Assembly (NCBI RefSeq): GCF_001435955.1
Contig: NZ_AYYT01000013.1
Span: 1-52,529 of the forward strand
Reading direction: 5' to 3'
Source of the DNA: Ligilactobacillus salivarius DSM 20555 = ATCC 11741
GTDB taxonomy: Bacteria; Bacillota; Bacilli; Lactobacillales; Lactobacillaceae
DNA length: 52,529 nucleotides
Positions within the stretch are counted from its first letter, which is position 1. The number at the start of each line of letters is the position of its first letter. The notes under the pieces were generated by a model. The model was not told where the DNA came from. It searched no databases and was given only the letters and a program-made list of their open reading frames with translations. Shown here one piece after another: positions 1 through 52,529 of this stretch. The position numbers were made by a program, and so were the translations under genes.

Positions 1-600
1 ACCAAGGAAGAAGTTCCAGTGAAGGTTAACGTTATTGAACAATCAGTACCAGGTGATGCCCCAAGTTACGATTTACCAAGCTTACCAATAACGGATGTGA
101 TTACACCGTTAATTCCGGACAAGACACCAGTGCATGATACAACGTCCTTGACAGATGGTGAAAAAGAAGAAGTAACTGGTAAGGTAACCGAAGTTAATAA
201 CTTCCCAGATGGAACAAAGGTAGAAGTAGATAATGACGGTACAGCAACAATTACCTACCCAGATGGTTCTCAAGACACTATTCCGGGTACTGATTTGGTA
301 ACTGAAACAGTTACAGAATCTGGTCAAGATGGTTCTCAAAACATTATCCCAGGGACAGACTCAGAAGTTGAAACGCCAACAAGTTCTACTAAAGCTGGCA
401 CTTCAGACAAGGTAGTCATTAACGTAGCTAACAAGCCAGTAGTTCAACCTGAAGAAAAGGCCAAAGTAGCAGTAAATGCAAGCAAAGAATTGCCACAAAC
501 AGGAGAAACCCACGCTGATGAAAGTACTTTAGGTTTAGTAGCCTTAGCTGCTGCCGGAGTATTATCATTCATGGGCTTAGGTAAAAAGCGTGAAGACTAA
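1..600 (+). CDS. C-terminal part of a sortase-anchored surface protein (LPQTG), 5' end outside window
   Basis: The frame is open from base 1, so the true start lies upstream of the window. The visible 199 residues are Thr/Val/Asp-rich, with short related segments containing PDG (PDGTKVEVDNDG, PDGSQDTIPG) typical of Rib-like or YSIRK-family adhesin repeats. The end is a complete cell-wall sorting signal: LPQTGE at about residue 165, a hydrophobic stretch (LGLVALAAAGVLSFMGLG) and a KKRED tail. Sortase A would cleave between T and G and link the protein to peptidoglycan. A second LPQTG protein lies at the other end of the window and carries a conjugation-type promoter, so an adhesion or mating-contact role is possible, but this is inference. 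Confidence 0.85.
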   Translation, partial: TKEEVPVKVNVIEQSVPGDAPSYDLPSLPITDVITPLIPDKTPVHDTTSLTDGEKEEVTGKVTEVNNFPDGTKVEVDNDGTATITYPDGSQDTIPGTDLVTETVTESGQDGSQNIIPGTDSEVETPTSSTKAGTSDKVVINVANKPVVQPEEKAKVAVNASKELPQTGETHADESTLGLVALAAAGVLSFMGLGKKRED

Positions 601-645
601 GATTTAGGCTAGTCCTTAGTTTTAGATGTATAATTAAATAAAAAG

Positions 646-677
646 AGAGGTTAAATTTAAAAGTTTAGCCTCTTTTT
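646..677 (+). terminator. Rho-independent terminator after the surface protein
   Basis: AGAGGTTAAA (646-655) pairs with TTTAGCCTCT (664-673) as a 10-bp stem with one G-U pair, followed by a run of T. Confidence 0.85.
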
Positions 678-689
678 GTATTTAAGTGG

Positions 690-1850
690 GGCTATCACAA
701 ATCCTGTGTGCACCCAATTTTAAGGAATCTAAGAAATTATTTGATTTTCTTAGATTCTTTTTTTCGTTCCACGCGATAATTTATCTGAAGAATTAATCTT
801 TTTCTTAAATGGTCAAGGTTTGTAATCCCAAAACCTTCTAGTTCAGTTAGCTTGATACGGCGGTTAATTCCTTCTATACCACCATTGTTAAATTGTTGGT
901 ACTCTTTTGAACAGGCATTTAAAACACCTTGCTTGTTAGTTTTAGAGGTAAGTGTGTGTAAAGCTATGATAATATAATTGTCTAATTTACGTAACTTTAG
1001 AGGATAATCACGATTTTTATTTTCTAAAGTCCATCGACGACGAGCGTTAATAAGATTTTGTTTTAATTCCTCAAATTTATTGAAAAAACGTGTTAAATTG
1101 AGAACATCGTGGTTAATAATGTAGTTATGAATACGATGAACAATTTCATAAGAAAGGAAGAGTTCATCGTTAAGAGTTAATGCTTCACTGACAATTTGTG
1201 CGTCTGTAAGAAATGTTTTAAGATTTCGACGATACTTAGGAATTTTGTGATCTAATAAAGCATAGCCAACCAAGAAAAGTTTCCAAAAGCACTTAAAAAT
1301 ATTGTACTCATAAGTAGAATGAGGATATTGTTTCATTACCCGTACTCGTTGCTTATTAAAAGTTCTATTAAGCATTTGGATAATGTGAAAACGATCAATA
1401 ATAAGTTTGCATTAGGGAATAGTTTTTTAACTAAGGAAGCATAACTTGCGTTCATATCGACTGTAACTGTTTTTACTTGGCAACGTACTTTAAAAGAATA
1501 ACGTTTAAAATATCCAAGAATTATTCACTAATGACACGTTGGTTAACTTGGTTGGAGATATTTTTATATTTTTTGACAAGTTCAGGGGATTCTTTTTGAA
1601 AAGATTTACCACATTTTAGACATTTTGCCCTTTGTTTATGTAAATTAATACGAAGAGGTTTAGATGGATCAGGTGAGAGGCAAAAGACCTTATTTGTGGT
1701 GTAACCATGATATTCAACATCACTAGAACCGTAACGAATACAGTTAGGACGTTTACCAAAAGTGGCGATAGCTTCAAGAGTGATACATTGCTTTTGTGAA
1801 TTATTAGCCAAACCAGTAAATTTTAGGTGTAAGCATATAGTTTTTCTCGG
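690..1850 (-). mobile_element. Degenerate ISL3-family insertion sequence
   Basis: The span contains a broken ISL3-type transposase on the minus strand between two partly matching ends. The left end (about 700-722) reads TGTGTGCACCCAATTTT. The reverse complement of the right end (about 1818-1845) reads GCTTACACCTAAAATTT. The ends are too diverged to call exact inverted repeats, and no target duplication is obvious. It separates the surface-protein gene from the replication gene and is probably immobile. Confidence 0.75.
737..1811 (-). pseudogene. ISL3-family transposase remnant with frameshifts and internal loss
   Basis: Reading leftward from 1811, the first 96 codons encode the zinc-finger N-terminus (CIRYG near the start, then CLKCGKSF), ending at an in-frame TAA after RVISE. 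In another frame follows KRYSFKVRCQVKTVTVDMNASY, which contains the first catalytic Asp region (VDMN). A one-base deletion near 1402 then shifts the frame before IIDRFHIIQMLNR, which continues as a 212-residue C-terminal part with the GIEGINRRIK motif of ISL3 transposases. The helix-turn-helix stretch normally between the zinc finger and the first Asp is missing. With at least two frame breaks and that loss, the product is not functional. Confidence 0.85.
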
Positions 1851-1896
1851 TAAAAATTAATTAATAAGAAACCAAAAATTGTAAACATAAATTAAT

Positions 1897-1941
1897 AAAC
1901 CTATGTAAAGAATTATTAAAACTTTGCATAGGTTTATTTTA
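1897..1941 (+). terminator. Hairpin upstream of the replication gene
   Basis: AAACCTATG (1897-1905) is the perfect complement of CATAGGTTT (1927-1935), with an extra inner AAAG/CTTT match, followed by TATTTTATT. It may terminate transcription from the IS side or act as an attenuator in the leader of the next gene, whose ribosome site (GGAGGTG) follows about 10 bases later. Confidence 0.6.
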
Positions 1942-1962
1942 TTGCAATTGGAGGTGAAATAG

Positions 1963-3387
1963 ATGATGAATGACCTATATAACTTAATTTTAAAAGGTGG
2001 ATTGAGAAAATATAAGTTTACTAACAGCAAAATAAAACCCATAGATTATTCAGAGGATATGAAAGGATCAGTTTTTGCATTTAGAAGTAAAGAATTAATG
2101 CAAGATAGTAAAGGATTCATTATAACTTCAGAAGAAGCGGTTAGTGAACAAAAAGAAATAACCCACTGGACACCTAATATTTACCGATATGGTAAATACG
2201 TAGACAATAAAAAAATTATTGTTAAAGGTCATGAAGAAAAAAACCTTAGACAGATCAATACATTTGTAGTTGATATTGATGATAATACGATAACTGAATC
2301 CGAGATACTATTATCATGCTATGATATGGGCTTTTTACCAACAATAATCATGAAAACACCAGGTGGATATCAAGTTTATTTTGTATTAGATAAGCCTGTA
2401 TTCATTACTGCTAAAAGTAATTTTAAAGCTATTGAAGTTGCTAAAAAAGTATCTAATCAGCTAAGAAAATCACTAGGAGAAACTTTAAGAGTAGACACTA
2501 AGTGTAATCATTTTGGGATTTTCAGATTTCCTCAAAAATCTAATATTGTCTTCTTTGAGAAAAGTTATCTTTGTAATTTTGCAACTCTAATTAATTGGAG
2601 TATGAAAAAAGAAGATAGTCCGAAGAAAACTAAGATGAAATTGGTAAAATCATTCAAACAAGTAGATGAACCCTGGTTTAACTTACTGTTAAATGAATCA
2701 GACATTAAAGGTGAAAAGGGGACAATGGGACGTAATAATGTTGTATTAACATTATCGCTTGCTATGTATGCTTCTGGAAGAAGTAAAGAAAACTGCTTGT
2801 ATAATCTGACAGAATTTAACTATCGTCTTGAAAATCCTTTAAGTGATAATGAATTAGAGCGTACTGTTAATTCAGCTTACTCAGGAAAATACAAAGGAGC
2901 TTCAAAAGCTTTTATAACAACTTTATGTACAGAATGGGTGAATAGAGATCTAAAAAGCTCAGATTTATTTTCTACAACTGGTTGGTATAAATTTGCTAAA
3001 CCTAGAGAAGAAAGAGTTAGAAGTCATTATGAAGAATGGGTTGAGGATTTAGAGCAATTAATAAATGATAAAACAAACGTTAATCAGCCATTCTTAAGAA
3101 TAAAAAGGCAGGAGCTAATTGATAGGTTAGGAATAGCCAATTCAAGCTTAACTGCTTTATTTAAGAGATTGAAGGCTACCAATAAGATTAATGTACAAAC
3201 AATTAGAGGACGAAATGGTGGAGTAATTTTAGCTTTAGTTAAGAACATATTGATTAATCAAATTAAGAATCATCATAAGCAGGCTAAAAAGGCATTACAA
3301 GAGTATCTAGGTATTAATTTAGATACTCTAAAGAATGTGAATCAATCGAAGAATGATTATCAAGAAATCACCTTAGATACAGGGTGA
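1963..3387 (+). CDS. RepA-like replication initiator / AEP-type primase protein
   Basis: A 474-residue protein probably needed to start plasmid replication. Around residues 100-200 it has the layout of an archaeo-eukaryotic primase fold: an acidic VVDIDD motif, then TPGGYQVYFVLDKP, then VDTKCNHFGIFRFP. The second half (about 235-330) resembles the primase C-terminal helical domain (GRNNVVLTLSLAMYASG, SDNELERTVNSAY), and the end (about 355-430) looks like a winged-helix DNA-binding domain (RQELIDRLGIANSSLTALFKRLK). The start is the first of two adjacent ATGs, behind GGAGGTGAAATAG. The gene follows the IS wreck and heads a run of plasmid genes. No classic iterons are adjacent upstream. The assignment rests on motif pattern, and a mobilisation-linked primase is the alternative. 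Confidence 0.65.
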   Translation: MMNDLYNLILKGGLRKYKFTNSKIKPIDYSEDMKGSVFAFRSKELMQDSKGFIITSEEAVSEQKEITHWTPNIYRYGKYVDNKKIIVKGHEEKNLRQINTFVVDIDDNTITESEILLSCYDMGFLPTIIMKTPGGYQVYFVLDKPVFITAKSNFKAIEVAKKVSNQLRKSLGETLRVDTKCNHFGIFRFPQKSNIVFFEKSYLCNFATLINWSMKKEDSPKKTKMKLVKSFKQVDEPWFNLLLNESDIKGEKGTMGRNNVVLTLSLAMYASGRSKENCLYNLTEFNYRLENPLSDNELERTVNSAYSGKYKGASKAFITTLCTEWVNRDLKSSDLFSTTGWYKFAKPREERVRSHYEEWVEDLEQLINDKTNVNQPFLRIKRQELIDRLGIANSSLTALFKRLKATNKINVQTIRGRNGGVILALVKNILINQIKNHHKQAKKALQEYLGINLDTLKNVNQSKNDYQEITLDTG

Positions 3388-3458
3388 TTAGTTAAAAAAA
3401 TAAAATTACCACTCTGCCATAACATATATATCTATGATGATTCATTGGAGGGGATATA

Positions 3459-3797
3459 GTGCTAAATAGTAATTTAACTAATGTTGTTGTTGTTAAGTTC
3501 TTAAAGACTGCTAGAGGAAAGAAACATAGAGGGAAATTGTATCTGTATTCTAAACCTTATTATTTCAAAATTTCTCCTAAATTAGTTACAGACTTGATGA
3601 TTAATCAAGTGGTTTTGGTAAAAGATATTAGTGGAAAAGAAGTGTATGCCGTAGTACAGGAAATGTTGTCTTTACCACCCAAACAGATGAGAATACACAA
3701 ACCTGTACTAAAAGTGATAACTTTATCCTTTGATTTTGAAAATGCAACTTTAAAGAAAATCAAAAAAAATAATCATAAAAACAAAATGGAGGATTAA
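3459..3797 (+). CDS. Small basic protein of unknown function
   Basis: A 112-residue protein starting at GTG behind a strong GGAGGGG site. It is mainly beta-strand-like and basic (TARGKKHRGKLYLYSKPYYFK) with a lysine-rich tail (KKIKKNNHKNKMED). There is no signal peptide and no recognised motif. It ends two bases before the thioredoxin-like gene, so the two are probably cotranscribed. No function is proposed. Confidence 0.75.
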   Translation: MLNSNLTNVVVVKFLKTARGKKHRGKLYLYSKPYYFKISPKLVTDLMINQVVLVKDISGKEVYAVVQEMLSLPPKQMRIHKPVLKVITLSFDFENATLKKIKKNNHKNKMED

Positions 3798-3799
3798 CA

Positions 3800-4243
3800 A
3801 TGAGGTATCTACATAAATTTACTGTTATAGTACAAATTTTAGGAGTCATTTTAGGAATATGTTGTATTCTTATAACAACTAATTGGGACAAAAATATAAA
3901 TATGTACTCTAATCAAAAATATACTGAGGAAAATTATGAACAAATAATTTCGAAGAAGAATCCAGAAAACTATAATCTTATTTTTTATAAAAAAGGTTGC
4001 CCTTATTGTAAAGCAGCTAAAAAAGACATATTAACTTACCAAAAAGGTTCTAAGTATATGACATTTTTTATTGATGTTGATAGTAAAGTTGGAAGAAATT
4101 TGGTAAGTGCATATAGTGTGAGAAAGGCTGCAACAGGTATCACTTTTAGAAAGGGTAGAGTTAATAGATACTTATATGCACAAAAAGTAGGAGATACGTA
4201 TGAGAGTAAAAAGTCGGTCTTAAAAGTTATTTTTAGAGAATAG
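3800..4243 (+). CDS. Membrane-anchored thioredoxin-fold protein (CPYC)
   Basis: A 147-residue protein with an N-terminal membrane anchor (about residues 8-27, VIVQILGVILGICCILITT) and an external or periplasm-like thioredoxin domain. The redox motif is C67-P-Y-C70 within LIFYKKGCPYCKAAK, followed by FFIDVDS. Small membrane thioredoxins of this kind occur in Gram-positive conjugation regions and are thought to help fold disulfide-containing transfer proteins or to replace TraF/DsbA-type factors. The short spacing to neighbours indicates an operon. The CxxC is intact, so activity is plausible; the substrate is unknown. Confidence 0.75.
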   Translation: MRYLHKFTVIVQILGVILGICCILITTNWDKNINMYSNQKYTEENYEQIISKKNPENYNLIFYKKGCPYCKAAKKDILTYQKGSKYMTFFIDVDSKVGRNLVSAYSVRKAATGITFRKGRVNRYLYAQKVGDTYESKKSVLKVIFRE

Positions 4244-4266
4244 GCAGGTAAGGGGGATATAGATAA

Positions 4267-4458
4267 ATGAAGTATGTAATCTTTAGTTATGCAACCTTAG
4301 ATAATTTAAAAGATAAGAATGGTCAAGATTTGATTTTCGAAAGTAAGGCAGCTTGTTTTAGATATTTACAAAAGAAATTTAATTTTGAAGAAAGTAAATC
4401 TAACAAATTTAATACTAAGTATGAAAGTCCATTGAAAATTAATAAGCTAGAAGAATGA
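4267..4458 (+). CDS. Small hypothetical protein
   Basis: A 63-residue protein starting at ATG shortly after an AGGGGGATATAG site. It begins MKYVIFSYATLDNL and has a charged C-terminal half without recognisable motifs. Its position between the thioredoxin-like gene and the DNA-binding protein suggests cotranscription. No function can be assigned. Confidence 0.6.
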   Translation: MKYVIFSYATLDNLKDKNGQDLIFESKAACFRYLQKKFNFEESKSNKFNTKYESPLKINKLEE

Positions 4459-4486
4459 TATTGCTTTAAGTAAGGGAGGATAGCTG

Positions 4487-5209
4487 ATGGGAGAAATAGA
4501 TGAGTTATATGAGAAATATGATTTCTATACAGCTTGTTATTTGACATATCAGGGACAGGAAAGAAAAACATATACGTTTAAAGTTGAGAAGAGTAGAAAT
4601 AAATTAGTCAATATTGACGTTGGTAGTATATGTGAAGCATTTTATCAAGTAGAAGGAAATGTTATTCCAATCTTATCCTTTATCAAGATAAGGAAAAAGA
4701 TTGTTACTAAAGATAAGTTCAGACGTGATTATCGTCAAAGTTTAAATAGCGATATTCCTATTTTGACGATAATAAAACCAGAAACAGAATTTGATATTGA
4801 TGAATATAATTTAGTAAAAAAAGAATGGAAATCTTTGCTTAAATTGAATAACGCAAGTAGTAAGAGAGACCTGATTAATGATAAGCCATTTTCAGATAAA
4901 TTTACTCTATATAGTCAAATTCATATTTTAAGTCAAAATGGGTATTCACGTAAAAGTATCGCTGAAAATCTTGGTATTCATAGAAATACAGTTAGTAGAT
5001 ATTTGAAGATCAAGTCATACTCTGAATTAGAACTTCTAGATAGCAAAAGAAGAAAAACAAAATTAAGTGCTTTTCGAGATTATATATTGGATTTGCAATT
5101 GAAAAGTCCACAAATTACAGGAAGTGAAATTTATCATAGACTTCAAAAAATGGGATATGATGGATCAAAAAGAAGTGTATTAAATTTTTTAAAAGAAAAT
5201 AGAAATTAA
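4487..5209 (+). CDS. Helix-turn-helix DNA-binding protein, probable regulator
   Basis: A 240-residue protein with a strong ribosome site (AAGGGAGGATAGCTG). Residues about 1-130 form an unrecognised domain. Residues about 145-185 form a helix-turn-helix (QNGYSRKSIAENLGIHRNTVSRYLK), followed by a second bihelical segment (ITGSEIYHRLQKMGYDGSKRSVLNFLK). This tandem arrangement is seen at the N-terminus of IS21 and IS630-type transposases, but there is no DDE catalytic domain here, so a regulator is more likely. Directly downstream lie five exact TGCACA boxes. An obvious inference is that this protein binds them, controlling itself and the following gene cluster. Confidence 0.65.
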   Translation: MGEIDELYEKYDFYTACYLTYQGQERKTYTFKVEKSRNKLVNIDVGSICEAFYQVEGNVIPILSFIKIRKKIVTKDKFRRDYRQSLNSDIPILTIIKPETEFDIDEYNLVKKEWKSLLKLNNASSKRDLINDKPFSDKFTLYSQIHILSQNGYSRKSIAENLGIHRNTVSRYLKIKSYSELELLDSKRRKTKLSAFRDYILDLQLKSPQITGSEIYHRLQKMGYDGSKRSVLNFLKENRN

Positions 5210-5220
5210 ATTTTTAGCAA

Positions 5221-5338
5221 TGCACATTTTTATTTTCATAAAATGCACATTGAAACTTGCATAAAAGATATCTAAAAACACTGTAGTAATAGGGTTTATA
5301 TTTAAATAATGCACAATGTAAGTTGCACACTATGCACA
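5221..5338. promoter_or_regulatory. Cluster of TGCACA boxes (candidate operator)
   Basis: TGCACA occurs at 5221, 5244, 5310, 5324 and 5333, with a TGCATA variant at 5258, most of them within AATGCACA or TTGCACA. Five exact copies of a six-base word in about 120 non-coding bases is well beyond chance. The likely roles are an operator for the preceding helix-turn-helix protein or the control region of the membrane-protein cluster that follows. Confidence 0.6.
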
Positions 5339-5418
5339 AGTTTATATTCAATAAAGTGAAGAAAATATTATTTGTTTTTTAAATATTTTTAGAGAAAATT
5401 AAGGAGCGTGTATGTAAT

Positions 5419-6429
5419 TTGAATTTTTTTATAAAGATTTATAATGTTATGAAACCAACCTTAGAAAAAATATCATCTAGATACAAAATAATTCATGAGT
5501 ATTTACATCAGCATGTAATTGGCAGAAAGAAGATTATATTTTTTAGTTTATTAAGTATATGGTTAGCTGTTCTAGTAACAGGAGTTATATCACCTAAGCA
5601 ACAAAGATATTCTAAGAATCAATTGGAAACAAACCAAACTTTTGGAAATGGTACGGGTGAAGTAAATTTAGTTTCTCAAACTTTTTCTAAAAAGAATAAG
5701 ATTATTTTACTAAAATTTGAAACAGTTGATAAAACTAGCGATATTGGTTCGGGAATAAATCCTAATAAACTGAAATGGAAATTATATGTAAAAAATAGAA
5801 CCTCTAAGAATATGAAGATGGAGGTTATCCCTACTGTAGATAATAGAATTATAGTAGTAGTTAGAAATGTTGATCCTGGATTCCAAGCATTAGCTGTTGA
5901 TATAAAAAACAAAACAGTAGACACTTCTCAAGAAGATCCAACTCTTAATGTTGCAGATAACAATAGTAGTAGTTCTCCATCAGTGAAAGAGAAGATAGAT
6001 AACAATGATTTACAATTTATAGTAGCTGAAAATAGCGATAATTTAAAAAATAAAAGAGTCAAAAATCTAACAAGAGAAGGCTTTGCAGTAGAAGCGATAA
6101 ATAAAGAGATAAATAAACAAAAACAAGAAAAGAAGAGAATAGATACTTTAGTTTCTAATCTACATCAAGCTATTAAGGATAATAATAAGAGCATTGCAGA
6201 TTTAGAAAGTAAAAGTAAATATTTAACGGATAGTCAAGAAACTAATAACAAACAAGATATAGATAGTTTGAAAGCTGATAACAGTCAAAAAGAGCAGCAA
6301 ATAGAAACAGCACAAAAAAGTTTGAAAGAGTTAGATCAAAGACTGAATTTATTATCTAAGCAAAAGCAAGATATTAAATCAGGGAAATTCAAGTTTGACG
6401 ATTCAATTAAAACATATGATTTAAAGTAA
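5419..6429 (+). CDS. Membrane-anchored coiled-coil protein
   Basis: A 336-residue protein with TTG as the most likely start, behind AAGGAG at 5401. A single membrane segment lies at about residues 37-56 (KIIFFSLLSIWLAVLVTGVI). A beta-rich region follows (about 80-165). A long charged coiled coil fills about 210-325, rich in K, E and Q with heptad-like Leu spacing. It leads a series of single-pass membrane and coiled-coil proteins, so a structural part of an envelope-spanning complex, perhaps the transfer channel, is plausible. There is no recognisable enzymatic motif. Confidence 0.65.
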   Translation: MNFFIKIYNVMKPTLEKISSRYKIIHEYLHQHVIGRKKIIFFSLLSIWLAVLVTGVISPKQQRYSKNQLETNQTFGNGTGEVNLVSQTFSKKNKIILLKFETVDKTSDIGSGINPNKLKWKLYVKNRTSKNMKMEVIPTVDNRIIVVVRNVDPGFQALAVDIKNKTVDTSQEDPTLNVADNNSSSSPSVKEKIDNNDLQFIVAENSDNLKNKRVKNLTREGFAVEAINKEINKQKQEKKRIDTLVSNLHQAIKDNNKSIADLESKSKYLTDSQETNNKQDIDSLKADNSQKEQQIETAQKSLKELDQRLNLLSKQKQDIKSGKFKFDDSIKTYDLK

Positions 6430-6452
6430 TGAGATAAGGAAGGTAGATACCA

Positions 6453-6749
6453 ATGAATAGAGTAAAAGAAAATTTAGACAAAATTGAAGAACGAATTAAC
6501 AATAAGAATGATGAACTTCGTAAGTTAAGGCAGGAGAAAAAAAGAATAAAAGACGCCTATCTAGTTAAAGTAGGTCAACAGTATATCAATTTATTAAAAC
6601 TAACTAATCCTGAAATTGAATATGAGGAAGTTGGGGATTATTTAGCTAAGAAAATTATTGAAGTCAAGAATAAAGAAAAGAAAGTTAAAGATTCTAAGAA
6701 TACTAATGGAAACTTTGATTTATCAACTTCTCAAAATGATTTTAATTAA
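6453..6749 (+). CDS. Small coiled-coil protein
   Basis: A 98-residue, highly charged protein. Residues about 1-35 (ENLDKIEERINNKNDELRKL) form an evident coiled coil, and a disordered Asn/Ser tail closes it. It starts at ATG behind AAGGAAGGTAG. It lies close between two single-pass membrane proteins in the same operon-like run and could be their cytosolic partner. No family is recognised. Confidence 0.65.
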   Translation: MNRVKENLDKIEERINNKNDELRKLRQEKKRIKDAYLVKVGQQYINLLKLTNPEIEYEEVGDYLAKKIIEVKNKEKKVKDSKNTNGNFDLSTSQNDFN

Positions 6750-6767
6750 GAAATTTTTTAGGTGGGA

Positions 6768-7229
6768 ATGATCGTGATTTTTAGAAAAAAGGCAGTACCA
6801 TCTGCAGAAGAAAGCTATCGAGAGGCAGTGAAGGAATTTAATAGGGAACTTAGAGAACCAGGATTAGGATTCACCATTTTTTTGGTGATTATGATTGCTT
6901 TTTTTGTTACAGAATTAAATACCAATAATTACAATAAACAACAAATCGAAGTTAAGTCTTATGTTAATACTAATTTAGAAACCGGTGACTATAAGCCTGA
7001 AACCTATGAGCTTGAAACTGTAAATGGAAAACATCTGACGGTTACTGCAAAATTAACAAAAGGCAAAAAGTTACCTACAAAAAAACATAAAGAAGGTTCA
7101 AAAAAAGTAGTTTTAATTACGTATATTGGTGGAAAACCAGGAAAGTTTAAATGGTACTTTGACCTACTAAGTAGATACTCCTTAAATCCTCAGCCACAAA
7201 TAATTGTAACTAAATATGTAGAAGATTAA
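6768..7229 (+). CDS. Single-pass membrane protein of the 5.4-7.5 kb cluster
   Basis: About 153 residues. A cytosolic charged segment is followed by one membrane helix (about 37-55, FTIFLVIMIAFFVTEL) and a C-terminal domain rich in beta strands and lysine, probably outside. The start is ambiguous. ATG 6768 lies only three bases after AGGTGGG, while GTG 6774 has better spacing. ATG is given. The topology resembles VirB8-like or TraM-like channel components, but no sequence motif supports naming it. Confidence 0.6.
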   Translation: MIVIFRKKAVPSAEESYREAVKEFNRELREPGLGFTIFLVIMIAFFVTELNTNNYNKQQIEVKSYVNTNLETGDYKPETYELETVNGKHLTVTAKLTKGKKLPTKKHKEGSKKVVLITYIGGKPGKFKWYFDLLSRYSLNPQPQIIVTKYVED

Positions 7230-7254
7230 TAAGTTAGAAAGGAAGATAAGAGTA

Positions 7255-7515
7255 ATGGGTTTAGAATTAATTAAAAATACCCTAATTTTCGTAGGAGAAA
7301 TTATTTTATCTGGAGCAATGTTTTTCTGGTTAGGCTACACAGCCCATCAAAGTACGAAAATTAGAGACAAATTACACGAGAAAAAATTAGCAGAATTAAA
7401 TAATTCTTTTCCTATGATAAGGGTTAGACTCGTGACTAAAAGTAGTGATGAGAGTCAGATAACTGATAACAGTAACAGTGATAAACAAGCGAATATCATT
7501 AATGATATTAAATAA
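7255..7515 (+). CDS. Small membrane protein
   Basis: An 86-residue protein starting at ATG behind AAGGAAG. The N-terminal helix (about 5-27, IKNTLIFVGEIILSGAMFFWLGY) should span the membrane, and the remainder is polar and probably cytosolic. Its 3' end overlaps the tail of an opposite-strand gene by about 120 bases. No function is assigned. Confidence 0.6.
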   Translation: MGLELIKNTLIFVGEIILSGAMFFWLGYTAHQSTKIRDKLHEKKLAELNNSFPMIRVRLVTKSSDESQITDNSNSDKQANIINDIK

Positions 7516-7890
7516 TTCATGGTAGCCAAATAAAAAGAATAGAGTTGAAATAAGTGAGTTAAAGATTAGATTTATTTTAATTAAAAGATCTTCAAAAAAC
7601 ACCTTAAAATATACGTTGATAAGGTAGTAATACAGTATAGAAACTAATAGAAGAATAATATCTAAAAAAGAAAGTAATTTTATAGATAAATTAAAACTAG
7701 CGATAAATAGAGGACTATCAACAAAACTACTGGACGGCACTAATTTTGAAACTACAAGATTTATATCTGATGCAAGTGGTATACGTATAACTGCTAATAA
7801 CAAGCAGATTAAAGATATTTTTTGTAAGAAACGTACTTTTTCGATATCCATATCTGTAAGTATTGCAAAATTTTTAAAAAATTTAAACAT
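7396..7890 (-). CDS. Multi-pass membrane protein, possibly DUF2975-like
   Basis: A 164-residue protein with about four hydrophobic helices (SLICLLLAVIRIPL, FLDIILLLVSILYYYLI, FNSLISTLFFLFGY, LFITVTVISYLTLIT). The opposite-strand start has an AAGGAG site eight bases upstream, which supports a real gene. It is divergent from a gene encoding a helix-turn-helix protein, a pairing common for DUF2975 membrane proteins and their XRE partners. That match is from context and topology only. The C-terminal 40 codons overlap the preceding plus-strand gene tail to tail. Confidence 0.5.
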   Translation of the reverse strand: MFKFFKNFAILTDMDIEKVRFLQKISLICLLLAVIRIPLASDINLVVSKLVPSSSFVDSPLFIASFNLSIKLLSFLDIILLLVSILYYYLINVYFKVFFEDLLIKINLIFNSLISTLFFLFGYHELFNIINDIRLFITVTVISYLTLITTFSHESNPYHRKRII

Positions 7891-7904
7891 ATCGGAGGCT
7901 CCTT

Positions 7905-8246
7905 TTGTATATATTGTATGGAATATTAGGGATATTTATAGCGATTTTTGACATATGTATGTTTATTTGTGGTCAAAAAGTTTACCACAAACATTATCTC
8001 GATAATACGAGAATTAATCAAGAAGAAAATGGTGAGAGTATGTATAAAATTATTGAGTTAAGACTAAAAGAAAAAAATATGAAACCTCGTGAATTAGCTA
8101 ATAAGGCAGGTATATCAACAGGTACATTGAGTGATTTGAAATCTGGAAGACTAAAGAAGCCATCTTTTGAACTATTAGAAAAAATTGCTGATGTTTTAGA
8201 AATGGATATGAATGATTTTAGAAAAAATGAGGGGGATAAGGGGTAA
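7905..8246 (+). CDS. XRE-family regulator with N-terminal membrane helix
   Basis: A 113-residue protein. From TTG 7905, behind GGAGG, it has a membrane helix (about 2-24, YILYGILGIFIAIFDICMFI) and then a Cro/C1-type helix-turn-helix (about 48-108, KNMKPRELANKAGISTGTLSDLKSGRLKKPSFELLEKIADVLEM). An internal ATG at 8040 with a weaker GGTGAG site would give the soluble regulator alone. A membrane-tethered regulator beside an opposite-strand membrane protein suggests a signal-responsive pair. The two genes start 14 bases apart. Confidence 0.7.
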   Translation: MYILYGILGIFIAIFDICMFICGQKVYHKHYLDNTRINQEENGESMYKIIELRLKEKNMKPRELANKAGISTGTLSDLKSGRLKKPSFELLEKIADVLEMDMNDFRKNEGDKG

Positions 8247-8438
8247 ATGCACAAGACTAATTTAAGAAATAAAGTTAATCACTACTTACAAGTTTTCTTT
8301 ATATTTTTCTTTTTACTCCAGTTGAGTGTGCAATGGAATTTTGGATTTGCTGCATTAACAGCTTTCTTTATAACTTTAGAAGTTCATTATCAATTTGAAA
8401 CAATAAAGGATAGAAGTAATAGAAGTCAAAAATTTTAA
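8247..8438 (+). CDS. Small membrane protein
   Basis: A 63-residue protein starting immediately after the XRE gene stop, with GGATAAGGGG as ribosome site. Residues about 13-45 are hydrophobic (VFFIFFFLLQLSVQWNFGFAALTAFFITL), giving one or two membrane passes, and the tail is basic. The one-base spacing shows translational linkage to the regulator. No function is known. Confidence 0.6.
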   Translation: MHKTNLRNKVNHYLQVFFIFFFLLQLSVQWNFGFAALTAFFITLEVHYQFETIKDRSNRSQKF

Positions 8439-8452
8439 ATGAGGTAAATTAG

Positions 8453-8731
8453 ATGAATAATGAAGAAAAGAAACGTTATAAAATTGTTAAAGCAATAATT
8501 GAAGAAATAGAACAAAGTGGAATTGGTGTAGAATATCTTTCGGTTAAAATACCTAATGTAGAAGGGCCGATAATAATGTTTGGTAAAGATGAACACGACC
8601 CATATATAACACTTGGAAAGTTAATGAAGGTAATATGCAAAATAAGTATAAGTTTAGGTTTAGACATGAGTGAGGTATTTAAAATATTAGCGGATATCTA
8701 CAATGAAGAATATAGAAAAAAGAAAAGGTAA
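8453..8731 (+). CDS. Small soluble hypothetical protein
   Basis: A 92-residue charged protein following the small membrane protein in the same run, with GAGGTAAATTAG before ATG. It is predicted to be helical (RYKIVKAIIEEIEQSGIGVEYLSVKIPN, ISLGLDMSEVFKILADIYNEEYRKKKR). It carries no membrane segment and no recognised motif. Confidence 0.6.
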   Translation: MNNEEKKRYKIVKAIIEEIEQSGIGVEYLSVKIPNVEGPIIMFGKDEHDPYITLGKLMKVICKISISLGLDMSEVFKILADIYNEEYRKKKR

Positions 8732-8742
8732 AAGTTATTAAT

Positions 8743-8838
8743 ATGTTAGAAATATTAAAAATAACTGTCGAAATAGTAGTGAGTCTAATATTGTTAGTTG
8801 AAGTTAGAGTTATTTTAAGAATCGCAGTAATGAATTAA
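8743..8838 (+). CDS. Possible 31-residue membrane peptide
   Basis: ATG at 8743 opens a 31-codon frame, MLEILKITVEIVVSLILLVE then RVILRIAVMN, a single amphiphilic or membrane helix. The ribosome site is weak (AAGG 14 bases upstream). It lies between two better genes in the same direction. It could be real or chance. Confidence 0.35.
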   Translation: MLEILKITVEIVVSLILLVEVRVILRIAVMN

Positions 8839-8874
8839 TATATTAAATTAGTTCATGAGAGTAAGGTGTAGGAA

Positions 8875-9021
8875 ATGAAAAAGGGACAAAAAATCAAATA
8901 CAAAGATAAATATTATTTTATACAAGCGGTCATTAGACGTAAGCATAAAATGTCAATTTTAGTTAAAAAGTTTGATAATACACACATTGAAATTCCAATA
9001 GAATTATTGGAAGAATGCTAG
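8875..9021 (+). CDS. Small basic protein (48 residues)
   Basis: ATG at 8875 follows AAGGTGTAGGAA. The 48-residue product (starting MKKGQKIKYKDKYYFIQAVI) has an SH3-like, beta-rich pattern and net positive charge, ending IPIELLEEC. It is the last gene before the large folded RNA. No function can be given. Confidence 0.5.
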   Translation: MKKGQKIKYKDKYYFIQAVIRRKHKMSILVKKFDNTHIEIPIELLEEC

Positions 9022-9029
9022 TTATACAT

Positions 9030-9583
9030 AGTTTTGAAGTATAACGTATGAATGATAAAAGCCTTGTATTAGTGTAATTTGAAACTATCACACGTTTTGA
9101 GGACGTGACAAGGCATAGCAAAGTTAAGCTGTTCTTTGCAAAAAAAAGCTCTATTGGCTTTTAAAAGTTACGTCAAAAAAACAGCACATATAATCTCCTT
9201 GATTAATACATTAAAGCCCTAGATCCACATGATTTGAGTAGGTTACTTGTTTTTGAAAGCAAGCTAGGGTATAGGCAAGATGTAGGATTGATTATAATTT
9301 ATATTTAGTCAAAATTCAGTCAAAAAAATAGTAATGGCTACATCTTGCTGAACTAAAGATTTTGGATAGTAATGCCATTAAGTATTACAGTCCTACTATT
9401 TTTTAAATACAGGTTGCAAGGGAAAATAAAATTTGAGAGGACGTGAAACGACCTCACTTGCATATAATATTTCCGTTGTCTATACCTTGCAACAAGCCTT
9501 GTATCCACATGATTTGAGCTGGTCTTACGTTTTGAGGACGTAGCAAGGCATAACATGAAGTCGTTAAAAAACGGCTTTTTTAT
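9030..9583 (+). ncRNA. Large structured non-coding RNA (ROOL/GOLLD-class candidate)
   Basis: About 550 bases without a credible gene but packed with helices: GCCTTG/CAAGGC (9061/9109), GCAAAG/CTTTGC (9118/9134), CCCTAG/CTAGGG (9217/9264), an 11-bp perfect GCAAGATGTAG/CTACATCTTGC (9275/9338), a 9-bp perfect GTTGCAAGG/CCTTGCAAC (9413/9485), GAGG/CCTC (9437/9452) and GCCTTG/CAAGGC (9496/9544). Three of the domains are copies of one module with a GATTTGA strand and a hairpin loop TTTGAGG. The end is an intrinsic terminator. Long ornate RNAs of about this size are known from lactobacillus plasmids and phages (ROOL, GOLLD). Class membership is inferred from size, habitat and complexity, not from a model match. 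No clear promoter was seen. Confidence 0.65.
9558..9583 (+). terminator. Terminator of the large structured RNA
   Basis: AAGTCGTT, loop, AACGGCTTTTTT. The same kind of terminator ends the cassettes that follow, and the first cassette leader begins five bases later. Confidence 0.85.
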
Positions 9584-9587
9584 TTTG

Positions 9588-9806
9588 CCTAAAACCTTGT
9601 CTTCTACGGCGAGAAGTGTTAGTTCCGACCTCCTCCAACACTAACTAAACCCGCAAGCGGGAGGACTCCATTCAACTACGTTTCATTGCAAATGCACTTG
9701 ATAGCATATCTTAATCAGCATTACAAGGCAATCTAAAGCGGCAAGCCGTCCTGTGTAATGCTACTTAAGGTATGCTACCAAAGAAAATGTAAGCTACATT
9801 TTGATG
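9588..9806 (+). repeat. Cassette leader, copy 1 (structured leader / possible single-strand promoter)
   Basis: First full copy of the ~220-base leader. Conserved parts in order: GGCGAGAAGTGTTAG, TCCGACCTCCTCC, hairpin CCCGC-AA-GCGGG (9650-9661), GGAGGACTCCATTCAACTACG, then a long nested hairpin (TAGCATATCTTAA, GCATTACA, GGC-AA-GCC, TGTAATGC, TTAAGGTATGCTA) and a last hairpin AAAATGTA-AGC-TACATTTT. The ribosome site of the next gene follows directly. Confidence 0.85.
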
Positions 9807-9818
9807 AGGTGAAATAAC

Positions 9819-10532
9819 ATGAATAATAGTGTATATGTAAACGATAAAACAAAAAAATTCTTTAATGTGATAAATAATGAAGATTATGGGTATTTTGAAA
9901 TTAACATTTTAAAAGATGAAGGTTTTCATTTTATTGATTATTTTGATAATAAGGAAAAGAAAGCTATTTTAGATGAGATACACAGTTTATCAGTAGTAAA
10001 AATGATTAAACTGTTGAAAAAACTAGAGAATAAATGGAAACTTATGAAGAACTATCGGTTTAATCTAATGGAATCTAAGCTTGAATATTTGCAAGAATAT
10101 TATGATGAACCTGGCTATGAAATGGAATTTGATCAAGAAGACTTTTTATCATGGTTAAAAGAAGATTATCTACCAGACTGGTTTAATAGTATAGACTATG
10201 ATGATTTAGACATAATTCTTAGTTTTTTAAAAGAAAATACAGATAACTTTTATTATGAATTTCTAAGAGGATATGCTCAAGGTGATTATTGTTATGTTTG
10301 GAGTAATAATATTAACAATCAATGGAATCCTGACAGAGAATACATGGAGGATATTGCTTACAGTTCCTGGGTTAGTATTTGCGAAAGTAATGAAGAAGGA
10401 GAAATTGGGGAGGTGATAGAAGATGTACCAGGTTATTACTTAGCTTATGGTAGAGAAGATATTTATTTGAGTAAATACATGCAGAAAAAGTATGGTGCAA
10501 GACTAGCTAAAGAAAATATTTTGTATTATTAG
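9819..10532 (+). CDS. Acidic protein of unknown function, cassette 1
   Basis: A 237-residue, strongly acidic protein with ATG behind GAGGTGAAATAAC, 12 bases after the leader hairpins. It is rich in D, E, Y and W (DYLPDWFNSIDYDDLDIIL, YEFLRGYAQGDYCYVW). The GYxQGD segment recurs in plasmid and phage proteins of unknown role. There is no signal or membrane segment. Its acidity and position in a presumed leading region fit an anti-restriction or DNA-mimic role, but no known family such as ArdA is recognisable. It heads a four-gene cassette. Confidence 0.7.
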   Translation: MNNSVYVNDKTKKFFNVINNEDYGYFEINILKDEGFHFIDYFDNKEKKAILDEIHSLSVVKMIKLLKKLENKWKLMKNYRFNLMESKLEYLQEYYDEPGYEMEFDQEDFLSWLKEDYLPDWFNSIDYDDLDIILSFLKENTDNFYYEFLRGYAQGDYCYVWSNNINNQWNPDREYMEDIAYSSWVSICESNEEGEIGEVIEDVPGYYLAYGREDIYLSKYMQKKYGARLAKENILYY

Positions 10533-10557
10533 GATTTTTAATGGGGAGAGTTGATAA

Positions 10558-10824
10558 ATGAGTGAAACGATCGAATTAAATAATATTGCTCCTGAACAAA
10601 TTGAAAAATTAATAGATAGATATGAGAACAAATATTCATTTGATACTAATTGTTTTGTAGATTTTATTTATTATGGAGTAGATGAAAATATATTGGGTAG
10701 AAATCCTAAAAAATATACCATCATATTAAATGAAGAAGATAGTTATAAAATCATTTTGACCAATGATAGTGATGTTTGTAATGAATGGTACGATAAACAC
10801 TTTAAAGAATATATGGATAGGTAA
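10558..10824 (+). CDS. Small acidic protein, cassette 1
   Basis: An 88-residue acidic protein (starting MSETIELNNIAPEQIEKLID) behind GGGGAGAGTTGATAA. It appears to be an alpha/beta domain without motifs. It is probably translated from the same message as the preceding acidic gene. Confidence 0.6.
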   Translation: MSETIELNNIAPEQIEKLIDRYENKYSFDTNCFVDFIYYGVDENILGRNPKKYTIILNEEDSYKIILTNDSDVCNEWYDKHFKEYMDR

Positions 10825-10887
10825 TAATAATGAAATATGCTGTGATAATTCTTGTTAAAAATAGTAGTGAAAATATTATTATTTTAT

Positions 10888-10910
10888 TTGTACGCCAAAA
10901 GTTGTACAAT
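10888..10910 (+). promoter_or_regulatory. Promoter/operator of the RelB-type antitoxin gene
   Basis: TTGTAC occurs twice, at 10888 and 10902, and the second copy overlaps a -10-like TACAAT (10905-10910). Repeats over a promoter just ahead of an antitoxin gene are typical of autorepressed toxin-antitoxin operons. No good -35 is seen. Confidence 0.5.
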
Positions 10911-10928
10911 AGTAGAGAGGTGAGTGAT

Positions 10929-11192
10929 ATGGAAAATGGTAGAATTAATACTAGAATTAATAGTGATATTAAAATAAAAGCTGAAAAATATTTAGCTGAA
11001 CATGGATTAACTTTATCTGAATTTGTAAGAATAGCAGTTACAACTGTTGCTAATAATGGTTTACCTAATAATTGGGGGATTCCTTCACCTGAAATCAATC
11101 AATCTATTTTAGAAATGGTAGATGATTTAAATGATCCTAAGCTGAAACGAGCAAATAGTTTATCTGAATTGGAGAGCTTATTAAATGAGTGA
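10929..11192 (+). CDS. RelB/DinJ-family antitoxin
   Basis: An 87-residue protein starting at ATG 10929 behind AGAGAGGTGAGTG. The N-terminus is a ribbon-helix-helix: NGRINTRINSDIKIKAEKYL, then HGLTLSEFVRIAVTTVANNG, the classic RelB/DinJ pattern of beta strand plus two helices. Residues about 55-87 would wrap and neutralise a YafQ-type mRNA interferase. The gene overlaps the toxin gene by eight bases. An upstream in-frame extension from 10830 exists but lacks a ribosome site and would bury the repressor strand, so it is rejected. Confidence 0.85.
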   Translation: MENGRINTRINSDIKIKAEKYLAEHGLTLSEFVRIAVTTVANNGLPNNWGIPSPEINQSILEMVDDLNDPKLKRANSLSELESLLNE

Positions 11193-11549
11193 GGTTATTC
11201 CTACATCTAGTTTTAAAAAGCAGTTTAAAAAAGTTAAGAACAATCCTAGATGGAAAAAATATTTAATGGTAGTTTACCATTTAGTAATAAAAGTTCTTGG
11301 GATTATGTGATTAGTTCTTTTTTAAATGATACAGAATTGCCAGAGTATTTTTATGAGCATAAGATTACTTTAACAAAACAAGTAAAGAAACAAATTAAAC
11401 AGCGTTTAAAGAATAAAAACATTGAAGTTGCAGGACTAGATTTACATTTTGATGGTCACAACGGAGATCATCTATTAATATACTGCAGAATTTCAGAAGA
11501 AAAGTTAGTATACTTACTAGCTATCGGTACACATAGTGAGTTATTTTAA
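11185..11549 (+). pseudogene. YafQ-family toxin gene with a one-base frameshift
   Basis: ATG 11185 overlaps the antitoxin stop. Frame one encodes MSEVIPTSSFKKQFKKVKNN then PRWKK, the usual YafQ start. It then runs into unrelated codons and a stop near 11307. Another frame, open from 11250, continues the family pattern: VISSFLNDTELPEYFYEHKI, LDLHFDGHNGDHLLIYCRIS, and a GTHSELF end. Adding one A to the run of six A at 11254 would restore a toxin of about 118 residues. The toxin is therefore probably inactive, unless the A-run is a programmed slippage site or a sequencing error. The antitoxin remains intact. Confidence 0.8.
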
Positions 11550-11576
11550 AAGTCGTTGAAGAACGGCTTTTTTATT
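11550..11576 (+). terminator. Terminator of cassette 1
   Basis: AAGTCGTTGAAGAACGGCTTTTTT, an 8-bp stem and T run directly after the toxin remnant and directly before the next leader. Confidence 0.85.
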
Positions 11577-11579
11577 TTG

Positions 11580-11799
11580 CCTAAAATTCTATCTTCAACG
11601 GCGAGAAGTGTTAGCTCCGACCTCCACCTACACTAACTAAACCCGCAAGCGGGAGGACTCCATTCAACTACGTTTTCATTGCGTATGCACCTGATAGCAT
11701 AGCTTAAGCAGCATTACAAGGCGATCTAAAGCGGCAAGCCGTCCTATGTAATGCTACTTAATCTATGCTACCAAAGAAAATGTAAGCTACATTTTGATG
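11580..11799 (+). repeat. Cassette leader, copy 2
   Basis: Full leader. Apical hairpin GGC-AA-GCC, middle stem GCATTACA/TGTAATGC, outer stem TAGCATAGCTTAA/TTAATCTATGCTA, final hairpin AAAATGTA/TACATTTT. Start of cassette 2. Confidence 0.85.
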
Positions 11800-11818
11800 A
11801 AAGGTTAGGTAAATCATT

Positions 11819-12181
11819 ATGACAACATTAAAAGAAAGACAAGAACAACATGCATTGAAATTAGTAGAAATTATTACAGGTAAGAAACATAGTATCGAGC
11901 AACTAAAAGAAAACGTAGAAATCACGAAAGAATTTATAGATGTGTTCAATTTAAAGTTGGCTGATAAATTAAGTTCCGAAGGTAATTTATATTATGCTTG
12001 TCAGACGGGCTTTCCGTTCTTCAATATTTATGTAGTTTCTAAATATGAAGAAGATTTTGAAGAAGAACTGGCAAATGCTAAAGAAGGTTATTTGTGGGCA
12101 TATGTTTATAATTACGACAACCCAGGGCTTTCAGAATTTGGAACTATTAAAGTTGATAAAGATTTAAATAGAATTTACTAG
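11819..12181 (+). CDS. Acidic cassette protein, family A (copy 1)
   Basis: A 120-residue acidic protein starting at ATG in a TAAATCATT context without a strong ribosome site, except GAAAGGTTAGG about 10 bases upstream. It is helical at the N-terminus (TTLKERQEQHALKLVEIITG) and beta-rich at the C-terminus (FFNIYVVSKYEEDFEEELA, GTIKVDKDLNRIY). A close paralogue occupies 19750-20112, followed there by the same second gene, so the pair is a mobile two-gene unit. The function is unknown. Confidence 0.7.
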   Translation: MTTLKERQEQHALKLVEIITGKKHSIEQLKENVEITKEFIDVFNLKLADKLSSEGNLYYACQTGFPFFNIYVVSKYEEDFEEELANAKEGYLWAYVYNYDNPGLSEFGTIKVDKDLNRIY

Positions 12182-12198
12182 AAAAGGAATGAGTGAAA

Positions 12199-12462
12199 AT
12201 GAGTTGGTTAGAGTTTGTAACAGTTTTAGAAAATGCAAATGTAGGTATTAATGAAGATAATATTTGTGAGTATGAAGATGAGATATTTAACCATGTTCTA
12301 GCAAATTTTGACAATACTTTTCCCAAAGGAATTCTTATTCAACAAGAATTAGTGATTAATAAAATCAAGTTAGAGATAGAGTTTCCAGTAATACAGGGGG
12401 AGTTTGATACAGAACCCGGGAATATAAAAATTTTAAGAATTAATGGTAACAGAGTAAGTTAA
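12199..12462 (+). CDS. Acidic cassette protein, family B (copy 1)
   Basis: An 87-residue acidic protein. ATG 12199 is chosen over an upstream GTG because its paralogue at 20130 starts at the matching ATG. It begins MSWLEFVTVLENANVGINED and ends with FPVIQGEFDTEPG and ILRINGN, probably a small alpha/beta domain. Always following family A suggests the two products act together. Confidence 0.65.
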   Translation: MSWLEFVTVLENANVGINEDNICEYEDEIFNHVLANFDNTFPKGILIQQELVINKIKLEIEFPVIQGEFDTEPGNIKILRINGNRVS

Positions 12463-12487
12463 TTTTAAGGAAAAGTAAGGATACGCT

Positions 12488-12580
12488 ATGAATGTAATGG
12501 ATATTTTAATTAAATTGGATATTGAAGAAATTAAATATTTGCAGAAAAACAGGGAAGAAGTAAAACAACTAAGGGAATAA
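12488..12580 (+). CDS. Possible 30-residue peptide
   Basis: ATG 12488 behind TAAGGATACGCT opens a 30-codon frame (starting MNVMDILIKLDIEEIKYLQK), a charged helix. It has a fair ribosome site and lies between two genes of the same cassette. It may be real, or the remnant of a longer gene. Confidence 0.4.
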   Translation: MNVMDILIKLDIEEIKYLQKNREEVKQLRE

Positions 12581-12637
12581 ATTATTAAAGTAATATTGAT
12601 GGTTTATTAATTCAAATTCAAGGAGAATAACGTTATA

Positions 12638-13528
12638 ATGAATAGTAAAGAGAGAAAAAGGCTAAGTGAAGAAAAATGGCGAAAGGCAACATTTAAAGAC
12701 GGTGTAATTTTTGCTTGGGTAGTAGCAGATAATGAAGATATTTGTTTGAAGTTATTACAAATAATTTTACCAGAACTAAATATTGCTAATATTGTTAAAA
12801 TTCGAAATGAAGATAGTCGAAAGAAAAATAAAATTTTTCATGGAGTTAGGTTTGACGTTTTTGCCGAAGACGAACAAGGCAGAATGTATGATATTGAAAT
12901 GCAGATTGCCAACAATCATGATTTAGGACAGAGAATGTCTTATTATCAAAGTAATTTAGTCAGTCGTTCTGTTCGCCAAGGACAATCATTTGTCAGTAAA
13001 GTTGACACTTATGTTATCTTTATTTGCGATTTTGATTTTGGAAAGCAAGGTTTACCCAAATATACAACGAATCTAGTTATTAACGAAACAGGCGAAGTAA
13101 TAGATAATAAAGAACATAATATTGTCTTAAATATCAGAGCAAAAGATTTTTCAAGTCTAGGCTATGAAGTAAATGCGTTTTTGGAATATGTAAAAAGTAA
13201 TAAAATTAGTAATCAATTAACCAAGAATATTGATGATAAAGTAAAAGAACTTAAGAAAAGCACAGAAAGGAAGAAGAGTTACATGGTTTATGAACAAGAA
13301 TTATTAACAAGAGAATATTATGCTGAACAAAAAGGCTTACAAAAAGGCTTACAAAAAGGTAGAGAAGAAGGAAAAAAAGAAGGAAGAAAAGAAAATATTA
13401 TTGATTCTATCAAAAAATTAGATAGTCAAGGATATGACAAAAAACAAATTATTGATAGTATTACAGCTGTAACAGCTTTTACAGCAGAAGAAATTAGTCA
13501 ATGTTATGATGAAATCATGGTTAAGTAA
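12638..13528 (+). CDS. Rpn-family PD-(D/E)XK nuclease / transposase-like protein
   Basis: A 296-residue protein starting at ATG behind AAGGAGAA. The N-terminal part carries the PD-(D/E)XK nuclease pattern found in Rpn and PDDEXK-type 'transposase' proteins: KATFKDGVIFAWVV, then RFDVFAEDEQGRMYDIEMQ (about 70-88, with the catalytic D and ExQ). A long variable region follows, then a charged helix with short repeats (QKGLQKGLQKGREEGKKEG, about 232-252). Such proteins promote RecA-independent recombination or act in conflict with phages and plasmids. Being inside the cassette array suggests a defence or counter-defence role, which is inference. Confidence 0.75.
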   Translation: MNSKERKRLSEEKWRKATFKDGVIFAWVVADNEDICLKLLQIILPELNIANIVKIRNEDSRKKNKIFHGVRFDVFAEDEQGRMYDIEMQIANNHDLGQRMSYYQSNLVSRSVRQGQSFVSKVDTYVIFICDFDFGKQGLPKYTTNLVINETGEVIDNKEHNIVLNIRAKDFSSLGYEVNAFLEYVKSNKISNQLTKNIDDKVKELKKSTERKKSYMVYEQELLTREYYAEQKGLQKGLQKGREEGKKEGRKENIIDSIKKLDSQGYDKKQIIDSITAVTAFTAEEISQCYDEIMVK

Positions 13529-13540
13529 ATAAATATGTGA

Positions 13541-13572
13541 GTAAAAAGTCGTTAAAAAAAACGACTTTTTAT
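13541..13572 (+). terminator. Terminator of cassette 2
   Basis: AAAAGTCGTT paired with AACGACTTTTT, followed by the next leader after about five bases. Confidence 0.85.
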
Positions 13573-13576
13573 TTTA

Positions 13577-13798
13577 CCTAAAATTTCATCTTCAACTGCG
13601 AGAAGTATTAGCTCCGACCTCCTCCTATACTAACTAAACCCGCAAGCGGGAGGACTCCATTCAACTACGTTTTCATTGCGTATGCACTTAATAGCATAGC
13701 TTAAGCAGCATTACAAGGCGATCTAAAGCGACAAAGTCGGCCTATGTAATGCTACTTAATCTATGCTACCGAAGAAAATGTAAGATATATTTTGATGA
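13577..13798 (+). repeat. Cassette leader, copy 3
   Basis: Full leader. The apical hairpin is changed to GAC-AAA-GTC, where copies 1 and 2 have GGC-AA-GCC: a compensated pair change. The outer stem matches copy 2. Confidence 0.85.
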
Positions 13799-13813
13799 AA
13801 GTAGGTAATAAAC

Positions 13814-14359
13814 ATGAGTACAAATGCAATGATTTTTAAAATGGATAATAACAAGGTAAGGGGAATTTATTGCCATTGGGACGGATATCCAGACTATGTA
13901 GGAGCCATTTTAAGAGACTCTTATCAAAAACCTAGTAAAGTTGATAGTTTAATCAATTTAGGTGAAATTTCATCTTTAGGTGATGAGATATCTGTACACC
14001 CATTTGTAAAAAAATATGGTTTTGAATATTCAATGAGTGTGGAATACAAAAGACTAAGCGAATATGAGAAACAAGCCTTAAATAGTGAGCTACAAGAACA
14101 TACACTAGCCTATCACAGAGATAGGGGAGAAGATTTAAAAATAATGGAAATGACCGTTGAAGAATTTAGTAACAAATTGAAGAATGATAATTTCCCATAT
14201 TCAGGGCCTGTATATCTTTATTTAATGAAAGCTAATAAACTTAATCAATATGAGTGGGTTTATAGTGAACTAGAGTTTTTTGATGAGCTAGATTATCAAC
14301 TTTTAGGCAATGAATTTTGCAGTAGAGGTTCGTACTGGTCTTCTTTCAAAACTTTATAA
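13814..14359 (+). CDS. YCHWDGY-motif protein, cassette 3 (first identical copy)
   Basis: A 181-residue acidic protein starting MSTNAMIFKMDNNKVRGIYC. The segment GIYCHWDGYPDYVGAIL with a following LGEIS is a motif I associate with small phage and plasmid proteins of unknown function. There is no membrane segment. The gene sits alone between a leader and a terminator. It is followed by a perfect duplicate of itself, including the next leader. The function is unknown; location suggests early expression after transfer. Confidence 0.75.
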   Translation: MSTNAMIFKMDNNKVRGIYCHWDGYPDYVGAILRDSYQKPSKVDSLINLGEISSLGDEISVHPFVKKYGFEYSMSVEYKRLSEYEKQALNSELQEHTLAYHRDRGEDLKIMEMTVEEFSNKLKNDNFPYSGPVYLYLMKANKLNQYEWVYSELEFFDELDYQLLGNEFCSRGSYWSSFKTL

Positions 14360-14380
14360 ATTTAGTTGTTAGATAGAAGT

Positions 14381-14417
14381 AAGGGAGCTGCTATATTATG
14401 GCAACTCCTTTTTATTT
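14381..14417 (+). terminator. Terminator of cassette 3
   Basis: AAGGGAGCTGC and GGCAACTCCTTTTTA form a stem with a T-rich tail. Confidence 0.75.
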
Positions 14418-14419
14418 TT

Positions 14420-14640
14420 CCTAAAATTTTATCTTCTACGGCGAGAAGTGTTAGCTCCGACCTCCTCCTATACTAACTAAACCCGCAAGCGGGAGAACTC
14501 CATTCAACTACGTTTTCATTGCGTATGCACCTGATAGCATATCTTAAGCAGCATTACAAGGCGATCCAAAGCGACAAAGTCGGCCTATGTAATACTACTT
14601 AAGATATGCTACCGAAGAAAATGTAAGATATATTTTGATG
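14420..14640 (+). repeat. Cassette leader, copy 4
   Basis: Full leader with a perfect 13-bp outer stem, TAGCATATCTTAA/TTAAGATATGCTA, and apical GAC-AAA-GTC. It is identical to copy 5 up to about 15478. Confidence 0.85.
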
Positions 14641-14656
14641 AAAGTAGGTAATAAAC

Positions 14657-15202
14657 ATGAGTACAAATGCAATGATTTTTAAAATGGATAATAACAAGGT
14701 AAGGGGAATTTATTGCCATTGGGACGGATATCCAGACTATGTAGGAGCCATTTTAAGAGACTCTTATCAAAAACCTAGTAAAGTTGATAGTTTAATCAAT
14801 TTAGGTGAAATTTCATCTTTAGGTGATGAGATATCTGTACACCCATTTGTAAAAAAATATGGTTTTGAATATTCAATGAGTGTGGAATACAAAAGACTAA
14901 GCGAATATGAGAAACAAGCCTTAAATAGTGAGCTACAAGAACATACACTAGCCTATCACAGAGATAGGGGAGAAGATTTAAAAATAATGGAAATGACCGT
15001 TGAAGAATTTAGTAACAAATTGAAGAATGATAATTTCCCATATTCAGGGCCTGTATATCTTTATTTAATGAAAGCTAATAAACTTAATCAATATGAGTGG
15101 GTTTATAGTGAACTAGAGTTTTTTGATGAGCTAGATTATCAACTTTTAGGCAATGAATTTTGCAGTAGAGGTTCGTACTGGTCTTCTTTCAAAACTTTAT
15201 AA
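14657..15202 (+). CDS. YCHWDGY-motif protein, cassette 4 (second identical copy)
   Basis: The 181-residue product is identical to that of 13814-14359, residue for residue. The ribosome region (GATGAAAGTAGGTAATAAAC) is also identical. Two perfect copies raise dosage of this acidic protein, or mark a very recent duplication. An assembly artefact is less likely because the leader before copy 1 differs from the leader before copy 2. Confidence 0.75.
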   Translation: MSTNAMIFKMDNNKVRGIYCHWDGYPDYVGAILRDSYQKPSKVDSLINLGEISSLGDEISVHPFVKKYGFEYSMSVEYKRLSEYEKQALNSELQEHTLAYHRDRGEDLKIMEMTVEEFSNKLKNDNFPYSGPVYLYLMKANKLNQYEWVYSELEFFDELDYQLLGNEFCSRGSYWSSFKTL

Positions 15203-15223
15203 ATTTAGTTGTTAGATAGAAGT

Positions 15224-15260
15224 AAGGGAGCTGCTATATTATGGCAACTCCTTTTTATTT
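15224..15260 (+). terminator. Terminator of cassette 4
   Basis: Duplicate of the terminator at 14381-14417. Confidence 0.75.
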
Positions 15261-15262
15261 TT

Positions 15263-15484
15263 CCTAAAATTTTATCTTCTACGGCGAGAAGTGTTAGCTC
15301 CGACCTCCTCCTATACTAACTAAACCCGCAAGCGGGAGAACTCCATTCAACTACGTTTTCATTGCGTATGCACCTGATAGCATATCTTAAGCAGCATTAC
15401 AAGGCGATCCAAAGCGACAAAGTCGGCCTATGTAATACTACTTAAGATATGCTACCGAAGAAAATGTAAGATATATTTTTGATG
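15263..15484 (+). repeat. Cassette leader, copy 5
   Basis: Identical to copy 4 except for one extra T in the last hairpin arm, after which the sequence diverges into the next gene. Confidence 0.85.
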
Positions 15485-15500
15485 AAAGCAGGTAATAAAT

Positions 15501-15788
15501 ATGGAACGCTTGAAATTAGGTGGTGTAGCTGGTCGCCATGAAATACCAGAAGTCGTAGGTTTTGTTTTAGATAAGGTTGAAGATCCAGGAAATATCAATA
15601 AAATAACAGCTGATGTAATTGCTAGCTTAGACAAGCAAGATTTAAGTCAGGGGCTAGATTTATACGTAACAGGTTTAACATCTGTTACTGTTGCAGTGAT
15701 TAAATACTGTTTTGACAATCATATTCCGTTAACTTGTTTCCATTTTGACGTGATTACAAAAACATATATACCGCAAGTAGTCTTATAA
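15501..15788 (+). CDS. Small Rossmann-like protein (GRHEIP / VTGLTSV motifs), cassette 5
   Basis: A 95-residue protein starting MERLKLGGVAGRHEIPEVVG. Later it has DLYVTGLTSVTVAVIKYC and FHFDVITKTYIPQ. A strand, then a Gly-Leu-Thr turn, a helix and a second strand make a half-Rossmann pattern. This loosely recalls phage and plasmid proteins with an N-terminal GRHxxP and a GLTxxxxxxxI segment, and it has some resemblance to nucleotide-sensing CARF-like folds. The resemblance is by eye only. A role in countering nucleotide-signalling defence would fit the neighbourhood but is speculation. Confidence 0.65.
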   Translation: MERLKLGGVAGRHEIPEVVGFVLDKVEDPGNINKITADVIASLDKQDLSQGLDLYVTGLTSVTVAVIKYCFDNHIPLTCFHFDVITKTYIPQVVL

Positions 15789-15805
15789 AAAGAGGTGTAA
15801 ACGAT

Positions 15806-16147
15806 ATGAGTTATGAATATGAAAGTTATAATAATTTAAATCAATTGAAGAAAATAGATCCTAAATTAGCTGATGAGTTAGTTTGGTATGCTTGGAATAA
15901 AGAATGGAAAAACGAAAACCTTATGGTTTTTCCTAATGGTGTTGAGTTTGCTAAGTATGAGTTAGAAGATGGTTGGTATGTAGGAATAGGGCTAAAAAAA
16001 GAAAACACTGATTATAGAGGCGCACCTAATCCATTTAACTATATTGATTATGAGAGATTAGCAAATGATTTAATTGAAAGTTGGGACAGATCATTACATT
16101 ATGAGAGCAATGAAGGGAAAATCGTACTTACATCATACAGATTTTAA
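15806..16147 (+). CDS. Acidic cassette protein, family C (copy 1)
   Basis: A 113-residue protein behind AAAGAGGTG, net charge about -7 by count. It begins MSYEYESYNNLNQLKKIDPK and includes VFPNGVEFAKYELED and YERLANDLIESWDRSLHYES. Both ends align with the next gene (MSYE, YxNLxxLxK, V(F/Y)P, EFAK/DFAK, ADGLIE/ANDLIE, YES), so they are tandem paralogues. It is probably cotranscribed in cassette 5. Confidence 0.65.
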   Translation: MSYEYESYNNLNQLKKIDPKLADELVWYAWNKEWKNENLMVFPNGVEFAKYELEDGWYVGIGLKKENTDYRGAPNPFNYIDYERLANDLIESWDRSLHYESNEGKIVLTSYRF

Positions 16148-16162
16148 AGGAGAAAGCTAAAT

Positions 16163-16447
16163 ATGAGTTATGAGTCAACAGTATACGATAATTTAAGTGA
16201 GTTAGAAAAAGCAGAAACAAAGTTAGCACAAGAATTAGTAGAGTATGAAGAAAGTTTTGAAAAATACAGGAGTCAAGAGTGGAAAACAATGGCTATCGAA
16301 GTTTATCCAACTAGAGAAGATTTTGCTAAGGGTCAAGGCGAAGATGAAAGCTTGGCTGATGGTTTAATTGAAGAACTAGACGAGATGTACAATTACGAAA
16401 GCCCAGATGGTCGAGTAATACATACAGAAGGTGCATTTTATATTTAA
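16163..16447 (+). CDS. Highly acidic cassette protein, family C (copy 2)
   Basis: A 94-residue protein behind AAAGGAGAAAGC. By direct count it has 25 acidic and 8 basic residues, a net charge near -17. It is a shorter paralogue of the preceding gene (MSYESTVYDNLSELEKAETK, VYPTREDFAKGQGEDES, ADGLIEELDEMYNYESPDG). Such charge density is typical of DNA-mimic proteins such as ArdA or Ocr that block restriction enzymes. No direct homology is visible. Confidence 0.65.
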   Translation: MSYESTVYDNLSELEKAETKLAQELVEYEESFEKYRSQEWKTMAIEVYPTREDFAKGQGEDESLADGLIEELDEMYNYESPDGRVIHTEGAFYI

Positions 16448-16475
16448 CTATAACAAAAATTAAGGAGAGAGTATT

Positions 16476-17186
16476 ATGGCAAATATATCAACAGCATTTG
16501 GAAGAATGTATATTGACAGAACATTTTATGAAAAAAATAGAGAATTAATAGATAACTGGATTGATTTTTACCAAACTCCGCAAAAATATGAATGGTATGG
16601 TTTTTCTTACGTAGAAGTAGAAGAATTAACAGAAGATGAGTTATGGTTGAGATTTAATGGAGAAGGTCGCTGGAACTGGGCAGATACATTGAAGTATGTA
16701 TTTGCTAGTGATGATTTTGAAAGTCAATTTAATCCCTATAAAAAGCAATTGACACAAAAACTATATGAAGCTAGTCAAAATATATTAATGGAATACGTGG
16801 ATTATGAACCAGGTTATGAAATATTAGTTGAAAGAGAGGTTAATTTACAAGTTGAAAAATATAATGATAAGTACGAAACAAGTATGGTAATAAATTATGA
16901 TATTGATCTAGAATATAACGATTACAATAAAGTTATGTGTGGAGTAGAAATAGGTTACAAGTTAGATGATTTAGAAGAAGTAGAAGCATTGCAGGAACAT
17001 TTAATGGCATTTTACGAAGAAAATAAGGAAATGATACGAGAAAAAAATTTCAGATCATTTAGTAAAGATGTTATGAGATACATCAAAGAAGACAAAAAAT
17101 TAAATAAAGGAATATGTGTATTTCGTCTAAATGACGATCCAGGTATGTTTCTAGAAGATATGGAGGAAAGTTTAAAGATTGCATAA
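16476..17186 (+). CDS. Acidic protein of unknown function, cassette 5
   Basis: A 236-residue acidic protein behind AAGGAGAGAG. It has WYGFSYVEVEELTEDELWL, then RFNGEGRWNWADTLKYV (the GxGRW segment may be a family signature) and a helical, acidic C-terminal half. It is the last gene of the four-gene cassette 5, followed by a terminator. The function is unknown. Confidence 0.65.
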   Translation: MANISTAFGRMYIDRTFYEKNRELIDNWIDFYQTPQKYEWYGFSYVEVEELTEDELWLRFNGEGRWNWADTLKYVFASDDFESQFNPYKKQLTQKLYEASQNILMEYVDYEPGYEILVEREVNLQVEKYNDKYETSMVINYDIDLEYNDYNKVMCGVEIGYKLDDLEEVEALQEHLMAFYEENKEMIREKNFRSFSKDVMRYIKEDKKLNKGICVFRLNDDPGMFLEDMEESLKIA

Positions 17187-17198
17187 GATATTTTATTT

Positions 17199-17224
17199 AA
17201 AGAGCTACTAAGCTCTTTTTATTT
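17199..17224 (+). terminator. Terminator of cassette 5
   Basis: AAGAGCT, loop ACTA, AGCTCTTTTTATT. Confidence 0.85.
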
Positions 17225-17226
17225 TA

Positions 17227-17443
17227 CTCAAAATTCTATTTTCTACGGCGAGAAGTGTTAGCTCCGACCTCCTCCAACGCTAACTAAACCCGCAAGCGGG
17301 AGGACTCCATTCAACTACGTTTTCATTGCGTATGCACCTGATAGCATATCTTAAGCAGCATTACAAGGCAATCTAAAGCGACAAAGTCGGCCTATGTAAT
17401 ACTGCTTAATCTATGCTACCAAAGAAAATGTAAGCTACATTTT
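17227..17443 (+). repeat. Cassette leader, copy 6
   Basis: Full leader with apical GAC-AAA-GTC, middle stem with one mismatch (TGTAATAC), and final hairpin AAAATGTA/TACATTTT. Start of cassette 6. Confidence 0.85.
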
Positions 17444-17463
17444 AAAGGTAGGGAGTAATTTAT

Positions 17464-18123
17464 ATGAGAAGATTTATAGATACAATCAACAAAGAGATTT
17501 TAGTAGTCGTGGAAGAAATGGATTTTGCAGATAATTTTGCATGTAAATTAAATAGTCAAGGTGTGTATGTAGTTACAAATGAATATCCTAGTTATTCAAG
17601 TGGTGCATTTGGAGATATATACAGTGCGGTTATGGATATTATAAATAGTGCTGGAAAAATGGAATATTATGATTATTTCGTTCAACCAAGTAAGGAAAAA
17701 TTAAAGGAAGTATGGAGTAGATATAACCATAATCAGAAAAATAAGCCTTATGACGAAAAACTAGCAAGAAATTTTTATTATGAAGATTGCCTTAGTGAAG
17801 TATTAACTGATGATGACCATGATTTTTTACAATGGTTAACTAACAAAAATAAGGTTTTTACGTACATTACAGTAACAGATGGTTGGGATTTTGTAGATTT
17901 AATCGAATACCACCCACAACGCAAGAAAAACAAATTATTAGCAGATATAGATTACTTAGAAAAAGTATTTTTTAATGAATGGTACACATTAGTTACGGAA
18001 GATTTTAGAGTTGAAAAAGAGAAATTTAGCTTAAATAACGAATCTGAATTAACTCAATATATGTTAAATAAGTATCACGCAGTAGAAATTCCTGAAATAG
18101 ATATTAAAAAGGTAGGCGAGTGA
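17464..18123 (+). CDS. Protein of unknown function, cassette 6
   Basis: A 219-residue acidic protein behind AGGTAGGGAGTAATTT. Segments include RRFIDTINKEILVVVEEMDF, YSSGAFGDIYSAVMDII and VFTYITVTDGWDFVDLIEY. It is a soluble alpha/beta protein with no recognised motif. Its stop overlaps the next gene's ribosome region, indicating coupled translation. Confidence 0.65.
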   Translation: MRRFIDTINKEILVVVEEMDFADNFACKLNSQGVYVVTNEYPSYSSGAFGDIYSAVMDIINSAGKMEYYDYFVQPSKEKLKEVWSRYNHNQKNKPYDEKLARNFYYEDCLSEVLTDDDHDFLQWLTNKNKVFTYITVTDGWDFVDLIEYHPQRKKNKLLADIDYLEKVFFNEWYTLVTEDFRVEKEKFSLNNESELTQYMLNKYHAVEIPEIDIKKVGE

Positions 18124-18125
18124 AA

Positions 18126-18449
18126 ATGACAAAATTAGAAAAGGTATTACAAACTCTAAATAACAACGGTGTAACACTCTTAGAATTTTACGGTTACAGT
18201 ACAAAAGATGAAGATTTTGAACAAGATCAAACGTATCAAGAAGAATATAACTTTTTATTTGACCTTGTTGTCAAAAAAATTGAAAAAGATTTAAATAAAG
18301 GTTTTATCGAATATGGATTAAGTCTAGTGTGGTTTTTAGCAAATAAAGACAATACTTGGTGTGTCTTACTTAGGACGGATAATAATGATTATTATATCCA
18401 AATTAACGATATTCTAACTGGAAGAAAATATTTAGAACAAATTCAATAA
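18126..18449 (+). CDS. Small acidic protein, cassette 6
   Basis: A 107-residue acidic protein. ATG 18126 is preferred to GTG 18120, which lies inside the preceding stop region. It begins MTKLEKVLQTLNNNGVTLLE and has FGYS-free polar segments ending in YYIQINDILTGRKYLEQIQ. It is probably cotranscribed with both neighbours. The function is unknown. Confidence 0.6.
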   Translation: MTKLEKVLQTLNNNGVTLLEFYGYSTKDEDFEQDQTYQEEYNFLFDLVVKKIEKDLNKGFIEYGLSLVWFLANKDNTWCVLLRTDNNDYYIQINDILTGRKYLEQIQ

Positions 18450-18466
18450 AAAGGCAGGCAATAAAT

Positions 18467-19471
18467 ATGATTACGGTAAACGAATTACAAAATTTCTTAG
18501 AAGATAATGAAAGACAAATTTTAGCAATGGATCGCATGAATTTATTGAAGATTAATGCGATTGATGAAGAAACTGGTGTAAATATACCAGGGATAAGTTA
18601 CATTTGTTGTGTAGATTGGCCTGTAGGAGTAACACCATTTAGCCAATATAGCTGCAGTGATGGAACAGATTTATTAGGTATTTACGATAAGGAAAATAAG
18701 AAGCTTTATCACAAGAGAATAAATTCACTTATTTTAAATGATGAATTAAAAAGTGTTGTAGATGGAATAGGATCTATTAATTTTAAGAATCTTTATAGGT
18801 TAGTTGTAAAAGAAGTTGATAATATCCTACAAAAAGAATACCAATCCCTAAGAGTTCAAAAGCAGATTGAAAATTACAACTATAAAAACAGTGATTTTAA
18901 GGAATCCTTTATAGAACAAAGAATTGAAATCTTTTTTGAAAAAGGTATAAAAGTTTATGGAGAAACAAAAGAATATGAACTTAGGTTAACAGCGTATGAT
19001 TACGCAAAGCTTATTAGTGACAAAAAATATGCGAAAGATTTGGCTATGAGATATTTATTTAATAAACCTGAATACAGAGATGTAACAAATTTTGAAGTAA
19101 ATATTGAAGCTTATATCTACAGACAAGCAAAATTAAATTTCTACAGAAATATTAATTTAAATGATGATGACAAGAAATTGTTGAGCCTTTTCAAAGGAAT
19201 ATCCGAAGCTAATAATGCTCGTACTGTAAAAATTGAATATCAACAAGGCAATAAATCAACTGAAATAACAGTAAATGTAGATGAAATTAGACGAAGATAT
19301 GATCATTCTGATGGATACAGTTTTAGTGAGTATGTAATTACGACAATGAAAGCAACAGATAAATTTTATAAAGATTTTAAAGATGAAGAAGATAATCGTT
19401 TGGGGCATATCTTGCTTAAGGGTATTAAAAAAGTTAAATATGGAAGAAAGGTATTATTTGAAGAAAAATAA
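18467..19471 (+). CDS. Protein of unknown function, cassette 6
   Basis: A 334-residue soluble protein behind AAAAAGGCAGGCAATAAAT. The N-terminal part has several cysteines (ISYICCVDWPVGVTPFSQYS), and the C-terminal half is helical and charged. No catalytic motif was recognised. It is the largest product of the array apart from none other above 300 residues, and it closes cassette 6. Confidence 0.6.
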   Translation: MITVNELQNFLEDNERQILAMDRMNLLKINAIDEETGVNIPGISYICCVDWPVGVTPFSQYSCSDGTDLLGIYDKENKKLYHKRINSLILNDELKSVVDGIGSINFKNLYRLVVKEVDNILQKEYQSLRVQKQIENYNYKNSDFKESFIEQRIEIFFEKGIKVYGETKEYELRLTAYDYAKLISDKKYAKDLAMRYLFNKPEYRDVTNFEVNIEAYIYRQAKLNFYRNINLNDDDKKLLSLFKGISEANNARTVKIEYQQGNKSTEITVNVDEIRRRYDHSDGYSFSEYVITTMKATDKFYKDFKDEEDNRLGHILLKGIKKVKYGRKVLFEEK

Positions 19472-19481
19472 ATCAATTAAT

Positions 19482-19508
19482 AAAGGGCTACTAAGCTCTT
19501 TTTTATTT
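19482..19508 (+). terminator. Terminator of cassette 6
   Basis: AAAGGGCT, loop ACTA, AGCTCTTTTTTATTTT, related to the terminator at 17199. Confidence 0.85.
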
Positions 19509-19510
19509 TG

Positions 19511-19730
19511 CCTAAGATTCTATTTTCAACGGCGAGAAGTGTTAGTTCCGACCACCTCCTATACTAACTAAACCCGCAAGCGGGAGGACTCCATTCAACT
19601 ACGTTTTCATTGCGTATGCACTTGATAGCATATCTTAACCAGCCTTACAAGGCGGTCTAAAGTAGCAGAGCTATCCTTGTAAGGTTGTTTAAGCTACGCT
19701 ACTTAAGAAAATGTAAGATATATTTTGATG
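19511..19730 (+). repeat. Cassette leader, copy 7 (most diverged full copy)
   Basis: Full leader with changes that keep the fold. The middle stem becomes a perfect CCTTACAAGG/CCTTGTAAGG and the apical hairpin TAGC-AGA-GCTA. These two-sided changes are strong evidence for selected base pairing. Confidence 0.85.
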
Positions 19731-19749
19731 AAAGGTCAGGTAAATCATT

Positions 19750-20112
19750 ATGACAACATTAAAAGAAAAACAAGAACAACATGCTCTCAAGCTGATAGAA
19801 ATCATTACAGGTAAAAAGTACGATATCAAAGAATTGAGAGAGAATGAAGAAATTACAAAAGAATTTATAGATGTATATGATACACGACTAGCTAAAAGAT
19901 TAAGTTCGGAAGGGAATTTATATTACGCCTGTCAAACAAGATTCCCATTCTTCAACATTTTTGTAGTATCTAAGTATAAAGAAGATTTTGAAGAAGAACT
20001 AGCAAACGCTAAACAAGGCTATTTGTGGGCATATGTTTATAATTACGACAACCCAGAGCTTTCAGAATTTGGAACTATTAAAGTTGATAAAGATTTAAAT
20101 AGAATCTACTAG
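19750..20112 (+). CDS. Acidic cassette protein, family A (copy 2)
   Basis: A 120-residue paralogue of the product of 11819-12181. The last 25 residues are almost unchanged while the middle differs (KKYDIKELRENEEITKEFID). The start context is the same. It begins cassette 7 and is followed again by the family B gene. Confidence 0.7.
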   Translation: MTTLKEKQEQHALKLIEIITGKKYDIKELRENEEITKEFIDVYDTRLAKRLSSEGNLYYACQTRFPFFNIFVVSKYKEDFEEELANAKQGYLWAYVYNYDNPELSEFGTIKVDKDLNRIY

Positions 20113-20129
20113 AAAAGGAATGATTAGAA

Positions 20130-20396
20130 ATGAATTGGTTAGAATTTGTTACTACTTTAGAAAATGCAGATATTGGTATCACAGAAGAAAATATATGCGA
20201 TTATGAAGATGAAATATTTAATTATATACTAGCAAATTTTGATAGCACGCACCCTAAAGGCTCAATAGTTAAGGAGACGTTGATAATTAATAAAAATAAA
20301 ATAGAACTAGAATTTCCAGTAATACAAGGAGAGTTTGATACAGAGCCAGGAAAAGTAACGATTTTAAGAATTAATAATAAAAAAGTAGGTATGTAA
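20130..20396 (+). CDS. Acidic cassette protein, family B (copy 2)
   Basis: An 88-residue paralogue of the product of 12199-12462 (starting MNWLEFVTTLENADIGITEE, with FPVIQGEFDTEPGKV near the end). It lies behind GAAAAGGAATGATTAGAA. It is the last gene of the array before the non-coding transfer-origin region. Confidence 0.65.
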   Translation: MNWLEFVTTLENADIGITEENICDYEDEIFNYILANFDSTHPKGSIVKETLIINKNKIELEFPVIQGEFDTEPGKVTILRINNKKVGM

Positions 20397-20416
20397 TGTA
20401 TGGTGTAAAATTAAAT

Positions 20417-20449
20417 AAGGTTGCTGCAAAAATTGTAGTAGCCTTTTTA
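20417..20449 (+). terminator. Terminator of cassette 7
   Basis: GGTTGCTGC pairs with GTAGTAGCC through several G-U pairs, followed by TTTTTATTTT. Confidence 0.75.
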
Positions 20450-20455
20450 TTTTGT

Positions 20456-20560
20456 CCCAATTTCATCTTCTATAGCGAGAAGTGTTAGTTCCGACCTCCT
20501 TCTACACTAACTAAACCCGCAAGCGGGAGGATTCCAGTCAACTACGTTTCATTACAAATA
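20456..20560 (+). repeat. Truncated cassette leader, copy 8
   Basis: The first half of the leader is present (GAGAAGTGTTAG, CCGACCTCCT, CCCGCAAGCGGG, AACTACGTTTCATTACAAAT). The long hairpin half and any cassette gene are lost. It marks the eroded end of the array. Confidence 0.8.
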
Positions 20561-20566
20561 AAAAAA

Positions 20567-20602
20567 GCCACTGGACTCTAAAAAGTCTAATGGTTAGGAA
20601 AC
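20567..20602 (+). terminator. Imperfect hairpin after the truncated leader
   Basis: CCACTGGACT and AGTCTAATGG pair with one mismatch and one wobble across CTAAAA. There is no good T run, so its function is uncertain. Confidence 0.4.
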
Positions 20603-20663
20603 ATAAAAATAATAATAAAATAATAATAAATCGCTAAATACGATCTGGTACTACACACACATA

Positions 20664-20684
20664 TAGTATACAAACTGTATACTA
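20664..20684. promoter_or_regulatory. 9-bp palindrome in the non-coding region
   Basis: TAGTATACA-AAC-TGTATACTA is a perfect dyad, probably a protein-binding site. Its partner is unknown. Confidence 0.5.
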
Positions 20685-20710
20685 AAAAGTAAATAAAATT
20701 TTATTTTGTT

Positions 20711-20807
20711 AGCTTTCCGCAGAGTAATATCTATTAGTAAAAGTAGTAGCTCATTTGTTACATGAAGTGGGAAAGCTAGTTACAGACGGCAAGCCTTGAA
20801 GGACAAA
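20711..20807 (+). pseudogene. Remnant of the type I toxin-like gene
   Basis: These bases closely match 21190-21290 of the intact small membrane-protein gene (AGCTTTCCGCAGAGTAATAT, TACATGAAGTGGGAAAGCTA), but in-frame stops and a missing front end make it non-coding. It is a leftover of a duplication. Confidence 0.7.
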
Positions 20808-20990
20808 ATTTCATACGATTTTTTATTGGGATTTTTGGCAAAATTTTGGACGGAAGTTGTGCAAAATTTCAGCCTTATTTTGAAAAAAATGAACAGAAAA
20901 ATATACGTAAAGGAAGTAAAATTTTATGGAGAAAATGATAAAAAAGTCGGTCGAATATTTAGTGATTTTTTCGGTGAAAATTAGGACTAA
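20808..20990 (+). repeat. Imperfect direct repeat, left copy
   Basis: It is related to 21511-21722: both start TTCATACGATTTTTTATTG after the toxin-like gene or its remnant and share blocks such as GAACAGAAAA, AAAATTTTAT and GAGAAAATGA. The two blocks show that the toxin-like locus and its flank were duplicated. Confidence 0.6.
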
Positions 20991-21006
20991 TTTTGGAAGA
21001 AAAATA

Positions 21007-21015
21007 TGCTATAAT
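21007..21015 (+). promoter_or_regulatory. Extended -10 promoter of the type I toxin-like RNA
   Basis: TGCTATAAT is a perfect extended -10 with TATAAT at 21010. The -35 region is weak. Transcription would start near 21021. Confidence 0.65.
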
Positions 21016-21079
21016 TAACTAGCACAGAAGTTACATAAAGACGGTGGTGAACTATCTTTTTTGAAAAGAGGTGGTGCTT

Positions 21080-21307
21080 ATGAAAGTGCTTATAGACTTC
21101 TTGAAGAAAGGAGGTTCACGTACGCCCTTGTTGCAAAACATAGGGATAGTTCTTTGGGGCTTGTCAGTGTTGATAGCCGTACCACTTATTAGCTTTCTAC
21201 AGAGTAATATTCTGTTAGTGAAAGTAGTAGCTCATTTGCTACATGAAGTGGGAAAGTTAGTCGATGAATGGCAAGCTTTAAAGGACAAAATAAAAAACCG
21301 TCAGTAA
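21080..21307 (+). CDS. Small membrane protein, candidate type I toxin
   Basis: A 75-residue peptide starting at ATG 21080 behind AAGAGGTGGTGCTT. One hydrophobic helix (about 20-40, IGIVLWGLSVLIAVPLISFL) is followed by a charged amphipathic tail (HEVGKLVDEWQALKDKIKN). Size, helix and gene layout resemble Fst/Ldr-type toxins but longer. The stop codon sits inside a terminator hairpin, and bases 21037-21053 of the leader can pair over 17 bp with 21355-21371 downstream. Such toxins depolarise membranes and stabilise plasmids. There is no sequence-level match to a named toxin. Confidence 0.55.
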   Translation: MKVLIDFLKKGGSRTPLLQNIGIVLWGLSVLIAVPLISFLQSNILLVKVVAHLLHEVGKLVDEWQALKDKIKNRQ

Positions 21308-21329
21308 CTTTGGCGAGCCTGATGGTTTT
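21294..21329. terminator. Bidirectional terminator at the toxin-like gene end
   Basis: AAAACCGTCAG (21294-21304) pairs with CTGATGGTTTT (21319-21329). A-rich and T-rich flanks on both sides allow termination from either strand. A shared bidirectional terminator between a toxin mRNA and a convergent antitoxin RNA is the hallmark of par/Fst loci. Confidence 0.7.
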
Positions 21330-21388
21330 GAAATAATATAAAGTTTGAAACTAGAGTTCGTCACCGTCTTTTAAACGGCTGTACAACG

Positions 21389-21418
21389 AGAGATATGTTA
21401 GTCGCATATCTCTTTTTA
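21389..21418 (+). terminator. Strong terminator downstream of the toxin-like locus
   Basis: AGAGATATG-TTAGTCG-CATATCTCT followed by TTTTATTT. Confidence 0.85.
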
Positions 21419-21510
21419 TTTATAATTATATTATACGTTTTTTAGTATGAAAAGTAAACAGAGAAAGTCGTATGGATTTAGAGAAAATCAGGTAAGAAAA
21501 ATACTCTACT

Positions 21511-21722
21511 TCATACGATTTTTTTATTGTGATTTTGGCAGAAATTGCAGTGAAATTTTATTGGATTTTGATGATAAAATTTAGACGAAAAGAAGCAATT
21601 TTTTGAAGAAGTTTGCACAAAGTTTTGGCTTTATTTTTGAAGAAAAAAGTGAACAGAAAATACACATAAAGGGAGCAAAATTTTATTGAGAAAATGACAA
21701 AAAAGTTGGACAAAAATTCTGC
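21511..21722 (+). repeat. Imperfect direct repeat, right copy
   Basis: Partner of 20808-20990. It follows the intact toxin-like locus. No gene is seen from here to the oriT-like dyads. Confidence 0.6.
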
Positions 21723-21911
21723 TATTTTTATCAAATGTGGAGAGAAGTTTTGGCATAAATTGTGGCTAGATTCTGGACTTCAATCAGGGATATTTTTGAT
21801 GAAAATTGAAATCAAAATTTGTTGATCATTTTATCTGATTTAAGGTAAAAAATATCTGCTATTTTAGTTTCAAAAAGCTGCATATTCTGATGAGTTTTTG
21901 AAGCTAAAATG

Positions 21912-22102
21912 CTTACTTTTTTCTTTCGCTAAAGTAAAAAAGTAAGACAAAAAAGAAAGGCGTCTGTCAACATCACGAAATATAAAATTTCTATTTTTGA
22001 CGATTTTCGAATAAATTGCCATTTTTAAGCCAATTTATTCGAAAAGAGCATAAGGGAAACTTCTACCAACTACGTTGGTAGCCTGATAGTATCAGGGTTT
22101 CC
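21912..22102. other. Candidate origin of transfer (oriT)
   Basis: Four strong dyads lie within 190 non-coding bases: CTTACTTTTTT/AAAAAAGTAAG (21912/21936, 11 bp), TTTTCGAATAAATTG/CAATTTATTCGAAAA (22004/22031, 15 bp), CTACCAAC-TAC-GTTGGTAG (22063-22081) and CCTGATA-G-TATCAGG (22082-22096). The last two lie side by side inside flanking GGAAAC/GTTTCC, a cloverleaf-like arrangement. The place is between the cassette array and the relaxosome operon. The nic site is not identified. Confidence 0.55.
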
Positions 22103-22136
22103 GTTGTCCCCAAATTTTCTCGCTACGCTACTAAGT

Positions 22137-22485
22137 ACTACCACAGTATACTACCAAATACAACCATGATACTACCATTTACTACCATGTAATACTACCA
22201 AGTGCAACCATGATACTACTATTTACTACCATGCTACACAACCAAATACTACCACGCACTACCAAACACTACCATTGTTAAAATTGTATCACTACCATCT
22301 ACTACCACTGTTTACTACCATTTACTACCTCTACACTGTTATTTACTACCATTCAATACAACCAAGTACAACCATGCACTACCAAACACTACCATACCTT
22401 AAAATGTAGCACTACCATCTACTACCACTATTTATTATATATTTACTGCTATTTACAACCACATAATACTGTTGTTTACTACCAT
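22137..22485 (+). repeat. ACTACC iteron field
   Basis: By eye, 19 exact ACTACC words, mostly ACTACCA, and several CAACCA variants lie within 350 bases, many spaced 10 or 11 bases or a multiple apart. That is one face of the helix. Two ribbon-helix-helix genes follow at once, so this is likely a binding array for one of them: a relaxosome accessory site, a centromere-like partition site or a replication control site. Confidence 0.75.
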
Positions 22486-22536
22486 GAATATTTAATATAT
22501 TTTTTGACGAGTAAACGATAAAATTTCAGACTGTCA

Positions 22537-22576
22537 GTGTCATCAATTTAGCAATTTTTTTTAGAACTTTTAAAAT
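22537..22576 (+). promoter_or_regulatory. Conjugation-type promoter of the relaxosome operon
   Basis: GTGTCATCAATTTAG box at 22537, with a -10-like TAAAAT at 22571, 34 bases start to start. It is the same architecture as six other sites in the window. The first gene starts at 22613. Confidence 0.65.
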
Positions 22577-22612
22577 GACTTTAAACTATAAAAAGTGAGA
22601 GTGATTTTAACA

Positions 22613-22942
22613 ATGAAAATTAGTAATAAAGAGTTGAAAATTAGAGGACTTTCCTCAGAAGAAATTGCACAATTAGATATCATAGTAAAGAAGGAGAATT
22701 ACAGTTCTAGGAATGAATTTTTATTGAATGAGATTCGAAAAGTGATTCAAGGAAATTATAAATCAAATGAAGAAGAAATTTTAACAACATATTTGAAAGA
22801 AATTATTGTTACTAATAAAGAGTTAACCAAAAACTTAAAACATGTGTTGGAATCAAAAGAGAAGTTATTAGACGAAATTGATAAATTATCAGAAAAATAT
22901 GCCAGATTTTTAGAATATACAGATGAAGAGGGTAGAAATTAA
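22613..22942 (+). CDS. Ribbon-helix-helix relaxosome accessory protein
   Basis: A 109-residue protein. ATG 22613 is chosen over the GTG six codons upstream. The N-terminus (KELKIRGLSSEEIAQLDIIV, then NYSSRNEFLLNEIRKVI) fits a ribbon-helix-helix of the MobC-like accessory type, with a DNA-contacting strand around residues 5-11. The rest is a coiled coil. It begins the relaxosome operon directly after the iteron field, which makes it a good candidate to bind there. Confidence 0.7.
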   Translation: MKISNKELKIRGLSSEEIAQLDIIVKKENYSSRNEFLLNEIRKVIQGNYKSNEEEILTTYLKEIIVTNKELTKNLKHVLESKEKLLDEIDKLSEKYARFLEYTDEEGRN

Positions 22943-22943
22943 G

Positions 22944-23288
22944 ATGCAAATAAATATAAAGAATATTCCAGAGGAAATATTGTCTGCTCTAAAGTTACAA
23001 GCTAAGGAAAGTAAAGCAGCTAATTTTTCTCAGTATATTATCGAAATTTTCAGATCAGCAATCGTTAATAATGGATTATCAATTTATGATTCTGAACTAG
23101 CAAATTTAGCTGTTGAGATTAAGAAACAACAAGCAAAAGTTACTCAATTTTTGACAGAAGAAAATATTGATAATCTTCGAATTATGGAAGAACTAAAAAT
23201 AGTACAGGATTTGGTTGAAGGTTGGATTGAATTTGATACTATTTCAGAAGTAATGGCTGAGGGTGAGCAGGGTAATGAAAAAGAATAA
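22944..23288 (+). CDS. Second ribbon-helix-helix protein
   Basis: A 114-residue protein starting at ATG 22944, one base after the previous stop. MQINIKNIPEEILSALKLQA plus NFSQYIIEIFRSAI is an Arc/CopG-like ribbon-helix-helix, and the remainder is helical and acidic. Two such proteins in tandem suggest a mixed complex on the iterons or oriT. Its last bases overlap the next gene. Confidence 0.7.
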   Translation: MQINIKNIPEEILSALKLQAKESKAANFSQYIIEIFRSAIVNNGLSIYDSELANLAVEIKKQQAKVTQFLTEENIDNLRIMEELKIVQDLVEGWIEFDTISEVMAEGEQGNEKE

Positions 23289-24003
23289 AAGTATAATCGC
23301 GATTCTAATAGTTATCTTAATAATTTTAGTACAACCGAATGTTTGGCAGAAAGTAAGAGATATGTTTACTATTAGAGATTTTAAAACTCAACTAGGAATT
23401 ATAGATACCAATGGCAAAGTTATGTCCAAAGAAACAAACAAAAGATTGAGTGAACAAGACTATAATAATGAATTAATCATAGTGGTAAATCAAAACCAAT
23501 CTGACTTAAATGTGAAAGATTTACAGCAATCTAAATTAAAGTATGAATTAAAGGATAAAGATTTATTGAATAGGTCAAGAGGCGGAAAAATAATATTCAA
23601 CAAAAATATGCTTCCTCAATCAAGTATTACAGAAACAAATATGAGAATTGCAGGGTGGAATAAGACAGTAGAAAAAAATCAGAAAGTTTGGACTAAAGAG
23701 ATGGTTATACCAATAAAAGATGGGAAAGAGATTCCTAAAAATAATACTTTTGTTTCGACTAGAGATCTGAGTAAAAAATTAGCCGAGTATCAGAAAAAAA
23801 TTAGCGATTATATCAACCAAACAAATGATAGTGTAGGATATGAAGCAACTATAATTTATAACGGTGTAAATCCTATTCCATCAGGAGTGCATGTTCAAGC
23901 TAAAAGTATTGAAGATAATCAATTTCAATTTAATATTTATGTACTCAATCAGGAACATAATTACAATGTAAATCATTTAACAGGTAACGTGAAGAAAAAT
24001 TAG
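23275..24003 (+). CDS. Membrane-anchored EndA/NucA-fold protein lacking the catalytic motif
   Basis: A 242-residue protein with ATG 23275 (14 bases inside the previous gene). A membrane helix (about 6-20, SIIAILIVILIILVQ) is followed by a domain matching DNA/RNA non-specific endonucleases in order: GIIDTNGKV, LNRSRGGKIIFNKNMLPQ, AGWNK, then VGYEATIIYNGVNPIPSGV, FQFNIYVLNQEHNY and LTGNV. The DRGH-type segment with the catalytic His is replaced by WTKEMVIPI, with no His nearby. It therefore looks like a dead nuclease, possibly used as a DNA-binding or structural part of the transfer apparatus. Confidence 0.6.
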   Translation: MKKNKSIIAILIVILIILVQPNVWQKVRDMFTIRDFKTQLGIIDTNGKVMSKETNKRLSEQDYNNELIIVVNQNQSDLNVKDLQQSKLKYELKDKDLLNRSRGGKIIFNKNMLPQSSITETNMRIAGWNKTVEKNQKVWTKEMVIPIKDGKEIPKNNTFVSTRDLSKKLAEYQKKISDYINQTNDSVGYEATIIYNGVNPIPSGVHVQAKSIEDNQFQFNIYVLNQEHNYNVNHLTGNVKKN

Positions 24004-24025
24004 TACAATACGAGGAGAATTTAAC

Positions 24026-24487
24026 ATGGATAAGAATAGCAAAAATAAGAAATTTTTTTACATTAGACAAGATAGAGAGCAAAAATTAAATGAATTATAT
24101 AATAAATTTAAGAAAGAAGACAATGTTAAGTCATTTTCAGAATTTGGAAATAGAATGATTGACATACTATATGATCTTTTGATTACTCCTAAAGATACAC
24201 CACTTCAAGAAAGAATAGCAGAGCTAAAGAAGGTTAAAAACACTCAACTACAAAACATAGATGTCTTAGTTAGAAGCATACGTTCCAGTGAGAATATTAA
24301 TTTATATGTATTATTAGCTTTATATAATAAATTAACGGTTGAAGGTTGGCAGCCATCAGACTTGGAATCAATTACAGTTACATCTCAGAATGAAGAGCTA
24401 AATCAATTGTTAAAACAAATAGGAGATTTAGTTACACAAGACGCTGCTAGAGGCAAAGAAATTAAGGATTCACATAAAAAGAGTTAG
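24026..24487 (+). CDS. Helical protein of the relaxosome operon
   Basis: A 153-residue, charged, mostly helical protein behind GAGGAGAATTTAAC. The N-terminus (FFYIRQDREQKLNELYNKFK) has features of a DNA-binding strand-helix-helix, but the pattern is weak. It is cotranscribed with the relaxosome genes. The role is unknown; an accessory transfer protein is likely. Confidence 0.6.
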   Translation: MDKNSKNKKFFYIRQDREQKLNELYNKFKKEDNVKSFSEFGNRMIDILYDLLITPKDTPLQERIAELKKVKNTQLQNIDVLVRSIRSSENINLYVLLALYNKLTVEGWQPSDLESITVTSQNEELNQLLKQIGDLVTQDAARGKEIKDSHKKS

Positions 24488-24519
24488 AATAAAAATCGAA
24501 TAAATGAGGGGGAATTTAT

Positions 24520-25062
24520 GTGAGCAAGAAAAAAAGTAGAGAGTACTTAATGAAATTAAGAAAAATTTCAGATCAAGGGCTGATTGACCCTTTTGAAGGA
24601 GATTTAGGTGAATTTGATGGAGTCACTTTAAAATTTGTTGAACCAGTGTCAAAACTGATCTGTAAATATACAGGTAAACCGTATACTATCCAATGGCAAA
24701 GAAAGATTGAAGAAATGCGAGATCTTTATCAGAAATGGCAGATAGAAATGGCTAATAATTTTGAAGATGGTGAACGTAGAGGATATATTGTAAAAAAAGA
24801 AGATGTTAGGCGAAACAACGAACGAATTGAAACTTATTTGGAACTTGGTTTTGGTTTTAAGGATTTTGCAAAAAAAGTTGGTTATAGTGAGGGATCACTT
24901 AGAAATAAGTGGAATCGTACGGAGTTAGAAAAAGCACATAATCCATGTGTGATTAAAAATAATATCTTGAAGCCATTAAGTAAAAGTGGTAGTTCTCGAA
25001 TGGGACATAAAGTTAGTGTAGGTAAAAAATCTAGAATAACTGATATTTTATTAACTAGATAA
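24520..25062 (+). CDS. Basic DNA-binding protein of the relaxosome operon
   Basis: A 180-residue protein starting at GTG behind GAGGGGGAATTTAT. The middle is helical and charged. Residues about 110-132 (GFGFKDFAKKVGYSEGSLRN) look like a helix-turn-helix. The C-terminus is basic and disordered (SGSSRMGHKVSVGKKSR). It lies just ahead of the relaxase, so oriT binding is plausible but unproven. Confidence 0.65.
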   Translation: MSKKKSREYLMKLRKISDQGLIDPFEGDLGEFDGVTLKFVEPVSKLICKYTGKPYTIQWQRKIEEMRDLYQKWQIEMANNFEDGERRGYIVKKEDVRRNNERIETYLELGFGFKDFAKKVGYSEGSLRNKWNRTELEKAHNPCVIKNNILKPLSKSGSSRMGHKVSVGKKSRITDILLTR

Positions 25063-25100
25063 TAAGTTAGCAAATAGCTAGTTAGATAGAAGGTGATAGA

Positions 25101-27497
25101 TTGGAACAAAAAACTTCTCCAGCTATAACATTTATGATTCAATATCGAAAACCAGATCCAGGACATGTTAATTATACAAACCGAAAAAATGCCGTAGATA
25201 TAGATAATGAATTAGGAATCCAACGTTCAGACGAGTATAGTCAAGAATTGATTCAAGAGATTAATCAAGAATTACCTGAAATGGACTTAGATTTTGAAGA
25301 TTATGTTGATTATATGAATCGGGGATATGCAACTAAAAATAAAGATGATGAATTAACAACTATGTTTACTGCTACAGAGAATAATGCACCTAAAATAAGG
25401 CTTAAAGAAACTAAGGATAAATTAAAACAGGCATATAAAAATAATTCTTTGATGTGGCAAGGCGTAGTTTCGTTTGATAATGAATTTTTAGCTAAACAAG
25501 GGTTGTATGATCCTGAAACAGGTAAGGTAAATCAAAGAGCAATTAAAGAAACAATTAGGCAAGCTATGCCTGCTTTAATACAACGAGAAGAACTATCTGA
25601 TACTGCTTTTTGGTGGGGGAATATCCATTTGAACACTAGACATGTACATGTTCATTTAGGACTTTCAGAGATAGAGTCTAATCGGCCCAAAGTATACTTT
25701 GCTCCACGAGATCAGATGGAATATAAAGGGGCTTTTTCACAAAAAACAATTAAAGCCTTTAAAAGTGCCATTTATCATGAAATTTTGAATGACCAAGAAA
25801 AGAAAAGGTTACTTCGTCAAGAACAAAAAATAGGCGTATTTAAGCAAAGTTTAACTGATAATATTGAGAACTCAGTTAATAATAAGTATGACTATAAAGC
25901 TAAATTCTTCTTAGAACAAGCCTATAACCATTTACCACAAAATAAAAAAATACGTTATCGTTCTAATGCTAAGGACTTCAAAGTAGCTAAATTATATCTT
26001 AACAAGTATGTAGAACACTTTTTAAAACATGGTGGAAAAGAAGATTATGACGCTTTTAAACAAGAAACCAGAGATTATTTAGCTAATTACAAACAAGCTT
26101 ATACAAGTGAAGAGGAAGGGCGTGAGTATGAGAAAAGAACTAAAGACTGGCTAAATAACGAAAAGATAACCATTGCTGAAACTAAAGGCTTTAATTTGGA
26201 TGATTTAGTTGAAAAACGTATGCAAGATTTACATGATAGGTTAGGTAGTAAGGTTTTAAATTATCTGCAGTCTAATCCTCCAGGAGATACAGAAATTTTG
26301 CCGCCTAATTTAAGTAGATTCTCTAAAAGCAATCAAAAGATGGCCAAAAATCAGTTGCCAGAAGTAAGTACAATTTATACAAAGAGACAATGGGACTGGT
26401 TAGGATATGAAATACCAGAAAAAGCTCAGCCAATAGCTATTGTTAAACCTAATAATAATCCTGATATTAATAAAAGGTATATTGAAGAAAAATACTGGGA
26501 TATTAGTCAGGTTAAACTAAAGAAAAACTTAAATTCGAAGCCGAAGATAAAGCTTTATCAGGCCCTATGGTTAACTACAGAAGAATTAGAACAATTGGTT
26601 GATGGAAGTAAAGATCGTAAGCTAACTAGCCTTGAAAAACAAGAATTTGGTGTTTATAGATACGCAATTAAAGTTAAGAATATGCAAGAAAGACAAGTAG
26701 AAATCAATGATCGAATGGATATTTTAAAAGCTTACCAACCATTGACTACTGATAAACCGTTGATTGATTATAAGATGCAACAATACAAAGAACTAGAGGA
26801 ATTGTTAGAAATTAGATTAAAGCCAAAGTATAAGCAGAATAATACCGAAAAAAGGCAACTTGAAAAATTAACTAATAGACATTTAGATGTTGTTAAAGTT
26901 CCAATTACTAAAGTTGATAAAACTGTATATTTAGCGAGAAAAAACACTTTGTCTACGGAGCTTAAACTGGCAAATCAAGCTCAAAGTGATACAACCTTTA
27001 GTTTGGTTTATGGGTCAAAAACTACGAAAAAGCAATATTTAAACAGGTTGACACAGGAACAAGAAGTTTTAAAAACTAAGTATGAAATTTATCAACGTAA
27101 TGAACAGATAAAAAATGAGGTAGATGAGAATAAAATTTCTGATTTAAAAAAAGAAAATGGCCAAGATTTTGGGAAATTAAAAGTGCTATATCAGAAGTTA
27201 GATCCAGAAAGTGATAGGCAAACAAATAATTTTGATTTTGATAATTTTAATTTGAAAGATTCTGAAATTCATAGACAAGTAAGGTCTAGTCAACAAAAAG
27301 AAAGTGAGACTTTCAAACAAGAAAGATCACAATTTAGCTATAAACCCTTTAGTCCACATATGATTAGTTCAGCACATCTAATGCTTAAAGCAAATGGTAG
27401 AGAACAAATTGAAGCAGCTAAGAAGAAGTGGCGAGATGATGATCGAACGGAAAAAGAACGTCAAAGAGAAGAAAGAAAGCGTGGTAGGAGTATCTAA
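25101..27497 (+). CDS. MobP2/MobL-type relaxase
   Basis: A 798-residue protein starting at TTG behind AGAAGGTGATAGA. Near the N-terminus VNYTNRKNAVDID carries the likely nicking tyrosine (Y25). WWGNIHLNTRHVHVHLGLSE (about 172-190) is the metal-binding HxHxH motif typical of MobP relaxases. The C-terminal two thirds are helical and charged with no clear helicase motif. The enzyme cuts oriT and leads the strand to the VirD4 coupling protein. It ends the relaxosome operon. The family call is confident; the subfamily is from resemblance. Confidence 0.85.
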   Translation: MEQKTSPAITFMIQYRKPDPGHVNYTNRKNAVDIDNELGIQRSDEYSQELIQEINQELPEMDLDFEDYVDYMNRGYATKNKDDELTTMFTATENNAPKIRLKETKDKLKQAYKNNSLMWQGVVSFDNEFLAKQGLYDPETGKVNQRAIKETIRQAMPALIQREELSDTAFWWGNIHLNTRHVHVHLGLSEIESNRPKVYFAPRDQMEYKGAFSQKTIKAFKSAIYHEILNDQEKKRLLRQEQKIGVFKQSLTDNIENSVNNKYDYKAKFFLEQAYNHLPQNKKIRYRSNAKDFKVAKLYLNKYVEHFLKHGGKEDYDAFKQETRDYLANYKQAYTSEEEGREYEKRTKDWLNNEKITIAETKGFNLDDLVEKRMQDLHDRLGSKVLNYLQSNPPGDTEILPPNLSRFSKSNQKMAKNQLPEVSTIYTKRQWDWLGYEIPEKAQPIAIVKPNNNPDINKRYIEEKYWDISQVKLKKNLNSKPKIKLYQALWLTTEELEQLVDGSKDRKLTSLEKQEFGVYRYAIKVKNMQERQVEINDRMDILKAYQPLTTDKPLIDYKMQQYKELEELLEIRLKPKYKQNNTEKRQLEKLTNRHLDVVKVPITKVDKTVYLARKNTLSTELKLANQAQSDTTFSLVYGSKTTKKQYLNRLTQEQEVLKTKYEIYQRNEQIKNEVDENKISDLKKENGQDFGKLKVLYQKLDPESDRQTNNFDFDNFNLKDSEIHRQVRSSQQKESETFKQERSQFSYKPFSPHMISSAHLMLKANGREQIEAAKKKWRDDDRTEKERQREERKRGRSI

Positions 27498-27513
27498 CTA
27501 GAATCTATTTTTG

Positions 27514-27562
27514 ATGAGTCTAGTAATTGTCGAAGGTTGCTAGACTATAAGCGTGGATTTTT
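27514..27562 (+). terminator. Two stacked hairpins after the relaxase
   Basis: AGTCTAG and CTAGACT form a 7-bp stem around a 16-base loop. Directly after it comes GCGTGGATTTTTTTCACGC, a 5-bp stem with a T-rich loop. They probably end the relaxosome transcript. Confidence 0.5.
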
Positions 27563-27597
27563 TTCACGCACTTTTCAAATTTGTAAAACACTCTCTT

Positions 27598-27650
27598 GCC
27601 CTAGATGTAAAGATTTGAATATTCAGGTAGATTTGAGGCTATCCTGGGGC
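27598..27650 (+). promoter_or_regulatory. Structured RNA module in the leader of a small gene
   Basis: GCCCTAG (27598) pairs with CTGGGGC (27644). Inside lie AGATTTGA and a hairpin GTAG-ATTTGAGG-CTAT. This is the same module as the domains of the large RNA at 9061, 9216 and 9496 and that at 28526. Here it sits about 25 bases before a ribosome site, so it may control the next gene. Confidence 0.5.
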
Positions 27651-27678
27651 TTTAAAATAAATTGAAAGGAAGATGAGA

Positions 27679-27807
27679 ATGGAAACAAAATTTTTTCTAA
27701 TAGATACCAAAATGGACAATATTTGGACAAACATAATTATAGCTGCTAATTCATTAGAAGAGGCGGAAGCAAAAGTAAAGGAAATGCAGAGTAAGAAGAA
27801 TAGTTAA
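27679..27807 (+). CDS. Small protein (42 residues)
   Basis: ATG 27679 behind GAAAGGAAGATGAG. The product begins METKFFLIDTKMDNIWTNII and ends in an acidic-basic helix. An in-frame ATG two codons upstream is possible. The structured module lies in its leader. The function is unknown. Confidence 0.5.
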   Translation: METKFFLIDTKMDNIWTNIIIAANSLEEAEAKVKEMQSKKNS

Positions 27808-27812
27808 AATCG

Positions 27813-27913
27813 AAGTGTAAAAATAGTCTAACTATAATAAATTTAGTATTTAACATCAGTTGAATCAGGAAAAATTAAATAGATAAACTGGTTCAAAGTG
27901 TAAAGATAGTCTA
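27813..27913 (+). repeat. Pair of 18-base direct repeats
   Basis: AAGTGTAAAAATAGTCTA (27813) and AAGTGTAAAGATAGTCTA (27896) differ at one base, 83 bases apart, just upstream of the next gene. They may be operator sites. Confidence 0.45.
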
Positions 27914-27928
27914 TGAGAGGGGGATAAT

Positions 27929-28249
27929 ATGAACGAAAACATTAAGGCTATGGTTTCAGAATTAAAAAGAGAGTTTCCAGATAATTATGGTAATGGCACT
28001 AAAGGCTTATATTTTGAAATAAGTGATAATCATTATTTTGAATATGGTGTAGATAAAGAATTTACAGAACAGCATTTTAGCGATATTTGGATTAGATATA
28101 AAGGAAATGGATTTAAAATTATATATGAAAATGATTTGGAATGTGAAATTGAAACAGAGTATTACCCCAATTTAGAAAATTTAGAAGCAATTGGAAGAAT
28201 TATTAATATAGTAGGTAAAAATTTAAGTAAGATAAATTTTGATTATTAA
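27929..28249 (+). CDS. Acidic hypothetical protein
   Basis: A 106-residue acidic protein behind GAGAGGGGGATAAT. It begins MNENIKAMVSELKREFPDNY and has GLYFEISDNHYFEYGVDKEF, an alpha/beta domain rich in aromatic and acidic residues similar in style to the cassette proteins. No leader repeat precedes it. The function is unknown. Confidence 0.6.
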   Translation: MNENIKAMVSELKREFPDNYGNGTKGLYFEISDNHYFEYGVDKEFTEQHFSDIWIRYKGNGFKIIYENDLECEIETEYYPNLENLEAIGRIINIVGKNLSKINFDY

Positions 28250-28284
28250 TTAAGTTGCTTTGACCTTAATAAGTCACTAAACTG

Positions 28285-28590
28285 TTAATATCGTTTGATG
28301 AATATACATTCATGAATTAGGATCTCTTATAAACGATATAGACTTAGTACTCGTAAAAAAGTGCTAAGCCATAAGTAGCAAAATTACTCAACAAATAATC
28401 TACTTAGGCAATTTTGTTACTGAAGGATTTATCCTTTTTAACTACTGTTACAGGAAAGAATAATTTCAAGGAAGTGAAAACGACCTTCTCTTTTATTAGA
28501 ATACACACAAATAACCTGTAACATTGCCTTGTATCTGCATGATTTGAGACAGTCTTACGCTTTTGAGGACGTAGCAAGGCTTATTTTTAG
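28285..28590 (+). ncRNA. Second structured RNA related to the 9-kb RNA
   Basis: Helices include a perfect ATATCGTTT/AAACGATAT (28288/28331), CTTAGTAC/GTGCTAAG (28343/28361), GTTACAGG/CCTGTAAC (28447/28515), AAGG/CCTT (28468/28484) and GCCTTG/CAAGGC (28526/28575). The last 140 bases match the 3' domain of the large RNA in fold, with compensating changes (GTTGCAAGG/CCTTGCAAC there), and end with the same GATTTGA/TTTGAGG module. It may be a shorter homologue or a truncated copy. Confidence 0.55.
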
Positions 28591-28702
28591 GTGTATGTTG
28601 AGCCTTACATTGACTTTTTATACAGTTAGTATTTATAATATAACTACCGAGAAAACACTTTTTTATTTTTATATTTGTAAAGCTATTTACATTATCAATT
28701 CA

Positions 28703-28731
28703 ATCTAGTCTATATTAGGCTAGATTTTTTT
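28703..28731 (+). terminator. Intrinsic terminator
   Basis: ATCTAGTC-TATATTA-GGCTAGAT followed by TTTTTT, downstream of the second structured RNA. The bases between the RNA and this hairpin hold no gene that I can see. Confidence 0.75.
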
Positions 28732-28820
28732 AATTATTGACGTTATATATGCTTATGCTCTAAAATGAGTGTACATTTATTTATCGTTATTACAACTACG
28801 AAACAGTCTTTTCTATTTTG

Positions 28821-28849
28821 ATCCAGCCTATTTTTAGGTTGGATTTTTT
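28821..28849 (+). terminator. Second intrinsic terminator
   Basis: ATCCAGCCTA-TTTT-TAGGTTGGAT followed by TTTTTTA, insulating the next transcription unit. Confidence 0.8.
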
Positions 28850-28907
28850 ATTTGAGTATGTAATATCTATGGTATAGTATAAAGAAAAGAGTATGGAGGC
28901 AGGAGTT

Positions 28908-29303
28908 ATGGTTAAAAAATTAGTATTCCCTGGTGAAGATATTAATAATTTTGATTTTGAAGCATTATGGGACGTAGCAGAAATGAATGATGATGAAAAA
29001 AGTTTTACTTACGCTGGCACAGGCAAAAATGAAGGCCTACAATTTACATTAGGCTATAAAAGTAGACCTGAAGAGTATGAAAGAGTTAAAAAAATTCATT
29101 TAGAAGATATTGAACATAATAAAAAAATATTTGCTAAAGAATTAAGTGAACATAAAATTTCTGAAGACGAGTATAAAGAAAAATTAAAAAAAGCCAGCGT
29201 AGTTGCTGATTTTATTCCAGAGTTCTTTTTAGACGAAGATTATTTGGAAGAAGAGGATTTAGCTTCCCCAGCTGGTAGTGCTGATAGTCCTGACTTTTTC
29301 TAA
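28908..29303 (+). CDS. Acidic protein of unknown function
   Basis: A 131-residue acidic protein. ATG 28908 is chosen because GGAGGCAGGAG lies just before it; the upstream ATG would put that site inside the gene. It begins MVKKLVFPGEDINNFDFEAL, has a charged helical middle and ends in an acidic, Ala/Ser-rich tail (EEEDLASPAGSADSPDFF) like tails that bind partner proteins, for example on single-strand binding proteins. A -10-like TATAGT lies near 28873. Confidence 0.6.
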   Translation: MVKKLVFPGEDINNFDFEALWDVAEMNDDEKSFTYAGTGKNEGLQFTLGYKSRPEEYERVKKIHLEDIEHNKKIFAKELSEHKISEDEYKEKLKKASVVADFIPEFFLDEDYLEEEDLASPAGSADSPDFF

Positions 29304-29382
29304 TTACATATAATTATATGATTTAAACTTCTTATGATTAGTTTGACCACTAATTGTAAGAAGTTTTTGTTTACCCTAATTG

Positions 29383-29422
29383 CTGTCATCAAAATAGAGA
29401 TTTTCAAAATTTAAATTACACT
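29383..29422 (+). promoter_or_regulatory. Conjugation-type promoter before the LtrC-like operon
   Basis: CTGTCATCAAAATAG box at 29383, -10-like TACACT at 29417, 34 bases apart. The next ATG is at 29453. Confidence 0.65.
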
Positions 29423-29452
29423 CAGTACATAAAATGAATGGGAGTGATTTAA

Positions 29453-29752
29453 ATGGCAGAAAATAATAATCCTATATTAAAAAGTTTCATTACTTTAAAT
29501 ACAGAGGATTCAGAAGTAGTAGACGCAATAAGCAACCCAATTATTGATAGTAGTGATGAATCAGTGAATGGGGACTTTGTTAAAGAAGAATTTAATGCAG
29601 AGCGTTTTGCTGCTGAGTTAAGTCGCTTAAACAAAGAATATCAAGCAGCAGATAATAGTTCCTACAATCAAGGAGTAAGAGATATTTTAGCGGAGATCAT
29701 TTATGAATTTCATTGTGATCTTGGACAACCTGAAGAGGAGGTGCAAGATTAA
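29453..29752 (+). CDS. Small acidic protein translated with the LtrC-like protein
   Basis: A 99-residue acidic protein behind GGGAGTGATTTAA. It begins MAENNNPILKSFITLNTEDS and ends in an EEEVQD tail. Its stop shares a base with the ATG of the next gene, so the two are translationally coupled. The function is unknown; a partner of the following giant protein is likely. Confidence 0.65.
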   Translation: MAENNNPILKSFITLNTEDSEVVDAISNPIIDSSDESVNGDFVKEEFNAERFAAELSRLNKEYQAADNSSYNQGVRDILAEIIYEFHCDLGQPEEEVQD

Positions 29753-32700
29753 TGGTAGAAAAAATTCATGATTTAGCTAAAAACGAATTAAATAAGCGTT
29801 ATGGGATTTCTAAACAACCAGGAAAATCTTTAAATGTAACTACAAATGATACACTATTTACATTATTTAGAAAAACGGCAGACTTTATTTATCGTCATGG
29901 TGAATGGACTAAAAAAGATGAACTTACAGCTGTTAGAAGCATGTTGGAACGAAGGGAAAGTTATTGGGGACGAGAACCTCAAGAAATAGAGGTTAATAAA
30001 ATTGAGCCTACACAAGAACAGGCTGACTATTTGAAAGCTACAAGACTCTTTAAAACCGATAACGTTAAGGATCATATGTATTTAACAAAATACAGTTATA
30101 TCAATGGAAAAGGTGAAAAAAAAGTAAACGAGTTTACTATCCTTTTAGATTCCGACAATAAAGTTGGAACTAAGCATATGTATGCTTTCAACAGAACAAT
30201 AGAAGTTGAGGGTTTACCTAAGAGTTTTATGATGGGTAATTTAAATCGAGCTATTGGCTATGACAAGCTTTTTTCAGATGTTATTAACAAGTTTGATGAA
30301 CAAAAGCCTACTGGATTTACTAAAGAAAATGTATTTTATTTCTTGGATAGGTTGATACAAGCTGATAAAAGAAATTTTAAAGGCTTTATTCACGACACAA
30401 TGTATGATTTTGAAATAACACCAGAAATGAGACAGGAAGCTGCACAAGATCCAGATGGTATGGCAAGTGTTAGGTGGGGTAAGACAAACCTAAAATGGGC
30501 AGAACGGCACCAAGCTCGAAATCGTACTATTGACTGGTTGAATAAGTATTTGAAAGATACTTACAACCTAACCTTACAAGTAGAATATGAAAATGATATC
30601 GACAAGGAAACGCACGCTAAAAGTTGGCAGACTAAAAAGAATATCAATAAATCTACTTTAGAAGTTATGAATAATTCTAATCTAAATATTCCATTTGAAT
30701 CATTGGAATTAGATAACGGTGTAGATTTAGACCGTTTTAAACAAGCGGAAATTACATTTCAAGAAATGATGAATTTCTTACCAAAATCAACCAATAGAGA
30801 AAAACCAATTTTAAGGTTACGTAAATTAGGTAACCATAAAGCATTAGGGTTATTTGTTCCATACAATAACACGATTGCGGTTGATTTTAGAAGTTCTAAA
30901 TCAAAAACGGAATATCAACCCGCAGGTACAGGCATTCAATCATTTATCCACGAATACGGACACTTTTTAGACTATAATACTAGCCATGAAGTTGGAATTA
31001 GTTCATCTTTACAAAATGATTTTAGTGATATCTTGTATCAAGTGCAGCACAAAATTGATAATCATCAAAAAATGGTTGGAAAAGAATTTTTCCCTAATCG
31101 GTTAGCTAATTATTTTAAGGTACCAACAGAAGTTTTTGCTAGGGCTTTTGAAATATATTCTTCCGAAGCTGGACTAGATAATTCTTTAATTTTTGACAAG
31201 TCTGCTTATCAAAATGAACTACAATATACTTTCTTTACGGACGATATTAAAGCAAAGATAACGGAGTATTTTGATAATAAGTTTCCTGGATATCGTGAAA
31301 GAATTAAAGAGTATAATGCTCTAATTGAAAGCAAGAAACAACAACAAATTCAAAATATTGAAGCAGATACTAAGACAATTAAAAATGTTGAACAACAAGA
31401 TTTAGATTTAACTAATCAAAATGTTTCAGATGAACCTAAAAATGATAAATCTGAAAAATTGAATCAAGAACTTGATGAATCTCGTGAAGAACTATTAAAT
31501 GCAGTGAAGAAAGATTTGAAAGGTGACTCTGGTAATCAAGAAATCACAGATAATTCAGAATCAAAATTAGAATTTTCTGAAATTACTAAAGACAACCTTG
31601 AGTTATTAGCTAGAGAACAAGCCAAAGGAACAAAAATTGAATTAACAGAGATTTTTGATGACAGGACTTTTCTTAATTTTGAAAGAAACTTAGGTATCTT
31701 ACGAAAGATTAATAATGCTGATATTGATGACAAAGTAAACTTTTTAGGAACAGAGTTTACTGTAGAGGAGCAGGGAACAAGAGATTTTGAAAATAGTGTT
31801 GGACGTCCTGTAGGAGTGACATTAAGCTATATTGATTCTAATGGTAATGAGCAAATTTTAACCCTACCTGGAAATAATGAAAGTTTAGCTGCAAATTATT
31901 TAGTATCAGCTATTTATTCTAATGTGATTGAACCGAATATTAACAATGAAAAAACAAATAATAATCAAACACAAGAAGAAAATAAAACTCCTGAAACTGA
32001 AAACTATAGGTTAAGAAAAGCAAGAGAAAAACTTCAACGTTTGGAAAAAGAATTTGAAGAGACTAGCCAATCCTTAAATGACCATTATACTCAAACCAAT
32101 GGTCAACCTATGAATGACAAACGCAATAGCGATTCATTCTTTAACGAAGCTAACAGATTAGAAGAAAAAATCTCTAAATTAAATAACGAAATTAAGGAAC
32201 AACGAGAAAGAGTTGCTAGGTTAGAAGCTAGTGCTGAAAGAAAAGCAGAAGGTTTGAACCGTAGTGGCAATGGTTTAGAGTTAAGTGTAGATAATATACC
32301 TAGAATCCAAGAAGAAATTGAACGTTTTGAAAAGGGAGAGTCTAATTATTCTAAAAAAACAATTGAAAAATATCGTCAAGAATTAGTTAAATTAGAACAA
32401 TCTGCTAAACTAGCCGATAGCATTGCTCCAGAGGCTAAGAAGGTAGTAGATAGCGGGAAATTATCTCAATGGAAGAAACGTCCTAATATTTATTTTGTTA
32501 AAGGTTTAAGGAACGTAGCTCTTGTGATTAATGAACAAGGTATGCTTGAAGTAAGTTCAAAATATACTCCCAAGACGGATAGAGAACGAGAAATTGTTAA
32601 TGAGTTATTAGAATTGCAGAGACAATCTGAATCAGGTCAAGAAATCTCTCAAGATAGTGAGAAGTCAACAATTGAGTCAGATCAAATGAGTGACAAAAAT

Positions 32701-35700
32701 AATGAAGATATCAATACCGATGCAGAAAATGTAACAGTTGAATCAAATGAAAATAATATCGAAACTCCTCCAAGAAAAATAACAACTGAAATGATTAGTA
32801 AAGCAGAAGGACAAGATATTTTAGCGGTTGCTCAAAGTTTAGGAATTGAATTAGTTAGAGGTCGTAATGCAGCGTATCATTGGGTAGACGAACCAAGTTT
32901 TGAAATTAATTCCAAAACAAAACTTTTCACTTGGAAAGATAAAAATATCTACAATAAAAATGTAATTAGTTTAGTTGAGGCAAAAGAAAGCCTTAATTAT
33001 CGAGAAGCCGTTCTATATTTAAATGATAACGAGATTCCTAATTTTGATTTTGATAAGGTCAAGATAGAATCAATTAACGGAGAAATTGAGACTCCTAAAG
33101 TAACTGAAGTAGATATTAATGGTCATTCTAAGAATGAAATTGAACCATCAACATCAGAAGAAAATACTTCAAGAAATGAAACTCAAGAAAACGGAGAAAC
33201 AAAAGAGTCTTATGCTTTAAGCCGTTCTAAGAATAAACTAGCTAGATTAGAACAAGAATTGGAATCAGCACAACAAGCAGTATTTGATCATTTTAACTCC
33301 GTTAATGGAAAGCCTAGTGATAATAGGGCATTCTTTGAACAATCTGAACAACTTGGAAAAAAAGTTAGAAGTTTGATGGAACAAGTTGAGAAGCAAAAGA
33401 AACGAGTAAAACAACAAGAGTTCATTAATCAAGGATTTAATCGACAAGGTAATGGCCTAGAGTTGAGTGTAGATAATATTGACCGTATCGAAAAAGAAAT
33501 TAAGAAGTTTGATAATGGAGAATCTGCTTATTCTAAGGCTACAATCAACAAATACCGCAAAGAATTAGAAAACTTAAAACAAGAATCTAAATTAGGTTCT
33601 ATTAAATTAAGTAAGGCAGCTAAACAAATGTTAAAAGAAGGTAAACTCAAACAATGGAAGAAACACCCAAATGTATTCTTCATTAAAGAGCTTAAGAAAT
33701 CTGCAGTTGCCTTAGAAATAAATGAAGATGGTACGTTTAAACCTAGTGAAAAATATGTGGCTAAAACTCCTGAAGAACAAGAGGCAGTCAAGAATCTGTT
33801 AGATCAACTATCTATTAAAAAGGAAGAACCAAAACAAGAAGTACAAAATAATGTTGCTAATCAGGAAACCAAAGTAAACGAGCCAATTATTCCAAGAGGA
33901 GCTGTTAGAATAACAGAAAAAGAAATAGCTTTTGCTAGAGAACAAAATATTTTAAATGTAGCTCAAGCATTAGGTATTAATTTAACTCACGATACAGTAT
34001 ATCACTGGTCTGATGAGCCAACTTTCGAAATTAATCCTGAAAATAATTCGTTTACCTGGGGATCTAAAGATTTATATAAAGAAGATCCTATTAGTTTAGT
34101 TCAAAATAGAGAAAACCTAAACTATCAACAAGCGGTTAAATACTTAAACGTAAATGAATTTCCTGAATATACTGAAAATAGTATCGAAAGTGCTAAAATA
34201 GTTGAAAATAATGTAGATAATGAAGGACAAGATTTAGATATAAATCCATCTTCTGAAGAGAGTCAAACACAAGTTGAAACGACATCACAATTAGATGAAA
34301 ATGGTAATCCACTACAACCAGGTTGGAAGCCAGTAAATCGCAGACCAGGTTATCACAAATATGCACGTAAAAATCAAATTAATTATACAAACCGTAAAGT
34401 AAGAAATAGAAGTCTTGAAAGAGCTTCAGCAATTCAGACAGCTAAAAGCAGAGATATTTTAGAAGTGGCCGAAATGTTAGGTATGAAGCTTAAAAGGCAA
34501 GGTAATACTTACCAATGGGTAGAACATGATTCCCTTACAATCTTCCCTAAGACTAATTCGTTTAAGTGGTTTAATCCAGAACATGGAGATTATGGGGATC
34601 CAATTGCATTAGTTCAAGCAGTGACAAGAGATACACCTAATCCATTAAACTTTAATCAATCAATTTCGTTCTTATTGAAAAATAAATTTACAGGAGCTAA
34701 GCCTGTTATTTATGACGCACCTAAAAAAGAGTTCTCGTATCTTTTAAGAGATGAAAACAATATTGATAAAGCAGTTAAATATTTGAGTGAAACAAGAGGA
34801 ATCAATCCTAAAGTAGTTGAATATTTTGCTAAAAAAGGTATTTTAGCTCAAGCTACAAGATTTGATAAGGCACATAACTTGTACGAACCAGTTATTGTGT
34901 TTAAGAACTTTGATGAAAATGCAAAATTTGTTGGAGCTTATCTTGAAGGAATTGATCAACACCCTGAAATTTATGGTACACATCATGGTAGAAGAAAAGA
35001 GATTGTTACTAATAGTGACGGAAATGTTGGTACTAATATCTCGATTGGAAAACCAAAGAATGTTATTTTATGTGAATCTAACATTGATATGATGAGTTAT
35101 TTTGAACTAAAAGGTAATCGTCGTCAACTTAAAGATACTATGCTAGTTTCAATGAATGGATTAAAAGAAAGTACTGTTAGCAAGGCTTTTCAAATGGTTA
35201 TGGCACCTAAGTATGATGGAAAGACAGCACAATATATGGAAAAGGTTAATGAACTTGCCAATAACTATGAAAATGCCTATGAACAATGGTTAAAGACAGG
35301 AGCAACAATTACTTTAGCCGTAGACAATGATAAAGCAGGATTAGAGTTATATAAGAAATTATCTGAAAAGTATCCTAATATTCCGATTAAATTAGATGTT
35401 CCGCCTAAAGCTAAGGGACAAGAAAAAATGGACTGGAATGATTATCTAAAAGCATTAAAACAATCAGGAAAACCATTAGAGCAAGAGTTGGATAATGTAG
35501 AGTTTGCTCCTGAACAAATTGCCTTAGAAAAAAGACAAGCCCAAATTATTGGTAATAGTCAATTCGAGTCTCAATCTAAAGAAATGTTGCAGGAACAAGA
35601 GCCGCAAGAAAAAACTAAAGCTGTAAATAATACTGATACTCAAGAAAAAATAGTTAAAGAAGAACCAAAACAACAAGAAATTCCTCAAAATGATAGCATT

Positions 35701-37035
35701 CGTCAAGAAAATTCTAAACAAGAGGTAACTCAAGATAATTCTAAAGTAACTAGAAATGTACAATCTAAAGCAGGACAACAAGAACCGCAAAATACTAAAC
35801 GTAGGCATGGAAACTACAATCCTGTTATAGCTGATCCTAACTGGAAAAACATTCGAAATTCTAAAGAGAATATGATTCAATTAAATGATAAAGCTCAAAA
35901 AATCATTCGAAAATATGCTACAGATCCTGAAGGTTTTAAGAATTACCTTGATTATATGAGCTTAAATCCAGGAACAAACTATAAGAATGCAGCTTTAATT
36001 CAGGAAAAATTACCTGGAACTAAAATGGCTTTAACTTATAAGCAGTGGCAAGAATTAGGAATTGAAAAGGGTATAACTGAAGCAGATGTTGAAGGGCATT
36101 TTGTTTCCAGAAACGGTAAAACCCTAATTAAAAACCGTAAATTAACGGTTCTCCAAAAAGAAAAGAGCAAGGTTAAGTGCTTTAGACCTAATACACGAGT
36201 TGTAGTACCACGCTTAGATGATAAAGGTAAGTTAATGAGAAATAGTAATGGTGCTTTAATTTGTCGACCTAAAGAACAAGCTTCTAGTTTGGAATTAGAG
36301 AAACTAGCAACTGGCGAAATGTATAAAGAAGGAATGAAAGAATATGTAAATTTCATTAGAAATGAAAAAGGTCAAGTTACTTATAGCGATTATGCAGTTT
36401 ATGGAATTGAACAAACAAGTTTGAAGAAGGATAGATATGATAAAGTTTTGAATAATTACAAGGTAGATTTAAGTAATCCTAAACATATTGTTGCAATGCA
36501 GCAAAGTTTAGGTGAGATTTCCAAATCTATTAAAGTTCCAGTACTTTATGATAATGAAGGAATTTTGAAAAAAGGCGAATCAGGCAAATATGATCAAAAA
36601 ACACAGAAAATATATCTAAACTCTAGTCTTAGTCCTGAACAAAAAATTAAAGCCCAGATTAAACTTTTATCTGAAGCTGCCTTTGACAGCACCTCCAGAG
36701 TAGGTCATAGTGACGATCCTAGAATTGAAAGTAGAAGAATGAAGCATGTAGCTAAGCGAAAGAAAGTTGATAATCTAAAAAGTTCAATGACAGAATATAT
36801 GTTAAAAGAAAGATTGGGTATTGAACATGATAATGTAACTCCAGGTGTTATTGGTAATTGGGCTACTCGTTTAGACGATTTGAGAGCTACAGATTTTGAT
36901 AAATCTTTAAAACAAATTCAAAAAGAAACTAATAAATTCTCTAAAATTTTTGATCGTAGTCTAAGCGCAATTAAACAACAACAGAATATTAATCTTGTAC
37001 AAAATGTAGAACCTGTTAGAGCAGTGAACATTTAA
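29752..37035 (+). CDS. Giant LtrC-like polyvalent protein: zincin-like domain, DUF3991/TOPRIM primase region
   Basis: A 2427-residue protein that likely enters or prepares the recipient to convert the transferred strand. Approximate layout: an ArdC-like N-terminal region; a zinc-protease motif HEYGHFLDY near 400; two copies of a coiled-coil unit containing GNGLELSVDNI (about 750-1000 and 1150-1385); three copies of a short CHC2-like domain (D-I-L-x-V-A-x-x-L-G, near 1020, 1390 and 1565) without the zinc cysteines; a DUF3991 segment (about 1660-1740); a TOPRIM core (VILCESNIDMMSYFEL at about 1770, LAVDNDKAGLELY at about 1855); and a C-terminal ArdC-like tail without HExxH. LtrC-type primases are usually far shorter. 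Confidence 0.75.
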   Translation: MVEKIHDLAKNELNKRYGISKQPGKSLNVTTNDTLFTLFRKTADFIYRHGEWTKKDELTAVRSMLERRESYWGREPQEIEVNKIEPTQEQADYLKATRLFKTDNVKDHMYLTKYSYINGKGEKKVNEFTILLDSDNKVGTKHMYAFNRTIEVEGLPKSFMMGNLNRAIGYDKLFSDVINKFDEQKPTGFTKENVFYFLDRLIQADKRNFKGFIHDTMYDFEITPEMRQEAAQDPDGMASVRWGKTNLKWAERHQARNRTIDWLNKYLKDTYNLTLQVEYENDIDKETHAKSWQTKKNINKSTLEVMNNSNLNIPFESLELDNGVDLDRFKQAEITFQEMMNFLPKSTNREKPILRLRKLGNHKALGLFVPYNNTIAVDFRSSKSKTEYQPAGTGIQSFIHEYGHFLDYNTSHEVGISSSLQNDFSDILYQVQHKIDNHQKMVGKEFFPNRLANYFKVPTEVFARAFEIYSSEAGLDNSLIFDKSAYQNELQYTFFTDDIKAKITEYFDNKFPGYRERIKEYNALIESKKQQQIQNIEADTKTIKNVEQQDLDLTNQNVSDEPKNDKSEKLNQELDESREELLNAVKKDLKGDSGNQEITDNSESKLEFSEITKDNLELLAREQAKGTKIELTEIFDDRTFLNFERNLGILRKINNADIDDKVNFLGTEFTVEEQGTRDFENSVGRPVGVTLSYIDSNGNEQILTLPGNNESLAANYLVSAIYSNVIEPNINNEKTNNNQTQEENKTPETENYRLRKAREKLQRLEKEFEETSQSLNDHYTQTNGQPMNDKRNSDSFFNEANRLEEKISKLNNEIKEQRERVARLEASAERKAEGLNRSGNGLELSVDNIPRIQEEIERFEKGESNYSKKTIEKYRQELVKLEQSAKLADSIAPEAKKVVDSGKLSQWKKRPNIYFVKGLRNVALVINEQGMLEVSSKYTPKTDREREIVNELLELQRQSESGQEISQDSEKSTIESDQMSDKNNEDINTDAENVTVESNENNIETPPRKITTEMISKAEGQDILAVAQSLGIELVRGRNAAYHWVDEPSFEINSKTKLFTWKDKNIYNKNVISLVEAKESLNYREAVLYLNDNEIPNFDFDKVKIESINGEIETPKVTEVDINGHSKNEIEPSTSEENTSRNETQENGETKESYALSRSKNKLARLEQELESAQQAVFDHFNSVNGKPSDNRAFFEQSEQLGKKVRSLMEQVEKQKKRVKQQEFINQGFNRQGNGLELSVDNIDRIEKEIKKFDNGESAYSKATINKYRKELENLKQESKLGSIKLSKAAKQMLKEGKLKQWKKHPNVFFIKELKKSAVALEINEDGTFKPSEKYVAKTPEEQEAVKNLLDQLSIKKEEPKQEVQNNVANQETKVNEPIIPRGAVRITEKEIAFAREQNILNVAQALGINLTHDTVYHWSDEPTFEINPENNSFTWGSKDLYKEDPISLVQNRENLNYQQAVKYLNVNEFPEYTENSIESAKIVENNVDNEGQDLDINPSSEESQTQVETTSQLDENGNPLQPGWKPVNRRPGYHKYARKNQINYTNRKVRNRSLERASAIQTAKSRDILEVAEMLGMKLKRQGNTYQWVEHDSLTIFPKTNSFKWFNPEHGDYGDPIALVQAVTRDTPNPLNFNQSISFLLKNKFTGAKPVIYDAPKKEFSYLLRDENNIDKAVKYLSETRGINPKVVEYFAKKGILAQATRFDKAHNLYEPVIVFKNFDENAKFVGAYLEGIDQHPEIYGTHHGRRKEIVTNSDGNVGTNISIGKPKNVILCESNIDMMSYFELKGNRRQLKDTMLVSMNGLKESTVSKAFQMVMAPKYDGKTAQYMEKVNELANNYENAYEQWLKTGATITLAVDNDKAGLELYKKLSEKYPNIPIKLDVPPKAKGQEKMDWNDYLKALKQSGKPLEQELDNVEFAPEQIALEKRQAQIIGNSQFESQSKEMLQEQEPQEKTKAVNNTDTQEKIVKEEPKQQEIPQNDSIRQENSKQEVTQDNSKVTRNVQSKAGQQEPQNTKRRHGNYNPVIADPNWKNIRNSKENMIQLNDKAQKIIRKYATDPEGFKNYLDYMSLNPGTNYKNAALIQEKLPGTKMALTYKQWQELGIEKGITEADVEGHFVSRNGKTLIKNRKLTVLQKEKSKVKCFRPNTRVVVPRLDDKGKLMRNSNGALICRPKEQASSLELEKLATGEMYKEGMKEYVNFIRNEKGQVTYSDYAVYGIEQTSLKKDRYDKVLNNYKVDLSNPKHIVAMQQSLGEISKSIKVPVLYDNEGILKKGESGKYDQKTQKIYLNSSLSPEQKIKAQIKLLSEAAFDSTSRVGHSDDPRIESRRMKHVAKRKKVDNLKSSMTEYMLKERLGIEHDNVTPGVIGNWATRLDDLRATDFDKSLKQIQKETNKFSKIFDRSLSAIKQQQNINLVQNVEPVRAVNI

Positions 37036-37038
37036 ATA

Positions 37039-37078
37039 GTGTCACAAAAAAGGCAATTTCAGCAAATAGAGATAGACT
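37039..37078 (+). promoter_or_regulatory. Conjugation-type promoter before the topB operon
   Basis: GTGTCACAAAAAAGG box at 37039 and -10-like TAGACT at 37073, 34 bases apart. It lies immediately after the giant gene's stop. Confidence 0.6.
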
Positions 37079-37108
37079 TATACTATAAGTTTTTGAGGAG
37101 GTATCTCT

Positions 37109-37255
37109 ATGAAAATTGTCTTTCGTAAAAAGAAACGCTATAACAAGTGGAACACGCCGTACAAGAATCCTATTTACGCAGATACTAAGCGTAATTTGGT
37201 TAGTAAGAAAGCCACTTCAAAATTGATAAAAAAATTTAGAAGGGGGCTTTTTTAA
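37109..37255 (+). CDS. Small, very basic protein (48 residues)
   Basis: ATG 37109 behind TGAGGAGGTATCTCT, an excellent site. The product begins MKIVFRKKKRYNKWNTPYKN and ends KLIKKFRRGLF, about one third Lys/Arg, so nucleic-acid binding is likely. It is first in the operon carrying topB. The function is unknown. Confidence 0.65.
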   Translation: MKIVFRKKKRYNKWNTPYKNPIYADTKRNLVSKKATSKLIKKFRRGLF

Positions 37256-37334
37256 TGGGCAATATTAAAGAAATACAAATATAAAATATTTGATCCAGAA
37301 AAAATTTCAAAATTAAGAGGGGACGTGAACGTAT

Positions 37335-39509
37335 ATGACGACTGTGATTTTGGCGGAAAAGCCTAGTCAAGCTAAGAATTATATTGAATCGTTTAATTCT
37401 TACGAAAAATATGATGGTTATTTTAAAGTAGAAGATCCTATTTTTAATGATGAAACTTTTGTAACTTATTGCTTTGGCCATTTAGTAACTTTAGCTAAAC
37501 CTGAATACTATAATCCAGATTATGCTAAAAGTTGGAACTTAAAGCAATTACCCATTTTCCCTACAGCATTTCATTTTGAAGTAGCCGAAGGAAAACACAA
37601 ACAATTCAATATTGTTAGAGAACTTTTGAATAAGGCAAATACAATTGTAATAGCTACTGACAGTGATAGAGAAGGTGAAAATATTGCTTGGTCGATTTTA
37701 AATCAAGTTCACATCACTAATCAACAAAAAAATATTAAAAGATTGTGGATCAATTCTTTAGAAAAAAGTGTGGTACTTGAGGGATTTAGAAATTTAAAAG
37801 ATGATGAAGATTACTATAATTTTTTTGTTGAAGCACAAACTAGGCAACTGAGTGATTGGCTTGTAGGTATGAATTTAACTCGTTTATTTACTTGTGCTTT
37901 AGGTCAACAAGGAATTAGATCAACTTTTTCAGTTGGAAGAGTTCAAACACCAACTTTAAATTTAGTTTATGAAAGAGATTTAGCAATAAAAAATTTTAAA
38001 TCAGTTCCATATTTTGAACTTGAAAGTGAAATTTTAACAGATTCAGAAAAATTTGTTTCAAAATTAACACCCTCTAAGCAATTTGAAAATGAATCGAGTC
38101 TAATTACATTCATAGAATCTAATAACGCTCAAAAAGGATTACAAGGCGGTTATATTCAAAGTGTCGAAAAGAAACGAAAGAATAGTGCTAGTCCACGCTT
38201 ATTTTCATTGTCTAGTCTACAAAGTGAAGTTAATAGACGTTATAAAGCGACTGCCAGTGAGACATTGAAGGCTGTTCAAAGTTTATATGAAAAGAAATTG
38301 CTATCCTATCCTCGAAGTGATTGTAATTATATTACGGAGGCTGAATTTGCATATCTAAAAGAGAACATAGATAATTACGCTATTTTATTTAATAAAAATG
38401 TTTCATTGTTTACGCAGATGGAGCCAGACAAGAGATATGTAAACAACAAGAAAGTTCAAGAACACTATGCGATTATTCCTACACGTAATATTCCAACTGC
38501 CGAACAAATTCAGAGTTTTAATAAATTAGAACTGCAGATTTATACATTAGTAGTTGCAACAACTTTAGCAATGTTTATGGAGCCGTATTTATATGATGAG
38601 ACCATAATTATAACTAAAGTAGGAAATTTAACATTTAAAGCAAGTGGTCAGATACCTATTAGTAAAGGGTGGCATGAGATGATTAAAGTCACTGAAAATG
38701 AGAAACATTTACCTGAAGTAATTGAAGGACAAGTTGTTAAAGCTAACTTAGTTTCTGTAAAAAAGAAAACCAGTTCTCCTAAGCCGTTTACAGAAGGAAC
38801 TTTAATTACGGCTATGAAAACGGCGGGAAAAACTTTAGATGATAAAGAAGCACAATCAATTTTAAAAGATGTTGAAGGTATTGGGACAGAAGCAACAAGA
38901 GCTAATATTATTGATGAACTGAAGAAGAAAGAATATTTGGTAATCAGTAAAAATAAATTACACGTTACTCCTAAAGGCAGTATTTTGTGCCAAGCAGCTG
39001 CTAGTTCTCAAACTTTAGTTTCTGCTTCAATGACTGCTGAGTGGGAGAAAAAATTAAAACTAATAGGTCATGGTGAATTTGAACAAAGACAATTTTTAGC
39101 TAATGTAAAGCAATTTATCCAAGAGCTAGTTGGGGACGTTCCTACTAAACTTAAAGATAATCAAAATTTAGTGACGCAGATTAAAGAAAATAGTAATAAC
39201 AATAATAAAGTCATTGGAACTTGTCCTTTATGTAAAAAAGGGAAAATTGTGTATCGAGAAAACAAAAAAGAGCCAAGACGAAGTTTTTATGGTTGTGATC
39301 GGTACAAGGAAGGCTGTAAGTTTGGATTTTCTCAAATTATTGCAGGTAAGAAACTAACAAATAATAATGCTAAAGAATTAATTGAAAAAGGTAAAACAAA
39401 GAAAATAAACGGTTTTAAGAAAAAAGACGGTGGAAGTTTCGCAGCAGCTTTAAAACTTGATTTAACAGCTGATAGAAATAAAGTCATATTTGATTTTTCA
39501 AAGAAGTGA
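37335..39509 (+). CDS. topB: DNA topoisomerase III
   Basis: A 724-residue type IA topoisomerase. TTVILAEKPSQAKNYIESF is the TOPRIM start, ATDSDREGENIAWSIL (about 115) its acidic metal motif, FSVGRVQTPTLNLVY (about 200) a core motif, and YPRSDCNYIT (about 325) carries the catalytic tyrosine. GTEATRANIIDEL matches the conserved C-terminal motif of the core. One zinc-ribbon ends the protein (CPLCKKGKIV ... YGCDRYKEGC, about 635-665). Topoisomerase III genes are common in Gram-positive conjugative plasmids, where they help strand transfer or resolve DNA in the recipient. ATG follows GAGGGGACGTGAACGTAT. Confidence 0.92.
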   Translation: MTTVILAEKPSQAKNYIESFNSYEKYDGYFKVEDPIFNDETFVTYCFGHLVTLAKPEYYNPDYAKSWNLKQLPIFPTAFHFEVAEGKHKQFNIVRELLNKANTIVIATDSDREGENIAWSILNQVHITNQQKNIKRLWINSLEKSVVLEGFRNLKDDEDYYNFFVEAQTRQLSDWLVGMNLTRLFTCALGQQGIRSTFSVGRVQTPTLNLVYERDLAIKNFKSVPYFELESEILTDSEKFVSKLTPSKQFENESSLITFIESNNAQKGLQGGYIQSVEKKRKNSASPRLFSLSSLQSEVNRRYKATASETLKAVQSLYEKKLLSYPRSDCNYITEAEFAYLKENIDNYAILFNKNVSLFTQMEPDKRYVNNKKVQEHYAIIPTRNIPTAEQIQSFNKLELQIYTLVVATTLAMFMEPYLYDETIIITKVGNLTFKASGQIPISKGWHEMIKVTENEKHLPEVIEGQVVKANLVSVKKKTSSPKPFTEGTLITAMKTAGKTLDDKEAQSILKDVEGIGTEATRANIIDELKKKEYLVISKNKLHVTPKGSILCQAAASSQTLVSASMTAEWEKKLKLIGHGEFEQRQFLANVKQFIQELVGDVPTKLKDNQNLVTQIKENSNNNNKVIGTCPLCKKGKIVYRENKKEPRRSFYGCDRYKEGCKFGFSQIIAGKKLTNNNAKELIEKGKTKKINGFKKKDGGSFAAALKLDLTADRNKVIFDFSKK

Positions 39510-39518
39510 GGGATTTGC

Positions 39519-40172
39519 ATGGAAGTATATGGAATTGTTAAACACGTTGAATTAGCAAAAAAAGAAAATTGGAAACATAGTCTACTTTTATTAACTTTGG
39601 ACGTTAACGGAATAGAATTTATTTTTCCTGTTGAGAAAGGAGTTATTGAAGAGTTAAGTATTGGTTCTACGATAGGCTTAGATATTGAAGCCTACCCTTT
39701 AAATTGGCAAAAGAATAAAGATAGATATGTAGATAATGAACCAGAAGCAGCAAAAGCTACTACTGAAACTATAGAACAAGTACCTAGTCAAACAATTCAG
39801 GTAAGTACACCTAAACCACAGCTACCAATGAAGTTGACAGATGAGGAACTTAAAGACCTATATGGCGTAGATGATAATGTAATTCCTATTTCTAAGGATA
39901 TACGAGTAGATAGCAATTTAGAAGATGTTTCAGAGAGTGAATTTACTCAATTTGATCAACCAACAGTTGAAACTGCAACAGGAGAATCTGAATCATCAGC
40001 TAAAGAAGATAAAAATGATACAAACAAGAATGAAAAAAATAAAACAATGATTAAATTGCCAGAGCTTTCTAAGAAAAATAAATCGAAAACATTGAATCCA
40101 GCTAACAAAGCAATGCTTGGTAGTTTAGCTGGAAGTTTAGGAAGTGGTATTGAAGAAAGTCCTGAAGATTAA
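39519..40172 (+). CDS. Transfer-region protein with acidic low-complexity C-terminus
   Basis: A 217-residue protein behind GAGGGATTTGC. Residues about 1-65 form a compact beta-rich domain (EVYGIVKHVELAKKENWKHS, VNGIEFIFPVEKGVI), perhaps an OB-like fold. The rest is acidic, Thr/Ser-rich and disordered, ending MLGSLAGSLGSGIEESPED. It lies between topB and the AAA+ gene. A single-strand-binding or adaptor role is possible but not shown. Confidence 0.6.
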   Translation: MEVYGIVKHVELAKKENWKHSLLLLTLDVNGIEFIFPVEKGVIEELSIGSTIGLDIEAYPLNWQKNKDRYVDNEPEAAKATTETIEQVPSQTIQVSTPKPQLPMKLTDEELKDLYGVDDNVIPISKDIRVDSNLEDVSESEFTQFDQPTVETATGESESSAKEDKNDTNKNEKNKTMIKLPELSKKNKSKTLNPANKAMLGSLAGSLGSGIEESPED

Positions 40173-40196
40173 AGGTAAAAACGGGGTGAAAGATAA

Positions 40197-42107
40197 ATGT
40201 TTTTTGACGATATTGATAATTTTGATGAAATTGATGATTTGGAAAATATCGTAGTTGAAGATGATACAGAAAACAACGAAACAAGTTTTCCTACACCATA
40301 TTTGGATCAATATACAACTAATTTATCAATTAAGGCTCAAAGTAGGCCAGATGATTATGAAGTTTATGGCCGAGAAAAAGAAATTGAAGACATTATTATT
40401 TCTCTAATGCGAAAAACTAAAAATTCGCCATTACTTATTGGTGAAGCTGGGGTAGGTAAAACAGCTATTGTTGAAGGTGTTGCACTAAGAATTATTAGAA
40501 ATCAAGTTCCTGAATCTTTACAAGATTTAACGGTTAGGTCTTTAGAATTATCTAGTTTAATGAGTGATACCGTAGAAGGAAGTTTTTTGGCCAAGTTTAA
40601 AGCAATTATCGAAGAATTGGTTGCAACTAAGGGTGAAAACTTACTATTTATTGATGAAATTCATACTTTAATGGGAGCTGGTGCTAACGGCCAAGCCTTA
40701 GATGCAGGAAACGTATTAAAACCAGCTTTAGCTCGTGGTGAAATTCAAATGATAGGTGCCACAACAATTGATGAATATCATGAAACGATCGAAAATGACC
40801 GAGCTTTACAACGTCGTTTCCAAAATATTCAAATTGACGAACCAACTAAAGAACAAGCTTTAGTCATTTTACAAGGGGTAACACCTAGTTTTGAAAATTT
40901 CCACCAAGTAAAAATTAAAGAGTCAGCGTTAAAAGCAGCTATTAATCTATCAGTTCGATATATTCCTGACAGATTTTTACCTGATAAAGCTTTGGATTTG
41001 TTAGATGAAGCAAGTACTATTGCTAGTTCTCAAAATAGTACAAATGTAAGTGAAGTTGAGATTGCTGAAGTTTTGAAGCGTAGAACAGGTATTCCAGTAA
41101 CTACGATTCTAAGAGCTGAAGAGGATCGGTTAAAAAATATTGAGAGTCGCTTATCAAAACGAGTTAAGGGTCAAGAATTTGCAGTTAAAGAAGTATCTGA
41201 CGCTGTAACGATTTCTAGAGCTGGACTACAAGATGAGACTAAACCACTAGGTACTTTTCTTTTCTTAGGAACAACAGGGGTAGGTAAAACAGAGTTGGCC
41301 AAATCACTAGCGGAAGTCGTATTTGATGATGAAAATGCTATGATTAGATTAGATATGTCTGAATTTTCACAGCCAGGTTCTTCTTTAAAATTAATAGGAA
41401 CTAGAAAAACAAAAGGTGTTTTAACAGAAGCAGTTAAGCACCGTCCATACTCAATTGTTTTATTTGACGAATTAGAAAAAGCTGACCGAGAGGTTCATGA
41501 TTTACTTTTGCAAATTTTAGATGATGGACGTTTAACTGACGGAACTGGTAGACTGATATCCTTCAAAAACACAATTGTTATTATGACAACTAATATCGGT
41601 GCAGATAAAATTAAATTAAATGAGGAATTGAAAGGTGATATAGAAAACTTATCTTTACGTGAATATAATCAATTTATTGAGAGTATGGATATTGAATTAC
41701 AGACAGAATTTAGACCCGAATTTATTAACCGTATTGATCATAAAGTTGTTTTTAAAATGCTAGGTGAGGAAGTTATTAGAGAAATAGCAATTAAAGACTT
41801 AGAAATTTTAGATCAACGTATGCAAAAACAAAAAGCTAAATTAGTTTATAATGAAGAATTATTGGACTATTTAGCTTTTAACGGTACTGATGTTAATAAT
41901 GGTGCAAGACCACTAATGAGACTAATTAATCGTAAAGTACTAGCTCCTATATCAAGGAAACTTTTGACTTTGCCTAAGAGAAAAAATGTTGAGTACATAT
42001 TTAAAGTAGTGGTTAAAGGTAAAGCTCCAACTGAAAAAAGTGAATTGCTTGATCGTAGAACTTTAGATTTTGAAGTAACGAAGAAGTTGGTGGATCTAAA
42101 TGATTAG
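40197..42107 (+). CDS. Clp/Hsp100-type AAA+ ATPase encoded in the transfer operon
   Basis: A 636-residue protein with two AAA+ domains. D1 has GEAGVGKT (about 82-89) and [14 protein letters not shown] (about 149). D2 has GTTGVGKT (about 358-365), [12 protein letters not shown] and [20 protein letters not shown]. The usual N-terminal Clp repeat domain is replaced by a short acidic tail ([20 protein letters not shown]), and I see no IGF/VGF-type loop for ClpP binding. It probably works as an unfoldase without a protease, for example unfolding the relaxase or assembling the channel. The stop overlaps the next gene by eight bases. Confidence 0.85.
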
Positions 42108-42450
42108 AACTAATAAACAAGAACCAATTAGGTACCGTAATTATCGCTTTTATCTAAATTCACTTACACCATCTGAATTATTTGTACACAAAAAGCAACT
42201 GAATAAGGCATATAGAAAAATAAAGAAACAAAAAAAATCCATAACAGAGATCTATAACATAGTGATCATATCAATGATTTTATTTACTCTTGTTGAAGAT
42301 AGTCATTTTGGTATTGATACTAATTATATGCTCTTAATAGACTTAATTTTTATCCTGGCAGGTGCAGGATTAATAAGTTGGTTCGAATTTAAGTTGGATA
42401 GAATTGAAGAGAAGATTATGATTTTTAGAGTTGTTTCTTTAGAAAATTAG
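42100..42450 (+). CDS. Small two-helix membrane protein (PrgI-like position)
   Basis: A 116-residue protein overlapping the ATPase gene. A basic N-terminal segment (KKQLNKAYRKIKKQKKSITE) is followed by two membrane helices (IYNIVIISMILFTLV and YMLLIDLIFILAGAGLISW). Size and topology match small inner-membrane channel proteins of Gram-positive type IV systems (VirB3-like or PrgI-like), but no motif confirms this. Confidence 0.6.
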   Translation: MIRTNKQEPIRYRNYRFYLNSLTPSELFVHKKQLNKAYRKIKKQKKSITEIYNIVIISMILFTLVEDSHFGIDTNYMLLIDLIFILAGAGLISWFEFKLDRIEEKIMIFRVVSLEN

Positions 42451-42464
42451 TTAAGCAGTTGTTA

Positions 42465-42504
42465 TTGTCATAAAATAGAAATTTATTTTTAGAGAAAGTA
42501 TTAT
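42465..42504 (+). promoter_or_regulatory. Conjugation-type promoter of a short non-coding unit
   Basis: TTGTCATAAAATAG box at 42465, -10-like TATTAT at 42499, 34 bases apart. The only thing downstream before a terminator is about 100 bases of RNA. Confidence 0.6.
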
Positions 42505-42510
42505 GAAACT

Positions 42511-42609
42511 GTACTCAATATCACTCAAGTATAAGATGTATTTAGTCATTCATTTGAGAACTAAATTATTTTAGCACTTAACGAGTTAAAACTTGTTGAG
42601 TGCTTTTTT
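42511..42609 (+). ncRNA. Candidate small RNA in the transfer region
   Basis: It lies between a conjugation-type promoter and a strong terminator. The only frame starts at the ATG that overlaps the -10 (42503), upstream of the expected start of the RNA, so it should not be translated. A regulatory RNA expressed with the transfer genes is plausible. Confidence 0.4.
42574..42609 (+). terminator. Terminator before the pilin gene
   Basis: GCACTTAACGAGT pairs with ACTTGTTGAGTGC (two G-U pairs), followed by TTTTTT. Confidence 0.88.
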
Positions 42610-42610
42610 C

Positions 42611-42650
42611 GTGTCATAAATTTAGTATTTTTTTTTAAATCCTATATGCT
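42611..42650 (+). promoter_or_regulatory. Conjugation-type promoter of the pilin gene
   Basis: GTGTCATAAATTTAG box at 42611, -10-like TATGCT at 42645, 34 bases apart. It is very like the box before the relaxosome operon. Confidence 0.65.
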
Positions 42651-42702
42651 AGATATGTTTCTTGAAGAAGAAACTATATTTTTTATAAGAGGAGGAAAAA
42701 AG

Positions 42703-43032
42703 ATGAACTTTTTAAATGGTTTTGCTGCTTCAGCCGTAGCAACTAAGTTAAAACTAGGTACATTACCAATGTTTTTTGCTGCAGGAGATCCATTTGGTTC
42801 TGCCAAAGGTTTGTTTGATGGCTTAACAGGTAAATTTAAATTAGTTGCAACTGCCGTTTTTGTATTGGTATTAGTTGTAACTGGTATTGCCTATTCTTTT
42901 GGTGGCCAAGAATTAAAGACTGGTTCTAAAAAGAAATGGATTGATGTAGGTCTTGCTTTGTGTGTTGTTTTCGGAGCAACTGCAGCTGTACTTTGGTTAC
43001 AAAGTTTCTTAGCACAACAAGGCTGGTCATAA
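42703..43032 (+). CDS. VirB2/TrbC-like pilin-type membrane protein
   Basis: A 109-residue protein behind GAGGAGGAAAAAAG, the best ribosome site of the region. Residues about 1-30 form a Gly/Ala-rich leader. Two membrane helices follow (about 47-66, LVATAVFVLVLVVTGIAYSF, and 81-100, VGLALCVVFGATAAVLWLQS), with a short basic loop between (KTGSKKKW). This is the layout of VirB2/TrbC pilins and of the small Gram-positive channel proteins. A strong translation signal and own promoter fit an abundant structural subunit. Confidence 0.7.
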   Translation: MNFLNGFAASAVATKLKLGTLPMFFAAGDPFGSAKGLFDGLTGKFKLVATAVFVLVLVVTGIAYSFGGQELKTGSKKKWIDVGLALCVVFGATAAVLWLQSFLAQQGWS

Positions 43033-43072
43033 AAAATAGTAAGAATTATTGAATTGGGGAAGGACTGGGAGT

Positions 43073-45310
43073 ATGAGGTTTTTCAGGAAAAAGATAAGAA
43101 CTAAAATTGAAGATAGGCTCTTTTTAAGAATAGATTGGAATGAAGATTTTAATTTAAAGACGGACGCATTAAAAAATTTGGTTGAAAGAATAGACCAAGA
43201 ACATGCAAGTCGAAGTAACAAAAGTGTTATTAAAGATTTTCCATATATTACTATTCAGAACGCTGAGGAATTATTTGCATTAATTCGTGATGATCTTTTA
43301 AGCAATGAAGATGATTATATTGTAATAGACAAAGTACAACTTGTTTATCAAGATGAAGAGACCCCAGCAAGTATTGAAAATCAAGCTTTTGTTAATAAAT
43401 TAGTTATTAACAAAGACTATCGTAATTTATTGAAACCTTTAGTTGCGACAGTTTTTAATGAACCAGTTTTTGATCAAGAACCATATGAACAAACATATGA
43501 ATCAAAGATTGAATATTTTCAAGAAAATATTTTTCCATTTTATGAAGATGAACTGGAGATAGATAGTACTGATATACCAATCTTACCAAGTTTAGAAGAT
43601 GTTACAGCAGCTAAAGTAAATAATACTAAGTTAAAAATTAAATATCCTGACGAAAATCACTACTTAAATGGAGTAAGAAATCAAACTGAAGAGCCAAACT
43701 CAGACATTAATCAATCTGACTCGCAACCAATAGTAGAAGAAGATCATGGCCAAAATGTTATGCTGAATGATTCTCTAGAAATGCAAGAACCACCAGTTTT
43801 GCCAGAGAAAAAAGTTCAGACTACTACACAACAAGTTTCAAATTCAACAGTAAATGATGAAGAAACAGGTAGTTTGCTAGATGATTTAGCTAGTAGTTGG
43901 GAATCAAATAGTCAAAATAAACACTTGACTAATTTGGATAATGTTAATAGTTTCGAAGGTAATGTTGATGTTAAATTAAACGATATACCAGTTTCTACTA
44001 CAGAACTATCCTTTACTTTTCCACGCTTTGAAATTGTTACTTTTGAAAAGTCTAGTTATGAGCCTTATGAAACGGAATATCCAGCCTGGAAACTAAATGA
44101 ACAAAAGAAACAATGGAATGACTTTTTAGAACAACAAGAAAAAATTAATTTGCGTTGGGCGAAAAAGTCTGTATCACAAGCAATTGAAGCTTTTGAAAAT
44201 ACAGAAAAAGAAGCATTAGGACATAAGATTGCTAAAAGTGATCATAGAGATAATTTAAAGCAAGAAGTTTTAGTTGAGGTAAAGAAACGCCAAGCCAAAG
44301 ATTTAAAATCACGTTTAGCTAACTTAAAACAGGAACATGAGAGCAACTTGGAAGAACTAAAAGAAGAGTATGAGCAGAAAGTTCGTATAGCTAAGGCTGA
44401 CTATGAAGAAGCTAAGCAAATTAGAACTAAAGAGATTGAAAGTGAGTATTATAAAATTGCTCATGATGAATATCAGGAGAAATATTTTGCATTGACTGCA
44501 GGTTTACAAAAAATTGCAGACGAAGGATTAGCTATGATTGCCAAAGAAAAAAGTGCTAGATTAGATTTTCTAAATCAAGAAAAAACTGAAACAGCTGAAA
44601 AGGTTGGGCAACAATTATTTGAAAGTTGTCAAAGTCGTTTAGGCGATTTAGAAAAGAGTTACTTGCAAGAACATCAGGTTGCAAGAACAGAACATAATTT
44701 AGCTAGAAAAGAAGCTTTAAATATTGATTTGGTAGCTAAAGCTAAAGAACATTCTGAACAAATGAAAAATGAAGTACAAAAACTTAAACAAGATAATCAA
44801 CGTTTACAAGCTGAAAAACAGGCTGCTGCTGAAAGGTTAATTGATCAAAAACAAGAAACAGTAAATCATACCGCTAATATGTTAAAAGAATTTCAAGCTC
44901 AAGCTACGCAACAAAAAGTTCTTGAAACTAAAGAACCTGTTGAAGAAAAAAGTGTGGGTAAACAACAATCTTCAACATCTGGGTCTAGTTTAGGCAAAGT
45001 AGCTTTAGGTGTATTTTTAGGTATAGGTGTTTCAGCAGGGTCTTTTGGTGTTTATTCATATAATCAACATTTAGCACAACAAAATGCTGCTATTCAGAGA
45101 ATTAGTGATCGCCTAGAATCTCAAGAATCCCAGAATAAAGTCCTTTTAAGCCAAAGAGACAAGGCAATTAAAGAAAAAGAAAAAGCAAGTTCTCAAGCTA
45201 AAGCAAATAGCAAGAAACTTGATTCTACAAAGGCTAATAGTTCTTCTAATTCCAATTTTGATAATACTAATCAAGCTACCAGCAGTGCTAATACTACCAG
45301 TAGTAAATAA
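43073..45310 (+). CDS. Large coiled-coil protein with C-terminal membrane anchor
   Basis: A 745-residue protein with ATG 43073 behind GGGGAAGGACTGGGAG. Residues about 1-130 form a folded domain, and about 190-310 are acidic and low-complexity. A long coiled coil spans about 345-620 (KQEHESNLEELKEEYEQKV). One membrane helix lies near 643-662 (GKVALGVFLGIGVSAGSFGV), followed by a Ser/Asn-rich tail. It lies between pilin and VirD4, so it should be part of the mating channel. The topology is unlike VirB10. The function is unknown. Confidence 0.7.
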   Translation: MRFFRKKIRTKIEDRLFLRIDWNEDFNLKTDALKNLVERIDQEHASRSNKSVIKDFPYITIQNAEELFALIRDDLLSNEDDYIVIDKVQLVYQDEETPASIENQAFVNKLVINKDYRNLLKPLVATVFNEPVFDQEPYEQTYESKIEYFQENIFPFYEDELEIDSTDIPILPSLEDVTAAKVNNTKLKIKYPDENHYLNGVRNQTEEPNSDINQSDSQPIVEEDHGQNVMLNDSLEMQEPPVLPEKKVQTTTQQVSNSTVNDEETGSLLDDLASSWESNSQNKHLTNLDNVNSFEGNVDVKLNDIPVSTTELSFTFPRFEIVTFEKSSYEPYETEYPAWKLNEQKKQWNDFLEQQEKINLRWAKKSVSQAIEAFENTEKEALGHKIAKSDHRDNLKQEVLVEVKKRQAKDLKSRLANLKQEHESNLEELKEEYEQKVRIAKADYEEAKQIRTKEIESEYYKIAHDEYQEKYFALTAGLQKIADEGLAMIAKEKSARLDFLNQEKTETAEKVGQQLFESCQSRLGDLEKSYLQEHQVARTEHNLARKEALNIDLVAKAKEHSEQMKNEVQKLKQDNQRLQAEKQAAAERLIDQKQETVNHTANMLKEFQAQATQQKVLETKEPVEEKSVGKQQSSTSGSSLGKVALGVFLGIGVSAGSFGVYSYNQHLAQQNAAIQRISDRLESQESQNKVLLSQRDKAIKEKEKASSQAKANSKKLDSTKANSSSNSNFDNTNQATSSANTTSSK

Positions 45311-45313
45311 GAG

Positions 45314-45347
45314 AAGGGGATCAGTAATTTTTGCTGATCCCCTTTAT
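45314..45347 (+). terminator. Strong hairpin between the coiled-coil gene and virD4
   Basis: AAGGGGATCAG pairs perfectly with CTGATCCCCTT, but only TTTA follows, so it may attenuate transcription or protect the message end rather than stop transcription fully. Confidence 0.6.
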
Positions 45348-45372
45348 TCACAAAGAGAAAGAAGGGATAAAT

Positions 45373-48300
45373 TTGATATTTGAAATAATTTGGGTTGTGC
45401 TTAAATCTTTAATATTGATAATTTATAATCTAATTTCTATTTCAATCATATCGTTGTTTCAAGTACTTAGTTTTATGTTAGTAGTAATTTGGAATACACA
45501 AATTTTATGGATATTAAACTTACCCGAATTGGTCTTACTGGTAGGGTGTTTATTAGGAATTTTAGTTTGGTTGTCATTCAGATTTAAAATCAAATTTGCT
45601 ATTAAAATAATTAATAACTTTAGAGAAAAGTTTAAATTTTCTAGGGTATGGATTAATAAACTACAAAGAAAACAAGATGAATTAAGGCAAAATTGGCAAG
45701 AAAAAACGAAAGACAAAGGAAAAACGAAAGTAATTGGAACATTAATTGTAGATCTTTTAGTGTTGCCAATCAGACTAATTATCCTATTAGTTAGTGATAT
45801 TGCCTTACGGATAGTTTATCCTTTGAAAATAGTTAACCATCAACGTAGAAGATTTTTTAAAGAGAAGAAACCATTTTTACGCTTTAAGACATGGAGATCC
45901 TTTTTCGCTATGGGAATAGGTTTTAATTTAGGAATAATCTTATTAACAGATTATCTTGTTAGCATTATTAGAGCGATAATTACATGTATTTATCTCAATA
46001 TTCTTAATCCAAAGAATTTGGTGAATTTTGACTGGACGGTTTTAAGGTGGACGAATCTGTTTAATATAAGTGTTTTTTTGGTTTCTCCAGTTTTAGCAAT
46101 ACCATTATCACTAATAGGAGCATGGGTTGTATGGAAGTCTGCTTGGATAAATTGGGAACAATATCGTGATTACAATAACAACGAATCAGGTGACGACCGT
46201 TTTGCTAAATTAAGTGAGGTAAAACGTCAATATTATCTTGCACCTGATCGTCATAAAGAATATTCAGGAGAAAGTGGAATTCCGATTTTACATCTTAATA
46301 AGCAAAATATAGCAGGATTAACTCTAGGTACTTTAATGCGTTATCGAAGTAAAAAAGTAACAGATTTTTTGCAAGATCTTATGCAAAAAACAGGAGTTTC
46401 AAAATTAGTTACAGGAATCTACTTATTAGTTAAAGAACCGATTAATATTATCGTCAATGGGACAACTAGATCTGGTAAAGGTGAAAGTTTAGTTAATCCT
46501 TCAATTGATACTATTAGTCGAGCTAAGAAGAAATCTTCATTAGTAGTAACTGACCCTAAAGGTGAAATCTATCAAGCTTCGTATAAAACATTACGTAAAC
46601 GTGGCTATAACGTTCAAGTTCTATCTTTTCAAGATATGGATTGGTCAATGTCATACGATCCATTAGCTTTAGCTAAAGAAGCAGCTAAACATGGATATTA
46701 CGAAAAAGTTCAAGAACGAGTAAATGCCGTAGCAGAAGCAATTTATCGTAAATCTAAAGGTGGATTTACCAAAGGAAATGAAAAATATTGGGAAGATACA
46801 GCAATTTCATTATTTAACGCTATTACAATTGCACTAATTGATAGAGCAAATGAAACATATAATAGTGATCAAGAAAAAGACGCCTGGGATACAGTAACTG
46901 TTAGAAATGTAGCTAAGTTTCTAATAGATTTAGGTTCAGAAATTGTTCCAGTTAATGAAAATGGAGAAGAAGTAGTAACTCCAGATCCTAGAATTAGATA
47001 TAAAACTAAATCTAAATTGACATTGTATTTTGACCAACTTAGAAAAATTAATGATAAAGAGTTTTCTAAATTTAGAGAAATGGCAGACATTAATTTAAGA
47101 AATAGTGATTTTGCTTCAGAAGAAACTAAAGGTAATATTTATTCTTCAATGCTTTCAGGAATTAATTTATTTCTACAAGATAATATTGCTAGATTAACCT
47201 CTAAAAATTCCTTAGATTTGGAATCGGTTGGTAATCCTAGAAGATTACAAGTGCATTTTAGATCTAGTCGTATGAAAGGTGAGCCTAACTTATATGTACA
47301 TCAAGCAGCATACATTAGCATTTATCAAACAGGTTATAGCTCTAAAGTAGGAATCAAAGGTAAACGTAAATATTTTGTACGTAGCGATAAGGTTTTGCTA
47401 GATGGAAATGGTTACTTGAATTATGTTATTCAAAAACCATTGTCTGATAAATTTATTATCGAAATTAACTTTAATGATCGCAATAATAGACGTGAGATTA
47501 TTAACGATCGTTGCAAGTTAGCAGGACGCAAGCGTTATTCCAAAGATAAAGATGAAATAACTGGCAGATATGAATTAAAAGACGTTAAAGTCGATATTCG
47601 AAGTACACAGGGGTTATTTGAATTAGATGAATTTACTGATATTAATCTAATTTATTCAGATAAGCCAACAGCACTATTTTTAGTAACTCCTCCTAACCGA
47701 AGTGAATATAATTCAATGAGTTCCTTATTGATTGACCAACTTTTTAATGCAAATTATGAAGTAGCTTTAAAGGCAGGAAGGAAAACTTCAATTAGAATAC
47801 AGTTTATTCTAGACGAATTTGGTAATTTACCACCAATTCCTAAAATGTCTGAAAAACTAAACATTGGATTGGGGCAAAATATTCAATTTATGTTATTTGT
47901 GCAAGAGTTGACTCAATTAGTAGATAAGTATGGTAAAGAAAGTGCTGATGGAATTTTAGCAGCCTGTTCATTAAACATTTTAATTAAAGCAATCGTTAAA
48001 GATACGCTAAGCTTTTATAGTGAGCAGTTAGGTAAGAAGACAATAACCAAACGTGGTAAGTCAACTAATATTTTAGATGAAGCTAATCCCAATATTAGAA
48101 CTGAAAACCCAGAACAAGCTTTAATGACTGTTACACAATTAAGAAATTTACAAGCAGGGGAAATGGTTATTATTCGTGGAGTTAAAACAATGGATAGATA
48201 TGGTAAAAAAGTTACACCAGATCCAATATTTGCACATGGGAAAACCGAAATGCCTTATAGATATATGTTTTTGAATAAAGAGTTTGATCAATCAATGACT

Positions 48301-48534
48301 TTAAGTGATATACCTGTTGAAAGTAAGCATAGAAATCTTGATTTAAGACAAGTCGCTCTTGACTCTAGAGATGTTTACGAGCAATTAAAGGCATGGCGGA
48401 GTGATTTAGGAAATATTCAAAATGCCAAGCTTAGAGCTAGAAAAAATCTTTATCAGGAATATTTGAGAGAAAGACCTGAAAAAACCGTAGAAGATATTGA
48501 AGAAATTCCTGAAAACATTGTTGTAGAAAGCTAA
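45373..48534 (+). CDS. VirD4/TraG-type coupling protein
   Basis: A 1053-residue ATPase that carries the relaxase-DNA complex to the channel. TTG 45373 behind GAAAGAAGGGATAAAT is chosen over the earlier in-frame start, which has no ribosome site. About six membrane helices fill residues 1-270, more than usual. Walker A is NGTTRSGKGESLV (about 361-373). SLVVTDPKGEIYQ follows, and Walker B is IQFILDEFGNLPPIPKM (about 810-825). At about 1050 residues it is longer than the typical 600-800 because of a large insert between the two Walker motifs. The C-terminal tail is charged. Confidence 0.9.
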   Translation: MIFEIIWVVLKSLILIIYNLISISIISLFQVLSFMLVVIWNTQILWILNLPELVLLVGCLLGILVWLSFRFKIKFAIKIINNFREKFKFSRVWINKLQRKQDELRQNWQEKTKDKGKTKVIGTLIVDLLVLPIRLIILLVSDIALRIVYPLKIVNHQRRRFFKEKKPFLRFKTWRSFFAMGIGFNLGIILLTDYLVSIIRAIITCIYLNILNPKNLVNFDWTVLRWTNLFNISVFLVSPVLAIPLSLIGAWVVWKSAWINWEQYRDYNNNESGDDRFAKLSEVKRQYYLAPDRHKEYSGESGIPILHLNKQNIAGLTLGTLMRYRSKKVTDFLQDLMQKTGVSKLVTGIYLLVKEPINIIVNGTTRSGKGESLVNPSIDTISRAKKKSSLVVTDPKGEIYQASYKTLRKRGYNVQVLSFQDMDWSMSYDPLALAKEAAKHGYYEKVQERVNAVAEAIYRKSKGGFTKGNEKYWEDTAISLFNAITIALIDRANETYNSDQEKDAWDTVTVRNVAKFLIDLGSEIVPVNENGEEVVTPDPRIRYKTKSKLTLYFDQLRKINDKEFSKFREMADINLRNSDFASEETKGNIYSSMLSGINLFLQDNIARLTSKNSLDLESVGNPRRLQVHFRSSRMKGEPNLYVHQAAYISIYQTGYSSKVGIKGKRKYFVRSDKVLLDGNGYLNYVIQKPLSDKFIIEINFNDRNNRREIINDRCKLAGRKRYSKDKDEITGRYELKDVKVDIRSTQGLFELDEFTDINLIYSDKPTALFLVTPPNRSEYNSMSSLLIDQLFNANYEVALKAGRKTSIRIQFILDEFGNLPPIPKMSEKLNIGLGQNIQFMLFVQELTQLVDKYGKESADGILAACSLNILIKAIVKDTLSFYSEQLGKKTITKRGKSTNILDEANPNIRTENPEQALMTVTQLRNLQAGEMVIIRGVKTMDRYGKKVTPDPIFAHGKTEMPYRYMFLNKEFDQSMTLSDIPVESKHRNLDLRQVALDSRDVYEQLKAWRSDLGNIQNAKLRARKNLYQEYLRERPEKTVEDIEEIPENIVVES

Positions 48535-48573
48535 TTTTAATGAATTAGTTTAACTATTTCAAATTAAATATAG

Positions 48574-48613
48574 TTGTCATTAAAATAGTAAATTTTATTT
48601 TCTACGGTATGCT
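48574..48613 (+). promoter_or_regulatory. Conjugation-type promoter of the VirB6-like gene
   Basis: TTGTCATTAAAATAG box at 48574, -10-like TATGCT at 48608, 34 bases apart. The gene starts at 48647. Confidence 0.65.
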
Positions 48614-48646
48614 TGACGTATTAATTAAGAATGTGAGGTGACAAAT

Positions 48647-51082
48647 GTGAAAAATGAGTTTAAATCGAGTAGAAAAATATTTAATAAAATTAGGCTGCCT
48701 AAAGTCAAGCATAAAAAGATTATATGGCTGGGACTAGCATTTTTATTGATATTCGGTATTTTTACTCCAATAACGGCTTTAGCAGCCGACAAGACTTCAG
48801 GTTTCACAAGTTTTGATCAATTAATGAAGACAGTTGGTTCGTTTAACGGGACTTTAAAAGAAGGGCCTCCAACTGACGCTGCATTGTGGTATTACAATCA
48901 CTGGGGACAATACTTAAAGGCTTCTCCAGTATATATTGCTTTAGGAAACGGAGTATTAGGAACGATAGCTAAAGTTTTATATGGTTTTGTCAATGGCTTA
49001 GAAAATATTTACGAGAATTTGTTTAACCTGTTTGGATTATTTGGCTATCTTAGTGACAATAAACAAGGTGGAATTTTCTACACTGTTTATCATGGTTTAC
49101 AAACTGTAGGACTTTCACTTTTTATTATGTTATTAGTTGGGTATATAATTATCAGTTTATTTACTAGCAGACCTAAATATAAAGATATTATGGTCAGACT
49201 TATTACAGCTAGTTTTATAATTGGAGCTTTACCCTGGGGAATCACTCAATTTAGTACTGCAATTCAAAAAGATATTGGGACAACGATTAAATCTAAAAGT
49301 CTAGGTTCATTAGCTGTTCAACCTATTCGAAATAATACAGTTGATTTAAAGGTATTAGCAGAAAATGGATTTGACGAGAAAACATATCCATTAGATAGTA
49401 AGGGCTATTTAAAAAATATCAAAAAAGCAAATAATATAACCGATAGTAAGAAGAAGGTAAATACCAGTGATTATGTAGGTAATGTTAACTTTAGTGCGTC
49501 TTTAGGTGTTTCTGATACTGATGTAGGAAATTCTTTAGATAAAGCTCATAAAGGCTTGAAAGGTTTATTTGAACATGAGCCTAACTCAACTGACGATAAA
49601 GTAATTGCAATTACTGAACATAGATTTATGAAGAGTGCTAATGCCTTAGAAAATATTTATCCACGTTATCGAGTTAACTGGATAGCAGTATATGCACAAT
49701 ATATTGTTTTAATTGTGTTATTACTATCAATGTCGATTAAAATTGTAAAATCAATCTATGAAGTTTTCTTTACATCAGTGATTGCTCCGTTGATTGCTTA
49801 TACAGAAGTAGAAGGAAATAAAAAAGTTAAAGAACTACTTGGTGCAGTTGTTGGTGGAATTGCAGGTATATTCTTTGAAGTTTTAACTTTAAGAATGACA
49901 GTTGAAATTCTAAGAGATTTACCAAACTTAAAAGTTTTTGACGGACTATCAAGTTGGCAAAATTGGATTATGGCAATTATCATCTATCTAGGTATATTCT
50001 TTGGTGCAATGCAAGGAATTACAATTGTTGAACGCTGGTTAGGTGTTTCAACTGGTCATAATGAACAAATGCAACAGATGATGGGAGCCATGATGTTAGC
50101 TGGTGTTGCTGGTGGAGCTGCAAGTGGTTTAGGTCATTTAGGAGCTGGAGCTGCAAGTAGTGCTGCTAGTGGTGTAAGTAGAGGTACAAAAGCTTTACCA
50201 GGTATGGCAAGAAACTTTGCAAATAAGGCAGCTGGTGGCATAGGAGCTGCTCAAGGTGTTGGTAATAAGATTGCTCAACAAGGATTAGGAAAAACAATGT
50301 CTTCTGGGGCTACTAACGCCTTTAATAAAGCGTCAAAAGGAATTTCTAATAAAGCTGAGCAGTTTAAAAAATCAGGAAGCGGCATTAAAGATTCTTACAA
50401 TCAAGGTGTAAAATCTGGGAGTAAAGCAGTAAATAATAATTCTCCAAGTGCTGATGATGTTTTAAAAGGGAAAGCTGATCCCCCTGGGCCTGATACTTCA
50501 AAAATGTCTAATAGTCCAGGCACCTCTGACGATGCAAAACGGCAACAACTAGAAGATCAGGCTACTACGACATACAATCCTGACGGAACTAAGAACTATC
50601 AACCAGGAGCTAATGATGGAGCTAATAGTCCAGCAAATCGCCTAAATAGAATGAATGAACGAAATGACACAGGTGGCGGTACTTCAAAAGATGATGGTGG
50701 AAATCAAGATGACGGAGAGAGTGGGATAAGTAACCAGCAACCACCTCAAAGTAGTAATGTAGATGGTGGAATAAATGGCTCACAACCACCTCAAAGTAAT
50801 GGAGAGAATGGAACAAATAGTTCACAGCCACCTCAGAATAATGAAGTAAATGGTTCTCAACCATCTCAAAATGACGGAGGAAATGGAGTAAATAAATCAC
50901 AACCTACACAACCACCTAAAAATAATAAGCATGTAAATCAATATTTAAATAAGGATAAGAAGACTAATAATCAATATCAAAAATCTAAAGAATCATTCCA
51001 AAAAGCACAAGGAAAACTTCAACAAGGAATGATGTATTTCAATCAAAAAAGCCATATTCAAGCTAAAGAGATTGATGAATAG
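48647..51082 (+). CDS. TrbL/VirB6-type multi-pass channel protein
   Basis: An 811-residue protein. GTG 48647 lies behind GAGGTGACAAAT. It opens with a signal-like helix (KKIIWLGLAFLLIFGIF, then ITALAAD, perhaps cleaved). About six further helices lie between residues 90 and 470 (VGLSLFIMLLVGYIIISLF, YAQYIVLIVLLLSMSI, GAVVGGIAGIFFEVL, IMAIIIYLGIFFGAM), as in TrbL/VirB6 proteins. A Gly/Ala/Ser-rich stretch (about 485-590) follows. The Asn/Gly/Gln/Ser tail has repeats of SQPPQxN. It forms the inner-membrane pore of the transfer channel. Confidence 0.8.
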   Translation: MKNEFKSSRKIFNKIRLPKVKHKKIIWLGLAFLLIFGIFTPITALAADKTSGFTSFDQLMKTVGSFNGTLKEGPPTDAALWYYNHWGQYLKASPVYIALGNGVLGTIAKVLYGFVNGLENIYENLFNLFGLFGYLSDNKQGGIFYTVYHGLQTVGLSLFIMLLVGYIIISLFTSRPKYKDIMVRLITASFIIGALPWGITQFSTAIQKDIGTTIKSKSLGSLAVQPIRNNTVDLKVLAENGFDEKTYPLDSKGYLKNIKKANNITDSKKKVNTSDYVGNVNFSASLGVSDTDVGNSLDKAHKGLKGLFEHEPNSTDDKVIAITEHRFMKSANALENIYPRYRVNWIAVYAQYIVLIVLLLSMSIKIVKSIYEVFFTSVIAPLIAYTEVEGNKKVKELLGAVVGGIAGIFFEVLTLRMTVEILRDLPNLKVFDGLSSWQNWIMAIIIYLGIFFGAMQGITIVERWLGVSTGHNEQMQQMMGAMMLAGVAGGAASGLGHLGAGAASSAASGVSRGTKALPGMARNFANKAAGGIGAAQGVGNKIAQQGLGKTMSSGATNAFNKASKGISNKAEQFKKSGSGIKDSYNQGVKSGSKAVNNNSPSADDVLKGKADPPGPDTSKMSNSPGTSDDAKRQQLEDQATTTYNPDGTKNYQPGANDGANSPANRLNRMNERNDTGGGTSKDDGGNQDDGESGISNQQPPQSSNVDGGINGSQPPQSNGENGTNSSQPPQNNEVNGSQPSQNDGGNGVNKSQPTQPPKNNKHVNQYLNKDKKTNNQYQKSKESFQKAQGKLQQGMMYFNQKSHIQAKEIDE

Positions 51083-51085
51083 GAA

Positions 51086-51114
51086 AAAGCAGCTCAATTT
51101 GGGCTGTTTTTTTA
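51086..51114 (+). terminator. Terminator after the VirB6-like gene
   Basis: AGCAGCTC-AATTT-GGGCTGTTTTTTT. Confidence 0.8.
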
Positions 51115-51134
51115 TATGTAGTACAATGTTGCTT

Positions 51135-51174
51135 TTGTCATAAAAATGGTACTTTTTGAAATTCAAGTTATAGT
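51135..51174 (+). promoter_or_regulatory. Conjugation-type promoter of the LPXTG gene
   Basis: TTGTCATAAAAATGG box at 51135, -10-like TATAGT at 51169, 34 bases apart. Confidence 0.65.
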
Positions 51175-51207
51175 TTCTATATCAAATATATTAGAGGTGA
51201 TTTTTTT

Positions 51208-51808
51208 ATGGTTTCTAAAAATAATATAAGAAACAAGATGGAACAAACTGCTAATAGAACTCCGCATTACGCAATTCGTAAGGTAGGTGTAGGAGTTGCT
51301 TCAGTTTTAATTTCAACAACTCTTTATATGGGGGCTAACACTGCAAAAGCTGATAGCTTACCAAATACAGCGACAGATGTTACTACAACTAAACCAACAA
51401 CAGTTAGTTCTTCAAGTTCAACTCAGGAAAATACAACTGCCGATCAAACTACAGAATCAACAACGCCTATAGTTAATAATTCTGTTGATTCAAATGCTGG
51501 TACACAAATCAAGTATCAATCAAGTTCAAAAAGAAGAAGTAACTTATGATACAACTAGCCAAACTGTAGAAGTAGAGTATACAAAACTTCCAGATAAAGA
51601 AACAGCTGTTGCTTCTAATAAGCAACAAGTAACGCTTCCAACTCCTAAGAAACAAGCGAAAGTTCAATCTAAGTTTGTAACAACTGAGTTACCACAAACA
51701 GGAGAAAAGAGAAATAGTGGTTTGATTGCGACAGGTTTAGCAAGTATAGTTGCTAGTTTAGGTTTAACAGGGATTATGAAACGTAAGAAAAGGAAAAATA
51801 AAAATTAG
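51208..51808 (+). pseudogene. YSIRK/LPXTG surface protein broken by one frameshift
   Basis: ATG 51208 behind GAGGTGATTTTTTT. The first part has a YSIRK-type signal (HYAIRKVGVGVASVLISTTL, then YMGANTAKAD) and a Thr/Ser-rich spacer. It ends at a stop near 51549, after a run of five A at 51519. The next frame continues naturally (QKEEVTYDTTSQTVEVEYTK) to a full sorting signal (LPQTGEKRNSG, hydrophobic helix, KRKKRKNKN). Removing one A would give a protein of about 200 residues. As read, the product is secreted but not anchored. It could also be a sequencing error or phase-variable slippage. Confidence 0.8.
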
Positions 51809-51832
51809 AATTTAAGACTGGAGAATAGAGTA

Positions 51833-52000
51833 ATGGAGAATGAATTGATAGAATTAAGGGATCAAATAATTGATGAGCAAGATCAGATGATTGATATGCA
51901 AAAACAGTTAATAGAACAATTACAGAAGAAATTAGAGCAAAAAGATTTAGAGAACAAAAAATTGCAAGAGAAGATACAAGAGGGGGTAGCAAGACTATAA
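51833..52000 (+). CDS. Small coiled-coil protein (55 residues)
   Basis: ATG 51833 behind CTGGAGAATAGAGTA. The product is one acidic coiled coil (starting MENELIELRDQIIDEQDQMI, continuing QLIEQLQKKLEQ) with regular Leu/Ile heptads. It lies 25 bases after the LPXTG gene and is probably cotranscribed. The function is unknown. Confidence 0.6.
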   Translation: MENELIELRDQIIDEQDQMIDMQKQLIEQLQKKLEQKDLENKKLQEKIQEGVARL

Positions 52001-52056
52001 AAGGAAGGCCAAAGACTAGATTAGACTTGAAAAAGATATTAATGAACTAAAACGTT

Positions 52057-52127
52057 TGTTATAATATGTGTAGTGATATAGGTTCCTAATAGAAATACAG
52101 AATCCCCTTCAACTGAGGGGATTTTTT
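52057..52127 (+). ncRNA. Candidate small RNA with extended -10 and terminator
   Basis: TGTTATAAT (52057-52065) is a perfect extended -10. About 36 bases later AATCCCC-TTCAACTGA-GGGGATT with TTTTT ends transcription (52101-52127). The expected RNA is about 55-60 bases, with no gene inside. Confidence 0.5.
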
Positions 52128-52155
52128 ATTGTCTATAAGTAACCGTTTTACTATC

Positions 52156-52204
52156 TAACAGCTATCTAACTTATCATTATCAATTTATTCTCTAATAGCT
52201 GTTA
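52156..52204. promoter_or_regulatory. 10-bp inverted repeat upstream of the antitoxin gene
   Basis: TAACAGCTAT (52156) is the exact complement of ATAGCTGTTA (52195). It lies about 140 bases before the Phd/YefM gene in AT-rich sequence and may be an operator or replication-related site. Confidence 0.4.
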
Positions 52205-52346
52205 AATTACTATTATTATTCTCTTACTCTCTAATAACTATCTATGGCTTGTTAACTTACTTATTCTTTAATAAAATCATTTGCTGTAAATTTGCAGCTG
52301 ATGATGATATAATTATATAAGATTATAAGTATACGAGGTGATTTTT

Positions 52347-52529
52347 ATGGAACTGACACAACCTGCAACAATTTTGCGAAATTATTCTAAAGTGTTAGAT
52401 GATTTAGATGTAGGAAAACCAATTATATTAACTAAGAATGGTGTTGGAAAAGCTGCTTTAGTTAACATTGAACAATGGGATAGGCTACAGGCTGAAATAA
52501 GATTATTAAAAGAACTAAATAAAGCTGAA
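52347..52529 (+). CDS. Phd/YefM-family antitoxin, cut by window end
   Basis: ATG 52347 behind ACGAGGTGATTTTT. The 61 visible residues (starting MELTQPATILRNYSKVLDDL, continuing DVGKPIILTKNGVGKAALVN then IEQWDRLQAE) match the Phd/YefM N-terminal DNA-binding domain: strand, helix, then KPIxLTKNGxGxAxLV. These antitoxins repress their own operon and neutralise RelE/ParE/Doc-type toxins. The toxin would lie beyond the window. The gene has no stop within it. Confidence 0.85.
   Translation, partial: MELTQPATILRNYSKVLDDLDVGKPIILTKNGVGKAALVNIEQWDRLQAEIRLLKELNKAE

Follow-up and report, generated by a model that had tools for sequence, protein, structure and literature searches.

The window, a stretch of 52,529 nucleotides, carries between 9.58 and 20.55 kb an array of gene cassettes with a common folded leader of about 220 nt, present in seven full copies and one half copy. 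Our best explanation, given roughly half confidence, is that a conjugative MobL plasmid has here, in its leading region, an establishment regulon expressed from Frpo-like single-strand promoters. The leader fold leans to the strand that probably enters the recipient, which suggests promoters active on single-stranded DNA that turn on genes needed at arrival. The proposal is based on the leader repeats, the compensatory changes in their stems, an oriT core with its hairpin, the strand relation between core and cassettes, and a strand asymmetry of the fold that sets the leaders apart from RNA leaders.

A repeat search and a search of the own genome agreed on the seven full copies and the half copy that had been described from the sequence alone. 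The 106-nt 5′ part of the leader was found in eight copies with 85-100% identity to the reference copy (starts at 9578, 11570, 13567, 14410, 15253, 17217, 19501 and 20444), and a longer leader unit in seven. Both searches place the copies as follows.
9588..9807, plus strand: leader copy 1
11580..11800, plus strand: leader copy 2, with its long hairpin at about 11692-11772
13577..13798, plus strand: leader copy 3
14420..14641, plus strand: leader copy 4
15263..15485, plus strand: leader copy 5
17230..17443, plus strand: leader copy 6
19511..19731, plus strand: leader copy 7
20444..20553, plus strand: half leader, 5′ module only, with no gene set behind it

Besides these eight, the own-genome search returned copies on two other contigs: C21:332-548, upstream of ssb and parM, C24:1298-1403, which lacks the long hairpin, and C24:1-44, which is truncated where the contig ends. 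Every full copy stands directly upstream of a gene start, and a terminator scan placed terminator-like sites directly before five leaders (9557, 11548, 17199, 19482 and 20417). Before the other three leaders terminator-like sequence was seen by eye only, being absent from the scan list. Leader DNA was found in the own genome only among 26 genomes of the genus, own genome included. Searches with blastn against plasmids and phages gave no match, nor did exact leader patterns in viral and genome contig collections, from which records near the own genome may be excluded.

The fold of the leader varies in a compensatory manner, as had been noticed before. The apical stem reads GGC-AA-GCC in copies 1-2, GAC-AAA-GTC in copies 3-6 and TAGC-AGA-GCTA in copy 7, and in the alignment the stem pair GCATTACA/TGTAATGC becomes CCTTACAAGG/CCTTGTAAGG in copy 7. 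Across eight sequences (the copy on C21 and the seven in the window), the long hairpin has seven pairs in which both sides have changed and pairing is still standard. Because these changes are compensatory, the fold itself is maintained and not the sequence alone. Compared with dinucleotide shuffles, copy 2 folds with z -3.41 as RNA and -4.25 as minus-strand DNA.

The cassettes all run to the right, toward an oriT located at 22,044-22,115, at a distance of 1.5-12.5 kb from it, as the sequence-only reading had anticipated. The features of the oriT region are listed below.
22,054-22,044, minus strand: oriT core CTTATGCTCTT, MobL family, likely nic (PMC4652767)
22054..22115, minus strand: three-way hairpin 5′ of the core
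22127..22410, strand not assigned: direct repeats rich in ACTACCA, on the side of oriT where the hairpin lies (repeat search)
22595..23288, plus strand: genes for two small proteins, probably relaxosome accessory factors, whose ribbon-helix-helix matches are weak and below cut-off
25101..27497, plus strand: MobL / MobP2 relaxase (E 3e-45)

Relaxase, core and three-way hairpin together establish a genuine oriT of the MobL type. The core also resembles the RP4-type nic (TATGCTC vs TATCCTG). The 11-nt core is identical to that of the pWBG749-type MobL/MOBMG oriT, and both have a three-way hairpin. The difference lies in orientation: in the window, CP104730.1 and pMP1046A, oriT is flipped with respect to the relaxase gene. 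In the pWBG749 study, nic was narrowed down to a 16-bp segment that includes the same core, and clones without DNA downstream of the core also moved (PMC4652767). With this core polarity the minus strand is transferred; therefore, the cassettes would enter first, as template. For pLS20, which has the prototype MobL relaxase, nic was placed in vitro on the opposite strand (PMC5313138). If that nic is carried over, the cassettes would enter last and as coding strand, the outcome that the sequence-only reading had set as refuting. Its claim that the entering strand is the template of the cassettes thus stands under the pWBG749 core polarity and falls under the pLS20 nic; transfer of the plus strand is made less probable by the pWBG749 core mapping.

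The strand of the core is the template of the leader-led genes in all eight tested plasmids with a hairpin-bearing core and leaders (the window plasmid, CP104730.1, NZ_CP102520.1, pLS20, pBatNRS213, NZ_CP026611.1, NZ_CP066338.1 and pBS72). Of 45 EGeRS1 records (see below), 7 were examined for the core, and 2 typed MOBQ without a hairpin-bearing core were left out; one of these, NZ_CP035396.1, shows the opposite strand relation at a TTATGCTCTT that has no hairpin. Occurrences of TTATGCTCTT without a hairpin were not counted as oriT (NZ_CP066338.1 45719, NZ_CP035396.1 68229, pBS72 78747 and pLS20 25708), and further matches lay outside the oriT count (NZ_CP042291.1 6389, three in NZ_CP017108.1, and NZ_CP054832.1 54006). 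In L054 the core has one change and the hairpin is less clear.

The cassettes and their assigned genes are as follows.
9819..11549, plus strand: cassette 1, proteins of 237 and 88 aa, RelB-like antitoxin and YafQ-like toxin
10926-11192, plus strand: RelB-like antitoxin of cassette 1 (RelB match)
11250-11549, plus strand: YafQ-like toxin of cassette 1 (match below cut-off)
11819..13528, plus strand: cassette 2, proteins of 120 and 89 aa and PDDEXK_2 nuclease
12638-13528, plus strand: PDDEXK_2 (Rpn-type) nuclease of cassette 2
13814..14359, plus strand: cassette 3, 181 aa, phrog_1987 (function unknown)
14657..15202, plus strand: cassette 4, the cassette 3 protein again
15501..17186, plus strand: cassette 5, proteins of 95, 113 (weak ArdA), 94 and 236 aa
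17464..19471, plus strand: cassette 6, proteins of 219, 109 and 334 aa, no function assigned
19750..20396, plus strand: cassette 7, proteins of 120 and 88 aa, paralogues of genes 1-2 of cassette 2

The products are mostly small and acidic, as had been proposed: a pI below 5.5 was calculated for 14 of 17 distinct cassette products and for 7 of 29 other plus-strand ORFs, the latter comparison using a hand-picked set. The cassette genes are, however, not all unrelated, since two neighbouring units, 13577-14419 and 14420-15262, form a tandem duplicate 843 bp apart and share the 181-aa gene, and cassettes 2 and 7 hold paralogues. The idea that the cassettes encode anti-defence functions fared worse. 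Genes of leading-region type amount to RelB and weak YafQ and ArdA matches in the window, the ArdA match of the 113-aa protein being below cut-off, and to the ssb gene behind the leader on C21, outside the window; most other products have no assigned function. A PDB sequence search for remote homologues of three cassette families gave nothing credible, and a profile scan of genome contigs with the 236-aa protein gave 53 pattern matches and no relative. The last three genes of cassette 5 (113, 94 and 236 aa) are also present in L. salivarius megaplasmids, and the match of this triplet begins at the start codon.

If each leader acts as a folded single strand, expression could proceed as follows. 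The minus strand would enter the recipient leftward from the oriT core at 22.05 kb, a polarity that we infer from the conserved core. The cassettes, from 20.4 to 9.8 kb, would then be among the first DNA in the recipient, and the entering strand would serve as template for them. Host RNA polymerase may find a local stretch of double-stranded DNA in each leader's long hairpin and, as at Frpo, start transcription there into the gene behind, in the direction of oriT, for as long as the second strand is missing. The timing would thus be early, and the products would presumably help the plasmid settle.

The earlier likening of the leaders to Frpo-type hairpin promoters is favoured by a fold unlike that of RNA leaders, but no strong sigma-A promoter was visible in the leaders by promoter scans, which returned 67 sites vs 71.5 expected in shuffles. 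In copy 2, one candidate can be placed on the minus strand in its folded form.
11691..11719, minus strand: candidate hairpin promoter TTGTAA-17-TGC-TATCAG (TTGTAA at 11719-11714, 17 nt, TGC-TATCAG at 11696-11691)

The candidate is the best minus-strand match in all seven full window copies, a result that is not significant alone. A paired-duplex filter retains it in copies 1-4 and 7, and in C21 with an 18-nt spacer. After TTGTAA-17-TGC the hexamers TATCAA, TATCAG or TATTAA are conserved, with about four of six consensus bases per hexamer. In the form TTGTAA-17-TGCTATCA it is without T at the last -10 position and scores no better than shuffles.

The main alternative is that the leader works as RNA. 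Lying in the 5′ UTR, it would act in cis as an attenuator or insulator against upstream read-through, a block lifted in the recipient or by a plasmid factor. The position of the leader just before the ribosome-binding site and the RNA fold of copy 2 agree with this, as does EGeRS1 of pLS20, the closest published system: in B. subtilis, the 3′ part of EGeRS1-B (215 bp) stops read-through when it is in native orientation (PMC8708921). The strand test, which compared DNA energies of sense and antisense folds with those of composition-matched shuffles, speaks against an RNA function. T-box RNA leaders, used for calibration, favoured the sense fold in 16 of 18 cases (mean z +0.96) and the antisense fold in 2; these 18 were the T-boxes oriented by a motif rule out of 21 (3 dropped; a first rule oriented 4), and they were folded with flanks of some 50-120 nt, the leaders without. 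EGeRS1 favoured the antisense fold in 29/29 copies, with mean z -3.29 (32 places, 30 loci fetched, 29 distinct; energies 11 + 18). For window-type leaders (the seven window copies and C21) the figures were 6/8 and -0.3. Fold asymmetry differed from that of T-boxes with p 0.008 for window-type and p 0.003 for salivarius leaders, leader copies within one plasmid not being independent. The F-type yardstick was the DNA before ssb, whose Frpo content is inferred from part of Samuel et al. (PMC11541004); it gave z -3.24 and -1.94 in two of six overlapping segments and -1.27 to +0.54 in the other four. The test sets T-boxes apart from EGeRS1 and, to some extent, from this F-type stretch.

Among one-by-one mismatches, A.C (G.T on the antisense strand) and G.T stood, in distinct columns, at 5:2 in the window, 1:3 in salivarius leaders and 8:1 in EGeRS1, and by count at 2:23 in T-boxes (window vs T-boxes, p 0.002). 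In stems, changes making A.C exceeded those making G.U; with window and salivarius leaders pooled, the ratio was 24:12 in paired vs 37:47 in unpaired columns (p 0.029), whereas for the window alone, 8:6 vs 19:19 was not significant. Salivarius leaders gave mixed figures, with columns at 1:3 and cells at 4:10 under one method and at 9:3 and 14:23 under another. These results indicate that the window leaders are unlike T-box RNA leaders and lean to the antisense fold, weakly in the window alone. Rfam, too, gave nothing at gathering level at the window and L. salivarius leaders, the best matches being of microRNA type and at chance level (E 0.26 and 0.041). We consider an RNA leader unlikely.

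The lean toward antisense folding and the many copies next to oriT would also suit single-strand initiation sites (ssi/sso), at which RNA polymerase or primase would lay down primers for second-strand synthesis on the entering strand in its folded state, with gene expression a side effect. Frpo itself is reportedly both promoter and primer site, to go by the title of a 1997 paper by Masai and Arai. Priming, however, would need one or two sites and no placement directly upstream of a gene start, which all full copies have, and this reading is quite improbable. That the leaders are mainly recombination handles or gene-conversion repeats for cassette shuffling is very improbable: leader types are uniform within a plasmid and differ between plasmids that share cassettes, and the start-codon boundary and the tandem duplicate fit as well, but the compensatory stem changes show that more than sequence is maintained.

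How conjugative plasmids of Gram-positive bacteria express establishment genes in new hosts is largely open. If the single-strand promoter reading is true, such promoters are not confined to Gram-negative plasmids, leader repeats offer a homology-free route to arrival and counter-defence genes, and a large relaxase family has its direction of transfer corrected. For splitting single-strand DNA elements from RNA leaders, the strand test, with G.T vs A.C in stems and T-box calibration, is a cheap tool.

Three groups of known elements can be compared with the window leaders. In L. salivarius megaplasmids CP104730.1 and NZ_CP102520.1, homologous cassettes follow a leader that differs in sequence and that blastn did not match to the window leader over its length. 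The architecture is alike (about 220-240 nt, a 5′ hairpin loop starting TCCG, a long 3′ hairpin), and AAAGAAAATGTAA before the gene is common to both. Those arrays sit on the opposite side of oriT, at 5 kb from it in one plasmid and at 24 kb or more in the other, and their genes point away from the near oriT; under the same polarity they would enter late. Their leader was absent from the same 26 genus genomes, and a literature search found no published name for these arrays.

EGeRS1 shares with the window several long folded leaders that resemble one another and stand immediately ahead of the ribosome-binding sites of variable (establishment) operons, a MobL relaxase, a core strand that is the template strand, and no evident sigma-A promoter. 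It differs in length (420-750 bp vs about 220), in distance from the core (16-26 kb in pLS20 vs 1.5-12.5 kb) and in its strong antisense-fold signal, weak in the window. Identity above 60% between the two was not found, blastn between them gave no match, and no plasmid record, pLS20 included, matched the window leader; the EGeRS1 search returned 44 Bacillus records and one of Paenalkalicoccus. The part of the EGeRS1 report used here gives no mechanism; its authors dismissed single-strand promoters, seeing no promoter in the fold and judging EGeRS1 too long, and found no promoter activity of EGeRS1-B as double-stranded DNA (PMC8708921). This dismissal rests largely on the in-vitro nic strand, which conflicts with the conserved core. 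As a tentative conjecture, short of an even call, MobL plasmids of Gram-positive bacteria may carry sequence-unrelated families of single-strand promoters that fold on the transferred strand and serve arrival genes before second-strand synthesis. The window leader, the L. salivarius leader and EGeRS1 would be three such families, EGeRS1 being, just as tentatively, the clearest case; on this conjecture the pLS20 polarity would have to be reversed.

The likeness to Frpo/ssi of F-type and IncI leading regions is drawn from architecture, not sequence, and the window differs in its weak -10/-35 elements, Gram-positive host and MobL relaxase. Common to both are multi-copy folded leaders next to oriT, genes on the template strand (by core polarity) that point at oriT, and one leader copy upstream of ssb, found in this genome on C21.

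A repeat search of the window bore out the seven full leaders and one half leader described in the sequence-only reading, and the compensatory stem changes that it had named are present in the leader alignments. The array observation as a whole is sound. The picture built on it, in which the leaders are single-strand promoters in a leading region, was found to be the best single explanation, with about an even chance of being right and with nic polarity and promoter activity as its weak links.

The leader has a 5′ module containing GTTAGT...ACTAAC, a loop start TCCGACC, CCCGCAAGCGGG and ACTCCATTCAAC, and a second module, a long imperfect hairpin, that ends near AAAGAAAATGTAA and a ribosome-binding site. 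The modules are separable since the half copy and a copy on contig C24 of the same genome consist of the first one alone. One leader-cassette unit is duplicated in tandem (window 13577-15262, 843 bp). On the reverse strand of C24 (1297-3460), an AAA ATPase gene and a RloB-like gene, both named by eye, are followed by a leader without the long hairpin, which precedes the gene for an Rpn-type nuclease. The units there are separated by AAGGTAGC/AGCTACC repeats.

The window is a single contig (C5, 52,529 bp) in a genome of 1.98 Mb and 62 contigs. It also encodes an AAA+ protein, a TrbC/VirB2-type pilin and a 2,427-aa ORF, together with the following features:

Window 25101-27497: MobL relaxase
Window 37335-39509: topoisomerase
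Window 9061, 9216, 9496, 27598 and 28526, plus strand: five copies of the Rfam salivarius-1 RNA (RF03030), three of them just upstream of the leader array

The plasmid backbone matches L. salivarius, and matches of cassette genes among plasmid records were to Ligilactobacillus in 12/12 and 10/10. Together with the salivarius-1 RNAs, these matches assign the window to Ligilactobacillus or a close neighbour. Contigs C21 and C24 of the same genome carry extra leader copies, and their genes are collinear with an L. salivarius megaplasmid; on these grounds both are probably parts of the window's plasmid. Transposase-like ORFs, recognized by eye close to contig ends (window 737-1811, minus strand, and locus L116, 8986-10389), may explain how the plasmid was split across contigs.

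Searching databases with the leader sequence gave no match outside its own genome. The cassette genes led to two L. salivarius megaplasmids, CP104730.1 and NZ_CP102520.1, with 18 and 7 copies, respectively, of a leader of their own (salivarius leaders). An alignment of the 19 distinct sequences out of these 25 copies showed double-sided changes at seven stem pairs. The gene triplet at window 15806-17159 is also found in CP104730.1, 77.6% identical; the match starts exactly at the start codon, and the leader there has a different sequence. The leader type is thus kept within each plasmid lineage, and the cassettes move between lineages. Duplications in the L. salivarius H1 plasmid CP104730.1 suggest a cointegrate: part of its leader array occurs at 45-58 kb and again at 288-301 kb, and it has two copies of oriT.

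The cassette products, mostly acidic, include RelB, an Rpn-type nuclease and weak matches to YafQ and ArdA, the latter in 3/8 family members with a best E of 0.0056, below the cut-off. Two cassette proteins fall in phage families lacking assigned function, and the remaining products gave no credible match. The C21 leader (332-525) lies upstream of plus-strand genes, among which are ssb near 4.3 kb and parM near 5.7 kb.

The core CTTATGCTC, as defined on pWBG749 and relatives in the available text of PMC4652767, was found in 9/9 MobL regions first examined. A three-way hairpin lies 5′ of it in 14 of 15 cores; four more decamer matches, hairpin-less, were excluded from the oriT count. The same text reports that nic of pWBG749 was narrowed genetically to 16 bp including the core, with downstream DNA dispensable. 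The in-vitro nic of pLS20 is on the strand opposite to the core (available text of PMC5313138), ~40 nt downstream of it as counted here on the pLS20 sequence, and the two mappings are incompatible with one conserved oriT. The polarity argued from pWBG749 (core polarity) agrees with the rule that the hairpin lies 5′ of nic (PMC4652767, available text). Under this polarity the window would transfer its minus strand, leftward. Distances from the core range from 1.5 kb for the half copy to about 12.5 kb for copy 1. All eight plasmids that combine leaders with a hairpin-bearing core show one strand relation: the genes behind the leaders have the core strand as their template. Independent cases number fewer than eight, since three of the plasmids are related to one another within the pLS20 type and two come from L. 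salivarius. NZ_CP066338.1, one of the eight, has been typed as non-mobilizable. Relative to mobL, the window, CP104730.1 and pMP1046A have an inverted oriT, opposite in orientation to that of six other MobL plasmids. Under core polarity the L. salivarius arrays sit on the late-entering side of oriT, which counts against a simple leading-region view.

Window 22044-22115: inverted oriT, core on the minus strand
Locus L018, near 19643: inverted oriT
Locus L019, near 24170: inverted oriT
NZ_CP102520.1: core at 158.7 kb, array at 163.7-175.0 kb
CP104730.1: cores at 264.6 and 507.3 kb, arrays at 28-58 and 288-301 kb

Where RNA can form a G.U pair, the opposite strand has an A.C mismatch, and vice versa. 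Pairs should therefore be lost to G.U in stems maintained as RNA and to A.C in stems maintained on the antisense strand. The T-box leaders of the same genome had 23 G.T versus 2 A.C mismatches and preferred the sense fold in 16/18; they act as RNA in this test. In EGeRS1, the folded leaders of pLS20, A.C outnumbered G.T by 8:1 in distinct columns and 33:4 in cells, and the antisense fold was better by 7-28 kcal/mol in 29/29 copies, taken from pLS20 (44.0-54.2 kb) and further EGeRS1 plasmids. The window-type leaders gave 5:2 in columns and 11:2 in cells; their energy asymmetry was near zero (mean -0.3), yet different from that of T-boxes (p 0.008; this and the following p values are guides, because copies inside one plasmid are kin). 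For the salivarius leaders the A.C to G.T ratios were 1:3 in columns and 4:10 in cells by the same method, and 9:3 and 14:23 by the alignment method, with a mean energy asymmetry of -0.1, again different from T-boxes (p 0.003). When both leader types were pooled, A.C- versus G.U-making changes numbered 24:12 in paired and 37:47 in unpaired columns (p 0.029), a paired-column excess carried by the salivarius leaders (16:6; window alone 8:6).

A promoter candidate, TTGTAA-17-TGC followed by TATCAA, TATCAG or TATTAA (the 17-nt spacer counts the TGC), lies on the non-template arm of the minus-strand hairpin in 7/7 full copies. Judged by eye, it is a slightly closer promoter match in the hairpin than in duplex; in the window leaders it scores no better than shuffles. 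Some salivarius leaders contain TTGTCA-15-GATAAG with a TG ahead of the GATAAG. The leader sequences alone do not support claiming a promoter.

The closest published system to this array is EGeRS1. According to the available text of PMC8708921, pLS20 has five such leaders, each ahead of a putative establishment operon, and EGeRS1-B placed in the chromosome as double-stranded DNA lacked promoter activity and blocked read-through. Its authors judged a single-strand promoter highly unlikely because of the length, the lack of a promoter in the fold and, above all, a nicked strand that is the non-template strand. In the literature consulted we found no statement that EGeRS1 folds on the antisense strand or that this strand is the transferred one. 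The novelty that extends beyond the window lies in the evidence for folding of EGeRS1 on the antisense strand, which core polarity makes the transferred strand, and this preference bears on a published system whose mechanism is open. An antisense lean is shared by part of the region upstream of an F-type ssb, where it was seen in 2/6 overlapping segments.
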